Source: Prochlorococcus sp. HOT208_60m_813O14
GTDB lineage: Bacteria; Cyanobacteriota; Cyanobacteriia; PCC-6307; Cyanobiaceae
Direction: 5' to 3'
Length of the DNA: 64,000 nucleotides
Assembly (NCBI GenBank): GCA_002025945.1
Contig: MWOO01000143.1
Span: 1-64,000 of the forward strand
The notes under the pieces are model-generated. The model was given only the letters and a program-made list of their open reading frames with translations. It did no database searches and was not told the DNA's origin. This document shows, piece by piece, positions 1 to 64,000 of the stretch (position 1 is the stretch's first letter; each line of letters opens with the position of its first letter). A program made the translations under genes and the position numbers.

Positions 1-20
1 TATCCATTTTCTTTTGCTTC
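1..20. repeat. 20-base inverted repeat, left copy
   Basis: Positions 1-20 are the exact reverse complement of 2999-3018. The match stops at position 21, where the base differs, and cannot be followed left of position 1. Both copies encode the residues EAKENG plus two bases of the next codon of the same nuclease, so this is one gene sequence seen twice in opposite orientations rather than a dispersed repeat family. Confidence 0.9.
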
Positions 21-620
21 TTTGTCACAAAATTTTTGCCAGGAACAAATAGTACATTTTTTTCTATCTTGAGTTATTTCTGGTATAAATCCCTCCAAGC
101 ATTCATTCAAATCTAATAAAACATTTAAAACTTTTTTTCTTAATTTTTTATTTATATAAATTTCTTCAACTTTAACTTTTTTATTAAAAGTTGAAATTAC
201 TAATCCTTTCTCAATTTTAGATTCTTGAAAAGATTCCAAAAGCATAGAACAAAAAGCTAAATCGAATAAATGTTCTTTAGTAGTTTTGTGGCCTAACTTA
301 TAAACAGCAGGTAAATATTTATATTGTCCCCATTTACTTTTACCTTTAGTCTTTAAAAGTAATTGTGGAAGTATCTCTGCGTTTATATTTTGGAAAAGAG
401 TTCCTTTGATTTTTAATCCAATTACCCCTTGATAACCATTCTCACAGGCTTTTAAGCCTGTATATATTTCACCATTACAAAATTCAGAGAAAATTTGAAA
501 CTGATTAATTTTATCTATAGCTTTATGGGGAGACCAAACTTCATAAAATTTTTTACCCTTAAAATCGAGCCATGCTTTTCTTTTGCATCTTGTAAAACTT
601 TTTAAATGAAGAGAATTCAA
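1..620 (-). CDS. TM0106-type RecB/Cas4-like nuclease, N-terminal part (cut at window start)
   Basis: The minus strand encodes 206 residues and runs off the left edge. Residue 12 is the Cys of an FTRCKRKAWLDF opening, and Cys189, Cys192 and Cys198 form a CTICSWQKFC cluster. This is the four-cysteine iron-sulfur layout of Cas4/AddB-like nucleases. The frame has no ATG; TTG at 620 is the best start. The last residues, EAKENG, reappear at 2999-3016 on the plus strand at the head of the C-terminal half. Joining the halves would give about 472 residues, as I would expect for this putative RecB-nuclease family. Function is not established; a DNA nuclease role is inferred from the domains. Confidence 0.7.
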   Translation of the reverse strand, partial: MNSLHLKSFTRCKRKAWLDFKGKKFYEVWSPHKAIDKINQFQIFSEFCNGEIYTGLKACENGYQGVIGLKIKGTLFQNINAEILPQLLLKTKGKSKWGQYKYLPAVYKLGHKTTKEHLFDLAFCSMLLESFQESKIEKGLVISTFNKKVKVEEIYINKKLRKKVLNVLLDLNECLEGFIPEITQDRKKCTICSWQKFCDKEAKENG

Positions 621-700
621 ATTATTTTTTAAGGGCGGTTTTAAAATTTACTCATATAAATTAGTATAGATAATTAAAAGAAATCAAGGAAATTTGAAAT

Positions 701-2155
701 TTGACAGCTGACAAATTAGATAAGATAAAATTTGGAACTGATGGTTGGAGAGGAATTATTGGTTTTGACTTTAACCTGTCCAATCTTTCAAGAGTTGTTG
801 TCGCTGCATGTCAGGAGTTGCATTATCAATACTATAAAGAAGTTAATTCAAAGAAAATTATTATTGGATATGATCGTAGATTTATGGCATGTGAATTCGC
901 CAAGCAAATAGTGCCTTTTGTAAGAGGATGTGGTTTCGAACCGCTCTTATCTGATAGCTTTGTGACAACACCCTCTTGTAGTTTCTATGCCAAAGAAGTT
1001 GGTTGTCTTGGAGCGTTAGTAATTACAGCAAGTCATAATCCATATAATTGGCTAGGTCTGAAAATAAAGAGCTTTAATGGATGTTCTGTTGACGAATCTT
1101 TTACAAGTGAAGTTGAAAAAAGATTAATCCTTGGAAATTCAATTGAAAAAATAGATGGTATTAATCAATTGGTAGATATTAAGAAATTTCATTTAGATAG
1201 AATTAAATCGCTTTTTGATATTGACTATATTTCCAAGAGATTAAAAAAAATGAAATTGAGAATTTTTGTAGATTCTATGCATGGTTCAGCTGCAAATTGT
1301 ATGGCTGAGATTTTTGCTTCTAATGATTTAGAAGTTATTTCAGAAATCAGGAAAGATGCTGATCCTTTTTTTGGAGGAAACCCTCCTGAACCTCTTTTGA
1401 ATTATGCAGATAATCTAAAACAAACACTAATGAAAAATTCAACAAATGAAGTGAAAACTTTAGGAATTATATTTGATGGTGATGGTGATAGAATTGCGGC
1501 AATTGATGAAAAAGGAAAATACTCTAGCACCCAAGATTTACTCCCATACTTTATTAGCTTTTTGGGCGAAATTAAAAATAATTCTTATCCAGTTTTAAAG
1601 ACTGTTAGTGGTTCAGATATTATTAAAAATATATCAGAGAGTCAAAATAGAGATGTTTTTGAACTTCCAGTTGGCTTTAAATATATTGCTGAAAAAATGA
1701 TTAAAGAAAAAATATTTATTGGAGGAGAGGAATCTGGGGGAGTTGGTTTTGGTGACTTTATGCCTGAAAGAGATGCTCTATATGCAGCGATGGTTTTATT
1801 AAATGGAATTGCTGAAAAATCTCAATATTTATATGAAACCTTAGATGAAATTCAAGAAGATTTTGGGCCAAGTTTTTATAAAAGAATTGATATTAAATTT
1901 CCAAATCAGTCAGAAAAAAATAACGTAAAAGAATTTATCATAGATAATATTCCTGAGAATATTAATAATCACAAGTTAAAAAGTATCTCAAAGATCGATG
2001 GAATAAAGTTGAGAATTGATAAAAATTTTTGGCTTCTTTTTAGGTTTTCAGGAACGGAACCTCTCTTAAGGTTATATTGTGAAGCACCAAAAGAATCTTA
2101 TCTAATTGAGGTATTAGAGTGGGGTCAAGAATTTATAAATTTGGCAGGAAAATAA
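701..2155 (+). CDS. Phosphoglucomutase/phosphomannomutase family protein
   Basis: This 484-residue alpha-D-phosphohexomutase interconverts hexose 1- and 6-phosphates in the cytoplasm. It has the phosphoserine loop TASHNP (109-114, Ser111), the metal loop FDGDGDR, the sugar-binding loop GGEESGG and the C-terminal phosphate-binding RFSGTEPLLR, so all four catalytic regions are present. Start is TTG at 701, with AAGGA about 10 bases upstream. rdgB follows after 2 bases, suggesting co-transcription. It is divergent from the nuclease fragment at 620. A second family member, glmM, is at 33767 and has the SASHNP variant, so this one is more likely a glucose/mannose mutase. The exact sugar cannot be told from sequence. 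Confidence 0.9.
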   Translation: MTADKLDKIKFGTDGWRGIIGFDFNLSNLSRVVVAACQELHYQYYKEVNSKKIIIGYDRRFMACEFAKQIVPFVRGCGFEPLLSDSFVTTPSCSFYAKEVGCLGALVITASHNPYNWLGLKIKSFNGCSVDESFTSEVEKRLILGNSIEKIDGINQLVDIKKFHLDRIKSLFDIDYISKRLKKMKLRIFVDSMHGSAANCMAEIFASNDLEVISEIRKDADPFFGGNPPEPLLNYADNLKQTLMKNSTNEVKTLGIIFDGDGDRIAAIDEKGKYSSTQDLLPYFISFLGEIKNNSYPVLKTVSGSDIIKNISESQNRDVFELPVGFKYIAEKMIKEKIFIGGEESGGVGFGDFMPERDALYAAMVLLNGIAEKSQYLYETLDEIQEDFGPSFYKRIDIKFPNQSEKNNVKEFIIDNIPENINNHKLKSISKIDGIKLRIDKNFWLLFRFSGTEPLLRLYCEAPKESYLIEVLEWGQEFINLAGK

Positions 2156-2157
2156 GG

Positions 2158-2733
2158 ATGAAAAATTTATTTTTAGCAAGTAAGAATAAAGGTAAAATTG
2201 AAGAATATAAGAAATTGCTTGCTGGAGTTAATTGTAAATTGTTACTCCAGCCAGAATCATTAGAAGTTGAAGAGGATGGACTGACATTTAGAGATAATGC
2301 AATTAAAAAAGCGAGTGAAGTTTCGAGAAAAACGAATAATTTTTCAATAGCAGATGATTCAGGAATTTGTATTGAAGCGCTAGGTGGTAAGCCTGGCATT
2401 TACTCATCTAGATATGCAGAAAATGATCAGAAGAGAATTGAACGAGTTTTAAGAGAACTTGATGGAGTTCAAAATAGAAGTGCTTTCTTTATTGCAAATA
2501 TTTGTGTTTGTTCACCAAATGGTGAAGTGATTATTGAATCTGAGGCCAAATGTCATGGCAATATCATTTTAAACCCCAGAGGAAAAAGTGGTTTTGGGTA
2601 TGACCCAATTTTTGAGGAGAGTTCTACCAGATTAACTTTCGCAGAAATGAATAATGATATTAAAGAATCTTGTAGTCATAGAGGTAAAGCATTAAAAAAA
2701 ATTATTCCAGATTTAATTGAAATTTTTTCTTAA
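2158..2733 (+). CDS. rdgB: RdgB/HAM1 family XTP/dITP diphosphatase
   Basis: The 191-residue protein hydrolyses dITP, XTP and ITP to monophosphates, keeping deaminated purines out of nucleic acids. It opens with LFLASKNKGKIEEY, the family's triphosphate-binding segment, followed by ADDSGICIEALGG and FGYDPIF. I chose ATG 2158 rather than the in-frame ATG at 2119 because 2119 lies inside the mutase gene and the family starts right at this segment. The AAGG of the overlapping ribosome site covers the mutase stop codon. It converges on the oxygenase remnant that ends at 2736. Confidence 0.93.
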   Translation: MKNLFLASKNKGKIEEYKKLLAGVNCKLLLQPESLEVEEDGLTFRDNAIKKASEVSRKTNNFSIADDSGICIEALGGKPGIYSSRYAENDQKRIERVLRELDGVQNRSAFFIANICVCSPNGEVIIESEAKCHGNIILNPRGKSGFGYDPIFEESSTRLTFAEMNNDIKESCSHRGKALKKIIPDLIEIFS

Positions 2734-2735
2734 AT

Positions 2736-3005
2736 TCAATTAACCCAAGATCCATGAAGGCCATGAGGAATTGAAATGGGTAATTCATAAACAGCTAATT
2801 CTTTTAAGTCTTTTGCGTCTAATATCACTAAATCGCTTCCTCTTCTTTCTCCGTTCCATAGAAGTATAAATAAAAATCCTTCATCTTCTTTTGAAGAGTT
2901 ATCTGATGGAACCATAATTGGTTCACTTACAAATCCACTTGGACCTGCTAACCAATAAATTTCTTCCTTAGAAGTTAAATTTATTTTTTTTATTGCTTGA
3001 AGCAA
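2736..3005 (-). pseudogene. Carotenoid cleavage oxygenase, C-terminal fragment
   Basis: The minus-strand frame encodes the end of a retinal pigment epithelial membrane protein/carotenoid oxygenase: QAIKKINL, then GPSGFVSEPIMVP, SDLVILDAKDL and terminal IPHGLHGSWVN, which holds the last iron-ligand histidine. The family is usually around 490 residues; only about 88 remain. Homology stops near 3000, where the sequence switches to antisense of the nuclease gene. The frame stays open a little further, but those codons (and the TTG at 3005) come from the junction. The N-terminal part is not in this window and should lie left of position 1 if the segment is inverted. Confidence 0.8.
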
Positions 3006-3817
3006 AAGAAAATGGATATCTAACAGATATAGATGGAATAGGGTCCAAAACAGCCTCGTTACTCAAAGAAAATGGAATAACTAATACCCAAACATTAGCT
3101 TCGTTCAGCGAAAAACAGCTTGGAGAGAAATTGTCTAAATTCAAAGATCAGAAGTATGAAAAAGCATCAATATTTGTAAAGCAAGCACAAGCATATATCT
3201 CTGGAGAACCATATTTAATTTCCAATAAAAATAATACGGAAGATCTATTTGAAAAAATATGTTCGGGATTTTATATATTTGATATTGAGTCAAATCCAGA
3301 TGAAAAGCATGATTTTTTATATGGATTTTTAAAAGTAAATAATTTGTCTATAAAAAAAGAAGATCTTATTTATGAACCAATTTTAAATCTTAAAAACAAT
3401 AAAGGAGAATCTTACAGACAAATTATTGAAATACTTTTTTCACACAAGGAGTGGCCAGTCTTACATTACGGAGAAACTGAAAAAATATCAATAATTAATA
3501 TTGCTAAAGAACTAAATTTTAGTTTTGAAGAAATTCATTCACTTTCCTCCAGATTTATTGACCTACATACCTTAATAAGAAAGTCTTGGATATTACCACT
3601 AAAAAAATATGGTTTAAAAAATGTTTCTAATTGGCTTGGATTTGAATGGTCGCAGAAAAATGTAAGTGGCTCTAAAGCACTTTATTGGTGGATTCAATAT
3701 CAAATTACAGAAAACCAAATATTTTTAAAGAAAATTATCCAATATAACAAAGATGATTGTTTTGCTACTCTACAAATTGCAGAATATTTAATCAAAAATC
3801 GATTAAAGAAAAATTGA
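2993..3817 (+). pseudogene. TM0106-type nuclease, C-terminal part
   Basis: The frame holds the rest of the nuclease whose N-terminus is at 1-620. It has a helix-hairpin-helix stretch, DIDGIGSKTASLLKENGI, then a DnaQ/RNase H-like exonuclease domain with FDIESNP (the Asp-x-Glu pair), HYGETEKIS, and terminal YNKDDC, the last acidic residue of a DEDD-type site. The TTG at 2993 is a junction artefact: the true sequence begins at 2999 with EAKENGY, matching the other half. Without its N-terminus it would lack the iron-sulfur nuclease domain. The 3' end overlaps ygfZ by 15 bases, convergent. Confidence 0.75.
2999..3018. repeat. 20-base inverted repeat, right copy at the rearrangement junction
   Basis: This is the exact reverse complement of positions 1-20. 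It marks the point where carotenoid-oxygenase coding (left, minus strand) changes to nuclease coding (right, plus strand). The base just before it (2998, t) differs from the corresponding base at position 21, so the copy length is exactly 20 within what is visible. Confidence 0.9.
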
Positions 3818-4639
3818 TCCTACAGATTTATTTATAATAATTTTTCCAAAAATTTCTGAAAAAAAATAACTTCCTTCCTCTAAATATTTTCTTTTTATCA
3901 TAGCTAATCCTTTTATTTGAGAATCTAATTTTAAAAAACTAGTGATTTTGCCTACAGAAATATCCTTGGCAGAATTTATATATAAATTTTTATCTTCTAA
4001 GTCTAAATTAAAATTAGATTCAGTTGATTTCCAAATTCTTATTTCCTGTTTTAAGGAAGAAACATTTTTTATTTTTGACATTGTTTCTTGTCCTAAATAA
4101 CAACCTTTATTAAAATCTATAAGATCTTTTAATCCAAGCTCAAGAGGATTATTTTTCCCGTTTATTTCCATTTCTAATGAGGGTATTGCCTGATTAATCT
4201 TCCAAAGTTTTAAATCATTGGGATTTAGTAAATTTAGTTTATTTTTATATATTTCAAATTCTTTATCTTCTGTTTTGAAGAAAATAGGCTGGTAAGTTCT
4301 CCATGAACTGGATTCATCAATTTCCTGAATTCTATTTATCAAGGAAGGTTCACTCAGAAGTACATCGTCCGCTGGAAAAATAATTTGATTAAAGTAATCA
4401 ATTATTTCATTTGTGTTACCCGCCAAGATAATTACTTCTAAGCTTCTTTCTAAAAAAATAATTTCAATTAATGACCTTAGAACTCCATTTGGAGTTAACC
4501 AACAAGTTTTGATAACTTTATTTTCTGAATTAAGAATATTACCAGTTGTTATTCCATTCAAAAATTTTCTGGCATCATTTCCAGTAATTGAAAAATAATC
4601 AAATTTTTCAAGCCAAAACTTTTTTTTTATATCTTGCAT
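3803..4639 (-). CDS. ygfZ: YgfZ/GcvT-like folate-binding protein
   Basis: This 278-residue protein is related to the aminomethyltransferase GcvT. It carries the YgfZ signature KGCYLGQE (178-185), whose cysteine is essential in the E. coli protein. YgfZ acts with tetrahydrofolate in assembling or repairing iron-sulfur clusters. The signature separates it from true glycine-cleavage T-protein. Start ATG at 4639. pyrE lies 10 bases upstream on the same strand, so pyrE-ygfZ is probably one transcript. The 3' end overlaps the nuclease fragment. Confidence 0.88.
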   Translation of the reverse strand: MQDIKKKFWLEKFDYFSITGNDARKFLNGITTGNILNSENKVIKTCWLTPNGVLRSLIEIIFLERSLEVIILAGNTNEIIDYFNQIIFPADDVLLSEPSLINRIQEIDESSSWRTYQPIFFKTEDKEFEIYKNKLNLLNPNDLKLWKINQAIPSLEMEINGKNNPLELGLKDLIDFNKGCYLGQETMSKIKNVSSLKQEIRIWKSTESNFNLDLEDKNLYINSAKDISVGKITSFLKLDSQIKGLAMIKRKYLEEGSYFFSEIFGKIIINKSVGSIFL

Positions 4640-4649
4640 TTTGAAATAA

Positions 4650-5210
4650 TTATAAAAAGTCTTTTATTGTAAAAAGACTCTTTAATTTAACATTTTCATC
4701 TTCAAGTGCTTCTAATCCCCCTTCTTGCCTATCAACTATAGACAAAACTTCCTCAACAACATAATTGTTTTCTCGTAATTTTTTTATAGCTTTTATCACT
4801 GAACCAGCAGTTGTAACCACATCCTCTAAGACAGTTACCAAAGTTCCTTCTTCTAATATAGGGCCCTCTATTCCAGCTTTGGTACCGTATTTTTTGATTT
4901 CTTTCCTAATTATTAAACCATCAAGTTCTAGTCCATTCAAAGCTGCTTTAACAATTAATCCACTTACTATAGGATCTGCACCTAATGTCAATCCTGCTAC
5001 AGCTTTTGACCTTGAGTCCTTTAAATCTAAAAATAATTCACTTATTAAGTTTAAGCCTTCACCATTTAATGACACTGGTTTACAGTTCAAGTAATGACTG
5101 CTTTGTTTTCCTGAAGATAAAGTAAAGTTTCCTTTTTTGTAAGATTTTTCAATTAACTGTTTTAACAATTTTGCTTTATTTAAATCATACTTATCCGAAA
5201 ATTTGCCCAT
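4650..5210 (-). CDS. pyrE: Orotate phosphoribosyltransferase
   Basis: The 186-residue enzyme joins orotate to PRPP to form orotidine monophosphate in pyrimidine synthesis. The PRPP-binding motif [14 protein letters not shown] is at about 126-139, and [13 protein letters not shown] marks the substrate loop. It shares a strand with ygfZ, 10 bases upstream of it. A 20-base perfect palindrome (5323-5342) lies about 115 bases ahead of the start. Another pyrimidine gene, pyrB, is at 42689 and is unlinked, as is usual in this group. Confidence 0.94.
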
Positions 5211-5322
5211 TAGTAAAAGTTTAATTTATATTTAAAGATTAGAAGAAAAAAAAGAAATCTCACAAAAACTTCCTAATGAGGTGTTTTTTGAAATATTATT
5301 TTTATATTGTATATTGAAATTC

Positions 5323-5342
5323 AATGTAATTAAAATTACATT
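5323..5342. promoter_or_regulatory. Perfect 20-base palindrome between pyrE and tRNA-Met, matching GTA-N8-TAC
   Basis: AATGTAATT-AA-AATTACATT has two perfect 9-base arms. It contains TGTA-N8-TACA, the full NtcA consensus with its flanking T and A. It is 9 bases before the tRNA-Met and about 115 bases before pyrE. Neither side has a TAnnnT box at the 22-24 base spacing expected for NtcA activation, so binding is uncertain. If bound, a roadblock or repressor role is easier to imagine than activation. Confidence 0.35.
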
Positions 5343-5351
5343 AATTCCCTT

Positions 5352-5424
5352 GGGGGTGTAGCAATCTGGTGAATGCACCAAACTCATAATTTGGCTAAGG
5401 CGAGTTCGATCCTCGCCACCCCCA
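5352..5424 (+). tRNA. tRNA-Met (CAT), elongator type
   Basis: 73 bases fold into a cloverleaf: acceptor GGGGGTG/CACCCCC (7 pairs), D arm GCA...TGC, anticodon stem CCAAA/TTTGG with loop CTCATAA (anticodon CAT), variable CTAAG, and T arm GCGAG-TTCGATC-CTCGC. The discriminator is A and no CCA is encoded. A CAT anticodon can also belong to tRNA-Ile with lysidine; the loop favours elongator Met. It lacks the three G-C pairs at the foot of the anticodon stem that mark initiator tRNA. Confidence 0.92.
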
Positions 5425-5442
5425 TTATTCATTTGTCATTGA

Positions 5443-6711
5443 ATGAAAATAACTTTACTTATATTTCTTTTATTTTTACCAGCCTTTTTCGCAGCGAGTG
5501 AACTCTCTTTTTTATTAATAAGGCCAAGTAAAGTTTTAAGGTTAATAGAAGAAAAAAAGAAGGGAGCATTTGCAATTTTAAAAATTCAAAAACGCTTTAG
5601 ATCTTCATTAATTGCTTCTCAATTTGGAGTGACAATTTCATTAATTGCAATTGGATGGCTAAGCAATAACCTGGCTAATGATTATTGGAAAAGAAATATT
5701 TTATCAAATAGATTTTATGATCTTCTATTATTTTTATTTGTTGTTTTAGTTGTTACTCTTGTTTCTGGACTAATTCCTAAAGCTTTAGTAATTAATAATC
5801 CAGAATCTGCTGCATTAAAGTTAACTACAATATTCGATGCCGTAAGAAAAGCCATGAATCCTATTGTGAAAACAATAGAATTCTTTGCTAGCGCCTGTTT
5901 AGGCTTGTTTAATTTAAATAACAAATGGGATTCTTTAAACTCGGGTTTATCTGCTGGAGAATTAGAAACTCTCATAGAAACAGATAATGTAACAGGTTTA
6001 AAACCAGATGAGAAGAATATTCTTGAAGGGGTTTTTGCTTTAAAAGATACACAGGTTAAAGAAGTGATGATTCCAAGATCTGAAATGGTAACTTTGCCAA
6101 AAAATATAACCTTTTCAGAACTTATGAAACAAGTCGATAAAACTCGACATGCTCGCTTCTTTGTGATTGGTGAGTCTTTAGATGATGTATTAGGTGTATT
6201 AGATTTGCGTTATCTAGCTAAGCCAATATCAAAAGGTGAAATGGAAGCCGATACATTATTAGAGCCATTCCTTTTACCAGTAACAAAAATAATAGAAACA
6301 TGTTCACTAGCAGAAATATTTCCAATAGTAAGAGACTACAATCCGTTCTTACTAGTAGTTGATGAACACGGTGGGACAGAGGGGCTCATAACTGCAGCTG
6401 ATCTTAATGGTGAAATAGTTGGAGAGGAAATGCTCAATAATAGAATTTATTCAGATATGAGAATGTTAGATAATTTCTCTAAAAAATGGTCAATAGCGGG
6501 AAAATCAGAAATTATAGATATCAATAAAAAGTTAGGATGTTCTATTCCAGAAGGGGCAGACTATCATACCCTTGCTGGATTTCTGCTAGAAAAATTTCAA
6601 ATGGTTCCAAAGATTGGCGATGTTTTAGATTTTAGTAACATTAAATTTGAAGTTATTTCTATGTCAGGTCCAAAAATTGATCGTGTTAAAATTATTCTTC
6701 CCAAAAGCTAA
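5443..6711 (+). CDS. CNNM/CorC-type membrane protein with CBS domains
   Basis: The protein has 422 residues. The N-terminal third is a CNNM (DUF21) transmembrane domain starting with a hydrophobic run that contains ASELSFL, with further membrane segments to about residue 145. A CBS pair follows (about 195-330; VMIPRSEMV and DEHGGTEGLIT), then a CorC/HlyC C-terminal domain with AGKSEI and DYHTLAGFLL. This architecture belongs to proteins tied to magnesium/cobalt homeostasis, often labelled hemolysin-like. Ion specificity cannot be read here. Start ATG 18 bases after the tRNA-Met. Confidence 0.85.
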   Translation: MKITLLIFLLFLPAFFAASELSFLLIRPSKVLRLIEEKKKGAFAILKIQKRFRSSLIASQFGVTISLIAIGWLSNNLANDYWKRNILSNRFYDLLLFLFVVLVVTLVSGLIPKALVINNPESAALKLTTIFDAVRKAMNPIVKTIEFFASACLGLFNLNNKWDSLNSGLSAGELETLIETDNVTGLKPDEKNILEGVFALKDTQVKEVMIPRSEMVTLPKNITFSELMKQVDKTRHARFFVIGESLDDVLGVLDLRYLAKPISKGEMEADTLLEPFLLPVTKIIETCSLAEIFPIVRDYNPFLLVVDEHGGTEGLITAADLNGEIVGEEMLNNRIYSDMRMLDNFSKKWSIAGKSEIIDINKKLGCSIPEGADYHTLAGFLLEKFQMVPKIGDVLDFSNIKFEVISMSGPKIDRVKIILPKS

Positions 6712-6761
6712 ATGTGGCTTCCCATAGAGGATAATGATAATTAATATATGGATTTGAAATT

Positions 6762-7766
6762 ATGCAGCCAACCTCATCACCAGTAAAGGTTGGAGTCATA
6801 GGTATAGGGAATATGGGTTGGCATCATGCACGAGTACTAAGTTTGCTCAAAGATGCAAATCTCATTGGAGTTGCAGATCCAAATGAAGAGAGAGGCAAAT
6901 TAGCTATTGAGCAATTCCAATGTGAATGGTTCAAAGACTATAAAGACTTAATTCCAAAAGTTGATGCTATCTGTGTCGCTGTCCCAACACTACTTCATCA
7001 AAAAGTAGGACTAGATTGTCTTAATGGAGGTACTAACGTTCTCATTGAAAAACCAATTGCAGCTAACGAGTTAGAAGCAAAATCTTTAATAGAGGCTGCT
7101 AAAGCAAGTAACTGTCTATTACAAGTTGGGCATATTGAAAGATTTAATCCTGCTTTTAGAGAATTAAATAAAATAGTTCATAATGAAGAAATTGTTGTTT
7201 TGGAAGCAAGAAGACATAGTCCTCATGCAGATAGAGCAAATGATGTATCTGTAGTAATGGATTTAATGATCCATGACATTGATCTAATTTTAGAACTCGT
7301 CAACTCCAAAATACAAAAATTAGCGGCAGTTGGAGGCAGAAATAGTGAAGGATTAATAGATTATGTCAATGCTACTTTAGTTTTTAAAAATAATGTTATT
7401 GCAAGTTTAACTGCCAGTAAAATGAGTCACAAAAAAATTAGGAGTTTAAGTGCTCACTGCCAAAATGGACTAGTAGAAACTGATTTTTTAAATCACTCTC
7501 TTCACATCCATAGAAAGTCTCATGAATCATACACTGCAGAACATGGAGAATTAGTTTATAGAAATGACGGATATGTCGAAGAAGTTAGCACAACCTCCAT
7601 TGAGCCTCTTTATGCAGAATTGGAGCATTTTCTTAAGTGCGTTCAGGGCAAAGAAATACCTGAGGTGGATGGTGAGCAAGCCTCAAGAGCATTAAAAATT
7701 GCTGATTTTATAGAGAGTGCAGTAGAAAATTCCGGAGATGCGATTTTACTTGAAAATCCAGTCTAA
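6762..7766 (+). CDS. Gfo/Idh/MocA family NAD(P)-dependent oxidoreductase
   Basis: The protein has 334 residues. The N-terminal Rossmann fold shows GVIGIGNMGWHHA (11-23), and IEKPIA near residue 96 is the family's catalytic-lysine EKP motif. The C-terminal half (MIHDIDLILEL) fits the Gfo/Idh substrate domain. Members act on sugars, inositols or biliverdin; the substrate cannot be assigned. The gene starts 50 bases after the CNNM gene on the same strand and converges on psbK, 26 bases away. Confidence 0.82.
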   Translation: MQPTSSPVKVGVIGIGNMGWHHARVLSLLKDANLIGVADPNEERGKLAIEQFQCEWFKDYKDLIPKVDAICVAVPTLLHQKVGLDCLNGGTNVLIEKPIAANELEAKSLIEAAKASNCLLQVGHIERFNPAFRELNKIVHNEEIVVLEARRHSPHADRANDVSVVMDLMIHDIDLILELVNSKIQKLAAVGGRNSEGLIDYVNATLVFKNNVIASLTASKMSHKKIRSLSAHCQNGLVETDFLNHSLHIHRKSHESYTAEHGELVYRNDGYVEEVSTTSIEPLYAELEHFLKCVQGKEIPEVDGEQASRALKIADFIESAVENSGDAILLENPV

Positions 7767-7792
7767 TACTAACAATCTTAACTAAAAGAATT

Positions 7793-7933
7793 TTATTTAA
7801 ATCCAACAGCAGCTTGCCAAACAAACACTAATAAAAAGAAAAATAAAGGAATCAGTGGAAGAACATCAACGGTTGGAGCAAAGGCCTTATAAGCCTCGGG
7901 CAATTCAGCGAATGTATTAAATAGAATGAGCAC
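7793..7933 (-). CDS. psbK: Photosystem II protein PsbK
   Basis: A 46-residue minus-strand protein begins at GTG 7933. The short leader [10 protein letters not shown] is followed by the mature sequence [19 protein letters not shown], one membrane helix and terminal WQAAVGFK, all typical of PsbK, a single-helix subunit on the periphery of the photosystem II core. It lies 33 bases after tgt on the same strand, so it may be read from the tgt transcript or from its own promoter inside that gap. Confidence 0.92.
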
Positions 7934-7966
7934 CTTTTTGATAATTTAATTAATTATGATAAGACG

Positions 7967-9085
7967 TTACCACGTATGGTGAGCAATAGAGGATGTTTTC
8001 CAAGGAGCGAAATCATTTGTAAAACAATTATCTCTAATTGCATTAGAAATTGCATTGGTAAATCTTATTAAGTGAGCAATATTATGCAAACTTATAAGAG
8101 TTAGGCCTAATATTTCGTCATTTCTAATTAGATGATGCAAATATGCTCGAGAATAGGATTTACAGGTTTCGCATTTACAAGTTTTATCAATCGGAGAAAA
8201 GTCATTTTTAAATCGAGCATTTCGCAAATTCAATCTTTCATCATTAAAGAATGCAGTCCCATGTCTCCCTAGTCTTGTAGGCAAAACACAGTCAAATATA
8301 TCGAATCCATTAGCAACAGCTAGAGAAATTTCTTTTAAGGAGCCAATTCCCATTAAATATCTTGGTTTATTTATTGGTAAGAATTTCGGGACGTAATTAA
8401 TTACACTATGTATTTCTTCGACTGCCTCGCCAACACTTACACCTCCCACTGCTATTCCAGGAAGATCAAAAGAACTTGTATATTTTGCACTGTATTCTCT
8501 CAATCTCGGATACTTTCCGCCTTGAACTATACCGAATAATGCTTGATTGGATTTCTGATGAGTCTCAACACATTTTTGCAACCATGAATGAGTTCTTTGT
8601 AAAGAGTCCTCAATATCATTTTCGTTAGCTGTATGCGGAGGACAATGATCAAAAGCCATCGCAACATCCGATCCAAGATCCATTTGAATTTGTATTACTT
8701 TTTCAGGTGATAAAAAAACATGACTACCATCTCTTGGATTTTTAAATTCCACGCCTTTATCAGAAATATTATTTAATTTGGCCAAACTAAAAACTTGATA
8801 TCCTCCTGAATCAGTAAGAATAGGCTTCTGCCAATTCATGAACTTATGTATTCCGCCAGATTCTTTTACTAGTTTTTCTCCAGGTTGTAAATGAAGATGA
8901 AAGGTATTTGAAAGAATCATTTCTGATCCTGTAGAGGTTAACTGCTTAGATGAAATTCCTTTAACCGTTGCCAAAGTACCCACAGGCATAAATTTTGGTG
9001 TGTTTACCTGACCATTTGGTGTATGAAATATACCAGTTCTTGCCGCTGTATTACTGCAATTCGATGTAATTTCAAATTCAAACAC
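7967..9085 (-). CDS. tgt: tRNA-guanine transglycosylase
   Basis: The 372-residue enzyme exchanges guanine 34 for a queuosine precursor in tRNAs with GUN anticodons. It has substrate loop [12 protein letters not shown] (Asp92), nucleophile loop [13 protein letters not shown], and the zinc-binding [17 protein letters not shown]. Start is GTG at 9085; no better upstream codon exists. Downstream psbK shares the strand. Length and motifs are complete. Confidence 0.95.
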
Positions 9086-9183
9086 GATAATTTATAAAAT
9101 TTTTTAATCCTTTTTCATTAATTTACCCTATTATTTAATATTGAATCTATTTTTATCTCATCAAAAAATATTTAATAAAAAAT

Positions 9184-9924
9184 TTGGCAGGATCTTGGAT
9201 TTTTTATACAACATTTCCAAAGATACCTTTAATTAACCCCGAATTTAAAAATATTGCACAATTTGCCCCGCCTTTAGGATTTTTGATTGGAACAATACAG
9301 AGTTATATTTTTCTTTTTTTAACAACTAACTCTTGGTCAATTTATTCATCTGCATTAATTTGTTTGGCTTCAGGATATTTAATTACTGGTGGTCTACATA
9401 TTGATGGTTTAATGGATACTTTCGATGGTATTTTTGCGGGTAAAAAGAAGCGTTTAAAAGCCATGAAAGACAGTAAAGTTGGTTCCTTTGGCGTTCAAGC
9501 TTTAGTTTTTATAACTTTAATTCAAATTGCTTGCATACTGAAAATTCAAAACCTAGTAATTTTTGTTTTACCTATATGCTTATTTTGGGGAAGATTTTCA
9601 AATTTATTTTTTATAGAAAAGTTTAAATATATGAGTTATAAGAAAAAATCTGTTAGTCACAAAAAGTTTTGGAATGGATTTAAAAAAGAATCTTTGATCT
9701 CCATTATTTTTCTTTTAATTTTCATTGCATACCAATTTGTTTCAATTACATCCAAAGCAATATTAATTAAATTTTTAATTCTTATTTTGATTGGTATTTT
9801 TCTAAGCTATTGTATCCCAAACATACTGGGTAATAAAATTGGAGGCTTTAACGGAGATGCCTGCGGTGCAAGTGTTGTTCTAGTTGAAACTGCAATGTTA
9901 TTTATGCATGCAATTCTTTTATAG
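9184..9924 (+). CDS. cobS: Adenosylcobinamide-GDP ribazoletransferase (cobalamin synthase)
   Basis: This 246-residue membrane protein joins the lower ligand to adenosylcobinamide-GDP, the late step of (pseudo)cobalamin synthesis. The family motif GGLHIDGLMDTFDGIFAGK (about 75-93) has its acidic residues; five or so hydrophobic segments follow, and NGDACGA is near the end. TTG 9184 is the only standard start. In-frame codons upstream (IKNLAGSW) read like family sequence, so translation may begin a few codons earlier at a rare codon. The 3' end overlaps the convergent kinase gene by 23 bases. Confidence 0.9.
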   Translation: MAGSWIFYTTFPKIPLINPEFKNIAQFAPPLGFLIGTIQSYIFLFLTTNSWSIYSSALICLASGYLITGGLHIDGLMDTFDGIFAGKKKRLKAMKDSKVGSFGVQALVFITLIQIACILKIQNLVIFVLPICLFWGRFSNLFFIEKFKYMSYKKKSVSHKKFWNGFKKESLISIIFLLIFIAYQFVSITSKAILIKFLILILIGIFLSYCIPNILGNKIGGFNGDACGASVVLVETAMLFMHAILL

Positions 9925-11038
9925 GTAGTTCTAAATAAAAAATATTTTTCTTCTTAAGATTTTTTGATTTATCAGTATTATCTAACGAGTTACTTTCCAG
10001 CAATCTCAAATCTCCTCCAATTTGTTTTGCTAATTTCCTCGCCAAAAAAAGTCCCACACCAGTGCCGTCCTTCTTTTTAGCAGCAGATCCTCTAAAACCT
10101 TTTTCAAAAATTTTCTCGTTTTCATTTTTGGTTATTTTTTTACCACCATCAAATATACAGAGTCCATTAATCGTAATTGCGAGCCCAATTTCAGCATCTT
10201 TTTGGGCATATTTAAACGCATTTTCTAATAGATTTGCCACAATTTCAGCAATTACAGCATATTTTGCCTTTAATGGCGAAATAGTCCAATCTGGCCAAAG
10301 AGACGGTTCAGTCCAATCTCTATTCTCTAAGTCCGCATTAGCTTTACCCCTTTCTAATATTGGCCTTAATAAACTCTGAACAGTTATAACCTTTTTATTA
10401 TCTAAATTTGGTGGTAATAATAATCTTTCCTCTCCAATTTCCAGAGGAAGTTGAATAGGTGAATTTAATTGAGCAAAAGAATCCATATATTGATTAATTT
10501 GTTTTTGCTCTATTATCATGCGTTCGACTATTTCTATAGAATCATCATCTGAACCAAGTCTTTTTATTAATAATTTTGCGTATGTTCTAATAGCAGCTAA
10601 TGGATTCCTTAATTGATGAATTATGACATTGACCTGATTTTTTAAATAATTGACTTCTTCATTTTTATTTTGACGTTCTAATTCGATAGAGACACATTTA
10701 GCTAAAGATATTGATAAAGCTTTTAATCTGGAATCGAGAGATACTGGCCAATTCCCCCCTTTCAAATCAGTTTCTACCCGAAGGACACCAAGTAGAATAT
10801 CGTTTTCTTGTAGCGGGTACCATCTTCTATTAGGCGATGAAACCTTTAGGGAAGGATCATCTTCTATTGAAGTAAGTAGCCGATCAATTTGCGGCCATTG
10901 ACCAATCATTTCAAAAGATGCTTTAGTTCCTTGCTTAGCTGAAGCAAGATACATAACTAAATTAGTCACGCCCATTGAGCAACCAAAACTCTCTAGCTGT
11001 TTTAAAATTAACTCTTCAAATTTTTTTGAAAGATTCAT
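9902..11038 (-). CDS. Hik2/CSK-like sensor histidine kinase
   Basis: The protein has 378 residues and no membrane segment. Its GAF-like N-terminal region has Cys20. The phosphoacceptor box is IIHQLRNPLAAIRTYAKLL with His141, the N-box is ANLLENAFKYA, and the G2 box is GTGVGLFLARKLAKQIGG. An H-box starting HQLRNPL with this domain order resembles cyanobacterial Hik2 and the chloroplast sensor kinase, which sense redox state or salt; that match is from memory of the family. No response regulator gene is adjacent. Confidence 0.75.
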   Translation of the reverse strand: MNLSKKFEELILKQLESFGCSMGVTNLVMYLASAKQGTKASFEMIGQWPQIDRLLTSIEDDPSLKVSSPNRRWYPLQENDILLGVLRVETDLKGGNWPVSLDSRLKALSISLAKCVSIELERQNKNEEVNYLKNQVNVIIHQLRNPLAAIRTYAKLLIKRLGSDDDSIEIVERMIIEQKQINQYMDSFAQLNSPIQLPLEIGEERLLLPPNLDNKKVITVQSLLRPILERGKANADLENRDWTEPSLWPDWTISPLKAKYAVIAEIVANLLENAFKYAQKDAEIGLAITINGLCIFDGGKKITKNENEKIFEKGFRGSAAKKKDGTGVGLFLARKLAKQIGGDLRLLESNSLDNTDKSKNLKKKNIFYLELPIKELHA

Positions 11039-11119
11039 GATTAATGAAATGTTGAGAAATTTTTTAAAAAAAAACTTGAAAAAGGTCTTGTAAAATATGA
11101 AAAAAGTATTAAGATATAT

Positions 11120-11290
11120 AAAGAGGTCTGACTTTAGCCAGCCTTGAATATGAATATTTAATCATATTTTAAGCTACATCAGGGGTTGATGGGTCCTCTA
11201 TGTAATTTGAAGTGAATTTAAAATCACATATATAAGATTAGTAAAAATAAATAAGACTAATCTCATTAATAATTTCAGGAGTACCAATCA
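11120..11290 (+). promoter_or_regulatory. Long structured leader ahead of the DUF3155 gene
   Basis: The ~250-base gap is the longest without a gene. An AT-rich TATATA near 11113-11120 could be a -10 box. Downstream, AGAGG (about 11121) and CCTCT (about 11195) could pair around an inner hairpin AATATGA/TCATATT (about 11149-11170). AGGAG sits 8 bases before the ATG at 11291. The leader would be about 165 bases, long for this genome. It matches no riboswitch I recognise. Confidence 0.3.
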
Positions 11291-11659
11291 ATGTCAAAAA
11301 AAAGAAAAAGAATCAGCAGAAGAAGATTGGCTGGCCAAAGAGTAATGGCACATGTACCTATTTATCATATCGAAACTGGCAAACATAAACCAGTTACAGC
11401 AGCAAGAAGATTCATAGCTGAAAATGGTCTCTCTGCACCTTCAGTTTTTAATGTAAGAAGAAATGAACATACCACCGATAGATTTTTTTGGGGTGAAAAA
11501 GGATTATTTAGCGCCCAATATGCTGAAGAAAATCATTTTCTATTTCCATCACTAAAAGTTGTAGTCGAAGGAATTGGTGAAGAAAAAATCTTTGAGGGTC
11601 TAGAACTGACTGCAGATGATTGGGAAGAGATTGAAGAATATGAATACGCTTTTGTTTAA
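11291..11659 (+). CDS. DUF3155 family protein
   Basis: The 122-residue protein has a strongly basic start (SKKRKRISRRRLAGQRVMA) followed by YHIETG, PVTAARRFIAENG and RRNEHTTDRFFWGEKGLF, then an acidic tail. This layout is conserved in cyanobacteria as DUF3155; function is unknown. The basic N-terminus could bind nucleic acid. A good ribosome site (AGGAG) precedes ATG 11291. It ends 4 bases into the convergent hydrolase gene. Confidence 0.8.
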   Translation: MSKKRKRISRRRLAGQRVMAHVPIYHIETGKHKPVTAARRFIAENGLSAPSVFNVRRNEHTTDRFFWGEKGLFSAQYAEENHFLFPSLKVVVEGIGEEKIFEGLELTADDWEEIEEYEYAFV

Positions 11660-12273
11660 AAAATATTACTTATATTTGAACTTATAAAATTAATTAAATT
11701 TGAATCAATTTGATGAAATCCATCAAATTCTAATAATTCACAAAATTTAGAAGACTTACTCTTTACCTTTTCATAAATAGTCCTAGAAGCATCTATAGGC
11801 ACAACGTCATCAAATAAACCATGACTAACAATTAATGGCGAGAATTTTTCTCCTGGGGACCAGTTGGGATGAGGATAACCACTACAAGCAACAATTAATC
11901 CAAAATTTAACTTAAATCCCGCATCAATTGCCATCGCCGCCCCCTGAGAGAACCCCAACAAAATTGTTTTTCTTAGTGGAATCTTATCAGTATCAAAATT
12001 TTTTAATGTAACTAAAAGTTTATTTACTTCAACCTCAGCGCCATTCCAATCATGTGGATATAATCCATACCACTGTCTTCCCTGACCGCTTGGGTGTAAT
12101 CCAGGAGCCCTCAAAGAAATTACCTCAAAATCAAGATTTATTTTTTCAGTCATCTCCTTTCCAAAAGTTAAAAGGTCATCTGAATCAGCTCCCCAACCAT
12201 GCATCAAAATAATTCTATGAGTTGCAGTTTGAGAGCTAATCGAGACAAATTCATGATTGATAGCATATTTCAT
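11656..12273 (-). CDS. Alpha/beta hydrolase, carboxylesterase-like
   Basis: The 205-residue protein carries a complete serine-hydrolase set: oxyanion region HGWGADSDDLL (25-35), nucleophile elbow GFSQGAA, acid in DDVVP, and a late histidine in GFHQID. This resembles the phospholipase/carboxylesterase branch. Substrate unknown. It is divergent from purH with 33 bases between start codons, so the two promoters overlap. Confidence 0.8.
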   Translation of the reverse strand: MKYAINHEFVSISSQTATHRIILMHGWGADSDDLLTFGKEMTEKINLDFEVISLRAPGLHPSGQGRQWYGLYPHDWNGAEVEVNKLLVTLKNFDTDKIPLRKTILLGFSQGAAMAIDAGFKLNFGLIVACSGYPHPNWSPGEKFSPLIVSHGLFDDVVPIDASRTIYEKVKSKSSKFCELLEFDGFHQIDSNLINFISSNISNIF

Positions 12274-12306
12274 GTTTATATTCTTAAGTAAGTAAACTTT
12301 CTCATA

Positions 12307-13860
12307 ATGTCTCCACTAGCTTTAGTAAGTGTCTCTGATAAAAAAAATATAATCCCATTTTGTAGGGAATTGGTAGAGCAATTTAATTATAAAATTCTAT
12401 CAAGTGGAGGTACTGCCAAACATCTTATAGAGGCTAAAATTCCAGTTATTAAAGTTGCTGATTTTACTAATTCTCCAGAAATTCTTGGGGGAAGAGTTAA
12501 AACTTTACATCCAAAAATACACGGGGGAATATTAGCTAAAAGAACTGATGAGGAACATAAAAAAGATATAGAAGCTAACAATCTTGAATTAATAGACTTA
12601 GTTGTTGTAAATTTATATCCTTTTAAAAAAACTGTAGATCAGAAAGCTAAATGGGAAGATGCTATTGAAAATATCGATATCGGAGGGCCATCTATGATTC
12701 GTTCTGCAGCTAAAAATCATAAAGATGTTTCCGTTTTAGTAGATCCTAGTCAGTATCAAAATTTTCTTGAGGAAAGTAAAAAAGGTGAGTTGAAAGATTC
12801 ATATAAAGCAAAATTAGCCCTTGAAGCTTTTCAACATACAGCAGACTATGACACTGCAATATCTAATTGGATAAGAAAAGAAAAAGATTTACAATCTTCC
12901 AAATTTATCGAATCTTATCCACTAATCAAAACCTTAAGATATGGGGAGAATCCCCATCAAAAAGCTTTCTGGTATGGTTTAAGTAACATTGGATGGAACT
13001 CAGCAGAACAATTACAAGGAAAAGACTTAAGTTATAACAATCTACTAGATCTAGAGTCTGCACTTTCAACAGTTTTAGAATTTGGCTACAGAGAAAAAGA
13101 TGAGCTTTCAACCGACATGTTTGCCTCAGTAATTTTAAAACACAATAATCCTTGTGGTGCCTCTATAAGTAATTCAGCCTCTAAAGCATTTTTGAATGCT
13201 TTGGAATGCGACTCTGTAAGTGCATTTGGAGGAATAGTTGCTTTTAATTCAAATGTTGATAGTGACACCGCAATTCATCTCAAAGACATTTTCTTAGAGT
13301 GTGTCGTCGCTCCATCTTTTGATGAGGAAGCTTTAGAAATTTTAAAAGTTAAAAAGAATTTAAGAATTTTAAAATTTTCAAAAGATCAACTTCCAAAAAA
13401 GAATCAAAATTCTACTAAATCAATAATGGGAGGATTACTAGTTCAAGATACTGACGATAGTGAAGAAAAAACTGAAAATTGGATTTCAGTAACTAATAAA
13501 AATCCGAGTAATCAAGTTAACCTAGATCTGAATTTTGCATGGAAAATTTGTAAACACGTGAAATCTAATGCCATTGTTATTGCAAAAGACCAAAAAACTA
13601 TTGGTATTGGAGCTGGACAAATGAATAGAGTTGGAGCAGCAAAAATTGCATTAAAAGCAGCTGGAAGTTTAAGTTCTGATGCTGTCTTAGCCAGCGATGG
13701 TTTTTTCCCATTTGCAGATACTGTAGAACTAGCAAATCAATATGGAATAAAAGCTATTATTCAACCTGGAGGAAGTCTAAGAGACCAAGAAAGTATTGAT
13801 ATGTGTGATTCGAAAGGAATCTCAATGGTATTTACGCAAAAAAGGCATTTTTTGCATTAA
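12307..13860 (+). CDS. purH: Bifunctional AICAR formyltransferase/IMP cyclohydrolase
   Basis: The 517-residue enzyme carries out the last two steps of purine synthesis. The N-terminal MGS-like domain (IMP cyclohydrolase) starts ALVSVSDKKNIIPF and includes LSSGGTAKHL. The AICAR transformylase domain has LRYGENPHQ, ILKHNNPCGAS and terminal DTVELANQYGIKAIIQPGG. Length is normal. ATG 12307 is the first codon of the family alignment. It ends 2 bases before the convergent DoxX gene. Confidence 0.96.
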   Translation: MSPLALVSVSDKKNIIPFCRELVEQFNYKILSSGGTAKHLIEAKIPVIKVADFTNSPEILGGRVKTLHPKIHGGILAKRTDEEHKKDIEANNLELIDLVVVNLYPFKKTVDQKAKWEDAIENIDIGGPSMIRSAAKNHKDVSVLVDPSQYQNFLEESKKGELKDSYKAKLALEAFQHTADYDTAISNWIRKEKDLQSSKFIESYPLIKTLRYGENPHQKAFWYGLSNIGWNSAEQLQGKDLSYNNLLDLESALSTVLEFGYREKDELSTDMFASVILKHNNPCGASISNSASKAFLNALECDSVSAFGGIVAFNSNVDSDTAIHLKDIFLECVVAPSFDEEALEILKVKKNLRILKFSKDQLPKKNQNSTKSIMGGLLVQDTDDSEEKTENWISVTNKNPSNQVNLDLNFAWKICKHVKSNAIVIAKDQKTIGIGAGQMNRVGAAKIALKAAGSLSSDAVLASDGFFPFADTVELANQYGIKAIIQPGGSLRDQESIDMCDSKGISMVFTQKRHFLH

Positions 13861-13861
13861 A

Positions 13862-14422
13862 TTAAGTTGATTTTGGATAATAAGTAATTTTGTTAGTCTT
13901 TCTAAATAAGGAGAGCCTGCCCGGACCTGCACATAGAAAATATAGAGAAATAGCACCATATATGAAAGACAATTCGAAGGCATAATTGTGACCTTCTACT
14001 ACTGCAAGGGGAAAACCTTCTAGGCCGGTATCTAGAAGATGAAAATAAACAGCAAATGCCATTGTAGAGAAAAGCCCTAGAGAAGAAAGCCTTGCAAATA
14101 TCCCTAAAGCCAACCCTACTGGGCATACTAATTGAGTGATCGCCGCTCCAAAAGTCCAAATAACAGGATCTCCTGGTAAAAATGGGAAATACTTACCAAC
14201 TACAAACTCAGCAAAACCCTGCGGATCCTGAAGTTTTTCTAAGCCATGATGAATCATCAAAGCACAAAAACCAATTCGTAAAACAAAAATTGATAATTCC
14301 CCAAGGATATTTACTTCTGAACCAGTAGATGAATTGGCAACTACAACTTCAACTTTTTGGGGAGCTTTAGTTCTATTCATACTTGCAGTTTGAACCTGAT
14401 TAGATTGTGATTTGTCTTCCAT
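13862..14422 (-). CDS. DoxX family membrane protein
   Basis: This is a 186-residue membrane protein. A polar N-terminus of about 40 residues is followed by four hydrophobic segments, including FVLRIGFCALMIHHGLEKL (the DoxX entry), AAITQLVCPVGLALGIFAR and FELSFIYGAISLYFLCAGPG. The family is loosely linked to thiosulfate-quinone oxidoreductase subunits or to membrane redox roles; no specific function can be claimed here. It stands alone between purH and ispH. Confidence 0.8.
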   Translation of the reverse strand: MEDKSQSNQVQTASMNRTKAPQKVEVVVANSSTGSEVNILGELSIFVLRIGFCALMIHHGLEKLQDPQGFAEFVVGKYFPFLPGDPVIWTFGAAITQLVCPVGLALGIFARLSSLGLFSTMAFAVYFHLLDTGLEGFPLAVVEGHNYAFELSFIYGAISLYFLCAGPGRLSLFRKTNKITYYPKST

Positions 14423-14526
14423 ACATCATAATTTTTTTATTATTCTAAATAATAAAGTAGATATTTTGGCATTATCTGACTAATAAATTTAAAAAACTCA
14501 GTAAAGTTCTAAATGAAATAAAAAAT

Positions 14527-15723
14527 TTAAGAAGCAATATCAACTAACTTCTCTATTACATCTGCCACAACCTTATCAGGAGTTGATGCACCTGAGGTAA
14601 TCCCAACATTAATTTTTCCACTAGGTAAAAAATTATTTTTAAGTTCTAAATCTGATCCTAGTGGCTTATGTAATATTGAATTTTCTTCTACTGATATCCT
14701 CTCTGGCGTATCTATGTGAAAAGAAGAAATATTTTTAGTAATTGCTATTTCTTGTAAGTGCGTAGTATTCGAAGAATTGAAGCCTCCTATAACAACAAGA
14801 ATATCAAGATCTTCATCAACCAAAGAGAACATTGCGTCTTGTCTTTCTTCAGTTGCATCACAAATAGTATTAAAAGCTAAAAAGTGGCTATTCAAGTTAT
14901 CTGGTCCAAATTTTTTTAACATCGTTCTTTCAAAAACTTTTCCAATTTCTTCGGTCTCACTTTTAAGCATAGTTGTCTGATTAGCAACTCCGACTCTATC
15001 TAAATCTTTATCAGGATCAAATCCATTAGAACAAGCTTTAGCAAATTTATTCATAAATTCATTTCTATTACCTCTACCCATAATGTATTCAGATACATAA
15101 TTTGCTTCTTTTAGATCAAGTACAACTAAATATTTCCCTGCGAATGAACTAGTAGCGAGAGTTTCTTCATGCTTAAATTTTCCATGAATAATTGATGTAA
15201 AAACATGTTTTTTATGTTTCTCGACAGTATGCCAAACCTTAGAAACCCATGGACAAGTTGTATCAATGATATGACAACCTTTCTCATGAAGGAGTTTCAT
15301 TTCTTGAACAGTGGCTCCGAAAGCAGGCAATATAACTACATCCCCATTAGAAACTAACGAAAAATCTTTAATTCCATTTTTAGCTGAAATGAACTTTACA
15401 TTCATTTTTCTTAAATGATCGTTAACCGAAGGATTATGAATTATTTCGTTTGTTATCCAAATATTCTCATTGGGATAATGTCTTCTGGTCTCATAAGCCA
15501 TTGCTACAGCTCTTTCAACTCCCCAACAGAAACCAAATGCTTGAGCTAACTTAATATTTAGTCTACCTTTGGTGTAAGTGAAACCATTATCTCTTATTGA
15601 ACTTATCAAATCACTTTGGTAAGCTTCTTCTAATGCTTGAGCTCTTTTTGTTGGAGAATCGAAACCCCTTCTATTATATCTATCAGAATGATGAAGAGAT
15701 CTTCTAAAAGCTTGAGTATCCAT
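14527..15723 (-). CDS. ispH: 4-hydroxy-3-methylbut-2-enyl diphosphate reductase
   Basis: The 398-residue enzyme makes IPP and DMAPP in the last step of the MEP isoprenoid pathway, feeding chlorophyll phytol tails and carotenoids. Three iron-sulfur cysteines are visible in [23 protein letters not shown] and [11 protein letters not shown]. The extended N-terminus ([15 protein letters not shown]) marks the cyanobacterial/plant form, longer than the ~315-residue E. coli type. The amt1 terminator lies just upstream, isolating the two transcripts. Confidence 0.95.
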
Positions 15724-15757
15724 CTTTTTATATTACAACGTTTTAAATAATTTTTCG

Positions 15758-15792
15758 TAAAAAAAAAGAAACCTGACATAAGTCAGGTTTCT
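15758..15792 (-). terminator. Intrinsic terminator of amt1
   Basis: An 11-base stem, AGAAACCTGAC (15767-15777) and GTCAGGTTTCT (15782-15792), closes a 4-base loop. On the minus strand it is followed by a T run (A run at 15758-15767 on the plus strand). It sits 20 bases after the amt1 stop and before ispH, whose start is at 15723. Confidence 0.88.
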
Positions 15793-15812
15793 TAAATCGT
15801 TTTTTAGTTAGG

Positions 15813-17273
15813 TTATTTAGCAGATGCAAAGTCTGGATATGCTTCCATTCCATGCTCTCCTATATCTAAGCCTTGTGTCTCTTCCTCTTCAGATACACGG
15901 ATTCCTCCGAATAATCCTCCAATTACAGACCAAGCGATCCAGCAAGTAACTAGTGTCCAAATAGCATAAGCTGCGGCACCAAGAGCTTGAACTAGAAGAA
16001 GGGTAATACCTCCACCATTGAACAATCCCATACCTGCTCCATCACCTTGTACAGCTGTACCCCAAAGACCGATAACTACAGTACCCCATACACCACAAAC
16101 TCCGTGAACAGAGAATGCACCTACAGGATCATCGATCTCAGCGGCATCAAGTGCTGCAACAGAAAATACAACGATAATTCCTCCTACTAGTCCTGCGAAC
16201 CAGGCTCCAGCAAGAGTCATATCACCACAACCAGCAGTGATACTAACCAAACCAGCAAGGATTCCGTTAATAATCATTGTAAGATCAGGCTTACCAGAAG
16301 TTAATGTTGAAACAATAGTTGCTCCAATAGCACCAGCAGCGGCTGCCAAAGTAGTTGTTACAGCAACATATGGAACCCATTGATCCATAGCAAGTTGAGA
16401 ACCGGGGTTAAATCCGTACCAACCTATCCATAGTACTAATGCACCTAGAGTAGCTATAGCCATATTGTGTCCTGGCATAGCCTGTGGCTTTCCATCAGAG
16501 TATTTGCCAATTCTTGGTCCAAGAAGCATAGCTCCTACAAGACCAGCCCATGCTCCAACTGAGTGAACAATTGAAGAACCAGCAAAATCAACAAAACCTA
16601 AAGAATCAAGCCAACCGCCATTCCATTTCCAGCTACCAGCAATTGGATATATAAATGCAGTTAATACAACAGCAAAAACAACAAATTCTCCAAATTTAAC
16701 TCTTTCAGCAACAAGACCGGAAACGATAGTTGCTGCAGTTCCTGCAAAAGCAGACTGGAACAAGAAATCAACAGTTGGGACTAATCCAGCGTCAGTTACC
16801 ATATCTGCAGTAACTGTTGGATCAAAAAATAAGCCGCCAAAATAAAGCCAACCGTCGGCAACACTTCCTCCGTACATTAATGAATAGCCGATAAACCAAT
16901 AAGAAGTTACAGCTAGAGCAAATACAAAGAGGTTTTTAGCAAGAATGTTAACAGCGTTCTTAGAACGGCACATACCTGCCTCAACCATAGCGAAACCGGC
17001 GTTCATAAAGATCACTAAAATAGTAGCGATCAAAAGCCATAAATTGTTAGCAAGAAAAGCTGCATTCAACTCAGGTAAATCAGCTGCGTGAGCTGAAAGA
17101 TTAAAAATACCTAAACCAAACAAAGCTAGGGGAACAGTTGCAAGCCACAACATGGAGCGGTTTGAACTAAATCCTCGAATACTCCTCAAAAGGAGCATAG
17201 GTCCATTAACAAGACTTGCATCTTGAAGTTTGGACCTAGAGCGCCTTTGAGGCGTTTGCAAAGCAGTGGTCAT
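15813..17273 (-). CDS. amt1: Ammonium transporter
   Basis: This is a 486-residue Amt family channel for ammonium uptake across the plasma membrane. A polar leader and a signal-like segment ending NLSAHAADL (about 56-64) precede eleven hydrophobic helices. The paired pore histidines are within SIVHSVGAWAG and FSVHGVCGVWG. GGWLDSLGFVDFAGS is a family hallmark. The upstream region has a full GTA-N8-TAC box with a matched -10, so nitrogen limitation through NtcA should activate it. A strong terminator ends the single-gene transcript. Confidence 0.96.
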   Translation of the reverse strand: MTTALQTPQRRSRSKLQDASLVNGPMLLLRSIRGFSSNRSMLWLATVPLALFGLGIFNLSAHAADLPELNAAFLANNLWLLIATILVIFMNAGFAMVEAGMCRSKNAVNILAKNLFVFALAVTSYWFIGYSLMYGGSVADGWLYFGGLFFDPTVTADMVTDAGLVPTVDFLFQSAFAGTAATIVSGLVAERVKFGEFVVFAVVLTAFIYPIAGSWKWNGGWLDSLGFVDFAGSSIVHSVGAWAGLVGAMLLGPRIGKYSDGKPQAMPGHNMAIATLGALVLWIGWYGFNPGSQLAMDQWVPYVAVTTTLAAAAGAIGATIVSTLTSGKPDLTMIINGILAGLVSITAGCGDMTLAGAWFAGLVGGIIVVFSVAALDAAEIDDPVGAFSVHGVCGVWGTVVIGLWGTAVQGDGAGMGLFNGGGITLLLVQALGAAAYAIWTLVTCWIAWSVIGGLFGGIRVSEEEETQGLDIGEHGMEAYPDFASAK

Positions 17274-17292
17274 AAAAAAAAATTAGATCTGC

Positions 17293-17313
17293 AAAAAAAC
17301 AGTTTTACTGTTT
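17293..17313 (-). promoter_or_regulatory. Short hairpin plus T run in the amt1 leader
   Basis: On the minus strand AAACAGT-AAA-ACTGTTT forms a 7-base stem, with a run of seven T at its 3' edge, about 20 bases before the amt1 start codon and downstream of the predicted transcription start. It looks like a weak terminator or attenuator. The stem has only two G-C pairs, so it may be little more than chance in AT-rich DNA. Confidence 0.35.
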
Positions 17314-17326
17314 CCTTTCAAATTTA

Positions 17327-17369
17327 AATTTATTCAAAAAACTTATGAGTGTCTAGTAGTTGTTGATAC
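17327..17369 (-). promoter_or_regulatory. NtcA-activated promoter of amt1
   Basis: On the minus strand, GTATCAACAACTAC (17369-17356) matches GTA-N8-TAC exactly. After 23 bases comes TAAATT (17332-17327), a TAnnnT -10 box. This is the class II NtcA activation layout, with the activator box replacing a -35 element. The predicted start site is about 45-50 bases before the amt1 codon. Confidence 0.8.
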
Positions 17370-17452
17370 CATTTTTATAGTTGCACCTTAAAAATAATTT
17401 GTTAAATTTAAAAAGTTTGATTTTTAGAAGTTTCAAAATATCAAGATTTTAT

Positions 17453-18193
17453 TTATTTCAAAGGTTTAATTCCTCTCCATGATATGTGGTCTTTATGAAA
17501 TTCAAAGGAACAAGGAATGGTTATCATTCCTGCACTTAAAGATTCTCTAAAAAGATTGCCGTACAAGGGATCTGCTTCATCTCCGGGAGCAAAAAAACAA
17601 GCGTCTTTTCTTGTAATACAAAGTACTAATACACTTTTACTTTTAGGAATTAATTCCTTTAATTCTATGAGGTGTTTTTGGCCTCTTTTCGTGACTGTAT
17701 CAGGGAATAGAGCAACATTTTCTCTAATCCAAGTCGTATTTTTAACCTCTATGTAAATGTTACGTTTATCAGGATTTGAAGATTTTGGAGTTAATAAAAA
17801 GTCAATTCTGCTTTTTTTATCTTTTCCATAAGGAACTTCAGATTTAATTGTCTCAATTTCTCCAATTATTTCTTCAAGCAAATTTTTCTCAATAACCTTT
17901 TTGATTAACTTATTTGCAAATAGAGTATTAATACCAACCCAAACCTCCTCATTTTTTGCATTTAAAACACATATCTGTTCCCAAGTAAAAGGTAATTTTC
18001 TTTTTGGAGAAGGGGAAACACTTATTCTTACCTTAGCTCCCTCACTCAAAAGTCCCTTCATTGGTCCTGTGTTGGCACAATGAGCAGTTACTACCTCTCC
18101 GCTCTCTAATTTTATATCTGCAAGAAACCTTTTATACCTCTTGATTAAAACTCCTTCAACTAATGGATCAAATTCAATTATCCGATCATTCAT
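17453..18193 (-). CDS. sfsA: SfsA family nuclease-like protein
   Basis: The 246-residue protein has the SfsA layout: an N-terminal OB-like domain ([27 protein letters not shown]) and a C-terminal restriction-endonuclease-like fold with SRIDFLL and YIEVKNTTW, where Asp, Glu and Lys form a PD-(D/E)xK-type site. E. coli SfsA was named for sugar fermentation stimulation and binds DNA. The physiological role here is unknown. Divergent from murJ, 31 bases apart. Confidence 0.9.
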
Positions 18194-18224
18194 AAATATG
18201 TCGTTAGTTAAAAATCAAATATAA

Positions 18225-19847
18225 TTGAAACTTAAACTTCTTGAAAAATTTAGACAAATCCAAATGCATTCATTTTTAAAAAATAATGTTTTTTCAATTT
18301 CGTTTGGTACTAGTCTTAGTAAATTAGCTGGATGTATAAGACAAATATTTATAGCTGCTGCTTTTGGAGTTGGGGTGACATACGACGCATTTAATTATGC
18401 CTATATAATTCCAGGTTTTTTGCTTATAATCATTGGAGGAATTAATGGACCCTTACATAACGCAGTCGTTGCAGTTCTAACTCCCCTTAACAAAAAAAAT
18501 GGAGGGATTGTTTTAACTCAAGTAAGCATAAAGCTATCAATATTATTAATTGGTTTAGCTATATTGAGTTACTTTAATTCCAGTTTATTAATTGAATTAT
18601 TAGCCCCCAATTTAAGTTACGAAGCTAAATCTATTGCCACTTACCAATTAAAAATACTTACACCTTGTATCCCTTTATCCGGATTTATAGGTTTAAGCTT
18701 TGGCGCCTTAAATTCCCAAGGAAAATTCTTTTTATCAAGTATAAGTCCAGCGATAACAAGCCTAACTACTATATTTTTTATTTTATTAAGTTGGATTTTC
18801 AAACAAGAAAATGCAAATTCTCATTTCTTTACTTATACGGGATTACTAGCTTTTGCAACTTTAACAGGAACTTTTATACAGTTTGTTGTTCAAATTTCGG
18901 AAATAAATAAAGTTGGTCTTTTGAGATTAAAGTCAAACTTCCAATTATTTACTAATGAAGAGAGGAGGATTTTCAAACTAATTATTCCAGCATCTATCTC
19001 ATCAGGTCTTAGTCAAATTAATGTTTTTATCGATATGTTTTTCGCTTCAAGTTTTCAAGGAGCAGCATCGGGGCTAGCTTACGGAAACTTTCTGATACAA
19101 GCCCCATTAGGCATATTATCTAACTCTTTGATTTTGCCATTACTTCCAAAATTCTCAAAATTAAGAAGTGATAAAGACTATAAAGGCCTCCAAAAAAAAT
19201 TGATCTCTGGAATAGAGTACTGTTTCTTGACAACAATTTTTTTAACCGGATTTTTTATAACATTTAATAATCAAATAGTACAGTTAGTTTTTCAAAGAGG
19301 ATCTTTTGATTATTCAGCTGCTTTAAAAGTAAAGAATATATTAATTGCTTATGCAGTTGGCATACCTTTTTATCTTTATAGGGATTTATTAGTAAGAACT
19401 TACTATTCAATAGAAAGGACAAACTTCCCTTTTAAGTCATCATTTGCAGGGATAATATTAAATATTTTTTTTGATTGGTTTTTAATTGGTGCCCCAATTA
19501 ATAATTTTGGGAATCTTTCACCATATAATTTCGGAGTTGTAGGAATAATTTTATCTTCAGTAATAGTCAACTTTATAGTTTGTATTTTGCTTTCTTTTAA
19601 TCTGACAAATGAAAATATCCATTTACCTAACTTGAATTTATTAAGGAAAATTATCCTCATGTCATTAGCAGCATTTATAGATAGCAAAATTTGTTTTATA
19701 ATTCTAAATAATAGAAATAACTTCAATTCAAATCTCGGAGAATTTTTATTATTAATATTTGGATCTCTAACTTTTTTTGTAATCTATTTTTTTCTTACAA
19801 AATGCCTGAAAGTTAATACATTTAAAGTTTATAAAAAAAAGATTTAG
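18225..19847 (+). CDS. murJ: Lipid II flippase MurJ
   Basis: This 540-residue membrane protein, with about 14 hydrophobic segments, moves lipid II across the plasma membrane for peptidoglycan synthesis. The early SFGTSLSKLAGCIRQIFIAAAFG, PGFLLIIIGG and LTPLNKKNGG segments are characteristic of MurJ/MviN. Start TTG 18225; an ATG at 18264 (MHSFLKNN) is a close alternative and would still keep the first helix. Its 3' end overlaps the convergent DUF3181 gene by 4 bases. Confidence 0.93.
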   Translation: MKLKLLEKFRQIQMHSFLKNNVFSISFGTSLSKLAGCIRQIFIAAAFGVGVTYDAFNYAYIIPGFLLIIIGGINGPLHNAVVAVLTPLNKKNGGIVLTQVSIKLSILLIGLAILSYFNSSLLIELLAPNLSYEAKSIATYQLKILTPCIPLSGFIGLSFGALNSQGKFFLSSISPAITSLTTIFFILLSWIFKQENANSHFFTYTGLLAFATLTGTFIQFVVQISEINKVGLLRLKSNFQLFTNEERRIFKLIIPASISSGLSQINVFIDMFFASSFQGAASGLAYGNFLIQAPLGILSNSLILPLLPKFSKLRSDKDYKGLQKKLISGIEYCFLTTIFLTGFFITFNNQIVQLVFQRGSFDYSAALKVKNILIAYAVGIPFYLYRDLLVRTYYSIERTNFPFKSSFAGIILNIFFDWFLIGAPINNFGNLSPYNFGVVGIILSSVIVNFIVCILLSFNLTNENIHLPNLNLLRKIILMSLAAFIDSKICFIILNNRNNFNSNLGEFLLLIFGSLTFFVIYFFLTKCLKVNTFKVYKKKI

Positions 19848-20134
19848 TTTTTAAAAAAACTTTCTAAAATCTCCTCAAGTTCTTGAATTTGTGAGGTAGT
19901 GATTAAATTGATAAGTGGAATACTGTTAACACCATCCCCTACTTTTACATTTATTGCTTTCAAACTTATTTTTGCAGCCTCCAATGGGCCTTGATCTTTA
20001 TTACTGATACATTCAATAGCAAGATTTCTTGCTAGGCCAGCATCTCCAAGATATAAATTCCACTTTTCTATTTTTATAAAAACCTTTTCTGAAATAATAT
20101 TTTCTAGATCACTTATTTGTATCGGAGAGTTCAT
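19844..20134 (-). CDS. DUF3181 family protein
   Basis: A 96-residue soluble protein with KIEKWNLYLGDAGLARNLA, then VKVGDGVNSIPLINLI and an amphipathic C-terminal helix. The KWxLYLxDA and G-x-PLxxLI pattern resembles cyanobacterial DUF3181 proteins. Function unknown. It follows the membrane gene at 20150 by 15 bases on the same strand, so the pair may be co-transcribed. Confidence 0.65.
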   Translation of the reverse strand: MNSPIQISDLENIISEKVFIKIEKWNLYLGDAGLARNLAIECISNKDQGPLEAAKISLKAINVKVGDGVNSIPLINLITTSQIQELEEILESFFKN

Positions 20135-20149
20135 AAATTAAAAATTAAG

Positions 20150-20401
20150 TTAATTTGATTGTTTCGAAGTATCCTTAGGTTTTTTTATAATTACAAAAAG
20201 TAAATGGGAGGCTAAAAGAATTGACCAGAAAATTGCAAAATTATTAAAAAAAACTATTTCATATTTAATTTCTTTTAAAAGCCAAGAGCCACTTACTACC
20301 GCTGTAAATATCATGCAGTGAATAACAAAATTTACTATTCGAGAAAAATGTTTATAAATGGGATCTTCTAAATCACCATTGCCGTACCACTTTATAGGCA
20401 T
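20150..20401 (-). CDS. Conserved small membrane protein, two helices
   Basis: An 83-residue protein begins MPIKWYGNGDLEDPIYKHFSR and has two hydrophobic segments (about 25-42 and 50-70) ending in a polar tail. I recognise the opening as conserved in marine picocyanobacteria but know no function. It leads a probable two-gene transcript with the DUF3181 gene. Confidence 0.65.
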   Translation of the reverse strand: MPIKWYGNGDLEDPIYKHFSRIVNFVIHCMIFTAVVSGSWLLKEIKYEIVFFNNFAIFWSILLASHLLFVIIKKPKDTSKQSN

Positions 20402-20487
20402 ATTAATAATTAGATTGTTAATAATAGATATTTTACCTGAAATCTAGTTGACTAAGAGACCCTGAAACAGAGATATTACATAATTAT

Positions 20488-20561
20488 GCGCCTGTAGCTC
20501 AGTGGATTAGAGCACCTGACTACGGATCAGGGTGTCGGGAGTTCGAATCTCTCCAGGCGCG
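20488..20561 (+). tRNA. tRNA-Arg (ACG)
   Basis: 74 bases fold well: acceptor GCGCCTG/CAGGCGC, D arm GCTC...GAGC, anticodon stem CCTGA/TCAGG with loop CTACGGA (anticodon ACG, usually read as inosine), variable GTGTC and T arm GGGAG-TTCGAAT-CTCTC. The discriminator is G and no CCA is encoded. It lies 77 bases ahead of glyA. Confidence 0.96.
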
Positions 20562-20638
20562 TTTAAAATTATGAAATATTCTTTTTATATTTTTCTAAAA
20601 AATATCGTTTATATTATGGTTATTACTTATCAAATTCA

Positions 20639-21910
20639 ATGAATATCCTTCAAAATCTTAAAGAAAGTGATCCAGTAATATCTAATTTCATTAACTCTGA
20701 AAAAAATAGACAGGAAACTCATCTTGAGTTAATAGCAAGTGAAAATTTCGCATCAATTGCCGTCATGCAGGCTCAAGGATCAGTTCTTACAAATAAATAC
20801 GCAGAGGGATTACCTCAAAAAAGATATTATGGAGGATGTGAATTTGTTGATGAAATCGAAGAATTAGCTATTCAGAGAGCGAAAAAATTATTTAATGCAA
20901 ATTGGGCTAATGTGCAACCCCATAGTGGAGCGCAGGCAAATGCTGCTGTTTTCCTAAGTTTACTTAAACCTGGTGACACAATCCTGGGGATGGATTTATC
21001 TCATGGTGGACACCTAACTCATGGATCTCCAGTAAATATGAGTGGGAAGTGGTTTAATGCGGTTCACTATGGTGTAAATAAAGAAACTAGTGAATTAAAT
21101 TTTGATGAAATAAGAGAGATAGCAATAGAAACAAAACCAAAATTGATCATATGCGGATATTCTGCTTATCCAAGAACAATTGATTTTGAATCATTTAGGA
21201 AAATTGCAGATGAAGTTGATGCATTCTTAATGGCTGACATTGCACACATCGCAGGTCTCGTAGCAAGTAAACTTCACCCAAATCCAATACCATATTGTGA
21301 TGTAGTAACTACAACTACTCATAAAACATTAAGAGGGCCTAGAGGGGGACTTATCTTGTGTAAAGATGCAGAATTTGGAAAGAAATTTGATAAATCTGTT
21401 TTCCCCGGAACTCAGGGTGGGCCCTTAGAACATATTATTGCCGCTAAAGCAGTTGCATTTGGAGAAGCCTTACAACCAGATTTCGTTAATTATTCCCAAC
21501 AAGTAATAAAAAATGCCAAAGTTCTAGCTTCAACCCTTACGAATAAAGGTATTGATATTGTTAGTGGAGGCACGGATAATCATATTGTTTTACTAGATTT
21601 AAGAAGTATCAATATGACTGGTAAAATTGCTGACGTGCTTGTAAGTGAAGTGAATATCACGGCAAATAAAAATACTGTTCCATTTGATCCTGAATCACCT
21701 TTTGTGACCAGCGGCCTAAGGTTGGGAACTGCTGCTTTAACTACTAGAGGGTTTGATGAGAATGCTTTTGCTGAAGTTGGCGAAATTATTGCTAATAGAT
21801 TACTTAATCCAGACGATTCGCTTATTGAAAGTCAATGTAAAGAAAGAGTATTAACCTTATGTAATCGATTTCCTCTTTATGAAGGCAAACTTGAAGCATT
21901 AATTAAATGA
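20639..21910 (+). CDS. glyA: Serine hydroxymethyltransferase
   Basis: The 423-residue PLP enzyme converts serine and tetrahydrofolate to glycine and methylene-THF, the main source of one-carbon units. The PLP lysine sits in [38 protein letters not shown] and [14 protein letters not shown] are further hallmarks. Length is normal. The stop codon overlaps the cinA start (ATGA), so the two are translationally coupled. Confidence 0.97.
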
Positions 21911-23181
21911 GTCCTAATTCCAAGGAGGTTGAAATTCTTTCAATTGGAACAGAACTACTTTTAGGAAATATTATAAATACAAATTCTCAATGGATTTCTG
22001 AACAGTTATCTATATTAGGCTTAAATCACTTTAGGCAATCCACTGTAGGTGATAATTGTGATCGAATTATAAAAGTAATTCAAGAAATATCAAAAAGAAG
22101 TAATCTTCTAATTACAACAGGTGGCTTGGGACCCACCCCAGATGACTTAACTAATGAAGCAATAGCAAAGTCTTTCAATGTATCCCTTTATGAGAGACCA
22201 TACTTATGGGAGGAAATTAAACAAAAACTTTCAAACTCAAATCTCAAAGACGATTCCTCTAGCTTAAGAAAACAATGTTTCTTCCCGAAAAATGCTCAAA
22301 TAATTAATAATCCCAGGGGAACTGCCCCAGGAATGATATGGGAACCAATAAAAGGATTTACTATTCTTACTTTCCCTGGAGTACCCAGTGAAATGAAAAC
22401 TATGTGGGAAGAGACGGCGTTTAAATTTATTAAAACCAAGTTCTCAAATAGTTATTCTTTTTTTTCAAATACTCTTAAATTTGCAGGCATTGGAGAATCA
22501 AGCGTTGCAGAAAAAATAAATGATCTATTAAATCTTCAAAACCCGACTGTTGCTCCATATGCAAACTTAGGAGAAGTGAAACTCAGAATCACAGCTAAAG
22601 CAAAAAATGACCTAGAAGCAGAAAAAATAATAAAGCCAGTAAAAGAAAAATTAAAAAAAGAGTTTTCGAAATTTATTTTTGGAGAAAATGAAGATACTCT
22701 CCCTAGCGTTTTAATCAAAGAATTAGCCAAAAGAAAAGAAACTATTGTTTTTGCTGAATCCTGTACTGGAGGGCTACTCTCTTCATCGATCACATCAATA
22801 TCAGGCTCATCTCAAGTTTTCAAAGGTAGTATTGTTTCCTATAGCAATGAGCTAAAAAATTCATTATTAAATATTTCAGATGAAAAACTTACAAAATATG
22901 GAGCAGTTTCTACACAAGTTTGTGAGGACATGGCGATTAATGCAAAAAAAAAATTAGGAGCAGATTGGGCAATAGCAATCAGCGGAATAGCTGGTCCTTA
23001 TGGAGGCAGTAAAGATAAACCTGTTGGACTTGTTTACATATCTATTTCAGGACCGAATAATCATATAACTAACATCAAAAAAATATTTAACTCAACCCGA
23101 AATAGAATAGAAATTCAAACACTAAGTGTAAATGTGTCTTTGAATAGCCTCAGATTAATTCTATTATCGGATAGTAAGTAA
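21907..23181 (+). CDS. cinA: CinA: MoCF domain plus NMN amidohydrolase-like domain
   Basis: The protein has 424 residues. The N-terminal molybdopterin-binding-like domain has [15 protein letters not shown] and [13 protein letters not shown]. The C-terminal CinA domain has [15 protein letters not shown] and [18 protein letters not shown]. In other bacteria CinA works in pyridine nucleotide recycling (NMN deamidation, ADP-ribose hydrolysis). It overlaps glyA by 4 bases, and leuC follows 12 bases later. Confidence 0.92.
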
Positions 23182-23193
23182 ATTTTTTTAAAA

Positions 23194-24603
23194 TTGAGTC
23201 GAGATACATTATTTGATAAAGTTTGGGATTTACATAAGGTTTCGAGGCTTCCTGGTGGCTCAGACCAAATATTTATTGGTCTTCACCTTATCCATGAAGT
23301 TACAAGTCCTCAAGCATTTGGTTCCTTAAAAGACAAAAACTTAAAAGTAAAATTCCCTAGTAGAACAGTTGCAACGGTTGATCATATTGTGCCGACAGAT
23401 AATCAGAGCAGGCCTTTCAAAGATAATCTTGCCGAACAAATGATTGGCACTTTAGAGAAGAATTGTCTACAACATAAAATTAAACTTTTTAATATTGGCA
23501 GTGGTAACCAAGGAATAGTACATGTAGTAGCTCCAGAATTGGGGCTAACGCAGCCAGGGATGACAATTGCTTGTGGAGATTCACATACTTCAACTCATGG
23601 AGCTTTTGGGTCAATTGCATTTGGGATAGGTACAAGCCAAGTAAGAGATGTTCTCGCTACCCAAACCATAGCGATGAATAAGTTAAAGGTAAGGCAAATT
23701 TGGTGTGATAATAAATTATCTAAAGGGGTTTATGCGAAGGATTTAGTACTACATATTATTAATAAACTCGGTGTAAAGGCTGGAGTAGGTTTTGCATATG
23801 AGTTCGCAGGGCCTGCGATCAATGCATTATCAATGGAAGAAAGAATGACAATATGCAATATGTCAATTGAAGGAGGAGCAAGATGCGGATATATAAACCC
23901 TGATGAAAAGACCTACAGTTATATTAAAAATAAATTATGTGCTCCTAAAAATGAGCATTGGGATAAAGCACTAACATGGTGGGAATCATTAAAAAGCGAT
24001 GAAAATTCGATTTATGATGATGTGATTAAATTAGATGCTTCTAAAATAGAACCAACCGTAACCTGGGGGATTACTCCAGGTCAAAGTATAAGCATTAATC
24101 AACAAATCCCTCTTTTAGATGACTTGTCCCCAAATGACAAATTAGTTGCTGAAGAGGCTTATAAATATATGAGTTTTAACCCAGGACAATTTATAAAAGA
24201 TACTCCTATAGACGTTTGTTTCATAGGAAGTTGCACAAATGGAAGAATAAGTGACTTAAGAGTTGCAGCAAAAGTATTAAAAGACAAAAAAGTATCCAAG
24301 AATGTGAAAGCATTTGTAGTTCCTGGCTCAGAAAAAGTAGCTACTCAAGCAAAAAAAGAAGGTCTAGACCAGATATTTAAGGATTCTGGATTTCAATGGA
24401 GAGAGCCAGGCTGCTCAATGTGTTTAGCAATGAATTCAGATAAGCTAATAGGTAATCAAGTAAGCGCTAGTTCCAGTAACAGAAATTTCAAAGGCAGACA
24501 AGGATCCCCAAGCGGAAGAACACTTCTCATGAGCCCTGCGATGGTTGCTGCTGCTGCAATTAATGGCAAAGTCAGTGACGTTCGAGAATTTATCAAAAAA
24601 TGA
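23194..24603 (+). CDS. leuC: 3-isopropylmalate dehydratase large subunit
   Basis: The 469-residue aconitase-like subunit isomerises isopropylmalate in leucine synthesis together with LeuD. Iron-sulfur cysteines appear in [14 protein letters not shown] and [24 protein letters not shown] and [10 protein letters not shown] are also present. Start TTG 23194 agrees with the family N-terminus ([11 protein letters not shown]). It overlaps leuD by 4 bases. Confidence 0.97.
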
Positions 24604-25223
24604 AATCAGAATTTACTCCACCAGTTGGAAAAATTTCAAATATCAGAGGACAATGTATTTCATTGATTGGTAACGACATTGATACAGATAGAATAATTCC
24701 AGCGCGATTCTTGAAGTGTGTTAACTTTGATTCTTTGGGTAAATCTGTTTTTGAGGATGATAGAAAAACTTTAAAAGGAAAGCATCCCTTCGATCTAGAG
24801 GGCAACAAAAATTCCACAATTTTAGTTGTTAATAGCAATTTTGGTTGTGGTTCAAGCAGGGAACATGCACCCCAAGCTCTCATGAGATGGGGTATAAAGG
24901 CAATAATAGGTGAGAGTTTTGCCGATATTTTTTATAGCAATTGCATTGCGATTGGGATTCCATGTTTTACGCTTCCTAAAAAATCAATACAAGAGATTCA
25001 AAAATATACCTTTAATCAAAGTTTATTCTTAGAAATCGATCTTAACAATTCCTTAGCTGTATCAAAAGATATAAATTTTAATCTTGAGTTAAAAAATAGT
25101 ACAAGAAAAATGTTTTTATCAGGGGAATGGGATGCAACTTCAACTCTACTGAAAAATGAAAATCTAATTAAAAATAAATTTAATGATTTACCCTATTTAA
25201 AATTTAATACTCATTTTTTATAG
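24600..25223 (+). CDS. leuD: 3-isopropylmalate dehydratase small subunit
   Basis: The 207-residue partner of LeuC supplies the swivelling domain of the dehydratase. [17 protein letters not shown] and [15 protein letters not shown] are the family motifs. It starts within the leuC stop (ATGA), which helps fix subunit ratio. It ends next to the convergent LptD-like gene with no gap. Confidence 0.96.
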
Positions 25224-27209
25224 TTATTTAAAGCCAAAGAGACTAAAGGAAATTCCTCCTTCTTGATTATGAGGTTGATAATAAATACCGAATTCATATG
25301 ATCTTTTTTTCCAATTTATTGAAATTATAGAATTTATAAATTTACCATAATCATCTGAATCACTAGTTAAATTTATTATGCCATTACTTTTTAGAATAAC
25401 TGGGCCAAATAATTGCTGGTCAAAAGATAAATTTAGTGTGAAATTATCATAATTTTGGTCAAATTTAAACACACTTTCTCCGCTCTTGATTTTATAAAAA
25501 GGGAAAAGACTTATTCTTGTAAAATCGAAAGTCTTTTTTTTAAAATTTCCTAATATCATTTCCGGGCCAAAACCCACCGCGAAGTATTCTTGATGATCGC
25601 CAGTTTCGTAGAAAGAATATGATGCTTCTAATCTTGTTTTAAGACTTAATCCTTTGGTGATGGGTTCTGGAATATAGCTATATGTAACATCAATTGACTT
25701 ATTTTTAGGCTTTTGTACATTAACTGGAAATTTCTGATCAAAGGAATAAAACAAGTTACCTTTTAAATTCGTAGCCAAATTTTTTGTATTTAGAGACTCT
25801 GCAGTAAATTTACCCAAACCTAAAGATAAAGATTCTGTCTTTTCAATGCCATTAACAAACCAAGTATTTGTTTTTCTTATTTTAGAACCAAAACCAGTGT
25901 AGATTTCTGCTTCTCCCAGTGAACCATTCCAAACCCTATCCCTATAAACGCCATAAATACTTTTATTCCATTTTTGATTTAAAAAATTAATTTGTTTACT
26001 TAAATTAGCTTTTAATCTAAATGCATCTGAAAACTTATTTAAATCAAAAGAATTTATATCCTTTTCAATCCTTAAATCCCAATAATTTATTTTCCCTTTT
26101 AACTTAGAATTTAAACCAAAATAATCTTCAAAGCGTGTATTTCTTTTAACTTTTTCTGAAGTTATTGAATCATTATTTTTTACAAAACTTTTTGTATAAC
26201 CTTGAAGTGATCGCTGAATCAAGTATTGCGGTTCTAAATCAAGAACAAAATTATTGAAAATATCTAAAGAATTAAATTTCCTTCCAATGAAATATCCATC
26301 TTTATCTAAATTGTCGTATCCTAAGTCCCATCTATTACCAAAATCAAAAAATTCTCCAGATTTATCAATAGTTCTATCTCCCAACCAGAAGGGGATTGAT
26401 ACTTTTTCCTCAAAAATCAAATAATTTAAGGAGGACTTGAATCTTAATTTATCAGCATAAGGAATTACTTCTAATGAATTAATTACCAATTTAACTTGCT
26501 TTAATTCAAGTAAATCATTGCTAAATACCGCCTTCTTACTTTTCCATTTTTTCCCATCAATAATTATTTTATCCGTTAAAAATAACCAATTCTCAACCTT
26601 ATTAGGAGTATTTAAAACTTTTGTTTTTTTAAATTCGAATAAATTTTCTATCTTATTAAAATCTGACAAGCTTAAATTTGAAGACAAATCATACATTAAG
26701 CTGTTTGTATTTATTGATCCCTTAACATCTAATAAGTAACCTTTTTCACTCTTAAAACTGTATTCAAGTTGTGAAGCTTTAAAAATTTGATCCCCTAATA
26801 TTATGGTTATATTCCCTGAAGCACTAATTTTATTGTTTAACTTTTCATAAATTAAATTATCAGCTTTAAGGAGTTTTCCTTTATATGAAACAGATACATT
26901 GCCTTTTGCATAAATAATATCGTTTATTTCAGACTGTTCATCTGATTGAATTACGACCTCTTCTTGTTTTTGATTAAATTCAGCTAATAATGGATTTAAA
27001 TTTTTCTTTAAAAGTTTTTTTTCTTTATTACCTTTTGATGAAAAATTAGATGAACTATTATTTTTTAATATTTTTGACAAATCTTGTTGCAAAACTAGAT
27101 TATTGTCGATTTTACTAATTTTGTTCAAATCAAAGGAATTAGCTGACTGAGTAAAATTAATAAATATAAAAATTGACGATATTAATTTTTTTAATTTTCC
27201 TGAATACAA
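25224..27209 (-). CDS. LptD/OstA-like outer-membrane protein (DUF3769)
   Basis: The protein has 661 residues. A hydrophobic signal-like segment (about 8-25) precedes a low-complexity linker and an OstA-like region (IIYAKGNVSVSYKGKLLKADN), followed by a long beta-rich C-terminal half (SIPFWLGDRTID, DLEPQYLIQRSLQGY) expected to form a barrel and ending in SFSLFGFK with an aromatic residue near the end. This is the cyanobacterial LptD counterpart, placing lipopolysaccharide in the outer membrane; the role is inferred from the family. Confidence 0.8.
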   Translation of the reverse strand: MYSGKLKKLISSIFIFINFTQSANSFDLNKISKIDNNLVLQQDLSKILKNNSSSNFSSKGNKEKKLLKKNLNPLLAEFNQKQEEVVIQSDEQSEINDIIYAKGNVSVSYKGKLLKADNLIYEKLNNKISASGNITIILGDQIFKASQLEYSFKSEKGYLLDVKGSINTNSLMYDLSSNLSLSDFNKIENLFEFKKTKVLNTPNKVENWLFLTDKIIIDGKKWKSKKAVFSNDLLELKQVKLVINSLEVIPYADKLRFKSSLNYLIFEEKVSIPFWLGDRTIDKSGEFFDFGNRWDLGYDNLDKDGYFIGRKFNSLDIFNNFVLDLEPQYLIQRSLQGYTKSFVKNNDSITSEKVKRNTRFEDYFGLNSKLKGKINYWDLRIEKDINSFDLNKFSDAFRLKANLSKQINFLNQKWNKSIYGVYRDRVWNGSLGEAEIYTGFGSKIRKTNTWFVNGIEKTESLSLGLGKFTAESLNTKNLATNLKGNLFYSFDQKFPVNVQKPKNKSIDVTYSYIPEPITKGLSLKTRLEASYSFYETGDHQEYFAVGFGPEMILGNFKKKTFDFTRISLFPFYKIKSGESVFKFDQNYDNFTLNLSFDQQLFGPVILKSNGIINLTSDSDDYGKFINSIISINWKKRSYEFGIYYQPHNQEGGISFSLFGFK

Positions 27210-27226
27210 AGTAAATTAATTAGAGA

Positions 27227-27355
27227 TTAATCTTGTGGACTTTCTAAATCTTTTCTATTAGGAGTTCTTGTTGGGTCACTTGCTAAAAATCCGAAGAGAA
27301 AGATTCCAACAAAGAAAAAGACGATGGTGTAAACAGAAATTTTTAAGGCAAGCAT
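27227..27355 (-). CDS. psbI: Photosystem II reaction centre protein PsbI
   Basis: A 42-residue protein, [19 protein letters not shown] followed by [17 protein letters not shown], is one transmembrane helix with the PsbI C-terminal signature. It sits beside D1 in the photosystem II core. It starts ATG 27355 with AAGG (minus strand) upstream. The LptD-like gene follows 17 bases later on the same strand. psbN lies further upstream on the same strand. Confidence 0.95.
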
Positions 27356-27463
27356 TGAATTACGTGTGCTGACAGATCTATATCTTATTAAAGATATATT
27401 CAATTTATGGTAAAAGGTTTACTTTTTGTATTTTTGGAAAACTTTGAAATACTTTAAATGAAA

Positions 27464-27616
27464 TTAATCATCATGATCATCCCAAGGATCTGTAAGCTTT
27501 GCGGCTTTGGGTCCGAATGCAGTCCATAAACCAAAACCTGTTAATGATAAAAGTATTGCCAGAATTGTTACTGCTATGGAAACTGCAGGATCAGGAGTAG
27601 ATGATAAAGTTTGCAT
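27464..27616 (-). CDS. psbN: Photosystem II assembly protein PsbN
   Basis: A 50-residue protein, MQTLSSTPDPAVSIAVTILA with a single helix followed by GFGLWTAFGPKAAKLTDPWD. PsbN is needed for photosystem II assembly and repair rather than being a permanent subunit. It is divergent from psbH, with 80 bases between the start codons, the arrangement known from chloroplasts and other cyanobacteria. Confidence 0.95.
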   Translation of the reverse strand: MQTLSSTPDPAVSIAVTILAILLSLTGFGLWTAFGPKAAKLTDPWDDHDD

Positions 27617-27696
27617 CAATTTTGATAAGTTTGTAAACAATTTATGTCTAAGTTCTTATACAATAGCGAAATAATATTCGTTTTAGTGAATTCAAC

Positions 27697-27897
27697 ATGG
27701 GTCAAAAAACAGCATTAGGAAGTCTTTTAAAAGCAATTGGCAACTCAGGTCAAGGAAAAGTTGTACCTGGTTGGGGAGCAGTTCCTGTGATGACAGTCAT
27801 AGGACTACTTCTTCTTGTTTTCTTGGTTATTCTTTTACAAATTTATAACCAATCACTACTATTACAAGGCTTCTCAGTAGATTGGAACGGGAACTAA
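27697..27897 (+). CDS. psbH: Photosystem II protein PsbH
   Basis: A 66-residue protein with [20 protein letters not shown], then [14 protein letters not shown] and one membrane helix, followed by a lumenal tail. PsbH stabilises the acceptor side of photosystem II and helps bind bicarbonate and QB. An AT-rich promoter region with TATACAAT lies about 40 bases ahead of the ATG, shared with the divergent psbN. Confidence 0.96.
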
Positions 27898-28039
27898 ATC
27901 TATCAAACCTTATCTAAAGTTATCTGATTTTGCTTAAATATTACCAAATAAACTTTAGAGATTTTGTTTTAATTTACCTAGTTATAGTCTGTTTATATAT
28001 TTATAATTCTCAATGAAAGAGATGTAGAAATAATAAATC

Positions 28040-28645
28040 ATGAATGATATATATCTAATTGGGTTGGGAAATCCTGGACAAAAATATTCCAAAAACAGAC
28101 ATAATATAGGTTTTTTATTACTTGAAAATCTCTCAAAAAAATATAATTCTAATTTTTCATTTAAGGATAAACTTAAAAGTTCCTGCTCAGAATTTAAAAT
28201 TAATGATTACACTTACAGATTATTTTTACCAAATACGTTTATGAATAATAGTGGAGATGCAGTTCGTGCAATAGTTGATTGGTACAAAATTAATTTAGAT
28301 AATGTTTTTATAATTGTTGATGATAAAGATCTGCCACTCGGGAAAATACGGTTTAGAAAAAAAGGGAGCTCTGGTGGACATAATGGTCTTAAAAGCATCA
28401 TTGAGAAATTGCAAACTCAAAACTTTAATAGAATAAGAATTGGCATTGGATTACCGCCCCAATCAAGTAAACGAACAAATAATTCGAATACTATTTCTCA
28501 TGTATTAGGCAATATTTCTCTAGAAGAAAAACAAATTTTGGATAAAGTATACAAAAAAGTAGTTGAATGTCTCGAACAATTAAATACCAAAAAAGAAGAA
28601 TTAATAATTAATGAATTAAACTCTTTTGACAAAGATCAAATTTAA
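28040..28645 (+). CDS. pth: Peptidyl-tRNA hydrolase
   Basis: The 201-residue enzyme frees tRNA from aborted peptidyl-tRNA. IGLGNPGQKYSKNRHNIGF holds the catalytic histidine (His22) and Asn10; LPNTFMNNSGDAV, DDKDLPLGKIR and GGHNGLKSI are also conserved. The DUF3146-type gene starts 3 bases after its stop, so the two are probably co-transcribed. Confidence 0.95.
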   Translation: MNDIYLIGLGNPGQKYSKNRHNIGFLLLENLSKKYNSNFSFKDKLKSSCSEFKINDYTYRLFLPNTFMNNSGDAVRAIVDWYKINLDNVFIIVDDKDLPLGKIRFRKKGSSGGHNGLKSIIEKLQTQNFNRIRIGIGLPPQSSKRTNNSNTISHVLGNISLEEKQILDKVYKKVVECLEQLNTKKEELIINELNSFDKDQI

Positions 28646-28648
28646 AAA

Positions 28649-28906
28649 GTGCGAGCAAAACCAGAAACAATAGCAAATATAATTGTCAATGAATATTGCT
28701 TCTCAAAAAAGCAAATTAAAGGAGTTGTGGAAGCTAGCCAATTTAAATGGACTTTTACATGGTCTTTTAACAAAGGTTTATTAATAGTTAATCCTCCTTT
28801 AGGAAGAGCATTAATTGAGGACGCCTTATTGAGATTTTTATTAAAAAAAGATTATGAATTAGAAGCAGGTAATGAATATAAATTGATTATTTCAGCCAAG
28901 TTTTAA
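28649..28906 (+). CDS. DUF3146-type small protein
   Basis: An 85-residue protein with GVVEASQFKWTFTWSFNKGLL, PPLGRALIEDALLRFLLKKDY and ELEAGNEYKLIISAKF. The W-x-F-x-W and LGRALI pattern resembles cyanobacterial DUF3146 proteins; no function is known. Start GTG 28649, 3 bases after pth. Its 3' end overlaps the convergent YqgF-like gene by 20 bases. Confidence 0.65.
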   Translation: MRAKPETIANIIVNEYCFSKKQIKGVVEASQFKWTFTWSFNKGLLIVNPPLGRALIEDALLRFLLKKDYELEAGNEYKLIISAKF

Positions 28907-29324
28907 TATCTATATCTTTAGAAAAAGTCAATTTCTTATTGCAGTAATCCTCCAAGATTATTAAAGCTGATATCGCATCGAGATTTTTATTGAGAATAAA
29001 AAACTCCCTAGGAATTAAAAACTTCAAACCGCTAATAGGAAAAAGTTCAAAATATCTTGCTTTTGCTCTGTAAGTAGTATTTTTCTCCTCAAAAGTTATG
29101 ATTTCTTTTTTTAAAAAAACTAGTTTTTCTCTAATAACATTACTGGTTGTACCATTACCAATAATAATTTTTGATATGTCTTCAACTGCATTTAAATGTC
29201 TGACATAATCCTCAAGTAATTCACTTTTGATAGTAATAGCCTTATAAACCTTTTTTTCGTTTATATCAGCCAAAACTAACCCACATTTATTTTTACCTGG
29301 ATCGATTGATATTAATTTAAACAT
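28887..29324 (-). CDS. YqgF/RuvX-like RNase H-fold protein
   Basis: The 145-residue protein opens FKLISIDPGKNKCGLVLAD, the first strand of an RNase H fold with Asp8, and has KIIIGNGTTSNVI and a late acidic DAISALIILEDY. It resembles the pre-16S rRNA processing nuclease/Holliday resolvase family but is divergent from canonical RuvX. It lies 6 bases after the DUF3084 gene on the same strand, after ntcA. Confidence 0.6.
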   Translation of the reverse strand: MFKLISIDPGKNKCGLVLADINEKKVYKAITIKSELLEDYVRHLNAVEDISKIIIGNGTTSNVIREKLVFLKKEIITFEEKNTTYRAKARYFELFPISGLKFLIPREFFILNKNLDAISALIILEDYCNKKLTFSKDIDIKTWLK

Positions 29325-29330
29325 GAAAGA

Positions 29331-30308
29331 TTAAAAATTAGTAATTTTTAACTCAACTATTATTGGGTCAGCTGTTTTACTATCTTTTAAAGACACAACA
29401 TCCAATTGATATTTATTACTTTGATTTATATCTAAAAAATCTCTAATTTTCTTAAAAAAATCTCCTTTTGTAGTAATTTCGTTAGCAATTGATCCTCTTA
29501 ACTTAATTTTGTCTCTGGTTTTTCTCAACAAAGTTTTAATTATTGAATTGGCATTTTTATAATCAAGATCATTTTTTTCAAGAATTTCGCTCGTAATAAC
29601 TTCTCCACTTCTTACAATAATTTTATTTTGCAGCAATTCTGGATTTACAAAAACAAAATTGTCTCCTTTCAAAACATTAGTTGCCGATTTAATTAATATG
29701 ATCCAATTACCGCCTTTGCTAGTAATTCCCTCAATTTCAGAAATGTCATTAGGTCTCCACAAAAGAATATTTTTTGTTTCTTTTTTACTAGGGATTACAA
29801 TTTTTCGAACATATAAATCTGCGCTATTGTAAATCTTCGCTAGGTTTGATTTTATATTTTGATTAGAACTAATTTCCGCAATAAATAAAGTTTGCCCTCT
29901 TTTAATAACTACATTTCCTCTCCTAAATTCTTTAACATCACTTTTTAGTTTATTTAATTCCCTTTCCTTATTATTTATCTTATCTTCAAGCTTCTTTCTT
30001 TCTTCCTGTAAAGGAATAAGCGCCTTCTTACTTTCATCCAAAGTTTTTTGTAAAAAAGGAATATCAACAAAAAGTCTTTGCCTAAATTCTTCACTAACTA
30101 AAAGCAATAATCCTATAGATATTGAACTAATAAAGCCTCCAGTTATTATCGTTACAATTGTTGCTGTTTTCTTTGGTCTTAATTTCAAGATACTAAATCT
30201 TGCTTTACCAATCTTTGTTCCTAGCAGATCACCAAATGGTGCAATTAATCCTCCCAACAATATTAAAAAAACAATTAAAATCCAGGCCACACTATTTCTT
30301 ACACTCAA
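29331..30308 (-). CDS. DUF3084 membrane-anchored coiled-coil protein
   Basis: The protein has 325 residues. Two hydrophobic segments (about 8-25 and 50-70) flank GTKIGKARFSILKLRPKKTA; a charged coiled coil follows (about 88-125, rich in Lys and Glu), then a C-terminal domain with ISEIEGITSKGGNWIIL. This is the cyanobacterial DUF3084 architecture; function unknown. It lies 21 bases downstream of ntcA on the same strand and may be in the ntcA transcript. Confidence 0.8.
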   Translation of the reverse strand: MSVRNSVAWILIVFLILLGGLIAPFGDLLGTKIGKARFSILKLRPKKTATIVTIITGGFISSISIGLLLLVSEEFRQRLFVDIPFLQKTLDESKKALIPLQEERKKLEDKINNKERELNKLKSDVKEFRRGNVVIKRGQTLFIAEISSNQNIKSNLAKIYNSADLYVRKIVIPSKKETKNILLWRPNDISEIEGITSKGGNWIILIKSATNVLKGDNFVFVNPELLQNKIIVRSGEVITSEILEKNDLDYKNANSIIKTLLRKTRDKIKLRGSIANEITTKGDFFKKIRDFLDINQSNKYQLDVVSLKDSKTADPIIVELKITNF

Positions 30309-30329
30309 TACATCATAATTAATGATGAA

Positions 30330-31064
30330 TCAATTAAATCTTTTTGCAAGAGCTATTGGGTCAAATACTGTAATCTTTTTTCTTTCAATAGTGAGGAGTC
30401 CGGATTCCTTGAGATCTCCTAATAATCTTGTGATGGTTACTCTTGTCGAACCAATTGCTTCAGCAATAGCTTGATGTGAAAGTCTCAAATCAATTGTAAT
30501 ACCTTTTTCACTTGCAACACCAAAGTCTCTGCAAAGAACCATTAAAAAGCTTACTAAACGAGAAGACATATCTCTATGAGTTAGAGTTTCAATCATTGTT
30601 TCTGTTTGCAGGATTCTACTTGAAAGACCCTGCAACAATAATAGACCTACTGATGCATCTTCCTCTATTGCCCTTAAAACAGAACTTGCTGGAGCCGTTA
30701 TCATTTCAACTCTTGTAAATGCTATAGCATGATAAAAGCGATCAGATCTATGGCCTGTCAGAAGAGATAAAACACCAAAGAGACTATTCTCTCTTAAAAG
30801 AGCAACAGTTATCTCTTCACCAGATTCGTAAACTCTCGACAACCTAACTGCTCCTCGTCTTATCAGATAAACCCTTTCAGCAGGATCACCAGGAAAAAAA
30901 ATTGTTTTTGATCTCTCGACCATCTCTGTGCTTGCACCCTCAAGACCTTTAATTACTTCCATTAAAGTTCTATTGATTGGAAAACGTTCTCCAACAGAGT
31001 TGATTTTACTTTGACCGGATTGTTGCGGACTAAAGCGGCTGAATCCTCGAGAAGCAGGTATCAT
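30330..31064 (-). CDS. ntcA: Global nitrogen regulator NtcA
   Basis: This is a 244-residue CRP-family activator. The cyclic-nucleotide-like domain ([21 protein letters not shown]) binds 2-oxoglutarate instead of cAMP. The recognition helix is within [21 protein letters not shown], the near-invariant NtcA reading head for GTA-N8-TAC. It controls nitrogen uptake genes such as amt1, also in this window (15813). An NtcA-like box with a matched -10 lies in its own promoter, consistent with autoregulation. Confidence 0.97.
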
Positions 31065-31084
31065 AAATATCTTAACTATTAGAA

Positions 31085-31126
31085 AATTTAAGAAGACACC
31101 TTGAAATATCTTGTATCAACAGTAAC
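31085..31126 (-). promoter_or_regulatory. Probable autoregulated NtcA promoter of ntcA
   Basis: On the minus strand GTTACTGTTGATAC (31126-31113) matches the NtcA consensus in five of six fixed bases (GTT-N8-TAC). After 22 bases comes TAAATT (31090-31085). The layout parallels the amt1 promoter, even to the same -10 hexamer. The predicted transcript leader is only about 14 bases. Confidence 0.65.
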
Positions 31127-31207
31127 ATTTTAAAATTCTTTTTATTTTGTTCTATGAACTTCTTTCAGCTAGTTTAAATTTGCTTAACTATTTTTTTAAG
31201 TAAAATT

Positions 31208-31253
31208 ACACTAAATGCAGTGTTACTAAATTCAAATTATACTGCATATAGTA
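31208..31253. promoter_or_regulatory. Inverted-repeat cluster upstream of the CobO-like gene
   Basis: ATGCAGT (31215-31221) and ACTGCAT (31241-31247) are perfect inverted copies. Each lies in a smaller palindrome: ACACT-N6-AGTGT (31208-31223) and TACT-N6-AGTA (31240-31253). The second is 15 bases before the ATG at 31269. It could be an operator for a dimeric repressor. No known binding protein is assigned. Confidence 0.3.
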
Positions 31254-31268
31254 AAGAAAATTAAAATA

Positions 31269-31847
31269 ATGGTAATTAGTTCATCTAATAGTTTTTCCAA
31301 AAGAAATTCTGATGTTTTAGAGATAAACAGTTCTAGAAAAATAAATTTAAAAAGATTTACACAGAATGGGCAAATTCAAATTTATCATTCTTTATATAGA
31401 GGAAGTTATTCCTCTATCATTAGAGATTGTCTAAGAAATGCTGCTCTTGGTAGAAAAGTACTGTTAGTACAATTCATGAAAGGAGGTGTAAAACAAGGGA
31501 TTGCTAATCCAGTGAAGCTTTGTGGTAATTTAACCTGGGTAAGATCATCACATTCCTTTGATCAATATAATCGTGAAGAAATTGAAGATAATCAAAAGTT
31601 AAAACATTCTATTCATGAATCCACTAGTGAATTATGGAATTTTTGCAAACAAGAATTACTTTCTGGTGAAAGTGATCAAATCATCCTTGATGAGATTTTT
31701 CTTGCTATTGATATGAATATTATTGAAAAACATGATTTGATTTCAACACTTGAAAACCGATTTATATCTGGAGATGTAATCCTTACTGGTACAGACATTC
31801 CTAAAGATTTATTATTAATGGCTAACCAAATTACTGAACTTCGTTAA
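31269..31847 (+). CDS. CobO/CobA-like P-loop protein with a degenerate P-loop
   Basis: The 192-residue protein resembles cob(I)alamin adenosyltransferase of the CobO type: GRKVLLVQFMKGG (61-73), a Walker B-like IILDEIFLAID, and a late ILTGTDIP that corresponds to the family's LTGR segment. The position of the GxGKGKT P-loop reads QIYHSLYRGSYSSI (37-50), lacking Gly-Lys-Thr, so ordinary ATP binding is doubtful. It may have another role. Divergent from ntcA; dcd follows 7 bases later. Confidence 0.65.
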   Translation: MVISSSNSFSKRNSDVLEINSSRKINLKRFTQNGQIQIYHSLYRGSYSSIIRDCLRNAALGRKVLLVQFMKGGVKQGIANPVKLCGNLTWVRSSHSFDQYNREEIEDNQKLKHSIHESTSELWNFCKQELLSGESDQIILDEIFLAIDMNIIEKHDLISTLENRFISGDVILTGTDIPKDLLLMANQITELR

Positions 31848-31854
31848 TAAAAAA

Positions 31855-32448
31855 ATGCTTAAAAACGATCTCTGGATAAACCAAAAAGCTTCTCAAGGAA
31901 TGATTAACCCCTTCCAATCAAATTTGGTGAGGCACCTAGAGCCTCATAATAAACAAAAGCCAGTTTTGAGTTATGGATGTTCATCTTATGGATATGATTT
32001 AAGACTTTCATCCAAAGAATTCCTGATATTTAGACATGTTCCGGGGACAGTCATGAACCCCAAAAAGTTTAATCCTAATAATTTAGAAAAAACTTCTTTA
32101 CATCATGATGATGATGGATCCTTTTTTATTCTTCCTGCTCACTCTTATGGTTTAGGAGTGGCTTTAGAAAAGATGAAAGTACCAGAGAATATAACTGTAA
32201 TTTGTATTGGTAAAAGTACGTACGCAAGGTTAGGAATTATAGTTAATACGACACCAGCAGAAGCAGGATGGGAAGGCCACTTAACTTTAGAGTTTAGTAA
32301 TAGTTCAGGAGCAGATTGCAGAATTTACGCTAACGAGGGTATATGCCAACTACTCTTTTTTGAAGGCGATCCTTGCTCTACAACTTATGAAGATAGAAGA
32401 GGAAAATACCAGAATCAACCAGAGAAGGTAACTCTCGCAAAAATCTAA
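31855..32448 (+). CDS. dcd: dCTP deaminase
   Basis: The 197-residue trimeric enzyme converts dCTP to dUTP, supplying dUMP for thymidylate synthesis. CSSYGYDLRLS, GKSTYARLGIIVNTTPAEAGWEGH (with the catalytic Glu) and the C-terminal tail fit. thyX starts one base after its stop, so dcd-thyX is a functional pair for dTTP supply. Confidence 0.94.
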   Translation: MLKNDLWINQKASQGMINPFQSNLVRHLEPHNKQKPVLSYGCSSYGYDLRLSSKEFLIFRHVPGTVMNPKKFNPNNLEKTSLHHDDDGSFFILPAHSYGLGVALEKMKVPENITVICIGKSTYARLGIIVNTTPAEAGWEGHLTLEFSNSSGADCRIYANEGICQLLFFEGDPCSTTYEDRRGKYQNQPEKVTLAKI

Positions 32449-32449
32449 A

Positions 32450-33082
32450 ATGAGTAAAGTTGAACTTATTTCCCTAACTCCCGATGCAGAAAAAACAATG
32501 GCTTACATTGCACGAGTTAGTAATCCAAATAATCAAAAAAATGAAGATTTTTCTAAACTATTAAGCTATTGCATTAAAAATGAACATTGGAGTGTATTTG
32601 AACAGTCATTTATGACTTTACAAATAGAAACTAACAGAGGGATTGCAGCCCAGATTTTAAGACATAGATCATTTACTTTTCAGGAATTTTCACAAAGATA
32701 TGCCGATAGTTCTCAGCTGGGGGATATTCCTCTGCCAGAGTTGAGAAGACAAGATTTTAAAAATAGGCAAAATTCTATTCCCGACCTTAATAATGATTTA
32801 AAAGAAAGATTCAATGCAAAAATTGCTTCACATTTTAAATCTGCTTCCAAATTGTATGAAGATTTACTTTCTGAAGGAATAGCTAAAGAGTGCGCAAGAT
32901 TTGTTTTACCATTAGCAACTCCTACTAGGATCTACATGTCTGGATCATGCCGATCGTGGATACATTACATTGATTTAAGATCAGCTCACGGTACCCAAAA
33001 AGAACATAAGTATATAGCCGAAAATTGCAAGTCTATTTTTAAAAAATGTTTTCCTATCGTATCAAAATCTCTAAATTGGTAA
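32450..33082 (+). CDS. thyX: Flavin-dependent thymidylate synthase
   Basis: The 210-residue enzyme makes dTMP from dUMP using FAD and NADPH. The ThyX motif appears as RHRSFTFQEFSQRYA, with HWSVFEQ earlier and SGSCRSWIHYIDLR later. It directly follows dcd. No thyA was seen here; many Prochlorococcus rely on ThyX. Convergent with the thioredoxin-like gene, 2 bases away. Confidence 0.95.
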   Translation: MSKVELISLTPDAEKTMAYIARVSNPNNQKNEDFSKLLSYCIKNEHWSVFEQSFMTLQIETNRGIAAQILRHRSFTFQEFSQRYADSSQLGDIPLPELRRQDFKNRQNSIPDLNNDLKERFNAKIASHFKSASKLYEDLLSEGIAKECARFVLPLATPTRIYMSGSCRSWIHYIDLRSAHGTQKEHKYIAENCKSIFKKCFPIVSKSLNW

Positions 33083-33084
33083 AA

Positions 33085-33633
33085 TTATCCATGACTACGA
33101 GGATTAACCTCATGATTTTTATTCTCTTTGATTACTGAAAATTCAGCATTAAGAATTTTTGAATTAGATTTGGCTTCTCTATCTAAATTGTCAATTGCAT
33201 CTCTTATCTTTATTTCTTCTTGTTTGCCAATAAGGGTAGATATTAAATTACCTTCTCTATCGAAAAGGTCTACTTGAGGAATTCCATTTACCTCATATTT
33301 TCGAATGTAATTATCCCATTTTTGATTATCAACATTTAAAAAAACAAAATTAATTTCTTCTTCATATTCCTCCTTTAAAGCCGATACTTTTGGAGCCATT
33401 TCTTTACAAACTTCACACCACTCAGCATAAAATTCCAGAAAAGTAGGCCTATTGTTTTTAAAAGCTATTTCAGGATCAACAGATAATTCTCCAAAACTCT
33501 TAAGAAGGTATGTTGATTGAAAAAAGATATTTCTTAATAAAATAAAAGAAATAATGACAAGAGATACTATTGAAATAAGTATTACTTTTAAGTTTTTATT
33601 TAAAAATGGTTTTATAGTATTAGATTGCACCAT
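33085..33633 (-). CDS. txlA: Membrane-anchored thioredoxin-like protein (TxlA/HCF164 type)
   Basis: The protein has 182 residues. One N-terminal helix (about 16-36) anchors a thioredoxin fold with FLEFYAEWCEVCKEMAPKV; the active site is WCEVC. VFLNVDNQKWDNYIRKYEVNGIPQVDLFD completes the fold with the cis-Pro. TxlA/HCF164 proteins hand reductant to lumenal targets for cytochrome b6f and photosystem assembly. The symbol is by family resemblance. Confidence 0.82.
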   Translation of the reverse strand: MVQSNTIKPFLNKNLKVILISIVSLVIISFILLRNIFFQSTYLLKSFGELSVDPEIAFKNNRPTFLEFYAEWCEVCKEMAPKVSALKEEYEEEINFVFLNVDNQKWDNYIRKYEVNGIPQVDLFDREGNLISTLIGKQEEIKIRDAIDNLDREAKSNSKILNAEFSVIKENKNHEVNPRSHG

Positions 33634-33766
33634 TAATACCTACTAACTTCGATTATTTTAAATAAGTTAAATAAATAAAGAGAATTTAAATCATTTAATT
33701 TTTAATCAACTGATAAAATTAGAATTAAATACTATGCAAAATATCTTTAATTTCTGAAATCTAATT

Positions 33767-35119
33767 ATGAAATCAATCTTTGGAACTGATGGAATAAGAG
33801 GGAAATTTAATGAGGATATATCTTATCTTTTAGCATACAAAGTTGGATATGCCCTCGGTTTAACGTTAGATAATAATAATCCAATATTGATTGGGAGAGA
33901 TACTAGAATTAGTGGAAATATTTTGCTTCAGGGGATTGCAAAGGGTATACATGCAAGTGGCAAAAAATTTATAAATCTTGGAATCTGCCCTACCCCAGCT
34001 GTTTCTTTTTTGATCAAAAAAGAAAAACTGAGCAGTGGGATTATGATATCTGCCAGTCATAATCCACCCGAATATAATGGCATAAAAATATTTGATCATA
34101 ATGGTAAAAAAATTACCAAACAATTTGAAAAAAAAATTCAAACATTAGTTGAAGATTCAATTCACACTAGATCAGATCCTAATGAAGAAATCTCTTTAAC
34201 AACAAATAAAGAGCTTATGGATATTTATGTGGAAAGTCTAATCAAAACTATGGGAGGAGAAAATTTAAGCGGTATGAAAATAATATTGGATACATGTTAC
34301 GGATCAGCAACAACCTGTGCAAAAAAAATCTTTCAAAATCTTGGTGCAGATGTAAAAGTTATCAATAATTCTAAAAATGGGTTAAAAATTAATAAAAATT
34401 GTGGTTCTACGAACCTCGAACCATTAAAAAAAGCATTAAAAGAGAATCCTGCAGATATGGGATTTAGCTTCGATGGAGATGCAGATAGAGTAATTGGCAT
34501 AGATTCCATAGGTAATGTATTGGATGGAGATCATATTCTTTTTCTTTGGGGTAGTGAACTTAAAGAACAAAAAATTCTCAATAATAATTTACTAATCTCA
34601 ACTCAAATGGCAAATTTAGGTTTTGAAAAAGCTTGGAACAAAATTGGTGGAATTTTATATAGAACTGATGTTGGAGATAAATTCGTGTATGACGCAATTA
34701 AGGAAAAAAAAGCTGTTTTAGGAGGTGAACAGTCGGGGCATATACTTTCAAATATAAATAACTTTTCCGGAGATGGAATATTAACTGCTCTTCAAATTGC
34801 TAAATACTGTAAAAAGAAAAGTATTACTTTAAATGATTGGCTTAAAAATAGTTTCGAACCATACCCTCAGAAACTTACCAACATTAATTTAGATTTTAAT
34901 ATCAATAAAATAAATCAAAAAACAAAAGACTTAATAAATCAAACAATCGAAAATTATCAGGAAATATACTCAGACAATTGTAGAGTTTACATAAGGCCTA
35001 GCGGCACAGAACCCCTAATAAGAGTACTTGTGGAAGCCAAAGATCAGAATAAGGTTTATCATTTATCAAACGAAATAACAAATAAACTCAGTTTAGAAAT
35101 CAATAAAATTGTGAGTTAA
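33767..35119 (+). CDS. glmM: Phosphoglucosamine mutase
   Basis: The 450-residue enzyme converts glucosamine-6-phosphate to the 1-phosphate for UDP-GlcNAc, peptidoglycan and lipopolysaccharide. The GlmM-type loop [16 protein letters not shown] (94-109, phosphoserine Ser97), DGDADR, GGEQSGH and [11 protein letters not shown] are all present. The IFGTDGIRG start is diagnostic of GlmM compared with the mutase at 701. Convergent with trmB, 7 bases away. Confidence 0.95.
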
Positions 35120-35126
35120 TTATGAG

Positions 35127-35756
35127 TCAAATTTTTATATAAATACTCTCAAAAATATCAAGATCATTTAAAATTGCATATTTTTCCCTATTTGTTTGAA
35201 GTTTATTTGGATTAAAACTATCAGAATAATGAAGATCTTTATTATCTATTTTTTTAAAATTTAAATTACTTGATATGGTGCTATCCATATAATCCAATAA
35301 ATCTCTCACATCAGTTTTAATAAAAATATGTGATCCTTTTTGCATTAAAGTTGAGAGGATATTAATTAAATTTGGCTGAATTATACGCCTTTTATAATGT
35401 CTCTTCTTAAACCAGGGATCGGGGAAATTAAAAGAAATACTTTTTAAAGTTTTGATTATAAATTCACTTTGGAAATCATTAATAATATTACTGGCATTAC
35501 CAAATATAAAAGATAAATTTTTGATTTCTTTTTCTTCCACTTTTGATTTAGCTGTTTTAACTAATCTCTCACGTATTTCAATTCCTAAATAATTCCAATG
35601 AGTATTAGATAGAGCTAGATCGAATAAAAAATCACCAGCAGCACAACCTATATCCAGATGAAGATTCAATTTAGGATCATCAAACATTTGCATCAAAGAG
35701 GGGATTTTCTCAATTTGATCAAAATTACTACTGAGGGGATTAACATGTTGTCTCAT
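35127..35756 (-). CDS. trmB: tRNA (guanine-N7-)-methyltransferase
   Basis: The 209-residue SAM enzyme methylates guanine 46 of t[17 protein letters not shown] is the SAM-binding loop, and [17 protein letters not shown] is the TrmB signature. Start ATG 35756. Length is typical. It stands alone on this strand between glmM and the DUF3177 gene. Confidence 0.94.
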
Positions 35757-35877
35757 GAAATTATCGATTTATCTCTAAGAAATAACAGAAGATGAATAAT
35801 ATTCATTACTATGACAATTTTAAGTTAAAAAGTAACAATTTGATGTTTAATAATTATGTATATAAAAAGAAAAAGTT

Positions 35878-36501
35878 TTGAACGTTCTTAATCAACTTTC
35901 TGTTTGGCTATCTTTTCAACTTTCAATAATTTTCTTTATTGGCATTCCTATTTCATTATTCTTATGGTCAATAAAAAAAAAGAATAAAGCTGTAAATAAA
36001 CTTCTATCTATTTATTGGAAAATATCCCTTTTATTTTTTATAAGCCTTTTACTGTTAATAGGTAATTACAGTTATGCACTTATAATTACGAATGTTTCAA
36101 CATTATTAATGACTATTTCAGTTTGGTTTTGGAATGACATAAACGATGAATTAAAAGAATATAACTTTTCTTTCTCCCTTATCACAACGACAAAAGTTTG
36201 GAGATGGTCGCTAACTTTTATATCTTCTAATTTCTTGATTCAAAGTTTAAAAAATTTTAGCTGCTTTGCTGCTATTAATTCGGATGCGTGTGAAATTTGG
36301 CTTCAACCTTCTTCAAATTTGTATATCATTATCAAAAATTTATTTAATTTTTTCTTCGGGGCTAATTTTACGCAACCAATAGCAAAATTTTTAGGATTGT
36401 TTTCATTTTTGATATACATTATAGGCTTAATTCAATGGTCAATAATCAAATTACCTAAAAATGGAAGAAACTCTTGCTTCTCAGAAATTGGCAGATTTTG
36501 A
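35878..36501 (+). CDS. DUF3177 family membrane protein
   Basis: The 207-residue protein has about five hydrophobic segments, with SIYWKISLLFFISLLLLIGNYS and SDACEIWLQPSSNLY among them. It matches cyanobacterial DUF3177 membrane proteins of unknown function. Start TTG 35878. Its last 41 bases overlap another reading frame that opens at ATG 36461, described separately. Confidence 0.7.
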   Translation: MNVLNQLSVWLSFQLSIIFFIGIPISLFLWSIKKKNKAVNKLLSIYWKISLLFFISLLLLIGNYSYALIITNVSTLLMTISVWFWNDINDELKEYNFSFSLITTTKVWRWSLTFISSNFLIQSLKNFSCFAAINSDACEIWLQPSSNLYIIIKNLFNFFFGANFTQPIAKFLGLFSFLIYIIGLIQWSIIKLPKNGRNSCFSEIGRF

Positions 36502-36672
36502 TCTTATAAATAATCTAGAAAAATAAGTTCAGAAATACCTAATAGGATCCTTAAACCAGAAGAATTCATACCAAAAGAAAATTACAAGGAAAAATTAGAA
36601 ATAATAGTTTTCAAACGTTTAAGTAGTTCTTCAACTCATCCAATTGAAATGGATTTAGAAAAAAATGTATAG
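36461..36672 (+). pseudogene. Small gene split by a one-base frameshift
   Basis: Frame one starts ATG 36461 (MEETLASQKLADFDLINNLE, then K) and stops at 36524-36526. A second frame, open from 36514, continues ISSEIPNRILKPEEFIPKEN, then YKEKLEIIVFKRLSSSSTHP, to a stop at 36670. The two join exactly if the five-A run at about 36519-36523 held six, giving a 70-residue charged protein. I do not recognise the family. Either a real frameshift or a homopolymer sequencing/assembly error explains it. Confidence 0.5.
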
Positions 36673-36792
36673 GATTTATTTATTTATACACTTAAGTACT
36701 TTAACTTTATAAAGCACCCTTAAAAGAAACCAAGGATTACTTTTAAGAGAAAATCGAAACTCAGTTTTCTTTCTGAATCAAAAAAACTGGAT

Positions 36793-39699
36793 TTAATTAA
36801 ATTCGATATTAATGATATTTGAACATCTTTTGCATAATTTTGTATTTTTGATTCCATTAAATGTTTCCTTTTGATAATGCCAACATCTATCACATTTTTG
36901 ACCTTGAGCCTTAAGAATTTGAATTTTCCCAAGATTGTTGTTATCAATTGTTAGAGAATTCTCGACCAATTTCGTTACCACTTGAAAATCTGAAACTATG
37001 AGCCAATCTCTAAATAAATCCACATCTTCATCACCAAACTTTTCAAGCCAATTTAAAGAATCTTGTACAACTGTATCTTCAGGTAAATAATTCACCTCTG
37101 TTTCTAAAGCTGCTCCAATTACTTGTTTATTTCTACATCCTTCTATGGCCTTGTTGATTTCAACTCTCAAATTTCTTAAATTTACAATGTGCTCATTAAC
37201 AATTTCATTTTTCCATGACTTAGAAAAAAATGGCCAGCCTCTTTGAAATACTGATTTTTCTTCTGTTTCGTATGGGATATTTTGCCAAATATCTTCAGCC
37301 ATATGACAAAGTACTGGAGATATAAGAACAGCTAAATTTTCAACAACTTTAGACATAACAAACTGACATGATCTTCTCCTAAATTGTGATTTAGAACTTA
37401 CATATAACCTATCCTTTGCAATATCCAAATAGAAATTTGATAGATCTACAACGCAAAAACTTTGTAAAATTTGAAAAAATTTTGAAAATTCATAATTTTC
37501 ATAAGCATTTGATATTTGCTCTGTAACCTCAACTAATCTGCCTAACATCCATTGATCTAAAAGAGGCAATTGATCGATTTCAAAGCTATCAATATTAGGA
37601 TCATAATCATGAATATTTCCTAAAAGATATCTTGCAGTATTGCGAACTTTTCTATAAACATCTGAAAGCTGCTTGAGTATATTTGAACCTATTGGAACAT
37701 CAACTGAATAATCTACAGAGCTAACCCATAACCTTAAAACATCAGCTCCATATGCAGGTTCAGTTTTTTTATTATTACCACCATTAATAATTATATTTGG
37801 ATCAACGACATTGCCTAAAGATTTGCTCATTTTTCTTCCATTTTCATCAAGTGCAAAACCGTGAGTTAAAACTCTCTTATATGGAGGTTTATTATTAACC
37901 GCCACAGATGTTAGCAACGAAGACTGGAACCAACCTCGATGTTGATCTGAACCCTCTAAGTAAAGATCTGCTGGATACTTCAACTCACTTCTTTGTTCAC
38001 ATACTGCGGCCCAGCTAGATCCCGAATCGAACCAAACATCCATTGTATCCGTACCTTTTTCCCATAGATCCGATTTTTTTGCATAATTTTCTGGCAATAG
38101 ATTCTTAACGTCCCAATCCCACCAAATATCTGCTCCATGTTCACTAAAAAGTTTTTGAATATGATTAATTATCTCACTATTAAGAAGAATATCATTTCCA
38201 TTTTTTTTATAAAAAACTGGAATTGGGACTCCCCATGACCTTTGTCTAGAAATGCACCAATCTCCCCTACCAACAACCATAGAATAAATTCTTTTCTTTC
38301 CAGTTGCTGGCATCCATTCAACATCTTCGATTGCCTTTAATGCAGATGATCTAAAGCCATTTACAGATGCAAACCATTGTTCTGTTGCCCTAAAAATAGT
38401 TGGTTTTTTGCTTCTCCAATCATAAGGATATCTATGTTTATAATTTTCTTTCAAGAGAAGCAAATTGTTTTCCTTTAAATATTCAATAATTAAATCATTT
38501 GCATCTTTCAGGACATTCGATCCTTTGAATTGACCAGAATATTCATTTAAGTTACCTTTTTCATCAACAACACATGTTATTGGTAAATCATATTTTTGAC
38601 CCACATTAAAATCATCTATCCCATGACCAGGCGCAGTATGTACAATTCCAGTACCTGATTCCGTAGTAATATAATCTCCTCCAATTACAATTCTGCAATT
38701 TTTATTCTTAGATGGATGTTGATATTCAATATTTTCCAATTTAGAGCCTTTAATCTCTAAAAGCACCTTGAAAACTTTATGAAGTTTCTTACTTATTTCA
38801 GAAAATAAATCTTTTGCGAAAAGATAAATTCGTTTCTCTTCATCAAGAGCAAAAACATATTTTATTTTTGGATTTACTGCAACTGCTTCATTAGCAGGTA
38901 TAGTCCAAGGAGTAGTGGTCCAAATAGTTATAAAAGAATTATTTTGAAAAAAATCTTCTTTGATATTAAGATTTTCTTGGGTTAAATTAAATAGAATTTC
39001 CTCAGATATTTTAGTGATTTTTAAAGAAACATAAATACTTTTTGAATAATGTTCATCAGGATACTCTAATTCTGCTTCTGCAAGTGCAGTCCTCGAACTT
39101 GGACTCCAATGAACAGGTTTAAGACCTCGATATATATAGCCATTTAAAAACATTTTCCCAAATACTCCAATCTGAGCAGATTCATAACTTTTCTTAAGAG
39201 TTAAGTAAGGGTTATTCCAATCTCCCCATATGCCCCACCTTTTGAAACCCTCCATTTGATTATTAATTTGGGTATGGGCATAATCTGTTGCTTTTTTTCT
39301 TAGATTTAGAGTGTCAAGATTCTTTCTTTCATCAGATTTTAAATTCTGAAGAACTTTTAATTCAATAGGTAATCCATGACAATCCCAGCCAGGTACGTAA
39401 TGTACTCTAAATCCTCTTAAGGTTTTGTACTTATTAATTATGTCTTTTAAAACTTTATTAAGGGCATGACCCATATGAAGCGCTCCATTTGCATAAGGAG
39501 GGCCATCATGTAATGTAAATATTTCTCCTGAGTTGCTTGATCCTAATTTGAAATCAATATTATTGTTAGCCCAAAAATTCTGAATCTCAGGTTCTTTTAC
39601 AACTGAGTTAGCACGCATTGAGAAGTCAGTCTTAAGTAAATTTAAAGTTTCTTTATAAGAAAAGTCTGATTTTTGTTCTTTGCTATTTTGAGATTTCAT
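36793..39699 (-). CDS. ileS: Isoleucyl-tRNA synthetase
   Basis: The 968-residue class I synthetase charges tRNA-Ile. The HIGH motif reads HMGH (75-78) in [16 protein letters not shown], the KMSKS motif is [10 protein letters not shown], and the C-terminal zinc finger is [10 protein letters not shown]...LCKRCSN. The internal editing domain ([15 protein letters not shown]) is present. Full length. A minus-strand gene with its own promoter near 39700-39820. Confidence 0.97.
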
Positions 39700-39820
39700 A
39701 TGACGGTATAAGAAATATTGGTGATCAAAAGAATTATTTAAATAAATCTAATTCATTATATTCTTTCTTAATTGACCTGTAGTTTTTTTGAGATGTTTCA
39801 AATAACAAATTTATTTAATT

Positions 39821-40270
39821 TCAGACTTTTATATTATCATTTTTATCATTTCTTACCCATTTCTTTTGGGTTGTATTTTTGTTATTGCTACCAAAATTAA
39901 AAAAATTTAAAGGTTTCTTAAAATCACCAAATCCTAAATTAATAGCTTCTAATATTTTCGAAAAATTATTTTTAAATTCCAAAAAGGTAGTTAATTTTTT
40001 CTTTTCATTATCTGTTAATTGGTACCATCTAGACAAAAAAAGCTCTACTAGATAAAAAATAACAAGTACTGTTAATAAAAGGAAAATTACAAAAAATGAT
40101 TCATCTATTGTTTTATTTTTAATTATTAATATCAAACCTATTAGAAAATTTAAACAAGCTTTTATTAAGTCTTTTGGTTTGCCGAGCTCAAGATAAATTA
40201 TCGGTACAGATAAAAATATGGTCCCAATTACTATATAAAAAGTTCCCAAATAAAATATCAAACTATTCAT
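39821..40270 (-). CDS. Conserved membrane protein of unknown function
   Basis: The 149-residue protein has three hydrophobic segments (about 3-27, 36-48, 58-78), then SRWYQLTDNEKKKLTTFLEF and a polar tail rich in Asn and Lys. A distant resemblance to Ycf66-like proteins is possible, but I cannot confirm it. Downstream of tRNA-Leu on the same strand. Confidence 0.6.
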   Translation of the reverse strand: MNSLIFYLGTFYIVIGTIFLSVPIIYLELGKPKDLIKACLNFLIGLILIIKNKTIDESFFVIFLLLTVLVIFYLVELFLSRWYQLTDNEKKKLTTFLEFKNNFSKILEAINLGFGDFKKPLNFFNFGSNNKNTTQKKWVRNDKNDNIKV

Positions 40271-40342
40271 TAAATTAGCTACTTAGTTAAATTATAAGAA
40301 GTTAATATGAATAAAAAAACTATCTATCAGAATTCCCTTAAG

Positions 40343-40424
40343 TGCGGTCGGGGAGACTTGAACTCCCACACCCGAAGATACGAGTACCTAAAACTCGCGC
40401 GTCTACCAATTCCGCCACGACCGC
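40343..40424 (-). tRNA. tRNA-Leu (TAG)
   Basis: 82 bases on the minus strand: acceptor GCGGTCG/CGACCGC, D arm with GGAATTGGTAGAC, anticodon stem CGAGT/ACTCG with loop TTTAGGT (anticodon TAG), a long class II variable arm (TATCTTCGGGTGT) and T arm GGGAG-TTCAAGT-CTCCC. The discriminator is A and no CCA is encoded. Confidence 0.96.
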
Positions 40425-40554
40425 TCAAATAAAATAATAATTGAAAGAGGTTTAAATTAAAAATTTTTTTTCTTAAGATGATTAATTTGACACATTAAAA
40501 TTAAGTTAAAAATCTCTTAAAAGAAATTTTTTATGTTTATGCATGCAATCCTCT

Positions 40555-40560
40555 TATAAT
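40555..40560 (+). promoter_or_regulatory. Perfect TATAAT -10 box ahead of crtR
   Basis: TATAAT at 40555-40560 would start transcription near 40567, only about 15-27 bases before the proposed crtR start codons. No good -35 is visible (TATGTT at 17-base spacing). A short leader agrees with a start at 40582 or 40594 rather than far downstream. Confidence 0.5.
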
Positions 40561-40581
40561 ATTAGTTATATTATTTAAAGA

Positions 40582-41613
40582 ATAAAAGAAACGATTTCAA
40601 ACTTAACCAGTAAAAATACAACTAAAAATACTAATTCATCAAAAACATTTAATTGGCAAAAAGAGATTAAAAATTACGTAGATCCGCCGAGTTTTTGGAA
40701 TCCAACATTAGGTTTATTTTTTGGCGGTTATTTTCTTGCTTTTCTTAGCATATGGCAATGGTATAGAGGAGTTTGGCCTTTACCATTACTTGTAGCCACC
40801 GCGTTTTTAGCTTTACACATTGAAGGTACTGTTATTCATGATGCATGTCATAAAGCTGCTCATCCAGTTCCTTGGATCAATCAAGCAATGGGACATGGCT
40901 CAGCTATTCTATTAGGTTTTAGCTTCCCAGTTTTTACGAGAGTTCATTTACAACATCATATCCACGTAAATCACCCAAAAAATGATCCAGACCATATTGT
41001 CAGTACTTTTGGTCCAATTTGGCTAATTGCTCCAAGATTTTTTTATCATGAGGTATTTTTCTTTCAAAGAAAACTTTGGCGAAAATATGAATTACTACAA
41101 TGGGGAATTGAAAGATCCATATTCATAACAATTATCTTGGCAGGTATGCAATTTGACTTTATGAATTTAATTTATAATTTATGGTTCGGCCCAGCATTAA
41201 TGGTAGGGGTCACTTTAGGAATATTTTTTGATTATTTACCCCATAGACCATTTCGATCAAGAAATAAATGGATAAATTCTCGAGTTTATCCAAGCAAATT
41301 TATGAATTTATTAATAATGGGACAAAATTATCATCTCATTCATCATCTATGGCCTTCGATTCCTTGGTTTGAATACAAAATAGCTTATGAAAAAACTAAG
41401 CCTTTATTGGATAAAAAAGGCTCCCCTCAAAGGGTTGGGATATTTGAAAGTAAAGAAGACATTTTTAACTTTATTTATGATTTATTAATAGGTGTAAGGA
41501 GTCATAGCAAAAAGAGGGGGAAAATAAGAAAAATCATAAATTTATATCCAGGCTTTAAGATAAAAAAATTTTTATTAAAGATAGTTAACAAAACATTTAT
41601 TGGAAGCAACTAA
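40582..41613 (+). CDS. crtR: Beta-carotene hydroxylase (fatty-acid-hydroxylase type)
   Basis: This membrane di-iron hydroxylase makes zeaxanthin from beta-carotene. Three histidine clusters are present: VIHDACHKAAH, RVHLQHHIHVNHP and NYHLIHHLWP. The family-like frame runs from ATA 40582 (reading KETISNLTSKN) through DPPSFWNPTLGLFFGGYF. No ATG, GTG or TTG lies in frame until ATG 40888, which is past the first histidine cluster. So the start must be ATA 40582 or ATT 40594, or the sequence has lost a normal start codon. The protein is 339-343 residues. Confidence 0.85.
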   Translation: MKETISNLTSKNTTKNTNSSKTFNWQKEIKNYVDPPSFWNPTLGLFFGGYFLAFLSIWQWYRGVWPLPLLVATAFLALHIEGTVIHDACHKAAHPVPWINQAMGHGSAILLGFSFPVFTRVHLQHHIHVNHPKNDPDHIVSTFGPIWLIAPRFFYHEVFFFQRKLWRKYELLQWGIERSIFITIILAGMQFDFMNLIYNLWFGPALMVGVTLGIFFDYLPHRPFRSRNKWINSRVYPSKFMNLLIMGQNYHLIHHLWPSIPWFEYKIAYEKTKPLLDKKGSPQRVGIFESKEDIFNFIYDLLIGVRSHSKKRGKIRKIINLYPGFKIKKFLLKIVNKTFIGSN

Positions 41614-41618
41614 CTTCC

Positions 41619-41912
41619 TCATTCATTAATAATTTTTGGTACTTTAAAATATTTATCTTCTCTAGATGGACCCAATTCTAAAAGTTCTTCATTGCAATCA
41701 GAACTTTTCTTTTCGTCTTTTCTAAATACATTTACAACCTCTATAGCTCTCGTTGTACAGGGGACATCATCTGTATCAATTTCTTCAAGTTGTCTTATAT
41801 AATCCAATATCTTTTCTAATTGTTGTGCATGATTATTAATTTCATTCTCGTTAAGTTCTAATCTCGCTAAATGAGCAACTTTTTTTACTTCCTCTTGAGT
41901 TATTTTTGTCAT
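41619..41912 (-). CDS. gatC: Glu-tRNA(Gln)/Asp-tRNA(Asn) amidotransferase subunit C
   Basis: The 97-residue small subunit holds the GatCAB amidotransferase together, giving Gln-tRNA by the indirect path. VKKVAHLARLELNENEI and ILDYIRQLEEIDTDDV are family features; the C-terminal LGPSREDKYFKVPKII is typical. Convergent with crtR, 5 bases apart. Confidence 0.93.
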   Translation of the reverse strand: MTKITQEEVKKVAHLARLELNENEINNHAQQLEKILDYIRQLEEIDTDDVPCTTRAIEVVNVFRKDEKKSSDCNEELLELGPSREDKYFKVPKIINE

Positions 41913-42082
41913 ACCTTTAATATCTTTCTTATTAAATAATAGTTTATCAAGAACTACTTATTTACATATCCTTTGAATTTCAAATAATTTAAAAAATAAT
42001 GACATCTTTTTGAAAATCAATATCAATTGATAGCCTTAATTATTTTTCTCAGCTAAATATGTTATTAGATAGATATTGAAAA

Positions 42083-42667
42083 ATAGAAGAAGAATTCTTT
42101 CCAAAAAATTTTTTTTATAGGCACTCTAAACTTGTTGCTCCTGATTTAATAGGCTGTTACCTAATAAAAAAAAATAATGAGATAGATCAAGTTAAAGGGG
42201 TAATTGTTGAAACTGAAGCTTATTCACAGGAAGAAGAGGCCTGTCATGGCTACCGCAAAATGACTGAATCAAACAAGTCATTATTTGGCAAACCTGGCAC
42301 ATTTTATATTTACAAATCTTATGGCATTCATCATTGTTTAAACATAGTTACTGATAAAGAAAATTTTGCGAGTGGTGTTTTGATAAGATCAGTTTTTATT
42401 TCTAATAAGAACGAAAGATTAGCTTCAGGGCCTGGCTTAGTAACAAAAACATTCAGTGTAGACATTTCATTTAACTCACTTGAAGTTCTTAATAACAAAT
42501 CTTTATGGATTTCTCCACGAGACTCCACTCTAGAAGAAAAAGATCTTATTCAAACTACAAGAATTGGCATATCAAAGGCAAAAAATATAAAATGGCGTTG
42601 GTATCTCAAAAATAGTAGGAGTGTAAGTAAAAGATTAAAAGGTGACAAAACACCTAAATTTCAATAA
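42083..42667 (+). CDS. Alkyladenine (3-methyladenine) DNA glycosylase, MPG type
   Basis: About 194 residues: FFPKNFFYRHSKLVAPDLIG, VIVETEAYSQEEEACHGY (catalytic Glu region), GKPGTFYIYKSYGIHHCLN and LASGPGLVTKTF. It excises alkylated purines. The family needs the segment before ATG 42260, yet no standard start lies in frame upstream; the stretch begins at ATA 42083 (EEEFFPKN) after a stop at 42077-42079. Either a rare start, or a frameshift in the AAAAAA-TTTTTTTT run at 42103-42116, since a TTG at 42075 opens a neighbouring frame. Cannot decide by eye. Confidence 0.75.
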   Translation: MEEEFFPKNFFYRHSKLVAPDLIGCYLIKKNNEIDQVKGVIVETEAYSQEEEACHGYRKMTESNKSLFGKPGTFYIYKSYGIHHCLNIVTDKENFASGVLIRSVFISNKNERLASGPGLVTKTFSVDISFNSLEVLNNKSLWISPRDSTLEEKDLIQTTRIGISKAKNIKWRWYLKNSRSVSKRLKGDKTPKFQ

Positions 42668-42688
42668 TCATTTATCTTTTTAAGCGTA

Positions 42689-43705
42689 ATGCAAATTTGG
42701 CCTCATAAACATATCCACACACTAGCTAATTTTTCAATTAAAGATTATGAGTCAGTATTTGAATTAGCTAATAGATTTGATGCACTAAAGAACGCAGGAA
42801 CAAAAAAGATACCGGCCTTACAAGGGACTTTGGTAACGTCTTTATTTTTTGAAGCTAGTACAAGAACAAAAAATAGTTTTGAGCTTGCAGCAAAAAGACT
42901 TTCTGCTGATGTCCAAACGTTTGCACCATCCTCCAGCTCTTTAACAAAAGGCGAAACAATAATTGATACAGCCATAACTTATTCTGCTATGGGTGCAGAT
43001 ATATTAGTTATCAGACATTCATCAAGTTACATAACCTTTGAGATCGCAAAAAAACTTGATGAAATAAATGCCAAGACTTCAGTTCTTAATGCGGGAGATG
43101 GATTACATAGTCACCCTAGCCAAGGATTGCTTGACATCTATACATTGATAAAATTCTTTTCCCAAAAAGCACTGAATCCAGAGGTTTTAAATTCCAAAAA
43201 AATTTTAATAATTGGCGACGTTAATCATTCAAGGGTTGCCAGGTCAAATCTTTGGGCTTTGAGTGCATTCGGCGCCGATATAATCTTATGTGGTCCTAAG
43301 ACATTAATACCTGATGAATTTATCAATTTTTTAAAAACCCCCGCGCCAAATCAAACAGAAGATCCTGTTAAATCAAGAGGTTCCATAACAATTTCTAGAT
43401 CATTGGAAGAATCAATAAAAATTGCAGATGCGATTATTGTTTTAAGACTCCAGAAAGAGAGAATGATGGAGAATTTACTAAGTAGCATTGATTCATATAG
43501 TTTGGATTATGGCTTGACTCCAGAGAAATTATCTTTAAATAATAAAGAAATTCCAATTCTACATCCCGGTCCCATTAACAGAGATATTGAAATTAGTAGC
43601 AAAGTGGTAGATCGATATCCTAATTGCTTAATTAATAATCAAGTTGCAAATGGTATCCCTATAAGAATGGCTTTGCTTTATCTATTACAGAAACACAACA
43701 AGTAA
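42689..43705 (+). CDS. pyrB: Aspartate carbamoyltransferase catalytic subunit
   Basis: The 338-residue enzyme joins carbamoyl phosphate and aspartate, the first committed pyrimidine step. The carbamoyl phosphate loop is [28 protein letters not shown] and [13 protein letters not shown] are also present. It follows the glycosylase by 21 bases on the same strand. Length is normal for a cyanobacterial enzyme. Confidence 0.95.
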
Positions 43706-43707
43706 AT

Positions 43708-44049
43708 TTATAGCAACTTAAGACTTTCAGTAAAGAATCCATAAAATAATCCCAATCTTAAAGAATCTAATAAAAGTACTAAAAATTTCTTTTTCCTTTC
43801 AAATCTAAAATTTCTTCTCAAAACTATTAAAAACTCAATAAAAACTACTGATAAAAAAGCGGCTACAGGATCCATGAGTTCCACAACGGCACTTACCATA
43901 CCAAGAGAACTTCCAAAAAAGTATCCGATTAAAAGTGTAATCAATGATATTGAATATCTTCGCCATGGATTACTAGCCCAAATACTTAATGTCTGAATAT
44001 TTTCCACAATTTTTAGCTGAAATTTTGTCTTTTGAGGGTTAACAATCAT
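43708..44049 (-). CDS. DUF565/Ycf20 family protein
   Basis: The 113-residue protein has SNPWRRYSISLITLLIGYFFG, two to three hydrophobic segments and a basic RRNFRFERKKK stretch. The NPWRR-plus-helix pattern is that of DUF565 (chloroplast Ycf20), linked in algae and plants to light-energy dissipation. That role is not shown for the bacterial form. Lies 11 bases downstream of the small gene at 44061 on the same strand. Confidence 0.7.
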   Translation of the reverse strand: MIVNPQKTKFQLKIVENIQTLSIWASNPWRRYSISLITLLIGYFFGSSLGMVSAVVELMDPVAAFLSVVFIEFLIVLRRNFRFERKKKFLVLLLDSLRLGLFYGFFTESLKLL

Positions 44050-44060
44050 TTTGCATTAAA

Positions 44061-44261
44061 CTAAGCTGCCTCAGGGTTTGATTGAATTTTAGTATTTCCT
44101 TCTATTAATTCAAGTAATGCCTCCAACTGAGCCATTAACCCTCTTAATTCGCCTGGCTCAGGGAAAAGGTCATCTTCTTTTATTCCTAAATGCATTTCTC
44201 TGAGCTCTTGCCTTAAATAGCGTATGTGACTAATGACTTGCTCTCTTTTGGTTTGCGACAT
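44061..44261 (-). CDS. Conserved small soluble protein
   Basis: A 66-residue protein, MSQTKREQVISHIRYLRQEL with a leucine-rich amphipathic C-terminal part (ELRGLMAQLEALLELIEGN). It probably forms helices. No function known to me. Same strand as and 11 bases upstream of the DUF565 gene, probably one transcript. Confidence 0.7.
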   Translation of the reverse strand: MSQTKREQVISHIRYLRQELREMHLGIKEDDLFPEPGELRGLMAQLEALLELIEGNTKIQSNPEAA

Positions 44262-44478
44262 GATATAAATTTTGGCATAAACATTTTAAGAAAGAATATT
44301 TGTGAAAAGGAGAGTTTACATATTTATGAATGAGAATGAAGATAAATGACCTAACAACAATTTGAAAAGATATGAAAATTGAAATTATCATACCTAGAAA
44401 AATATGTACTTAATTCTTATATCAATTTTAAATAATTACTTGAGGCTTTATTATTAGAGTATATTGACTTTACTCAAT

Positions 44479-44700
44479 ATGAAATTCATTTCTGAAAATA
44501 AAATAAGTGAGGAACTAGTAAATTCTTTTGATGAAGAAATGACCTTCGAGCTCGCTAAAAGGCTAGAAGAAGACAATTATAATACTCCATTTGATGGCTT
44601 AAAAGACTGGCACTTACTGAGGGCTCTTGCAATCAATAGGCCTGAATTAACGACTAATTATACCCATCTCCTCGATCAGGAACCTTTCGATGAAAACTAA
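44479..44700 (+). CDS. DUF2555 family protein
   Basis: A 73-residue acidic protein with FELAKRLEEDNYNTPFDGLKDWHLLRALAINRPEL. The DWHLLR pattern matches cyanobacterial DUF2555; function unknown. ATG 44479 is my choice; an in-frame TTG at 44464 is possible and would add five residues. The 3' end overlaps coaBC by 11 bases, suggesting coupling. Confidence 0.75.
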   Translation: MKFISENKISEELVNSFDEEMTFELAKRLEEDNYNTPFDGLKDWHLLRALAINRPELTTNYTHLLDQEPFDEN

Positions 44701-45946
44701 AAGTAAGGACTCCAAAATAAAGGTTCTTTTATTAATAACTGGAAGTATTGCAGCTGTAAGAGTTCCATTATTAGTTAGCCAATTAGCAAAAGAAAATTAT
44801 GAAATAAGATGCGTTCTATCAAAAAATGCAGAAAAATTAATAAAGCCACTTTCTCTTTCTATTTTAAGTAGAAACCCATGCATTTTAGAAAATGATCAAT
44901 GGTCTGATGGTCAATCAAAACCTCTTCACATAGAACTAAGTAATTGGGCTGATATTTTAATAATCGCACCTTTGACAGCGACAACATTAGCAAAATGGGT
45001 AACTGGAAATGCAGAGGGATTGATCCCCAGCATCTTAATAGCAAATATAAAGCCAATTATTGTTGCACCAGCAATGAATTCACAAATGTGGCTAAATAAA
45101 GCTGTCCAAAAAAATTATGAGAATTTACAGAATTACGAAAATGTTTTGTCTTTGCAACCAAGTGAAGGCCTCTTAGCATGCGATGCTATTGGCATCGGTA
45201 AGATACCTCCAAATGACCTGATCCAATTAGCTCTTGAATTTATAGCTTCACACAAACAAAATGAATATCGCAAGGATTTACTTGATAAAGAAATTTTAAT
45301 AACTGGAGGGTGTACCTCAGAGAAAATTGACGCGGCAAGACACATCACTAACAAAAGTTCTGGAGCTATGGGCCTACTTCTTTCTCAAGTAGCGAGGTTC
45401 AGAGGTGCACAAGTAAAATATGTTCATGGGCCTCTGAAAATTGATAAGAATCTTACTGATGGAATAAAAAGATATGAAATTGAAACTAGTGTTGATTTAA
45501 TTAGGGCACTTAATAATGAAATATCAAATTGCGATTATTTTTTCATGAATGCAGCAGTATCTGATTTCAAAATAAACTCTGATACTTCAGCTAAAATTCC
45601 AAAAAATCAAATTAATGCTCATTTGAATCAAAACTTTGAGCTAGTCCCAGATATTTTAAAAAAAATTAGTAAATCAAAAAAAGATAACCAAGTTTTTGTA
45701 GGCTTTTGTGCTTTTACAGGATCTATCGAAGAAGCACGAATGACAATTAAAGAAAAGATTATCCAAAAGGGTTGTGATTATCTATTCGCAAATCCAATTG
45801 ATCTTGAAGGCCAAGGATTTGGTTTTTTGGCACAAAATGAAGGTTGGTTATTCGATACTAATAACATGGAACACTACATTAACAAAACATCAAAAATTGA
45901 TTTAGCAAACAAATTAATAACCCAAATTATTTCATTAAAAAAATAA
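44690..45946 (+). CDS. coaBC: Bifunctional PPC synthetase/PPC decarboxylase
   Basis: The 418-residue enzyme makes 4'-phosphopantetheine from 4'-phosphopantothenate on the way to coenzyme A. The N-terminal flavoprotein (CoaC) domain has PAMNSQMW and EGLLACDAIGIGKIPP. The C-terminal CoaB domain has ITGGCTSEKIDAARHITNKSSG and NAAVSDF. Normal length. Overlaps the DUF2555 gene. Confidence 0.94.
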   Translation: MKTKSKDSKIKVLLLITGSIAAVRVPLLVSQLAKENYEIRCVLSKNAEKLIKPLSLSILSRNPCILENDQWSDGQSKPLHIELSNWADILIIAPLTATTLAKWVTGNAEGLIPSILIANIKPIIVAPAMNSQMWLNKAVQKNYENLQNYENVLSLQPSEGLLACDAIGIGKIPPNDLIQLALEFIASHKQNEYRKDLLDKEILITGGCTSEKIDAARHITNKSSGAMGLLLSQVARFRGAQVKYVHGPLKIDKNLTDGIKRYEIETSVDLIRALNNEISNCDYFFMNAAVSDFKINSDTSAKIPKNQINAHLNQNFELVPDILKKISKSKKDNQVFVGFCAFTGSIEEARMTIKEKIIQKGCDYLFANPIDLEGQGFGFLAQNEGWLFDTNNMEHYINKTSKIDLANKLITQIISLKK

Positions 45947-46161
45947 AAAAATTTTTTAATTTGTATTTTTTTGTAATCTTAATCATTAAAAATAATGCGA
46001 TAGCTTAAAATAATTCCAGTTTTTTAAAATCTAAAAAGCTACGGGTTGTTTCGAGGATTTAATAGTCCTGTCTTTTATGGTCCTTTCCCTTGTAATATCC
46101 GTACTGAACTTATTAGATGACCTTTAATCTATCGTCACAGAACTTTACTGCAACTTTAATT

Positions 46162-46956
46162 ATGAGAATTCGTTCTATCTTAGCTTTTGTTATTTCCATT
46201 TGTATAACTTTTGCTTTCGTACCCGTTAAAACATTTGCTTTTTCTGAAAGAGGAAATGCACAATTCACAGATGTAGTTAACACAGGAAAAGCTAATGATT
46301 GCCCTGCATTAGACTCATCTCTTGTCGGATCCATATCTCTAGGGAATGGAGATAGCCTTAAAGGAATATGCATGCATCCAACAGAAGTTTATGTAAAAGT
46401 GCCAGGAACAAAACGAAAAGCTGCAGAATTTGTTTCTACAAAAATTATTAGTCCTAGAAATAACACCACAGTGACAGAAGTTTATGGAGATATAGATTCA
46501 GGAACTTTCAGTGAAAAGGGTGGTATTGATTTTCAACTTATTACTGTATTAACTCCTGGTGGTTTAGAGGTGCCATTTGCATTCTCAGCAAAAGATCTTA
46601 CAGCTGATTTACCTTCATCAATTGAGCCAGGCACTGAGATTAGTGGTTCAACATTTACACCTAACTACAGAACTGGTGACTTTCTAGATCCTAAGGCAAG
46701 AGCTAAAAATACTGGTGTTGAATATGCTCAAGGTTTAGTTGCATTAGGAGGCGATGACGAAGAACTTGCAAAAGAAAATATTAAAGTTGATGTAAACGGT
46801 ACTGGCGTTATTACTCTTTCAATTAATAATGTAGATTCTGACACAGACGAATTTGCTGGCACTTTTGAGGCAATCCAACCTTCAGATACAGATATGGGTT
46901 CAAAGGATCCACTTGATGTAAAAATAATTGGGGAGCTTTACGGAAGAAAGGCATAA
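46162..46956 (+). CDS. psbO: Photosystem II manganese-stabilising protein PsbO
   Basis: The 264-residue lumenal extrinsic protein stabilises the Mn4CaO5 cluster. ATG 46162 begins a classic signal peptide (RIRSILAFVISICITFAF) cleaved near KTFAFSE; the upstream ATG 46117 would add a polar stretch and is less likely. Two cysteines (NDCPALDS and GICMHPTEV) form the conserved disulfide. RTGDFLDPKARA is typical. A terminator follows directly, giving a single-gene transcript. Confidence 0.95.
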   Translation: MRIRSILAFVISICITFAFVPVKTFAFSERGNAQFTDVVNTGKANDCPALDSSLVGSISLGNGDSLKGICMHPTEVYVKVPGTKRKAAEFVSTKIISPRNNTTVTEVYGDIDSGTFSEKGGIDFQLITVLTPGGLEVPFAFSAKDLTADLPSSIEPGTEISGSTFTPNYRTGDFLDPKARAKNTGVEYAQGLVALGGDDEELAKENIKVDVNGTGVITLSINNVDSDTDEFAGTFEAIQPSDTDMGSKDPLDVKIIGELYGRKA

Positions 46957-46970
46957 ATCCTACTTAAGAG

Positions 46971-47000
46971 AAAAAGGGGGTTAAACCCCTTTTTTTTTTT
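46971..47000 (+). terminator. Intrinsic terminator of psbO
   Basis: AAAAAGGGG (46971-46979) pairs with CCCCTTTTT (46986-46994) around a 6-base loop, ending in a run of about eleven T. It is 15 bases after the psbO stop and 27 bases before sat, so sat has its own start. Confidence 0.9.
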
Positions 47001-47026
47001 CAAAATTTTTCTTTATCAATTTTAAA

Positions 47027-48202
47027 ATGGAATTACAACAAAAAACTAAAACAGATACTAATGGACTAATACCGCCTTATGGAGGGGAACTAAAAAATTT
47101 AATTATCAAAGATAAAAACCTTAAAAATGATCTTATCTCTAAAGCTACTTATGAGTTTGAATGTAGCGAGAGAAATGCATGCGATGTAGAACTTTTGATG
47201 GTTGGAGCTTTTTCTCCATTGGAAGGTTTTATGGATGAAAATAACTACAATTCGGTAATTAAAAATAATAGAAATACAAATGGGTTGCTTTTTGGCTTGC
47301 CTATAGTATTTGATTCAAATAATGAGAAAGTAAGAGCTGGAGAGACAATATTGCTCACTTATAAAAAACAAAAAATAGCAGTATTAGAAGTTAGCTCTAA
47401 ATGGGAGCCTGACAAATCCTTAGAAGCTGAACTTTGTTATGGTACTAATTCTTTAGATCATCCTGCTGTTAAGATGATTTTTAACGAGAGAGGGAGATTC
47501 TATATAGGAGGAAGAGTTTATGGTTTCGAACTCCCAATTAGAGAATTCCCCTGCAAAACCCCTGAAGAAGTTAGATCTACACTGCCATCAAATCATGATG
47601 TAGTTGCTTTTCAATGCAGAAATCCAATTCATAGAGCACATTATGAATTATTTACTAATGCCTTACTTTCAGATAATGTCTCCTCTAACTCAGTTGTTTT
47701 AGTTCATCCAACTTGTGGGCCAACTCAACAAGATGATATTCCTGGAAAAGTTAGATATTTGACCTACAAAGAATTAGAAGAGGAAATATCTGATGAAAGA
47801 ATAAAATGGGCTTTTTTACCTTATTCAATGCATATGGCAGGGCCAAGAGAAGCTCTTCAACATATGATAATAAGAAGAAATTATGGCTGCACCCACTTTA
47901 TTATTGGTAGAGATATGGCTGGTTGTAAGTCGTCGTCAACTGGTGAAGATTTTTATGGTCCATATGACGCCCAAAATTTTGCGAATAAGTGTGCAGATGA
48001 ATTGATGATGCAAACTGTTCCTTCAAAAAATTTAGTTTATACGAAGGAAAAAGGATATATAACAGCTGAAGAGGCCAAAGAATTTAATTATGAAATTATG
48101 AAACTTAGTGGTACTGAATTTAGGAAGAAATTGAGGAACGGCGAACCAATACCTGAATGGTTTGCATTCAAAAGTGTAGTAGATGTTCTAAGACGCTCTT
48201 AA
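47027..48202 (+). CDS. sat: ATP sulfurylase (sulfate adenylyltransferase)
   Basis: The 391-residue enzyme activates sulfate to APS, the first assimilation step. FQCRNPIHRAHYELF and LVHPTCGPTQQDDIP (nucleotide loop), plus GRDMAGCKSSS, are Sat motifs. It lacks a C-terminal APS kinase domain, the usual prokaryotic form. Lies 46 bases ahead of ftsH on the same strand. Confidence 0.95.
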   Translation: MELQQKTKTDTNGLIPPYGGELKNLIIKDKNLKNDLISKATYEFECSERNACDVELLMVGAFSPLEGFMDENNYNSVIKNNRNTNGLLFGLPIVFDSNNEKVRAGETILLTYKKQKIAVLEVSSKWEPDKSLEAELCYGTNSLDHPAVKMIFNERGRFYIGGRVYGFELPIREFPCKTPEEVRSTLPSNHDVVAFQCRNPIHRAHYELFTNALLSDNVSSNSVVLVHPTCGPTQQDDIPGKVRYLTYKELEEEISDERIKWAFLPYSMHMAGPREALQHMIIRRNYGCTHFIIGRDMAGCKSSSTGEDFYGPYDAQNFANKCADELMMQTVPSKNLVYTKEKGYITAEEAKEFNYEIMKLSGTEFRKKLRNGEPIPEWFAFKSVVDVLRRS

Positions 48203-48248
48203 TATTGTTTTATTATTAGTATTATAGATTTATTAAAGATTTTTTATC

Positions 48249-50102
48249 GTGAACAAACGTTGGAGAAACGTAGGACTTTATGTCCTAGCTGTCATTACTG
48301 TAATTTTCATTGGTACTTCAGTTTTTGATAAACCTAGTACTGAAAGTTCTACAAAGACATTGAGATATAGTGATTTTATAGAGGCAGTTCAAGATAAAGA
48401 AATCAGCAGAGTCTTGATATCTCCAGATAATGCCACAGCTCAAGTTGTTGAAAATGATGGGAGCAGGTCTGAGGTCAATTTAGCCCCGGACAAAGATTTA
48501 TTAAAAATTCTGACTGAGAATAATGTAGATATCGCTGTAACTCCTACAAAATTAGCCAATCCATGGCAACAGGCTGTAAGTAGCTTAATTTTCCCAGTAC
48601 TTTTAATTGGAGGCCTATTTTTTCTTTTCAGAAGATCCCAAAGTGGTAATGCTGGAGGTGGTAATCCTGCCATGAGTTTTGGCAAAAGCAAAGCTAGACT
48701 TCAAATGGAACCATCTACACAAGTAACCTTTTCAGATGTTGCTGGTGTAGAAGGTGCAAAATTAGAACTCACAGAAGTTGTAGATTTTCTTAAGAGCCCA
48801 GATAGATTTACGGCAGTCGGAGCAAAAATTCCAAAAGGAGTTCTTCTTGTTGGTCCTCCTGGTACTGGAAAAACATTATTAGCTAAAGCAGTAGCTGGAG
48901 AAGCAGGTGTACCTTTTTTCTCAATATCTGGTTCAGAATTTGTAGAGATGTTTGTTGGGGTTGGAGCTAGTAGAGTTAGAGATCTTTTTGAACAAGCTAA
49001 AAAGAATGCTCCTTGTATTGTGTTTATTGACGAAATAGATGCAGTTGGAAGACAAAGAGGAGCTGGTATGGGCGGAGGAAATGATGAAAGAGAACAAACA
49101 CTAAATCAACTCTTAACCGAAATGGATGGTTTTGAAGGTAATTCAGGAATTATAATAGTTGCTGCAACCAACAGACCAGATGTCTTAGATTCAGCTTTAA
49201 TGCGTCCTGGAAGATTTGATAGACAAGTAACAGTAGATCGACCAGATTATGCTGGAAGATTGCAGATATTAAATGTTCATGCGAAAGATAAAACTCTTTC
49301 AAAAGATGTTGATTTAGATAAAGTTGCCAGAAGAACACCAGGATTTACTGGTGCAGATTTAGCTAATCTCTTAAATGAAGCAGCAATACTAGCAGCTAGA
49401 AAAGACTTAGATAAAGTAAGTAACGAAGAAGTCGGTGATGCCATTGAAAGAGTTATGGCTGGCCCAGAAAAGAAAGATAGAGTAATCAGTGATAAGAAAA
49501 AAGAATTAGTTGCTTATCACGAAGCTGGTCATGCACTCGTTGGAGCATTAATGCCTGATTATGATCCAGTAGCAAAAGTCTCAATCATTCCAAGAGGTCA
49601 AGCTGGGGGTCTAACTTTCTTTACTCCAAGTGAAGAAAGAATGGAATCTGGTCTTTACTCTCGTTCTTACCTTCAAAATCAAATGGCTGTAGCCCTTGGT
49701 GGAAGAGTTGCTGAAGAAATAGTCTATGGCGAAGAAGAGGTAACAACCGGAGCTTCAAATGATTTACAACAAGTTGCAAACGTAGCAAGACAAATGATCA
49801 CTAAATTCGGTATGAGTGACAAAATAGGTCCAGTCGCTCTAGGTCAATCTCAAGGTGGAATGTTTCTCGGAAGAGATATGAGTTCTACAAGAGACTTTTC
49901 TGAAGACACAGCCGCAACAATTGATGTAGAGGTTTCAGAACTTGTTGATGTTGCCTATAAGAGAGCTACGAAAGTTTTATCAGACAATAGAACTGTTCTT
50001 GACGAAATGGCTCAAATGCTAATTGAAAGAGAAACTATCGATACTGAAGATATCCAAGACTTGCTCAACCGCTCAGAAGTAAAAGTCGCAAACTATATTT
50101 AA
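48249..50102 (+). CDS. ftsH: ATP-dependent zinc metalloprotease FtsH
   Basis: This 617-residue hexameric membrane protease is required for D1 turnover in cyanobacteria. Two N-terminal helices (about 8-24 and 113-127) flank a lumenal domain; AAA+ Walker A is GPPGTGKT (202-209), Walker B is [14 protein letters not shown], and the zinc site is HEAGH with a distal Asp in the C-terminal domain. Start GTG 48249. Which of the several cyanobacterial FtsH copies this is cannot be said here. Confidence 0.95.
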
Positions 50103-50120
50103 CGCGCAATTTAAAATTTA

Positions 50121-50747
50121 ATGAATAATAAAGAAGATTCTTTTTCGGAGTACCTGAAAATTGAGTCTTTTTTTTTACTTATAAAACCTAAAGATAATAT
50201 TTACTCAAATACCTCTATAAGAAATTCATTTTTTGAAGAATTAGAAAACTTAGTAAAATTAGGATTAAAGAATATTGAAATAAGTTGGTCTAATAACGAA
50301 AATTGGTTCGATTTTGTATCCGATATCAAAATTAAATATCCCAGAATTAATTTAGGCTCTGCCTCCATAGTTAATAAGCAATCAATTGAAGATTCATTAA
50401 AAATTGGATTAAATTTTTCGATGATGAAATTTTGGGATAAAGATCTTTTCAATTACGCGCAGTCAAGAAATTATTTATTAATTCCTGGAATTAATAATTT
50501 AAAAGATCTTAAGGAAGCGATAGATTTAAATTGCAACATTATCAAAATTTACCCAATAAAAAGTAAAGATAGTTCGATAGATATACTCAACTATAAAAAT
50601 ATTAATTTCATTGCTGCTGGAGGACTATCAATCAATGATTTAAAAACTTATAAATCTTTAGGGTATAAAGCAGTTGTAATTGGAGATAAAGCTATCAAAA
50701 ATAAAAAATTTGATCCAAAAATATATGAATGGCTCAAAAATAATTAA
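50121..50747 (+). CDS. KDPG/KHG aldolase-like protein
   Basis: This 208-residue class I aldolase-like barrel keeps the key positions: Glu53 in NIEISW, PGINNL at 122-127 and the Schiff-base Lys142 in IIKIYPIK. It resembles Eda of the Entner-Doudoroff route, splitting KDPG into pyruvate and glyceraldehyde-3-phosphate. The sequence is AT-driven and divergent, so activity is inferred. It lies 18 bases after ftsH on the same strand. Confidence 0.75.
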   Translation: MNNKEDSFSEYLKIESFFLLIKPKDNIYSNTSIRNSFFEELENLVKLGLKNIEISWSNNENWFDFVSDIKIKYPRINLGSASIVNKQSIEDSLKIGLNFSMMKFWDKDLFNYAQSRNYLLIPGINNLKDLKEAIDLNCNIIKIYPIKSKDSSIDILNYKNINFIAAGGLSINDLKTYKSLGYKAVVIGDKAIKNKKFDPKIYEWLKNN

Positions 50748-50781
50748 GTTAAGGATAAATATAATCTATTGAACAAAACTA

Positions 50782-51879
50782 CTACTTATTTATTAAGTCA
50801 CATTGAGCATGATTTAGAAGCAAATGATCAGCAAGTACTAAAGCTACCATCGCATCAACCATGGGAACTGCTCTTGGTAGAACGCATGGATCATGTCTCC
50901 CTTTTGCTTTCATAAGTACTTCTTTACCTTGAGCATTTACTGTTTTCTGTTCTTTCCCGATGGTTGCTGTGGGTTTAAAAGCTATCTTCATCTCGATATT
51001 TTCACCATTACTTATTCCGCCCTGTATACCTCCTGAATTGTTTGATTTTGTTCTTAACTTACTAATATCATCAGACTTGATGAAGGCATCATTATGTTCG
51101 CTTCCTTTTAAATAAGTTCCAGAGAAACCTGAACCTATTTCAAAGCCTTTCGTGGCAGGCAAAGACATCAAAGCCTTTGCTAAATCAGCTTCTAATTTAT
51201 CAAAAACAGGCATTCCAAGACCAGAGGGGACATTTCTTACTAAACATTCAATAACACCGCCACAAGAGTCTCCTTGACGCTTTAATTCCTTAATTCTCTC
51301 GATCATTTCTGTTGATACCTTTTCATCAGGACATCTAACAATATTAGAATCTATTTTTTTGAGAGAAATCTTCTCTTTATTTATATCAGAATCAATATCA
51401 TGTATACGCTTTACCCAAGATAGTATTTCAGTGTTACAGAAGGTTTTTAATAATTGTTTTGCTACAGCACCAGCAGCTACTCTCCCAATTGTTTCTCTAG
51501 CAGAGGCTCTTCCACCCCCAGAACTTGCCTGAATTCCATATTTCAGATGATATGTAGCATCTGCATGAGAAGGTCTAAATACCTGCTCCAAATTATTATA
51601 ATCTCCTGGCCTTTGATCCTTATTTCTTACCAACATTGCTATTGGAGTTCCAAGTGTTAACCCTTTCTTTATCCCACTTAATATTTCAATTTTATCTTCT
51701 TCATTTCTGGGTGTCGTAATGTCACTTTGGCCAGGTCTGCGCCTATCTAATTCATTTTGTATCAGATTTATATCTATTTTTAACTTAGGTGGACATCCAT
51801 CAAGGATAACTCCCACTGCACCACCATGTGATTCTCCAAAAGTACTAACTCGAAAAATTTTTCCAAAACTACTACTCAT
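50782..51879 (-). CDS. aroC: Chorismate synthase
   Basis: The 365-residue FMN enzyme makes chorismate, the last shikimate-pathway step. [47 protein letters not shown] and RGSGFSG-like [11 protein letters not shown], then [17 protein letters not shown], are present. Convergent with the KDPG-aldolase-like gene; psbA and its terminator lie upstream. Confidence 0.96.
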
Positions 51880-51937
51880 AGAAATATCAAATGTTTTATC
51901 TATATATAAACATTATATGAAACCAATTGAAAATTAA

Positions 51938-51965
51938 ACAAAAAAAAGCCCCCAAAAAGGGGGCT
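51938..51965 (-). terminator. Intrinsic terminator of psbA
   Basis: AAGCCCCC (51946-51953) pairs with GGGGGCTT (51959-51966) around AAAAA; on the minus strand a T run follows (A run 51940-51947 on the plus strand). It is about 20 bases after the psbA stop. Confidence 0.9.
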
Positions 51966-51987
51966 TGTTAGTTTAAGAACTTTAAGC

Positions 51988-53070
51988 TTAACCGATAGCT
52001 GGAGCTGAAAGAGCTACTGTTGTAGACTCAGCTGCTGCTAGATCAAGTGGGAAGTTGTGAGCGTTACGCTCGTGCATTACTTCCATACCTAGGTTTGCTC
52101 TGTTAAGAACGTCACCCCATGTAGGAACAATCTTACCGTTTGCATCAACAACTGACTGGTTGAAGTTGAAACCGTTAAGGTTGAATGCCATTGTGCAGAT
52201 ACCCATTGAAGTTAACCATACACAAACAACTGGGAATACAGCTAGGAAGAAGTGTAGACTTCTGCTGTTGTTGAAACTTGCATATTGGAAGATCAGACGA
52301 CCGAAGTAGCCATGAGCTGCAACGATGTTGTATGTTTCTTCTTCTTGTCCGAACTTGTAACCATAGTTCTGAGATTCTGTCTCAGTTGTTTCTCTGATTA
52401 GAGATGAAGTAACAAGTGAACCATGCATAGCTGAGAATAAAGATCCTCCGAACATACCAGCAACCCCAGCCATGTGGAATGGGTGCATAAGAATGTTGTG
52501 CTCTGCCTGGAAAACAAACATGAAGTTGAATGTTCCAGAGATACCTAGAGGCATTCCGTCAGAGAATGAACCTTGACCGAATGGGTATACAAGAAATACT
52601 GCGAAAGCTGCTGAAACTGGTGCAGAGTATGCAACACAGATCCAAGGACGCATACCTAAACGGTATGAAAGCTCCCACTGTCTTCCCATGTATGCTGAGA
52701 TACCAATTAGGAAGTGGAAAATTACAAGCTGGTAAGGGCCACCGTTGTATAACCACTCATCTACAGTAGCTGCTTCCCAAATTGGGTAGAAGTGTAGACC
52801 AATAGCGTTAGAAGAAGGAACAACTGCACCTGAGATGATGTTGTTTCCATATAGGAATGAACCAGCAACTGGCTCTCTAATTCCGTCGATGTCTACTGGT
52901 GGTGCTGCGATGAATGCAACGATGAAGCAAGCCGCTGCTGTAAGAAGGCATGGAATCATTAAGACGCCGAACCAACCAACATAAATTCTGTTGTTAGTTG
53001 ATGTTACCCACTCACAAAACTGTGGCCAACCTTTTAACAGCGAAGAACGCTGCTGCTGAATAGTTGTCAT
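51988..53070 (-). CDS. psbA: Photosystem II D1 protein
   Basis: The 360-residue reaction-centre subunit binds chlorophyll, pheophytin, QB and manganese. [15 protein letters not shown] (His ligand), [20 protein letters not shown] and [10 protein letters not shown] are canonical. Residue 131 is Gln (the position usually numbered 130, GRQWELS), the form cyanobacteria use for normal rather than high-light D1. The C-terminal processing site is NFPLDLA, then [15 protein letters not shown]. Base use is more GC-rich and codon-biased than neighbouring genes, as expected for high expression. Confidence 0.98.
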
Positions 53071-53085
53071 GAGTTCGTAAAGTAT

Positions 53086-53143
53086 GTCTCTAAATTGAGA
53101 CGTGTAAATAAAAACGGAAATAATTTCCGCTTCGAAGATTTTA
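53086..53143 (-). promoter_or_regulatory. psbA leader: two hairpins and a -10 box
   Basis: On the minus strand a TAAAAT (53143-53138) could be the -10 box. The leader then holds CGGAAA-TTA-TTTCCG (53129-53115) and GTCTC-AATTTA-GAGAC (53101-53086), the second ending 15 bases before the start codon. Such short hairpins can affect mRNA stability and ribosome access. The promoter call is weaker than the hairpins. Confidence 0.55.
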
Positions 53144-53258
53144 GACCAAAATCGCTAAAAATGTGTAAATATTTTTTCTTTAAGTAAACTTATTTTTTGG
53201 AAAACAGGAGAAAAGAACTTCCATGTCTTAAGATTTTCTTTGTTATTGAGGATACAAC

Positions 53259-53387
53259 TTGGTAATAATCGAATGGCTTCTTAACGGGAAAAGATCTAGA
53301 GAGGTAGTTTCCTTAAGAGAGGCTAAGCATAGAAGACTGCAATTAGAGGCTTTTGGAGCTATTATTTATTGGAGTGAAAGAATTTAG
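53259..53387 (+). CDS. Conserved small protein upstream of psbA
   Basis: A 42-residue frame, starting TTG 53259 after GAGG at 53248, reads VIIEWLLNGKRSREVVSLRE, then AKHRRLQLEAFGAIIYWSER. The composition is protein-like and the ribosome site is well placed. I think similar short proteins occur in marine picocyanobacteria, but that is from memory. Divergent from psbA. Function unknown. Confidence 0.6.
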   Translation: MVIIEWLLNGKRSREVVSLREAKHRRLQLEAFGAIIYWSERI

Positions 53388-53503
53388 GTTTTTAAGGTTT
53401 AAAAATTAGAAAAAAAATAAAAGTATTAAATATTAAATAAACTTATCTATGAAATAAAAAATCCTTATTAGTTTTCAAAGATTTATTGTTCCGGTTTCTT
53501 AAT

Positions 53504-54409
53504 TTAAAGACTTTCAAACTCTCGAACCCATTGTTTTTTGGAACAAATTACTTCTTTTTTTGTGTAGCTCATGGCAATTTTTTTTTCCTTATAAGCAACT
53601 TCTCCAATAAAAACAGGCCAAATCAATTGGTCACGTTCATATTTGTGGATTATTCCTTGGCTATCCAGAAATAATGGATCTCCTTTTTTAATCATTTTCC
53701 AATCTTGGTTTATTCTCTCAGGATGAATTATGCCATCAATATCTCCCTTTTCATCTCTTGGATAATCTATGCTCCCTTGATGAACGTGAACCACTAATTC
53801 CTTTGGAAGTTCTATAATTTTATTTTTTAATTTATCTATCTCTTCCCTTAGGGAGCTAATTATTAGAGAGAATCTATTTATGATATTTTGATCATAAAAA
53901 TTTTGTGCGACAGCTCCTATTTCAATAACTAAACCACATGGCCAAGCTTCTACAAGAAAGCCTGTTTGAGCTTTATCTTTTTCGTGCAAATAAATAGGCA
54001 ATCCAAATTTGTTCTGCAGTAATGCAGCTAAACAAAAATCTTTGGATCTCCTCCCATACATAACAATACTTGTTCCCATATTTGCAGTAGTAGTGTGCAA
54101 ATCGATTGCAATTTGACAGGGTTTAGATCCGTCAATTCCAAATTCATCTACTAAAAAATTGGCTCTATTAGTTTCATAAAAGCTATTCTTGTGTTGATCA
54201 AAATGCTTACTTTCTTTAAAAGATCTATTTAAATCTGCATCTATATATCTACAACCTTTTTCATAAGCAGCAGGATTACCTATGATGTACTCATACTCAA
54301 TATCATTATTTAGACTATTTTCCTTTTTATTAAATTGCTTAACAGCCCAAACAGGATTAATTTCATTCCCATGAGTGCCTGAAACGATAAGTATTCTTTG
54401 AACAGTCAT
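53504..54409 (-). CDS. Aspartoacylase/succinylglutamate desuccinylase family protein
   Basis: The 301-residue zinc hydrolase is of the AspA/AstE type. Zinc ligands are His13 and Glu16 in SGTHGNEINPV and His105 in AIDLHTTTANMG; Arg62 (DADLNRSF) binds substrate, and Glu163 (VIEIGAVAQ) is the catalytic base. It likely deacylates an N-acyl amino acid; substrate unknown. Divergent from the GST-like gene, 23 bases apart. Confidence 0.85.
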   Translation of the reverse strand: MTVQRILIVSGTHGNEINPVWAVKQFNKKENSLNNDIEYEYIIGNPAAYEKGCRYIDADLNRSFKESKHFDQHKNSFYETNRANFLVDEFGIDGSKPCQIAIDLHTTTANMGTSIVMYGRRSKDFCLAALLQNKFGLPIYLHEKDKAQTGFLVEAWPCGLVIEIGAVAQNFYDQNIINRFSLIISSLREEIDKLKNKIIELPKELVVHVHQGSIDYPRDEKGDIDGIIHPERINQDWKMIKKGDPLFLDSQGIIHKYERDQLIWPVFIGEVAYKEKKIAMSYTKKEVICSKKQWVREFESL

Positions 54410-54432
54410 TTTTTCTTTAAAAATAAAATTTT

Positions 54433-55398
54433 ATGCAAAATAAATACCTTATAAAGGCCTCCAGAAAATTCTGGTTTTGGTTTTGGACTCAATTAATGAA
54501 TGGCTTCGCGCCATCAGATTTACATGGTAATTATAAAAGGCCTAAAGGTATAAAAATTAATAGTGAATACGATATTAATAATGAGATTGGACAAATTTAT
54601 TTATTAGTAGGTCATTCTTGTCCATGGTGTCAAAGAACTTTACTCGTACACGAAATAAAAGATTTATCAAAAAAAGTTAAAGTAATTTTTTTAAAGGCAG
54701 ATGTTGAGCATGGCGAATGGATTTTCAATACAAAGATTAAGGGATGTATAAGACTTTCAGACCTTTACAAAAAAGCTAATAAAAAGATAATTTTTAGAGC
54801 AACATTACCTCTTTTAATTAGCTTTGTAAAAGATGAAGTAAATATTCTTTCTAATGAAAGTTCACAGATTATGAGACTACTCAATTCAATAAAAAGTGAA
54901 TCAACATATCAGGCATTAAGTATTAAAGATGGTAATCAAAAATTTTTAGATTTAATTAATAACAGCATTAATGATGGCGTATATAAATGTGGTTTCGCCA
55001 GAAACCAGTCAGCTTATGAAAAAGCAAGTAAAAATCTTTTCGCAGCTATAAATGATATTGAAAATTTACTACAGAAAAATAAAGGGGACTGGATATTTGG
55101 AGAAGATTTAACTTACGCAGATATTTACCTTTTTCCAACGCTTATAAGATGGGAATTGATATATAGCAAACTTTTCAAATGTACTGAACAAGAACTATCA
55201 AATTTTGAAAAGATTATTGAATGGAGATTAAAATTCTTTAAATTATCTAACGTAAATAGGACATGCTTCGACAATGAATGGGAAAAAGATTACTACAAAG
55301 CTTTATTCCCTTTAAACCCAAATCAAATAATCCCAGTTTTACCATCGCTAAAGGAAATAATGAAAGTAGAGACCTTTAAAAAAAATAAATCAAGTTAA
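54433..55398 (+). CDS. Glutathione S-transferase-like protein
   Basis: The protein has 321 residues. A thioredoxin-fold N-terminus contains LLVGHSCPWCQRTLLVHEI with a CPWC active site, followed by a helical C-terminal domain (WIFGEDLTYADIYLFPTLIRW). This is related to glutathionyl-hydroquinone reductases and omega-type GSTs, which reduce mixed disulfides or quinones. The redox partner and substrate are unknown. Confidence 0.8.
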   Translation: MQNKYLIKASRKFWFWFWTQLMNGFAPSDLHGNYKRPKGIKINSEYDINNEIGQIYLLVGHSCPWCQRTLLVHEIKDLSKKVKVIFLKADVEHGEWIFNTKIKGCIRLSDLYKKANKKIIFRATLPLLISFVKDEVNILSNESSQIMRLLNSIKSESTYQALSIKDGNQKFLDLINNSINDGVYKCGFARNQSAYEKASKNLFAAINDIENLLQKNKGDWIFGEDLTYADIYLFPTLIRWELIYSKLFKCTEQELSNFEKIIEWRLKFFKLSNVNRTCFDNEWEKDYYKALFPLNPNQIIPVLPSLKEIMKVETFKKNKSS

Positions 55399-55503
55399 AA
55401 AAAAAATGATGTTGTAATGAACACTTATTTAGTTCATAGATAATGCAATTTCATTAGAAATTAACTATGTTATGTATGTCTACTAAAGTACGAAAAGCTT
55501 AAA

Positions 55504-55722
55504 ATGAAATCCATTGACGAACACATCAAAAAAGATCAATCGGAAATCGAATCTGCGAAAGCAGAGGGCAATCTTCCAAAGGTCAGACATTTAACTGAAG
55601 AGCTAAAAGAACTCGAAGAGTATAAGGATCATCATCCAGAGGATAAACATGACCCTAATGCTTTAGAACTATTCTGCGATGCCAACCCGGATGAACCAGA
55701 ATGTCTTGTTTATGATGATTAA
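55504..55722 (+). CDS. CP12-like Calvin cycle regulator, C-terminal cysteine pair only
   Basis: A 72-residue acidic protein ends ELFCDANPDEPECLVYDD, with Cys58 and Cys67 forming the redox disulfide that locks GAPDH. The N-terminal cysteine pair and the AWD-VEEL core of standard CP12 are missing; a helical KSIDEHIKKDQSEIES region replaces them. Full CP12 joins GAPDH and PRK into an inactive complex in the dark; this form may bind only GAPDH. A bidirectional terminator follows. Confidence 0.85.
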   Translation: MKSIDEHIKKDQSEIESAKAEGNLPKVRHLTEELKELEEYKDHHPEDKHDPNALELFCDANPDEPECLVYDD

Positions 55723-55745
55723 GTTTTCTTTTGATAGATAATGCA

Positions 55746-55779
55746 CAAAAAAAAAGGGCTATAAAAGCCCTTTTTTTTT
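55746..55779. terminator. Bidirectional intrinsic terminator after CP12
   Basis: AGGGCT (55755-55760) pairs with AGCCCT (55766-55771) around ATAAA, flanked by an A run on the left and a run of nine T on the right. It can end CP12 (plus) and, from the other side, the small gene at 55793 (minus). Confidence 0.88.
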
Positions 55780-55792
55780 ATTTTTTAATTTA

Positions 55793-55975
55793 TTAGTAAT
55801 CTCTATTAAAGTCGGATGGGCTTCCTGTAAGTGAACATACAACCGACTCTTCATTTTTCATTTCCTTGACTTCTACAATTGGTCTTCCCATTTTCTTCAA
55901 AACCTCAATATCTTGAATGGTTTGACATCTAGCTATTATTTTTCCTTGTTGATCAAAGCAAGTATAGAAATTCAT
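55793..55975 (-). CDS. Conserved small protein
   Basis: A 60-residue frame reads NFYTCFDQQGKIIARCQTIQ, then DIEVLKKMGRPIVEVKEMKN. It is protein-like but I know no family. It ends 14 bases before the shared terminator, and starts 85 bases after obgE (start 57044 on the same strand, end 56061). Confidence 0.6.
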   Translation of the reverse strand: MNFYTCFDQQGKIIARCQTIQDIEVLKKMGRPIVEVKEMKNEESVVCSLTGSPSDFNRDY

Positions 55976-56060
55976 ATTTTGTTTAAAGAGGTATCTTATT
56001 TATGACTAATTTTCATTATTAAATCAAGTGTTTTTTTTACAAAAAAATTTTAAATTTAAG

Positions 56061-57044
56061 TTAGATCCTTTTCCATAGTTCAGAAAGCAGTGAAGATAAA
56101 CCTTTTTTTAAAGATGAAGAAATAACTAAAACTTTCTTTTTAGATAAATCTTCTAACTTTTTTGAAATTATTTTCAAATAATCATCATCTACCAGTTCCA
56201 TTTTATTCAATACTATTATCCTCTCTTTATCTAAAAGACCTTTTCCATATTTTTTTAATTCCTGCTCAATTATCTCAAAATCATGTAAAGGATTTTCTGC
56301 AATTGCATCAATTAAGTGAACAAGTATCTTCGTTCTTTGGATATGCCTTAAAAAATCATGGCCTAAACCCACTCCATCAGCTGCCCCTGATATTAATCCA
56401 GGAATATCTGCAAAAAGGCAACCATTCCCATCAATTTTTCTTACTACACCTAAGTTAGGTATTAGAGTTGTGAAAGGATAATTTGCGATTTTTGGACGGG
56501 CAGATGATACAACAGAAATCAAGGTGCTTTTCCCAGCATTTGGAAGACCTATAATCCCAACCTCTGCAAGAAGTTTTAGTTCTAATTGAACCTCCCATAT
56601 CTCGCCATCTTTTCCTTCAGTGAATGATTCTGGGGCTCTATTTTGATTACTTAAATAATAAGCATTACCATGACCACCTCTTCCTCCAATGGCAACAGTT
56701 AAACTCTGTTTATGTTTAGTTAAGTCTCCTAAAATAATGCCGGTTTTAATATCCCTTATTTCTGTACCGCAGGGTACTTTAAGGATTGTATCCTCACCTG
56801 AAGCACCTGTTCTCTTATTAGGACCTCCTTTATATCCATCTTCAGCAATTATTTCACGTTTGAATTTGAAATCTAATAATGTTTGAAGATTATTATCAGC
56901 CATCAAAATAACTGAACCCCCTGTTCCACCATTTCCCCCCGAAGGTCCTCCAGCAGGAACGAATTTTTCTCTTCTAAATGAAACTATTCCATTTCCACCT
57001 TTTCCAGCTTTAAGAATAATGTTTGCTTGATCAATAAATTGCAC
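56061..57044 (-). CDS. obgE: GTPase ObgE/CgtA
   Basis: The 327-residue GTPase of ribosome assembly has the glycine-rich OBG fold ([18 protein letters not shown]) and the G domain: G1 [12 protein letters not shown]2/G3 [13 protein letters not shown] and [18 protein letters not shown]4 NKMELVD. No long C-terminal OCT domain is present. Start ATG 57044, 40 bases after mutS2 on the same strand. Confidence 0.95.
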
Positions 57045-57084
57045 TTAATACGTTTATTAAATTGTTTTCTAGATATTTTAAATT

Positions 57085-59496
57085 TTATTTTATCCACGCA
57101 ATACTGCAACCAGGGCCACCCTCGTTGTTGGCTGCATCTTCAATTTTATCAACATAATTCAAACCTGATAACCAATTTCTTAATCCTTTCTTTAATTTCC
57201 CCGTTCCAATTCCATGAACAATCCATAACGGTCCATGAAATTTTCTAATTTTCTCCTCAATGATTATTTCTGCTTCATGAACTCTTAATCCTCTTACATC
57301 AATTGTATTTTTACTCGTTCTAATTTTTGAAAAAGAAAAATCTTCTCTTGTAGACTTGATCTCAATTTTTGACCTTTTGAAATTAGGCTTTTCTCCATTA
57401 ATACCTTCAAAGTCATATACAGATAATGTGCTTCTAAATGAACCACATTTAATTTCATAAAAACCACCTTTTTTATCTAAATCTACAATTTGTCCCGTAC
57501 TATTTAGACTTTTAATCTTTACAAAATCTCCTATCTGAGGGTTCCATGATATTGACTTTTCAGATTTTTTTTGGGTTAAATGTTCCGTCTCAATTTCCTT
57601 TAATCTTTTTCCAATAATTCTCGTATCCTCTCCATTAACATTTTTATCTCTTAATTTTTTAATCAAATCTATCACCTCTTTTTTAGCGGATATAATATTT
57701 TTTGATAGTTTAGACCTTTCAATTTCCTGAATTTTTTGAGCATTTATTTTTTGATATTCATAATTTCTCTTTAGTTCATCATGTAATATTTCAGTCCTTG
57801 CAATCAATTCTGCGGCAGCTTCAGCAGAATTTTGTTGTTTAATCCTCTCTTCCTCAAGTCCTTTAATAATACTATTAATATTGTCAACTTCTTTTGGCTT
57901 TAGATAATTTGCAGCTTCATTGAGTATGCTTTCATCGAGACCGATTCTCTTTGAAATTGATAAAGCATTACTTCTCCCAGGAATACCCCAGTTGAGTATA
58001 TATTTTGGCTTCAAAGATTCCTCATCAAAGGCAACTGATACGTTTTCAAATCTTGAGTCGTTATATTTTAAAGCCTTAATATCTCCATAATGTGTAGTTG
58101 CCAAAGTGATATCAGATTTATTTGCAAATTCTTTTAATAAAGCCATCGCGAGGGCACTACCTTCAAGAGGATCTGTGCCAGATCCAATCTCGTCTAACAA
58201 AACAACTGATAATCCTTTCTTATAATCAAGTGAATCTAATATCTCTTTTATGCGGGATATATGCCCACTGAAGGTAGATAAATTTTCTTCTAATGATTGA
58301 TTATCACCTATATCCACATATATATTTGGACAAAAAGGGATAATAGGATTATTAGTTGAAGGTATCAATAATCCTGCTCTAGCCATAAGTAAAGACAAGC
58401 CCAAACCTTTTAAAGCTGCTGTTTTACCTCCAGTATTTGGACCTGTAATAGCTACAACCTTAATATTTCTTTTTATATAAAAATCGACAGCTACTGGTGG
58501 AGGAGCTCCTTTTTTCTTATGTTCCCAAATCAATAATGGATGAGAAAAACCAATTAAAGAAATAATAGGATTTTTCTCAAATGTAGGAGTTTTCCCTCCA
58601 ATCCATTTCGAATATCTTGAACGAGTTAGGGCATTTTCTAATCTTAATAAAATGGATGCCATTTCAATAAGATTTTTTGAATTATCACTAACAACCTGAG
58701 ACCATTGCTTAAGTAATCTAAATTCTTCTGCTGTGATCCTAGCCTCTAAAGAAGCAATCTTATTACCTTTAGTTACTACACTTTCAGGCTCAAAATATAC
58801 TGTATTTCCTGAAGATGAAGAGTCATGAATTATTCCTTTAAATTTATCTACATAATTAACTTTCACTGCTAGAACAGGCCTTCCATATCGATCTCCAATA
58901 GTAGTATCTTGCAAATAAGCTAAATTCTTTTGAATAAATTTCTCAACTAATATTTTTCTTTCAAGTTTCCTAGATAAAAATTCTTTTCTAAGAATAGATA
59001 GTTGATTACTAGCATTGTCTGAAATTCTTCCATTCGATTCAATGCCTTTTTTAAAAATCGTTTCGATATTCTGATGGTCAATTAAATTTTTTGTGAATGA
59101 TGAAATATAGGGCCTTTGTTCAAAATCTAATATGATTTTTTTTAAATTTCTTGCTGCAGCAATTGTTTTCGCTATTTCTAACAATTCAGAAGATGAAATT
59201 ACACCTCCCTTCGAACAAATTTCAATATTTCTACTAATATCAAAAACGCCCGAAAAACTAATTGATTTATCTAAATTTTTTTCTAGCTCATTAATTTCAA
59301 CAGTTTCATTCAAAAGTCTTTTAGATGACTCGTATTCTGAAGGTATAACAAAACTTAAAATTGATCGTTTACCCATTTCCGTTGAGGCAAATGAAGATAA
59401 ATGCTTTTTTAATGAATCCCACTCTAAAAGGTTTATAGATTCTTCTTCTAAGGTGTTATCTGAATATGATTTTTTAGAATAACTTTTCTCTTGCAT
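57085..59496 (-). CDS. mutS2: Endonuclease MutS2
   Basis: The 803-residue protein has Walker A GPNTGGKTAALKG, Walker B VVLLDEIGSGTDPLEGSA, a coiled-coil hinge region and a C-terminal Smr endonuclease domain (TIDVRGLRVHEAE, IVHGIGTGKLKKGLR). It can suppress homologous recombination or rescue stalled ribosomes in other bacteria. I chose ATG 59496; an in-frame ATG at 59556 lies inside the VOC gene and adds nothing the family needs. Confidence 0.94.
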   Translation of the reverse strand: MQEKSYSKKSYSDNTLEEESINLLEWDSLKKHLSSFASTEMGKRSILSFVIPSEYESSKRLLNETVEINELEKNLDKSISFSGVFDISRNIEICSKGGVISSSELLEIAKTIAAARNLKKIILDFEQRPYISSFTKNLIDHQNIETIFKKGIESNGRISDNASNQLSILRKEFLSRKLERKILVEKFIQKNLAYLQDTTIGDRYGRPVLAVKVNYVDKFKGIIHDSSSSGNTVYFEPESVVTKGNKIASLEARITAEEFRLLKQWSQVVSDNSKNLIEMASILLRLENALTRSRYSKWIGGKTPTFEKNPIISLIGFSHPLLIWEHKKKGAPPPVAVDFYIKRNIKVVAITGPNTGGKTAALKGLGLSLLMARAGLLIPSTNNPIIPFCPNIYVDIGDNQSLEENLSTFSGHISRIKEILDSLDYKKGLSVVLLDEIGSGTDPLEGSALAMALLKEFANKSDITLATTHYGDIKALKYNDSRFENVSVAFDEESLKPKYILNWGIPGRSNALSISKRIGLDESILNEAANYLKPKEVDNINSIIKGLEEERIKQQNSAEAAAELIARTEILHDELKRNYEYQKINAQKIQEIERSKLSKNIISAKKEVIDLIKKLRDKNVNGEDTRIIGKRLKEIETEHLTQKKSEKSISWNPQIGDFVKIKSLNSTGQIVDLDKKGGFYEIKCGSFRSTLSVYDFEGINGEKPNFKRSKIEIKSTREDFSFSKIRTSKNTIDVRGLRVHEAEIIIEEKIRKFHGPLWIVHGIGTGKLKKGLRNWLSGLNYVDKIEDAANNEGGPGCSIAWIK

Positions 59497-59509
59497 ACAA
59501 AAAAAAGAA

Positions 59510-59896
59510 TCAAACATTCGATTGAATCCCTTCAGGAGGAACATAAAGCATCTCAAGCCAGTTTCCTTCAGTATCCTTCATATAAAAAGATGCTGTTCCA
59601 TCTCTATGCTCATGTAAAGGACCAACTTTTACACCAGAATTTTTTAAATCATTTTGAATTTTTTCCACTTCTTTTTTATTTTCAAAATGAAAAGCAAAGT
59701 GAGGTCCCGCAGCTTTATAGCTAGGGCCTAACAAAGCAAGTCCATCTTTCCCTTTACCTGCCTCTAAATAAGACCAATCTTTATCATCCCAAACCAAATT
59801 CATACCCAGCTTAATATAAAATGATTTAGCCCTTTCGAGATTCTCTACTCTCAGTGCAATGTGACCAATCCTATTTACTCCTTGTGAATACTTCAA
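59510..59896 (-). CDS. VOC family protein (glyoxalase-like)
   Basis: The 128-residue protein has two beta-alpha-beta-beta-beta units: RIGHIALRVENLERAKSFYIKLG and PHFAFHFENKKEVEKIQ, ending DTEGNWLEMLYV. His and Glu at metal-ligand positions are kept. It resembles lactoylglutathione lyase but could be another vicinal-oxygen-chelate enzyme. Lies 13 bases upstream of mutS2, probably one transcript. Confidence 0.75.
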   Translation of the reverse strand: MKYSQGVNRIGHIALRVENLERAKSFYIKLGMNLVWDDKDWSYLEAGKGKDGLALLGPSYKAAGPHFAFHFENKKEVEKIQNDLKNSGVKVGPLHEHRDGTASFYMKDTEGNWLEMLYVPPEGIQSNV

Positions 59897-59958
59897 AACA
59901 AAGCAATTAATTTATTACTTATCTAAGAATAAACTAAATTTTTGTTAATAATGAGTTT

Positions 59959-60960
59959 TTAAGTATCCTGCAACCATTGAGATGCATCACAAGCATGATA
60001 AGTGAGTATTAATTTTGCTCCTGCTCTTTTAAAACTAAGCAATGTCTCTAAAACTATATCTTTTTCGTTAATCCAGTTCTTCATAGCAGCAGATTTTACC
60101 ATGGAATACTCCCCACTAACGTTGTATGCAGCTATGGGCTTATTTGAAAATGTGCTTAGTCTATAAACAATATCCAAATATGAAATTCCTGGTTTTACCA
60201 TCAAAATATCAGCTCCTTCATACTGATCCAGTGCAGATTCAATTAAGGCCTCTTTTGAATTGGCAGGGTCCATTTGATATGTAGACTTATTGTCTGGAAT
60301 TACTTTCTTACTATTTTCTCTAGGAGCCGAATCTAAAGCAGTTCTAAATGGACCATAATAAGCAGATGAAAATTTTGCTGTATAACTAATAATGCCTACA
60401 TCACTAAATCCTTCACTATCAAGAGCAGTCCTAATTGCTCCAACTCTCCCATCCATCATGTCACTGGGGCCAATAAAATCTGCTCCAGCTCTAGCTTGAG
60501 TTAAAGCTTGTTTCTTTAAAATCTCAATCGTTTCATCATTCAATATTTTTCCAGTTTCATCAACTAAGCCATCATGACCATCACACGAGTAAGGGTCCAA
60601 GGCAACATCTGTCATTATTGCCATTTCTGGAATCTCTTTTTTTAATATTCGAATAGCTTTAGGTATTAAACCGTCCTCATTAAAACATTCTGCTCCATCT
60701 TCAGTCTTTAAGCTATCGTTAATTTTTGGGAAAAGAACCACACATCTAATTCCCAATTCCCATGCCCTAGTAACCTCCTTTAATAAGCCATTAATATCCC
60801 ATCTGTAAGTTCCGGGCATTGCGGAAATTTCCTCTTTAAAATCTTTTTCATGAATAAATAATGGATAGATAAAGTCCGATGCCGCCAAATGGTTTTCTCT
60901 AACCATTTCTCTAATTGCCTCAGTTCTTCTTAATCTTCTAGGACGAATAATCGAATTCAT
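59959..60960 (-). CDS. hemB: Porphobilinogen synthase
   Basis: The 333-residue enzyme condenses two ALA molecules into porphobilinogen for heme and chlorophyll. DVALDPYSCDGHDG is the metal region; active-site lysines lie in YTAKFSSAYYGPFR and MVKPGISYLDIV. Start ATG 60960. Followed by the VOC gene 62 bases later on the same strand. Confidence 0.95.
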   Translation of the reverse strand: MNSIIRPRRLRRTEAIREMVRENHLAASDFIYPLFIHEKDFKEEISAMPGTYRWDINGLLKEVTRAWELGIRCVVLFPKINDSLKTEDGAECFNEDGLIPKAIRILKKEIPEMAIMTDVALDPYSCDGHDGLVDETGKILNDETIEILKKQALTQARAGADFIGPSDMMDGRVGAIRTALDSEGFSDVGIISYTAKFSSAYYGPFRTALDSAPRENSKKVIPDNKSTYQMDPANSKEALIESALDQYEGADILMVKPGISYLDIVYRLSTFSNKPIAAYNVSGEYSMVKSAAMKNWINEKDIVLETLLSFKRAGAKLILTYHACDASQWLQDT

Positions 60961-61184
60961 TTGAATATTATTAAGTTTAAAAATATTTATCTAATACATT
61001 AATCGCTTGCCTCGCACATAAATCAATCAGAGACTACTTTTGTTCAGGAAAATTAACTAAAATTTATTTTATTAAGAGAAAAAAAAAGTTACAAAAATAT
61101 TTTGCACAAACTTCATTTTTCACAAATTTACGTCATAAAGAGATAATATCTTTTAGTTAAGTATTTATTTTAAGGAGAGTATCT

Positions 61185-62837
61185 TTGAAAATAATTAATG
61201 GATTTCATCTAAAGAATGTAAGAGGAGATATTCTTGGAGGCATCACAGCCGCTGTGGTGGCTTTACCTCTCGCTCTTGCTTTTGGTAATGCTGCGTTAGG
61301 ACCTGGCGGAGCAATTTATGGACTATATGGGGCAGTAGTAGTTGGTTTTTTAGCAGCATTGTTCGGTGGAACACCTGCTCAGGTTAGTGGACCTACTGGT
61401 CCCATGAGTGTAACTGTTGCAGGTGTAGTAGCAGGCTTAGCAGCAGTGGGGGTTCCAAGAGATCTCTCTGCAGGACAAATTTTGCCTTTAGTGATGGCAG
61501 CGGTAGTCATTGGCGGCTTACTGCAAATATTATTTGGGATTCTAAAACTAGGAAAATACATTACTTTAGTTCCATATTCTGTTGTGTCAGGATTTATGTC
61601 TGGTATTGGAGTCATAATCATTGCACTTCAGATTGGACCATTACTAGGTATTAGCACTCGTGGTGGGGTAGTCGAATCTTTATCTACTGTATTTTCAAAT
61701 TTCCAGCCCAACGGTGCTGCTATTGGAGTGGCAATAATGACACTAGGTATAGTATTTCTAACTCCTAGAAAAATTAGTCAATGGGTTCCTTCTCCTCTAT
61801 TGGCCTTATTGATAGTAACTCCAATATCAATTTTAATTTTTGGAGACGGAGCTATTGATAGAATTGGAGAAATCCCAAGGGGAGTTCCATCTTTAAATTT
61901 CCCAAGTTTTAATCAATATTTCCCAATTATTTTCAAGGCAGGATTAGTCCTAGCAGTACTTGGCGCTATTGACTCCTTACTGACATCTCTAGTAGCAGAC
62001 AATATCTCTCAAACTAAGCATAATTCTGACAGAGAACTTATTGGTCAAGGGATAGGAAATGCTGTAGCAGGTCTGTTTTCAGGTTTACCTGGAGCAGGAG
62101 CAACGATGAGAACAGTTATAAATGTTAAATCTGGAGGATCAACTCCCATTTCTGGAATGGTTCACTCGGTTGTTTTGTTGATAGTTTTAGTTGGCGCGGG
62201 ACCTTTAGCTGAGCAAATACCAACTGCGTTGCTTGCAGGAATTCTTATAAAAGTTGGTCTAGATATTATTGATTGGGGATTCTTGAGGAGGGCCCACAAA
62301 TTATCTTTAAAAACTTCAGTTGTAATGTATGGAGTACTCCTAATGACTGTTTTTTGGGATTTAATTTGGGCAGTTTTAGTAGGTGTATTCATAGCAAATA
62401 TGCTCACTATCGATTCAATAACCGAAACTCAACTAGAAGGTATGGACGAGGATAATCCTTTATCAAATGATGATCAAGCCAAAAATGCATTACCTGCTGA
62501 TGAAAAAGCACTACTAGATAGATGTTCAGGAGAAGTAATGTTATTTAGACTTAAAGGACCACTTAGTTTTGGAGCAGCTAAAGGTATATCTGAGAGAATG
62601 ATGCTGGTAAGAAACTACAAGGTTCTAATACTAGATATCACTGACGTACCAAGACTTGGAGTGACGGCGACTCTCGCAATAGAGGACATGATGCAGGAAG
62701 CAAAAAATAATTCCAGAAAAGCATTTGTTGCTGGGGCAAATGAAAAAGTAAAAGATAGATTAGCTAAGTTTGGAGTTGAAGGCATTATTGAAACAAGAAA
62801 AGAAGCTTTAGAAACCGCTCTAAATGAAATAGCCTAA
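61185..62837 (+). CDS. bicA: SulP family bicarbonate transporter-like protein
   Basis: The 550-residue protein has about twelve hydrophobic segments (PLALAFGNAALGPGGAIYG, SGPTGPMSVTVAG, GLPGAGATMRTVINVKSGG) and a C-terminal STAS domain (VMLFRLKGPLSFGA, VPRLGVTATLAIEDMM). Synechococcus BicA is a Na+-dependent bicarbonate carrier; the neighbouring sbtA and sbtB support the same role here. TTG 61185 has AAGGAG 7 bases ahead. Confidence 0.85.
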   Translation: MKIINGFHLKNVRGDILGGITAAVVALPLALAFGNAALGPGGAIYGLYGAVVVGFLAALFGGTPAQVSGPTGPMSVTVAGVVAGLAAVGVPRDLSAGQILPLVMAAVVIGGLLQILFGILKLGKYITLVPYSVVSGFMSGIGVIIIALQIGPLLGISTRGGVVESLSTVFSNFQPNGAAIGVAIMTLGIVFLTPRKISQWVPSPLLALLIVTPISILIFGDGAIDRIGEIPRGVPSLNFPSFNQYFPIIFKAGLVLAVLGAIDSLLTSLVADNISQTKHNSDRELIGQGIGNAVAGLFSGLPGAGATMRTVINVKSGGSTPISGMVHSVVLLIVLVGAGPLAEQIPTALLAGILIKVGLDIIDWGFLRRAHKLSLKTSVVMYGVLLMTVFWDLIWAVLVGVFIANMLTIDSITETQLEGMDEDNPLSNDDQAKNALPADEKALLDRCSGEVMLFRLKGPLSFGAAKGISERMMLVRNYKVLILDITDVPRLGVTATLAIEDMMQEAKNNSRKAFVAGANEKVKDRLAKFGVEGIIETRKEALETALNEIA

Positions 62838-62843
62838 TAATTT

Positions 62844-63842
62844 ATGGAAATAAATCCAATTCTGCAAAATGTATTAGCCCCGCCAGTTCTTTTCTTTTTG
62901 ATTGGAGCAATATCAGTACTCTTTAAATCTGATTTAGAAATACCAGCTCCATTACCTAAACTCTTCTCCTTATATCTGCTACTTGCAATTGGTTTTAAAG
63001 GAGGTATAGAGATACAGAAAAGTGGTTTTACAGATCAAGTATTGCCTACTTTAAGTGCTGCAATTCTTATGTCATTAGTAATTCCGCTGATTGGATTTTT
63101 AATTTTAAGATTTAAGTTTGATGTCTTTAATTCCGCTGCAATAGCAGCAGCATACGGTTCAATTAGTGCTGTTACATTTATTTCCGCAGAAAGTTTTTTG
63201 GAAAGTCAAAAAATAGCTTTTGATGGGTTTATGGTTGGAGCCTTAGCTTTAATGGAGTCTCCTGCAATAATTGTTGGATTATTACTTGTGAAATTTGCAG
63301 CTCCCAAAAATAGGCCAAAATCAAGAAAAATGCATCTAAGCGCAATATTACACGAATCACTTTTGAATGGATCAGTTTATTTATTGCTCTCAAGCTTAAT
63401 TGTAGGATTTCTCACTGCTTCCAGTAATCCCTCAGGGATTGCAAAAATGGAGCCTTTTACTGGACAATTATTCTATGGAGCAGAATGCTTCTTCTTGTTA
63501 GATATGGGAATAGTCGCTGCTCAAAGATTACCGAGACTGAAGAATGCGGGTTCGTTCTTGCTTGGCTTTGCCATTTTTATGCCTTTATTTAACGCATTTA
63601 TTGGTGTTTTCGTTGCAAGATTTTTATCATTAGGACCTGGCAACGCACTTTTATTTGTGGTTTTATGTGCTAGCGCCTCTTATTTAGCAGTTCCTGCAGC
63701 GATGAGGATGACGGTACCAGAAGCTAAATCTAGTTATTATATTTCCACTACACTAGGTCTAACTTTCCCATTCAATATAGTTCTTGGCATTCCCATATAT
63801 ATGAGTTTAGTAAATACCATTATCCCATTGTCCCCTCTATAA
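62844..63842 (+). CDS. sbtA: Sodium-dependent bicarbonate transporter SbtA
   Basis: This 332-residue membrane protein of the DUF897 family includes LYLLLAIGFKGGIEIQKSG, AAYGSISAVTFISAESFLE and ALALMESPAIIVGLLLV, the SbtA helix pattern. It imports bicarbonate with sodium. The gene starts 6 bases after bicA, and sbtB starts 2 bases after its stop, so the three are one operon. Confidence 0.9.
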   Translation: MEINPILQNVLAPPVLFFLIGAISVLFKSDLEIPAPLPKLFSLYLLLAIGFKGGIEIQKSGFTDQVLPTLSAAILMSLVIPLIGFLILRFKFDVFNSAAIAAAYGSISAVTFISAESFLESQKIAFDGFMVGALALMESPAIIVGLLLVKFAAPKNRPKSRKMHLSAILHESLLNGSVYLLLSSLIVGFLTASSNPSGIAKMEPFTGQLFYGAECFFLLDMGIVAAQRLPRLKNAGSFLLGFAIFMPLFNAFIGVFVARFLSLGPGNALLFVVLCASASYLAVPAAMRMTVPEAKSSYYISTTLGLTFPFNIVLGIPIYMSLVNTIIPLSPL

Positions 63843-63844
63843 AA

Positions 63845-64000
63845 ATGAAAAGATTAGACTTGATATTTAGTGAAAGAGAACTAGATGCAATCATTAAAAC
63901 ATTAGAAAAAGCTAATGTTCCTGGATATACAGTTATGAAACACGCCACAGGCAGAGGGCCTGAAAGAGTTGTTACTGAAGATATGGAATTTACAGGATTA
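63845..64000 (+). CDS. sbtB: SbtB, PII-like regulator of SbtA (runs off the window)
   Basis: Fifty-two residues are visible: MKRLDLIFSERELDAIIKTL, then EKANVPGYTVMKHATGRGPE and RVVTEDMEFTGL. This matches the PII-like SbtB fold and the T-loop entry. SbtB binds adenyl nucleotides including cAMP and gates SbtA. The rest lies past the right edge. Confidence 0.85.
   Translation, partial: MKRLDLIFSERELDAIIKTLEKANVPGYTVMKHATGRGPERVVTEDMEFTGL

Follow-up and report, generated by a model that had tools for sequence, protein, structure and literature searches.

The window analysed here is a stretch of 64,000 bases, positions 1-64,000 of contig C50 (153,005 bases) in a Prochlorococcus assembly (G000) of 1,353,740 bases in 248 contigs, which is 76.1% complete. 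Position 1 of the window is the end of the contig. The features found at this end are as follows:

1-20, plus strand: contig end, a 20-base tail that is an exact inverted copy of 2999-3018; very probably genuine nuclease sequence, which in relatives runs on directly into 21 and beyond
3-620, minus strand: N-terminal half of a TM0106-family RecB/Cas4-like nuclease (TIGR03491 match, profile 2-211), truncated by the contig end
701-2155, plus strand: phosphoglucomutase/phosphomannomutase-family gene, intact, inside the reversed segment
2158-2733, plus strand: RdgB/HAM1-type XTP/dITP diphosphatase gene, intact (listed open reading frame 2119-2733; ATG at 2158 read by eye)
2736-3002, minus strand: C-terminus of a PF03055-family carotenoid oxygenase, interrupted at the joint
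2999-3002, no strand: joint, very probably chimeric, with the four-base microhomology GAAG; placed by the ends of the relatives' matches
2999-3817, plus strand: C-terminal half of the same TM0106-family nuclease (TIGR03491 match 2993-3817, profile 207-462 of 462)

Two interrupted genes and a 20-base inverted repeat

Using profile searches, we found that the two nuclease halves each score above the cut-off (97.45 bits) of TIGR03491, the TM0106 family of RecB-like putative nucleases, and that together they span positions 2-211 and 207-462 of the 462 of the profile, as a full-length member would. On these sequence matches, the split gene is assigned to a TM0106-family RecB-like putative nuclease. 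The adjoining profile parts bear out the preliminary description of this DNA, which had read a TM0106-type nuclease split between 1-620 on the minus strand and a part from 2999 onward on the plus strand. It had also stated that flipping the segment restores a frame of about 472 residues, and the halves rejoined through the 20 bases do give a single open frame of 472 residues plus a stop. Similarly, the carotenoid oxygenase C-terminus that it saw cut at 3000 corresponds to a PF03055 (RPE65 / carotenoid oxygenase) match at 2736-3005 on the minus strand, which covers only positions 381-469 of the 469 of that profile.

The exact 20-base inverted repeat formed by 1-20 and 2999-3018, already noted in that description, was confirmed by an inverted-pair search of positions 1-4200, where it ranked first of 65 pairs and was the only one with 100% complementarity among the 25 listed. 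Base composition gives a probability of about 3e-7 for such a 20-mer on one strand of 64 kb, and apart from these two places no exact copy of it occurs in the readable part of the assembly.

The locus in relatives

We compared the locus with two sets of relatives. The first comprised 60 genomes: that of the window itself, 36 others of its genus and 23 of its class. The second was obtained by searching named genomes with the gene at 701-2155, which found 173 relatives, the best 80 of which were kept; in this set of 80, 77 records carry the title Prochlorococcus and three that of uncultured Synechococcaceae, single-cell-style names are frequent, and two records are titled MIT 9314 and MIT 9401. 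We take the latter two to be cultured isolates. Both sets contain some of the same genomes, such as G023 (its contig 1 and JFLX01000001.1 agree in length and coordinates), so the two counts are not independent.

In 30 of the 36 same-genus relatives, the two sides of the joint lie on opposite strands of one contig with an overlap of 15-21 bases (in one of them, G012, just 88 bases of the second side were matched). Two others (G020 and G032) matched part of the first side only, and the remaining four (G019, G026, G030 and G031) gave no long match to either side. Outside the genus, only G056, of the same class, had matches, all of them short, and no match listed for the relatives of the 60-genome set crosses the joint. 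The alignment to other Prochlorococcus genomes that the preliminary description had proposed as a check gave the same picture in the named loci (best 80 of 173): the sides are colinear in 77 of them, with an overlap of 18-21 bases (exactly 20 in 72), and the other three have the same layout cut by the end of the locus. The joint of the window is spanned in none of these best 80 (of 173), and its 40 bases occur in none of them. The 20-mer is present once in 61 of the best 80 (of 173), absent from 19 and never present twice, so there is no pre-existing repeat in these relatives to recombine or to mislead an assembler.

The genes concerned were also traced in the named loci (best 80 of 173), where motifs located the end of the oxygenase in all 80 and an open nuclease frame in 68; three single oxygenase frames are of 352, 218 and 390 residues, against the usual 495-522. 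Beyond the joint, window positions 3000-22900 (19.9 kb) form one unbroken match in each of the four near-complete relatives, so that, as far as 22900, only the first 3 kb is anomalous.

Position of the joint

In most relatives one match to the window covers 1-3002 and a second, on the opposite strand, begins at 2999, which places the joint within the four bases 2999-3002. Among the named loci (best 80 of 173), the bases after 2998 on the oxygenase side are GAAG in 76 of the 80, and the base that follows is T in 78 and A in two, never the C of the window; on the nuclease side, the bases before 3003 are GAAG in 79 of the 80, preceded by A in 79. The window reads T-GAAG-C, that is, oxygenase through GAAG and nuclease from GAAG, and these four bases are the only ones common to both sides in the best 80 (of 173). 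The sites so joined are about 3.0 kb apart in the relatives and in inverted orientation.

The sequence expected beyond the oxygenase lies to the right of the joint in G023 (contig 1, about 460,691-489,000, 28.3 kb). Queried with G023 only, this stretch of about 28 kb had no long match in the readable sequence of the assembly. The next sequence of the assembly found in that direction is contig C58 (G023 position 489,434 onward), which is itself chimeric. The small contigs that were checked (below 3 kb; 28 of 28) consist entirely of N, so small contigs could contain the oxygenase side.

Other contig ends of the same assembly

We scanned the other contigs of the assembly for ends of the same kind. 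Stretches from 87 of the 248 contigs were available, the other 161 contigs being outside the scan; 57 of the 87 were dropped as shorter than 3 kb (28 of 28 whose N content was counted were all N, and the other 29 were set aside by length alone), and the 30 that were readable and of at least 3 kb gave 57 ends, a count that leaves out the far ends of C65, C67 and C111. The scan demands an exact match of the first 12 bases, so imperfect tails would escape it. Three of the 57 ends (those of C50, C54 and C99) are inverted copies, over exactly 20 bases, of an internal stretch of their own contig, a fourth (C58) carries a longer repeat, and the remaining 53 share at most 16 bases:

C50 start tail: inverted copy of 2999-3018 of 153,005, 20 bases
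C54 end tail, 4420-4439: inverted copy of 3645-3664 of 4,439, 20 bases, 0.8 kb inside
C99 start tail, 1-20: inverted copy of 4101-4120 of 22,264, 20 bases, 4.1 kb inside
C58 end tail, 86 bases: inverted copy of its own 2075-2160, a longer repeat

Five controls at inner offsets yielded no repeat of exactly 20 bases. Their matches were of 12-18 bases, apart from one of 60, which is what remains of the C58 repeat at that offset, and four self-matches, which the control did not exclude: two of 624 and two of 768 bases, the lengths left of C60 and C102 at that offset.

C54 aligns without a break to its three best relatives over 1-4423, as does C99 to its own three from 16 onward, and only four (C54) and five (C99) bases are shared with the tail; in more distant relatives the match ends a few bases earlier or is broken elsewhere. 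From this continuity it follows that the true sequence of both contigs lies inside and that the 20-base tail is the chimeric side. As judged from these alignments, the tails of C54 and C99 appear to be further edges of fold-back chimeras, and C50 would be their opposite, with a true tail and a chimeric inner joint. C58 (1-10472) consists of two pieces, 1-2610 and 2603-10388, which overlap at 2603-2610, lie on opposite strands in relatives among the matches listed, and are 1.6 kb apart in G023; it carries a further fold-back tail at 10370-10472. A single tail length at three places, with both true and chimeric sides seen, is what would be expected from a branch of the assembly graph with an overlap of 20, a value drawn from three cases, such tails being present at only four of the 57 ends.

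Origin of the joint

We propose, with a probability of about 95%, that the joint is a fold-back chimera of multiple displacement amplification (MDA) in contig C50 and not a biological feature, and that the organism itself very probably has both the nuclease and the oxygenase gene in intact form. An MDA-amplified single cell is the probable source, given how fragmented and incomplete the assembly is, the chimeras in it, and the names of its relatives, most of which are in single-cell style. The order in the cell would be the far side of C50 down to 3019 (reversed), the 20 bases, 21-3002 and then the rest of the oxygenase. A single Prochlorococcus cell would have been amplified by phi29 MDA; a strand whose synthesis had reached about 3002, in the oxygenase gene, would have been displaced in a strand switch, its last four bases (GAAG) may have annealed within the nuclease gene, about 3 kb off, to another displaced strand, and extension would then have run backwards. 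The chimera would then have been assembled into C50, the assembler presumably taking the chimeric edge, so that nothing of the true edge remained but the 20-base tail with which the contig ends.

For comparison we used PMC1855051, which we take to be the work of Lasken and Stockwell (2007), and PMC2731171, presumably with Rodrigue as first author (2009). According to the former, 85% of 475 MDA chimeras were inverted, 337 of the 475 were both inverted and less than 10 kb apart, and in more than 70% priming had occurred at 2-21 complementary bases, the mechanism being the reannealing of displaced 3' ends to displaced strands nearby (PMC1855051). For Prochlorococcus MED4, the latter reports a frequency of about one chimera per 10 kb in amplified single cells, and two single-cell libraries had seven chimeric contigs each (PMC2731171).

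The C50 joint resembles the MDA chimeras so described in PMC1855051: nearby segments are joined in inverted orientation (77 of the best 80 of 173 named loci are fully colinear, three being cut by the locus end), the joined sites are about 3.0 kb apart and thus within 10 kb, and the four complementary bases fall within the range of 2-21. It differs from them in being found in a contig after assembly and not in a read, and in that the amplification history is deduced. As in the single-cell Prochlorococcus assemblies of PMC2731171, non-contiguous regions are linked in contigs, but the work there was on MED4 and had a reference genome, a place that relatives take here. Inverted joints also recur at unrelated sites of the same assembly (C54, C99 and C58, that is, four of the 57 ends including C50). 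The preliminary description had leaned towards an artefact, namely an inverted chimera of single-cell amplification, and the relatives, the microhomology, the position at the contig end and this recurrence all support it.

A real and very recent inversion of about 3 kb in this one cell, in which a staggered break duplicated the 20 bases and broke both genes, would agree with the clean joint and with the two intact genes within 1-3002, and the window taken alone would read the same in either case. It is nevertheless most unlikely: the end of the contig would have to fall by chance precisely on the second breakpoint, the layout is seen in none of the best 80 (of 173) named loci, the same 20-base inverted tail is present at two other places in the assembly, and the second joint was not found, the oxygenase side being absent from the readable sequence. 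Slimmer still are the chances of a pure assembler error that joined distant sites through a common 20-mer with no chimeric molecule involved. The exact length of the shared 20-mer does resemble a k-mer overlap, but the 20-mer is single (61) or absent (19) in the best 80 (of 173) named loci, the two sides share only four bases, and the inverted joints of C58 have a different tail length. The view of the preliminary description that the exact short overlap is an assembler k-mer stands in part: the 20 bases fit a tail of the assembler's overlap length, but an overlap present beforehand, which could have misled the assembler, does not agree with a 20-mer of at most one copy per locus (best 80 of 173) and with sides that share only GAAG. 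The shared sequence is better read as a tail at a branch of the assembly graph, and hence as a consequence of the chimera.

We also considered a programmed DNA-inversion switch with 20-base inverted repeats, since exact repeats of that length do flank the segment. This candidate was rejected and we give it almost no credence, because the repeat is present in at most one copy in each of the best 80 (of 173) named loci and never flanks the segment there; besides, the segment carries two ordinary genes, and no recombinase was found with family profiles among the five open reading frames of 1-3817.

Consequences for annotation

If the joint is an MDA fold-back chimera, as we propose, it holds nothing new as biology, not being a real feature of the genome. 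For curation, it is worth noting that this contig can yield two false truncated genes as well as a carotenoid oxygenase that looks truncated. A contig end that recurs in inverted form, at one fixed length, a few kb further into its own contig is a signature easily scanned for; our scan flagged three of 57 ends, and a fourth with a longer repeat, and could help to screen single-cell assemblies.

The joint also creates a short odd palindrome, TTGCTT-G-AAGCAA (2993-3005), which is absent from the 19 relatives shown, whose oxygenase side has GAAGT or GAAGA at this point. The TTG start of the listed nuclease frame 2993-3817 (plus strand), at 2993, falls on the oxygenase side of the joint, and that of the listed oxygenase frame 2736-3005 (minus strand), at 3003-3005, falls on the nuclease side. 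As both starts lie across the joint, automatic gene calls at 2993-3005 could be false.
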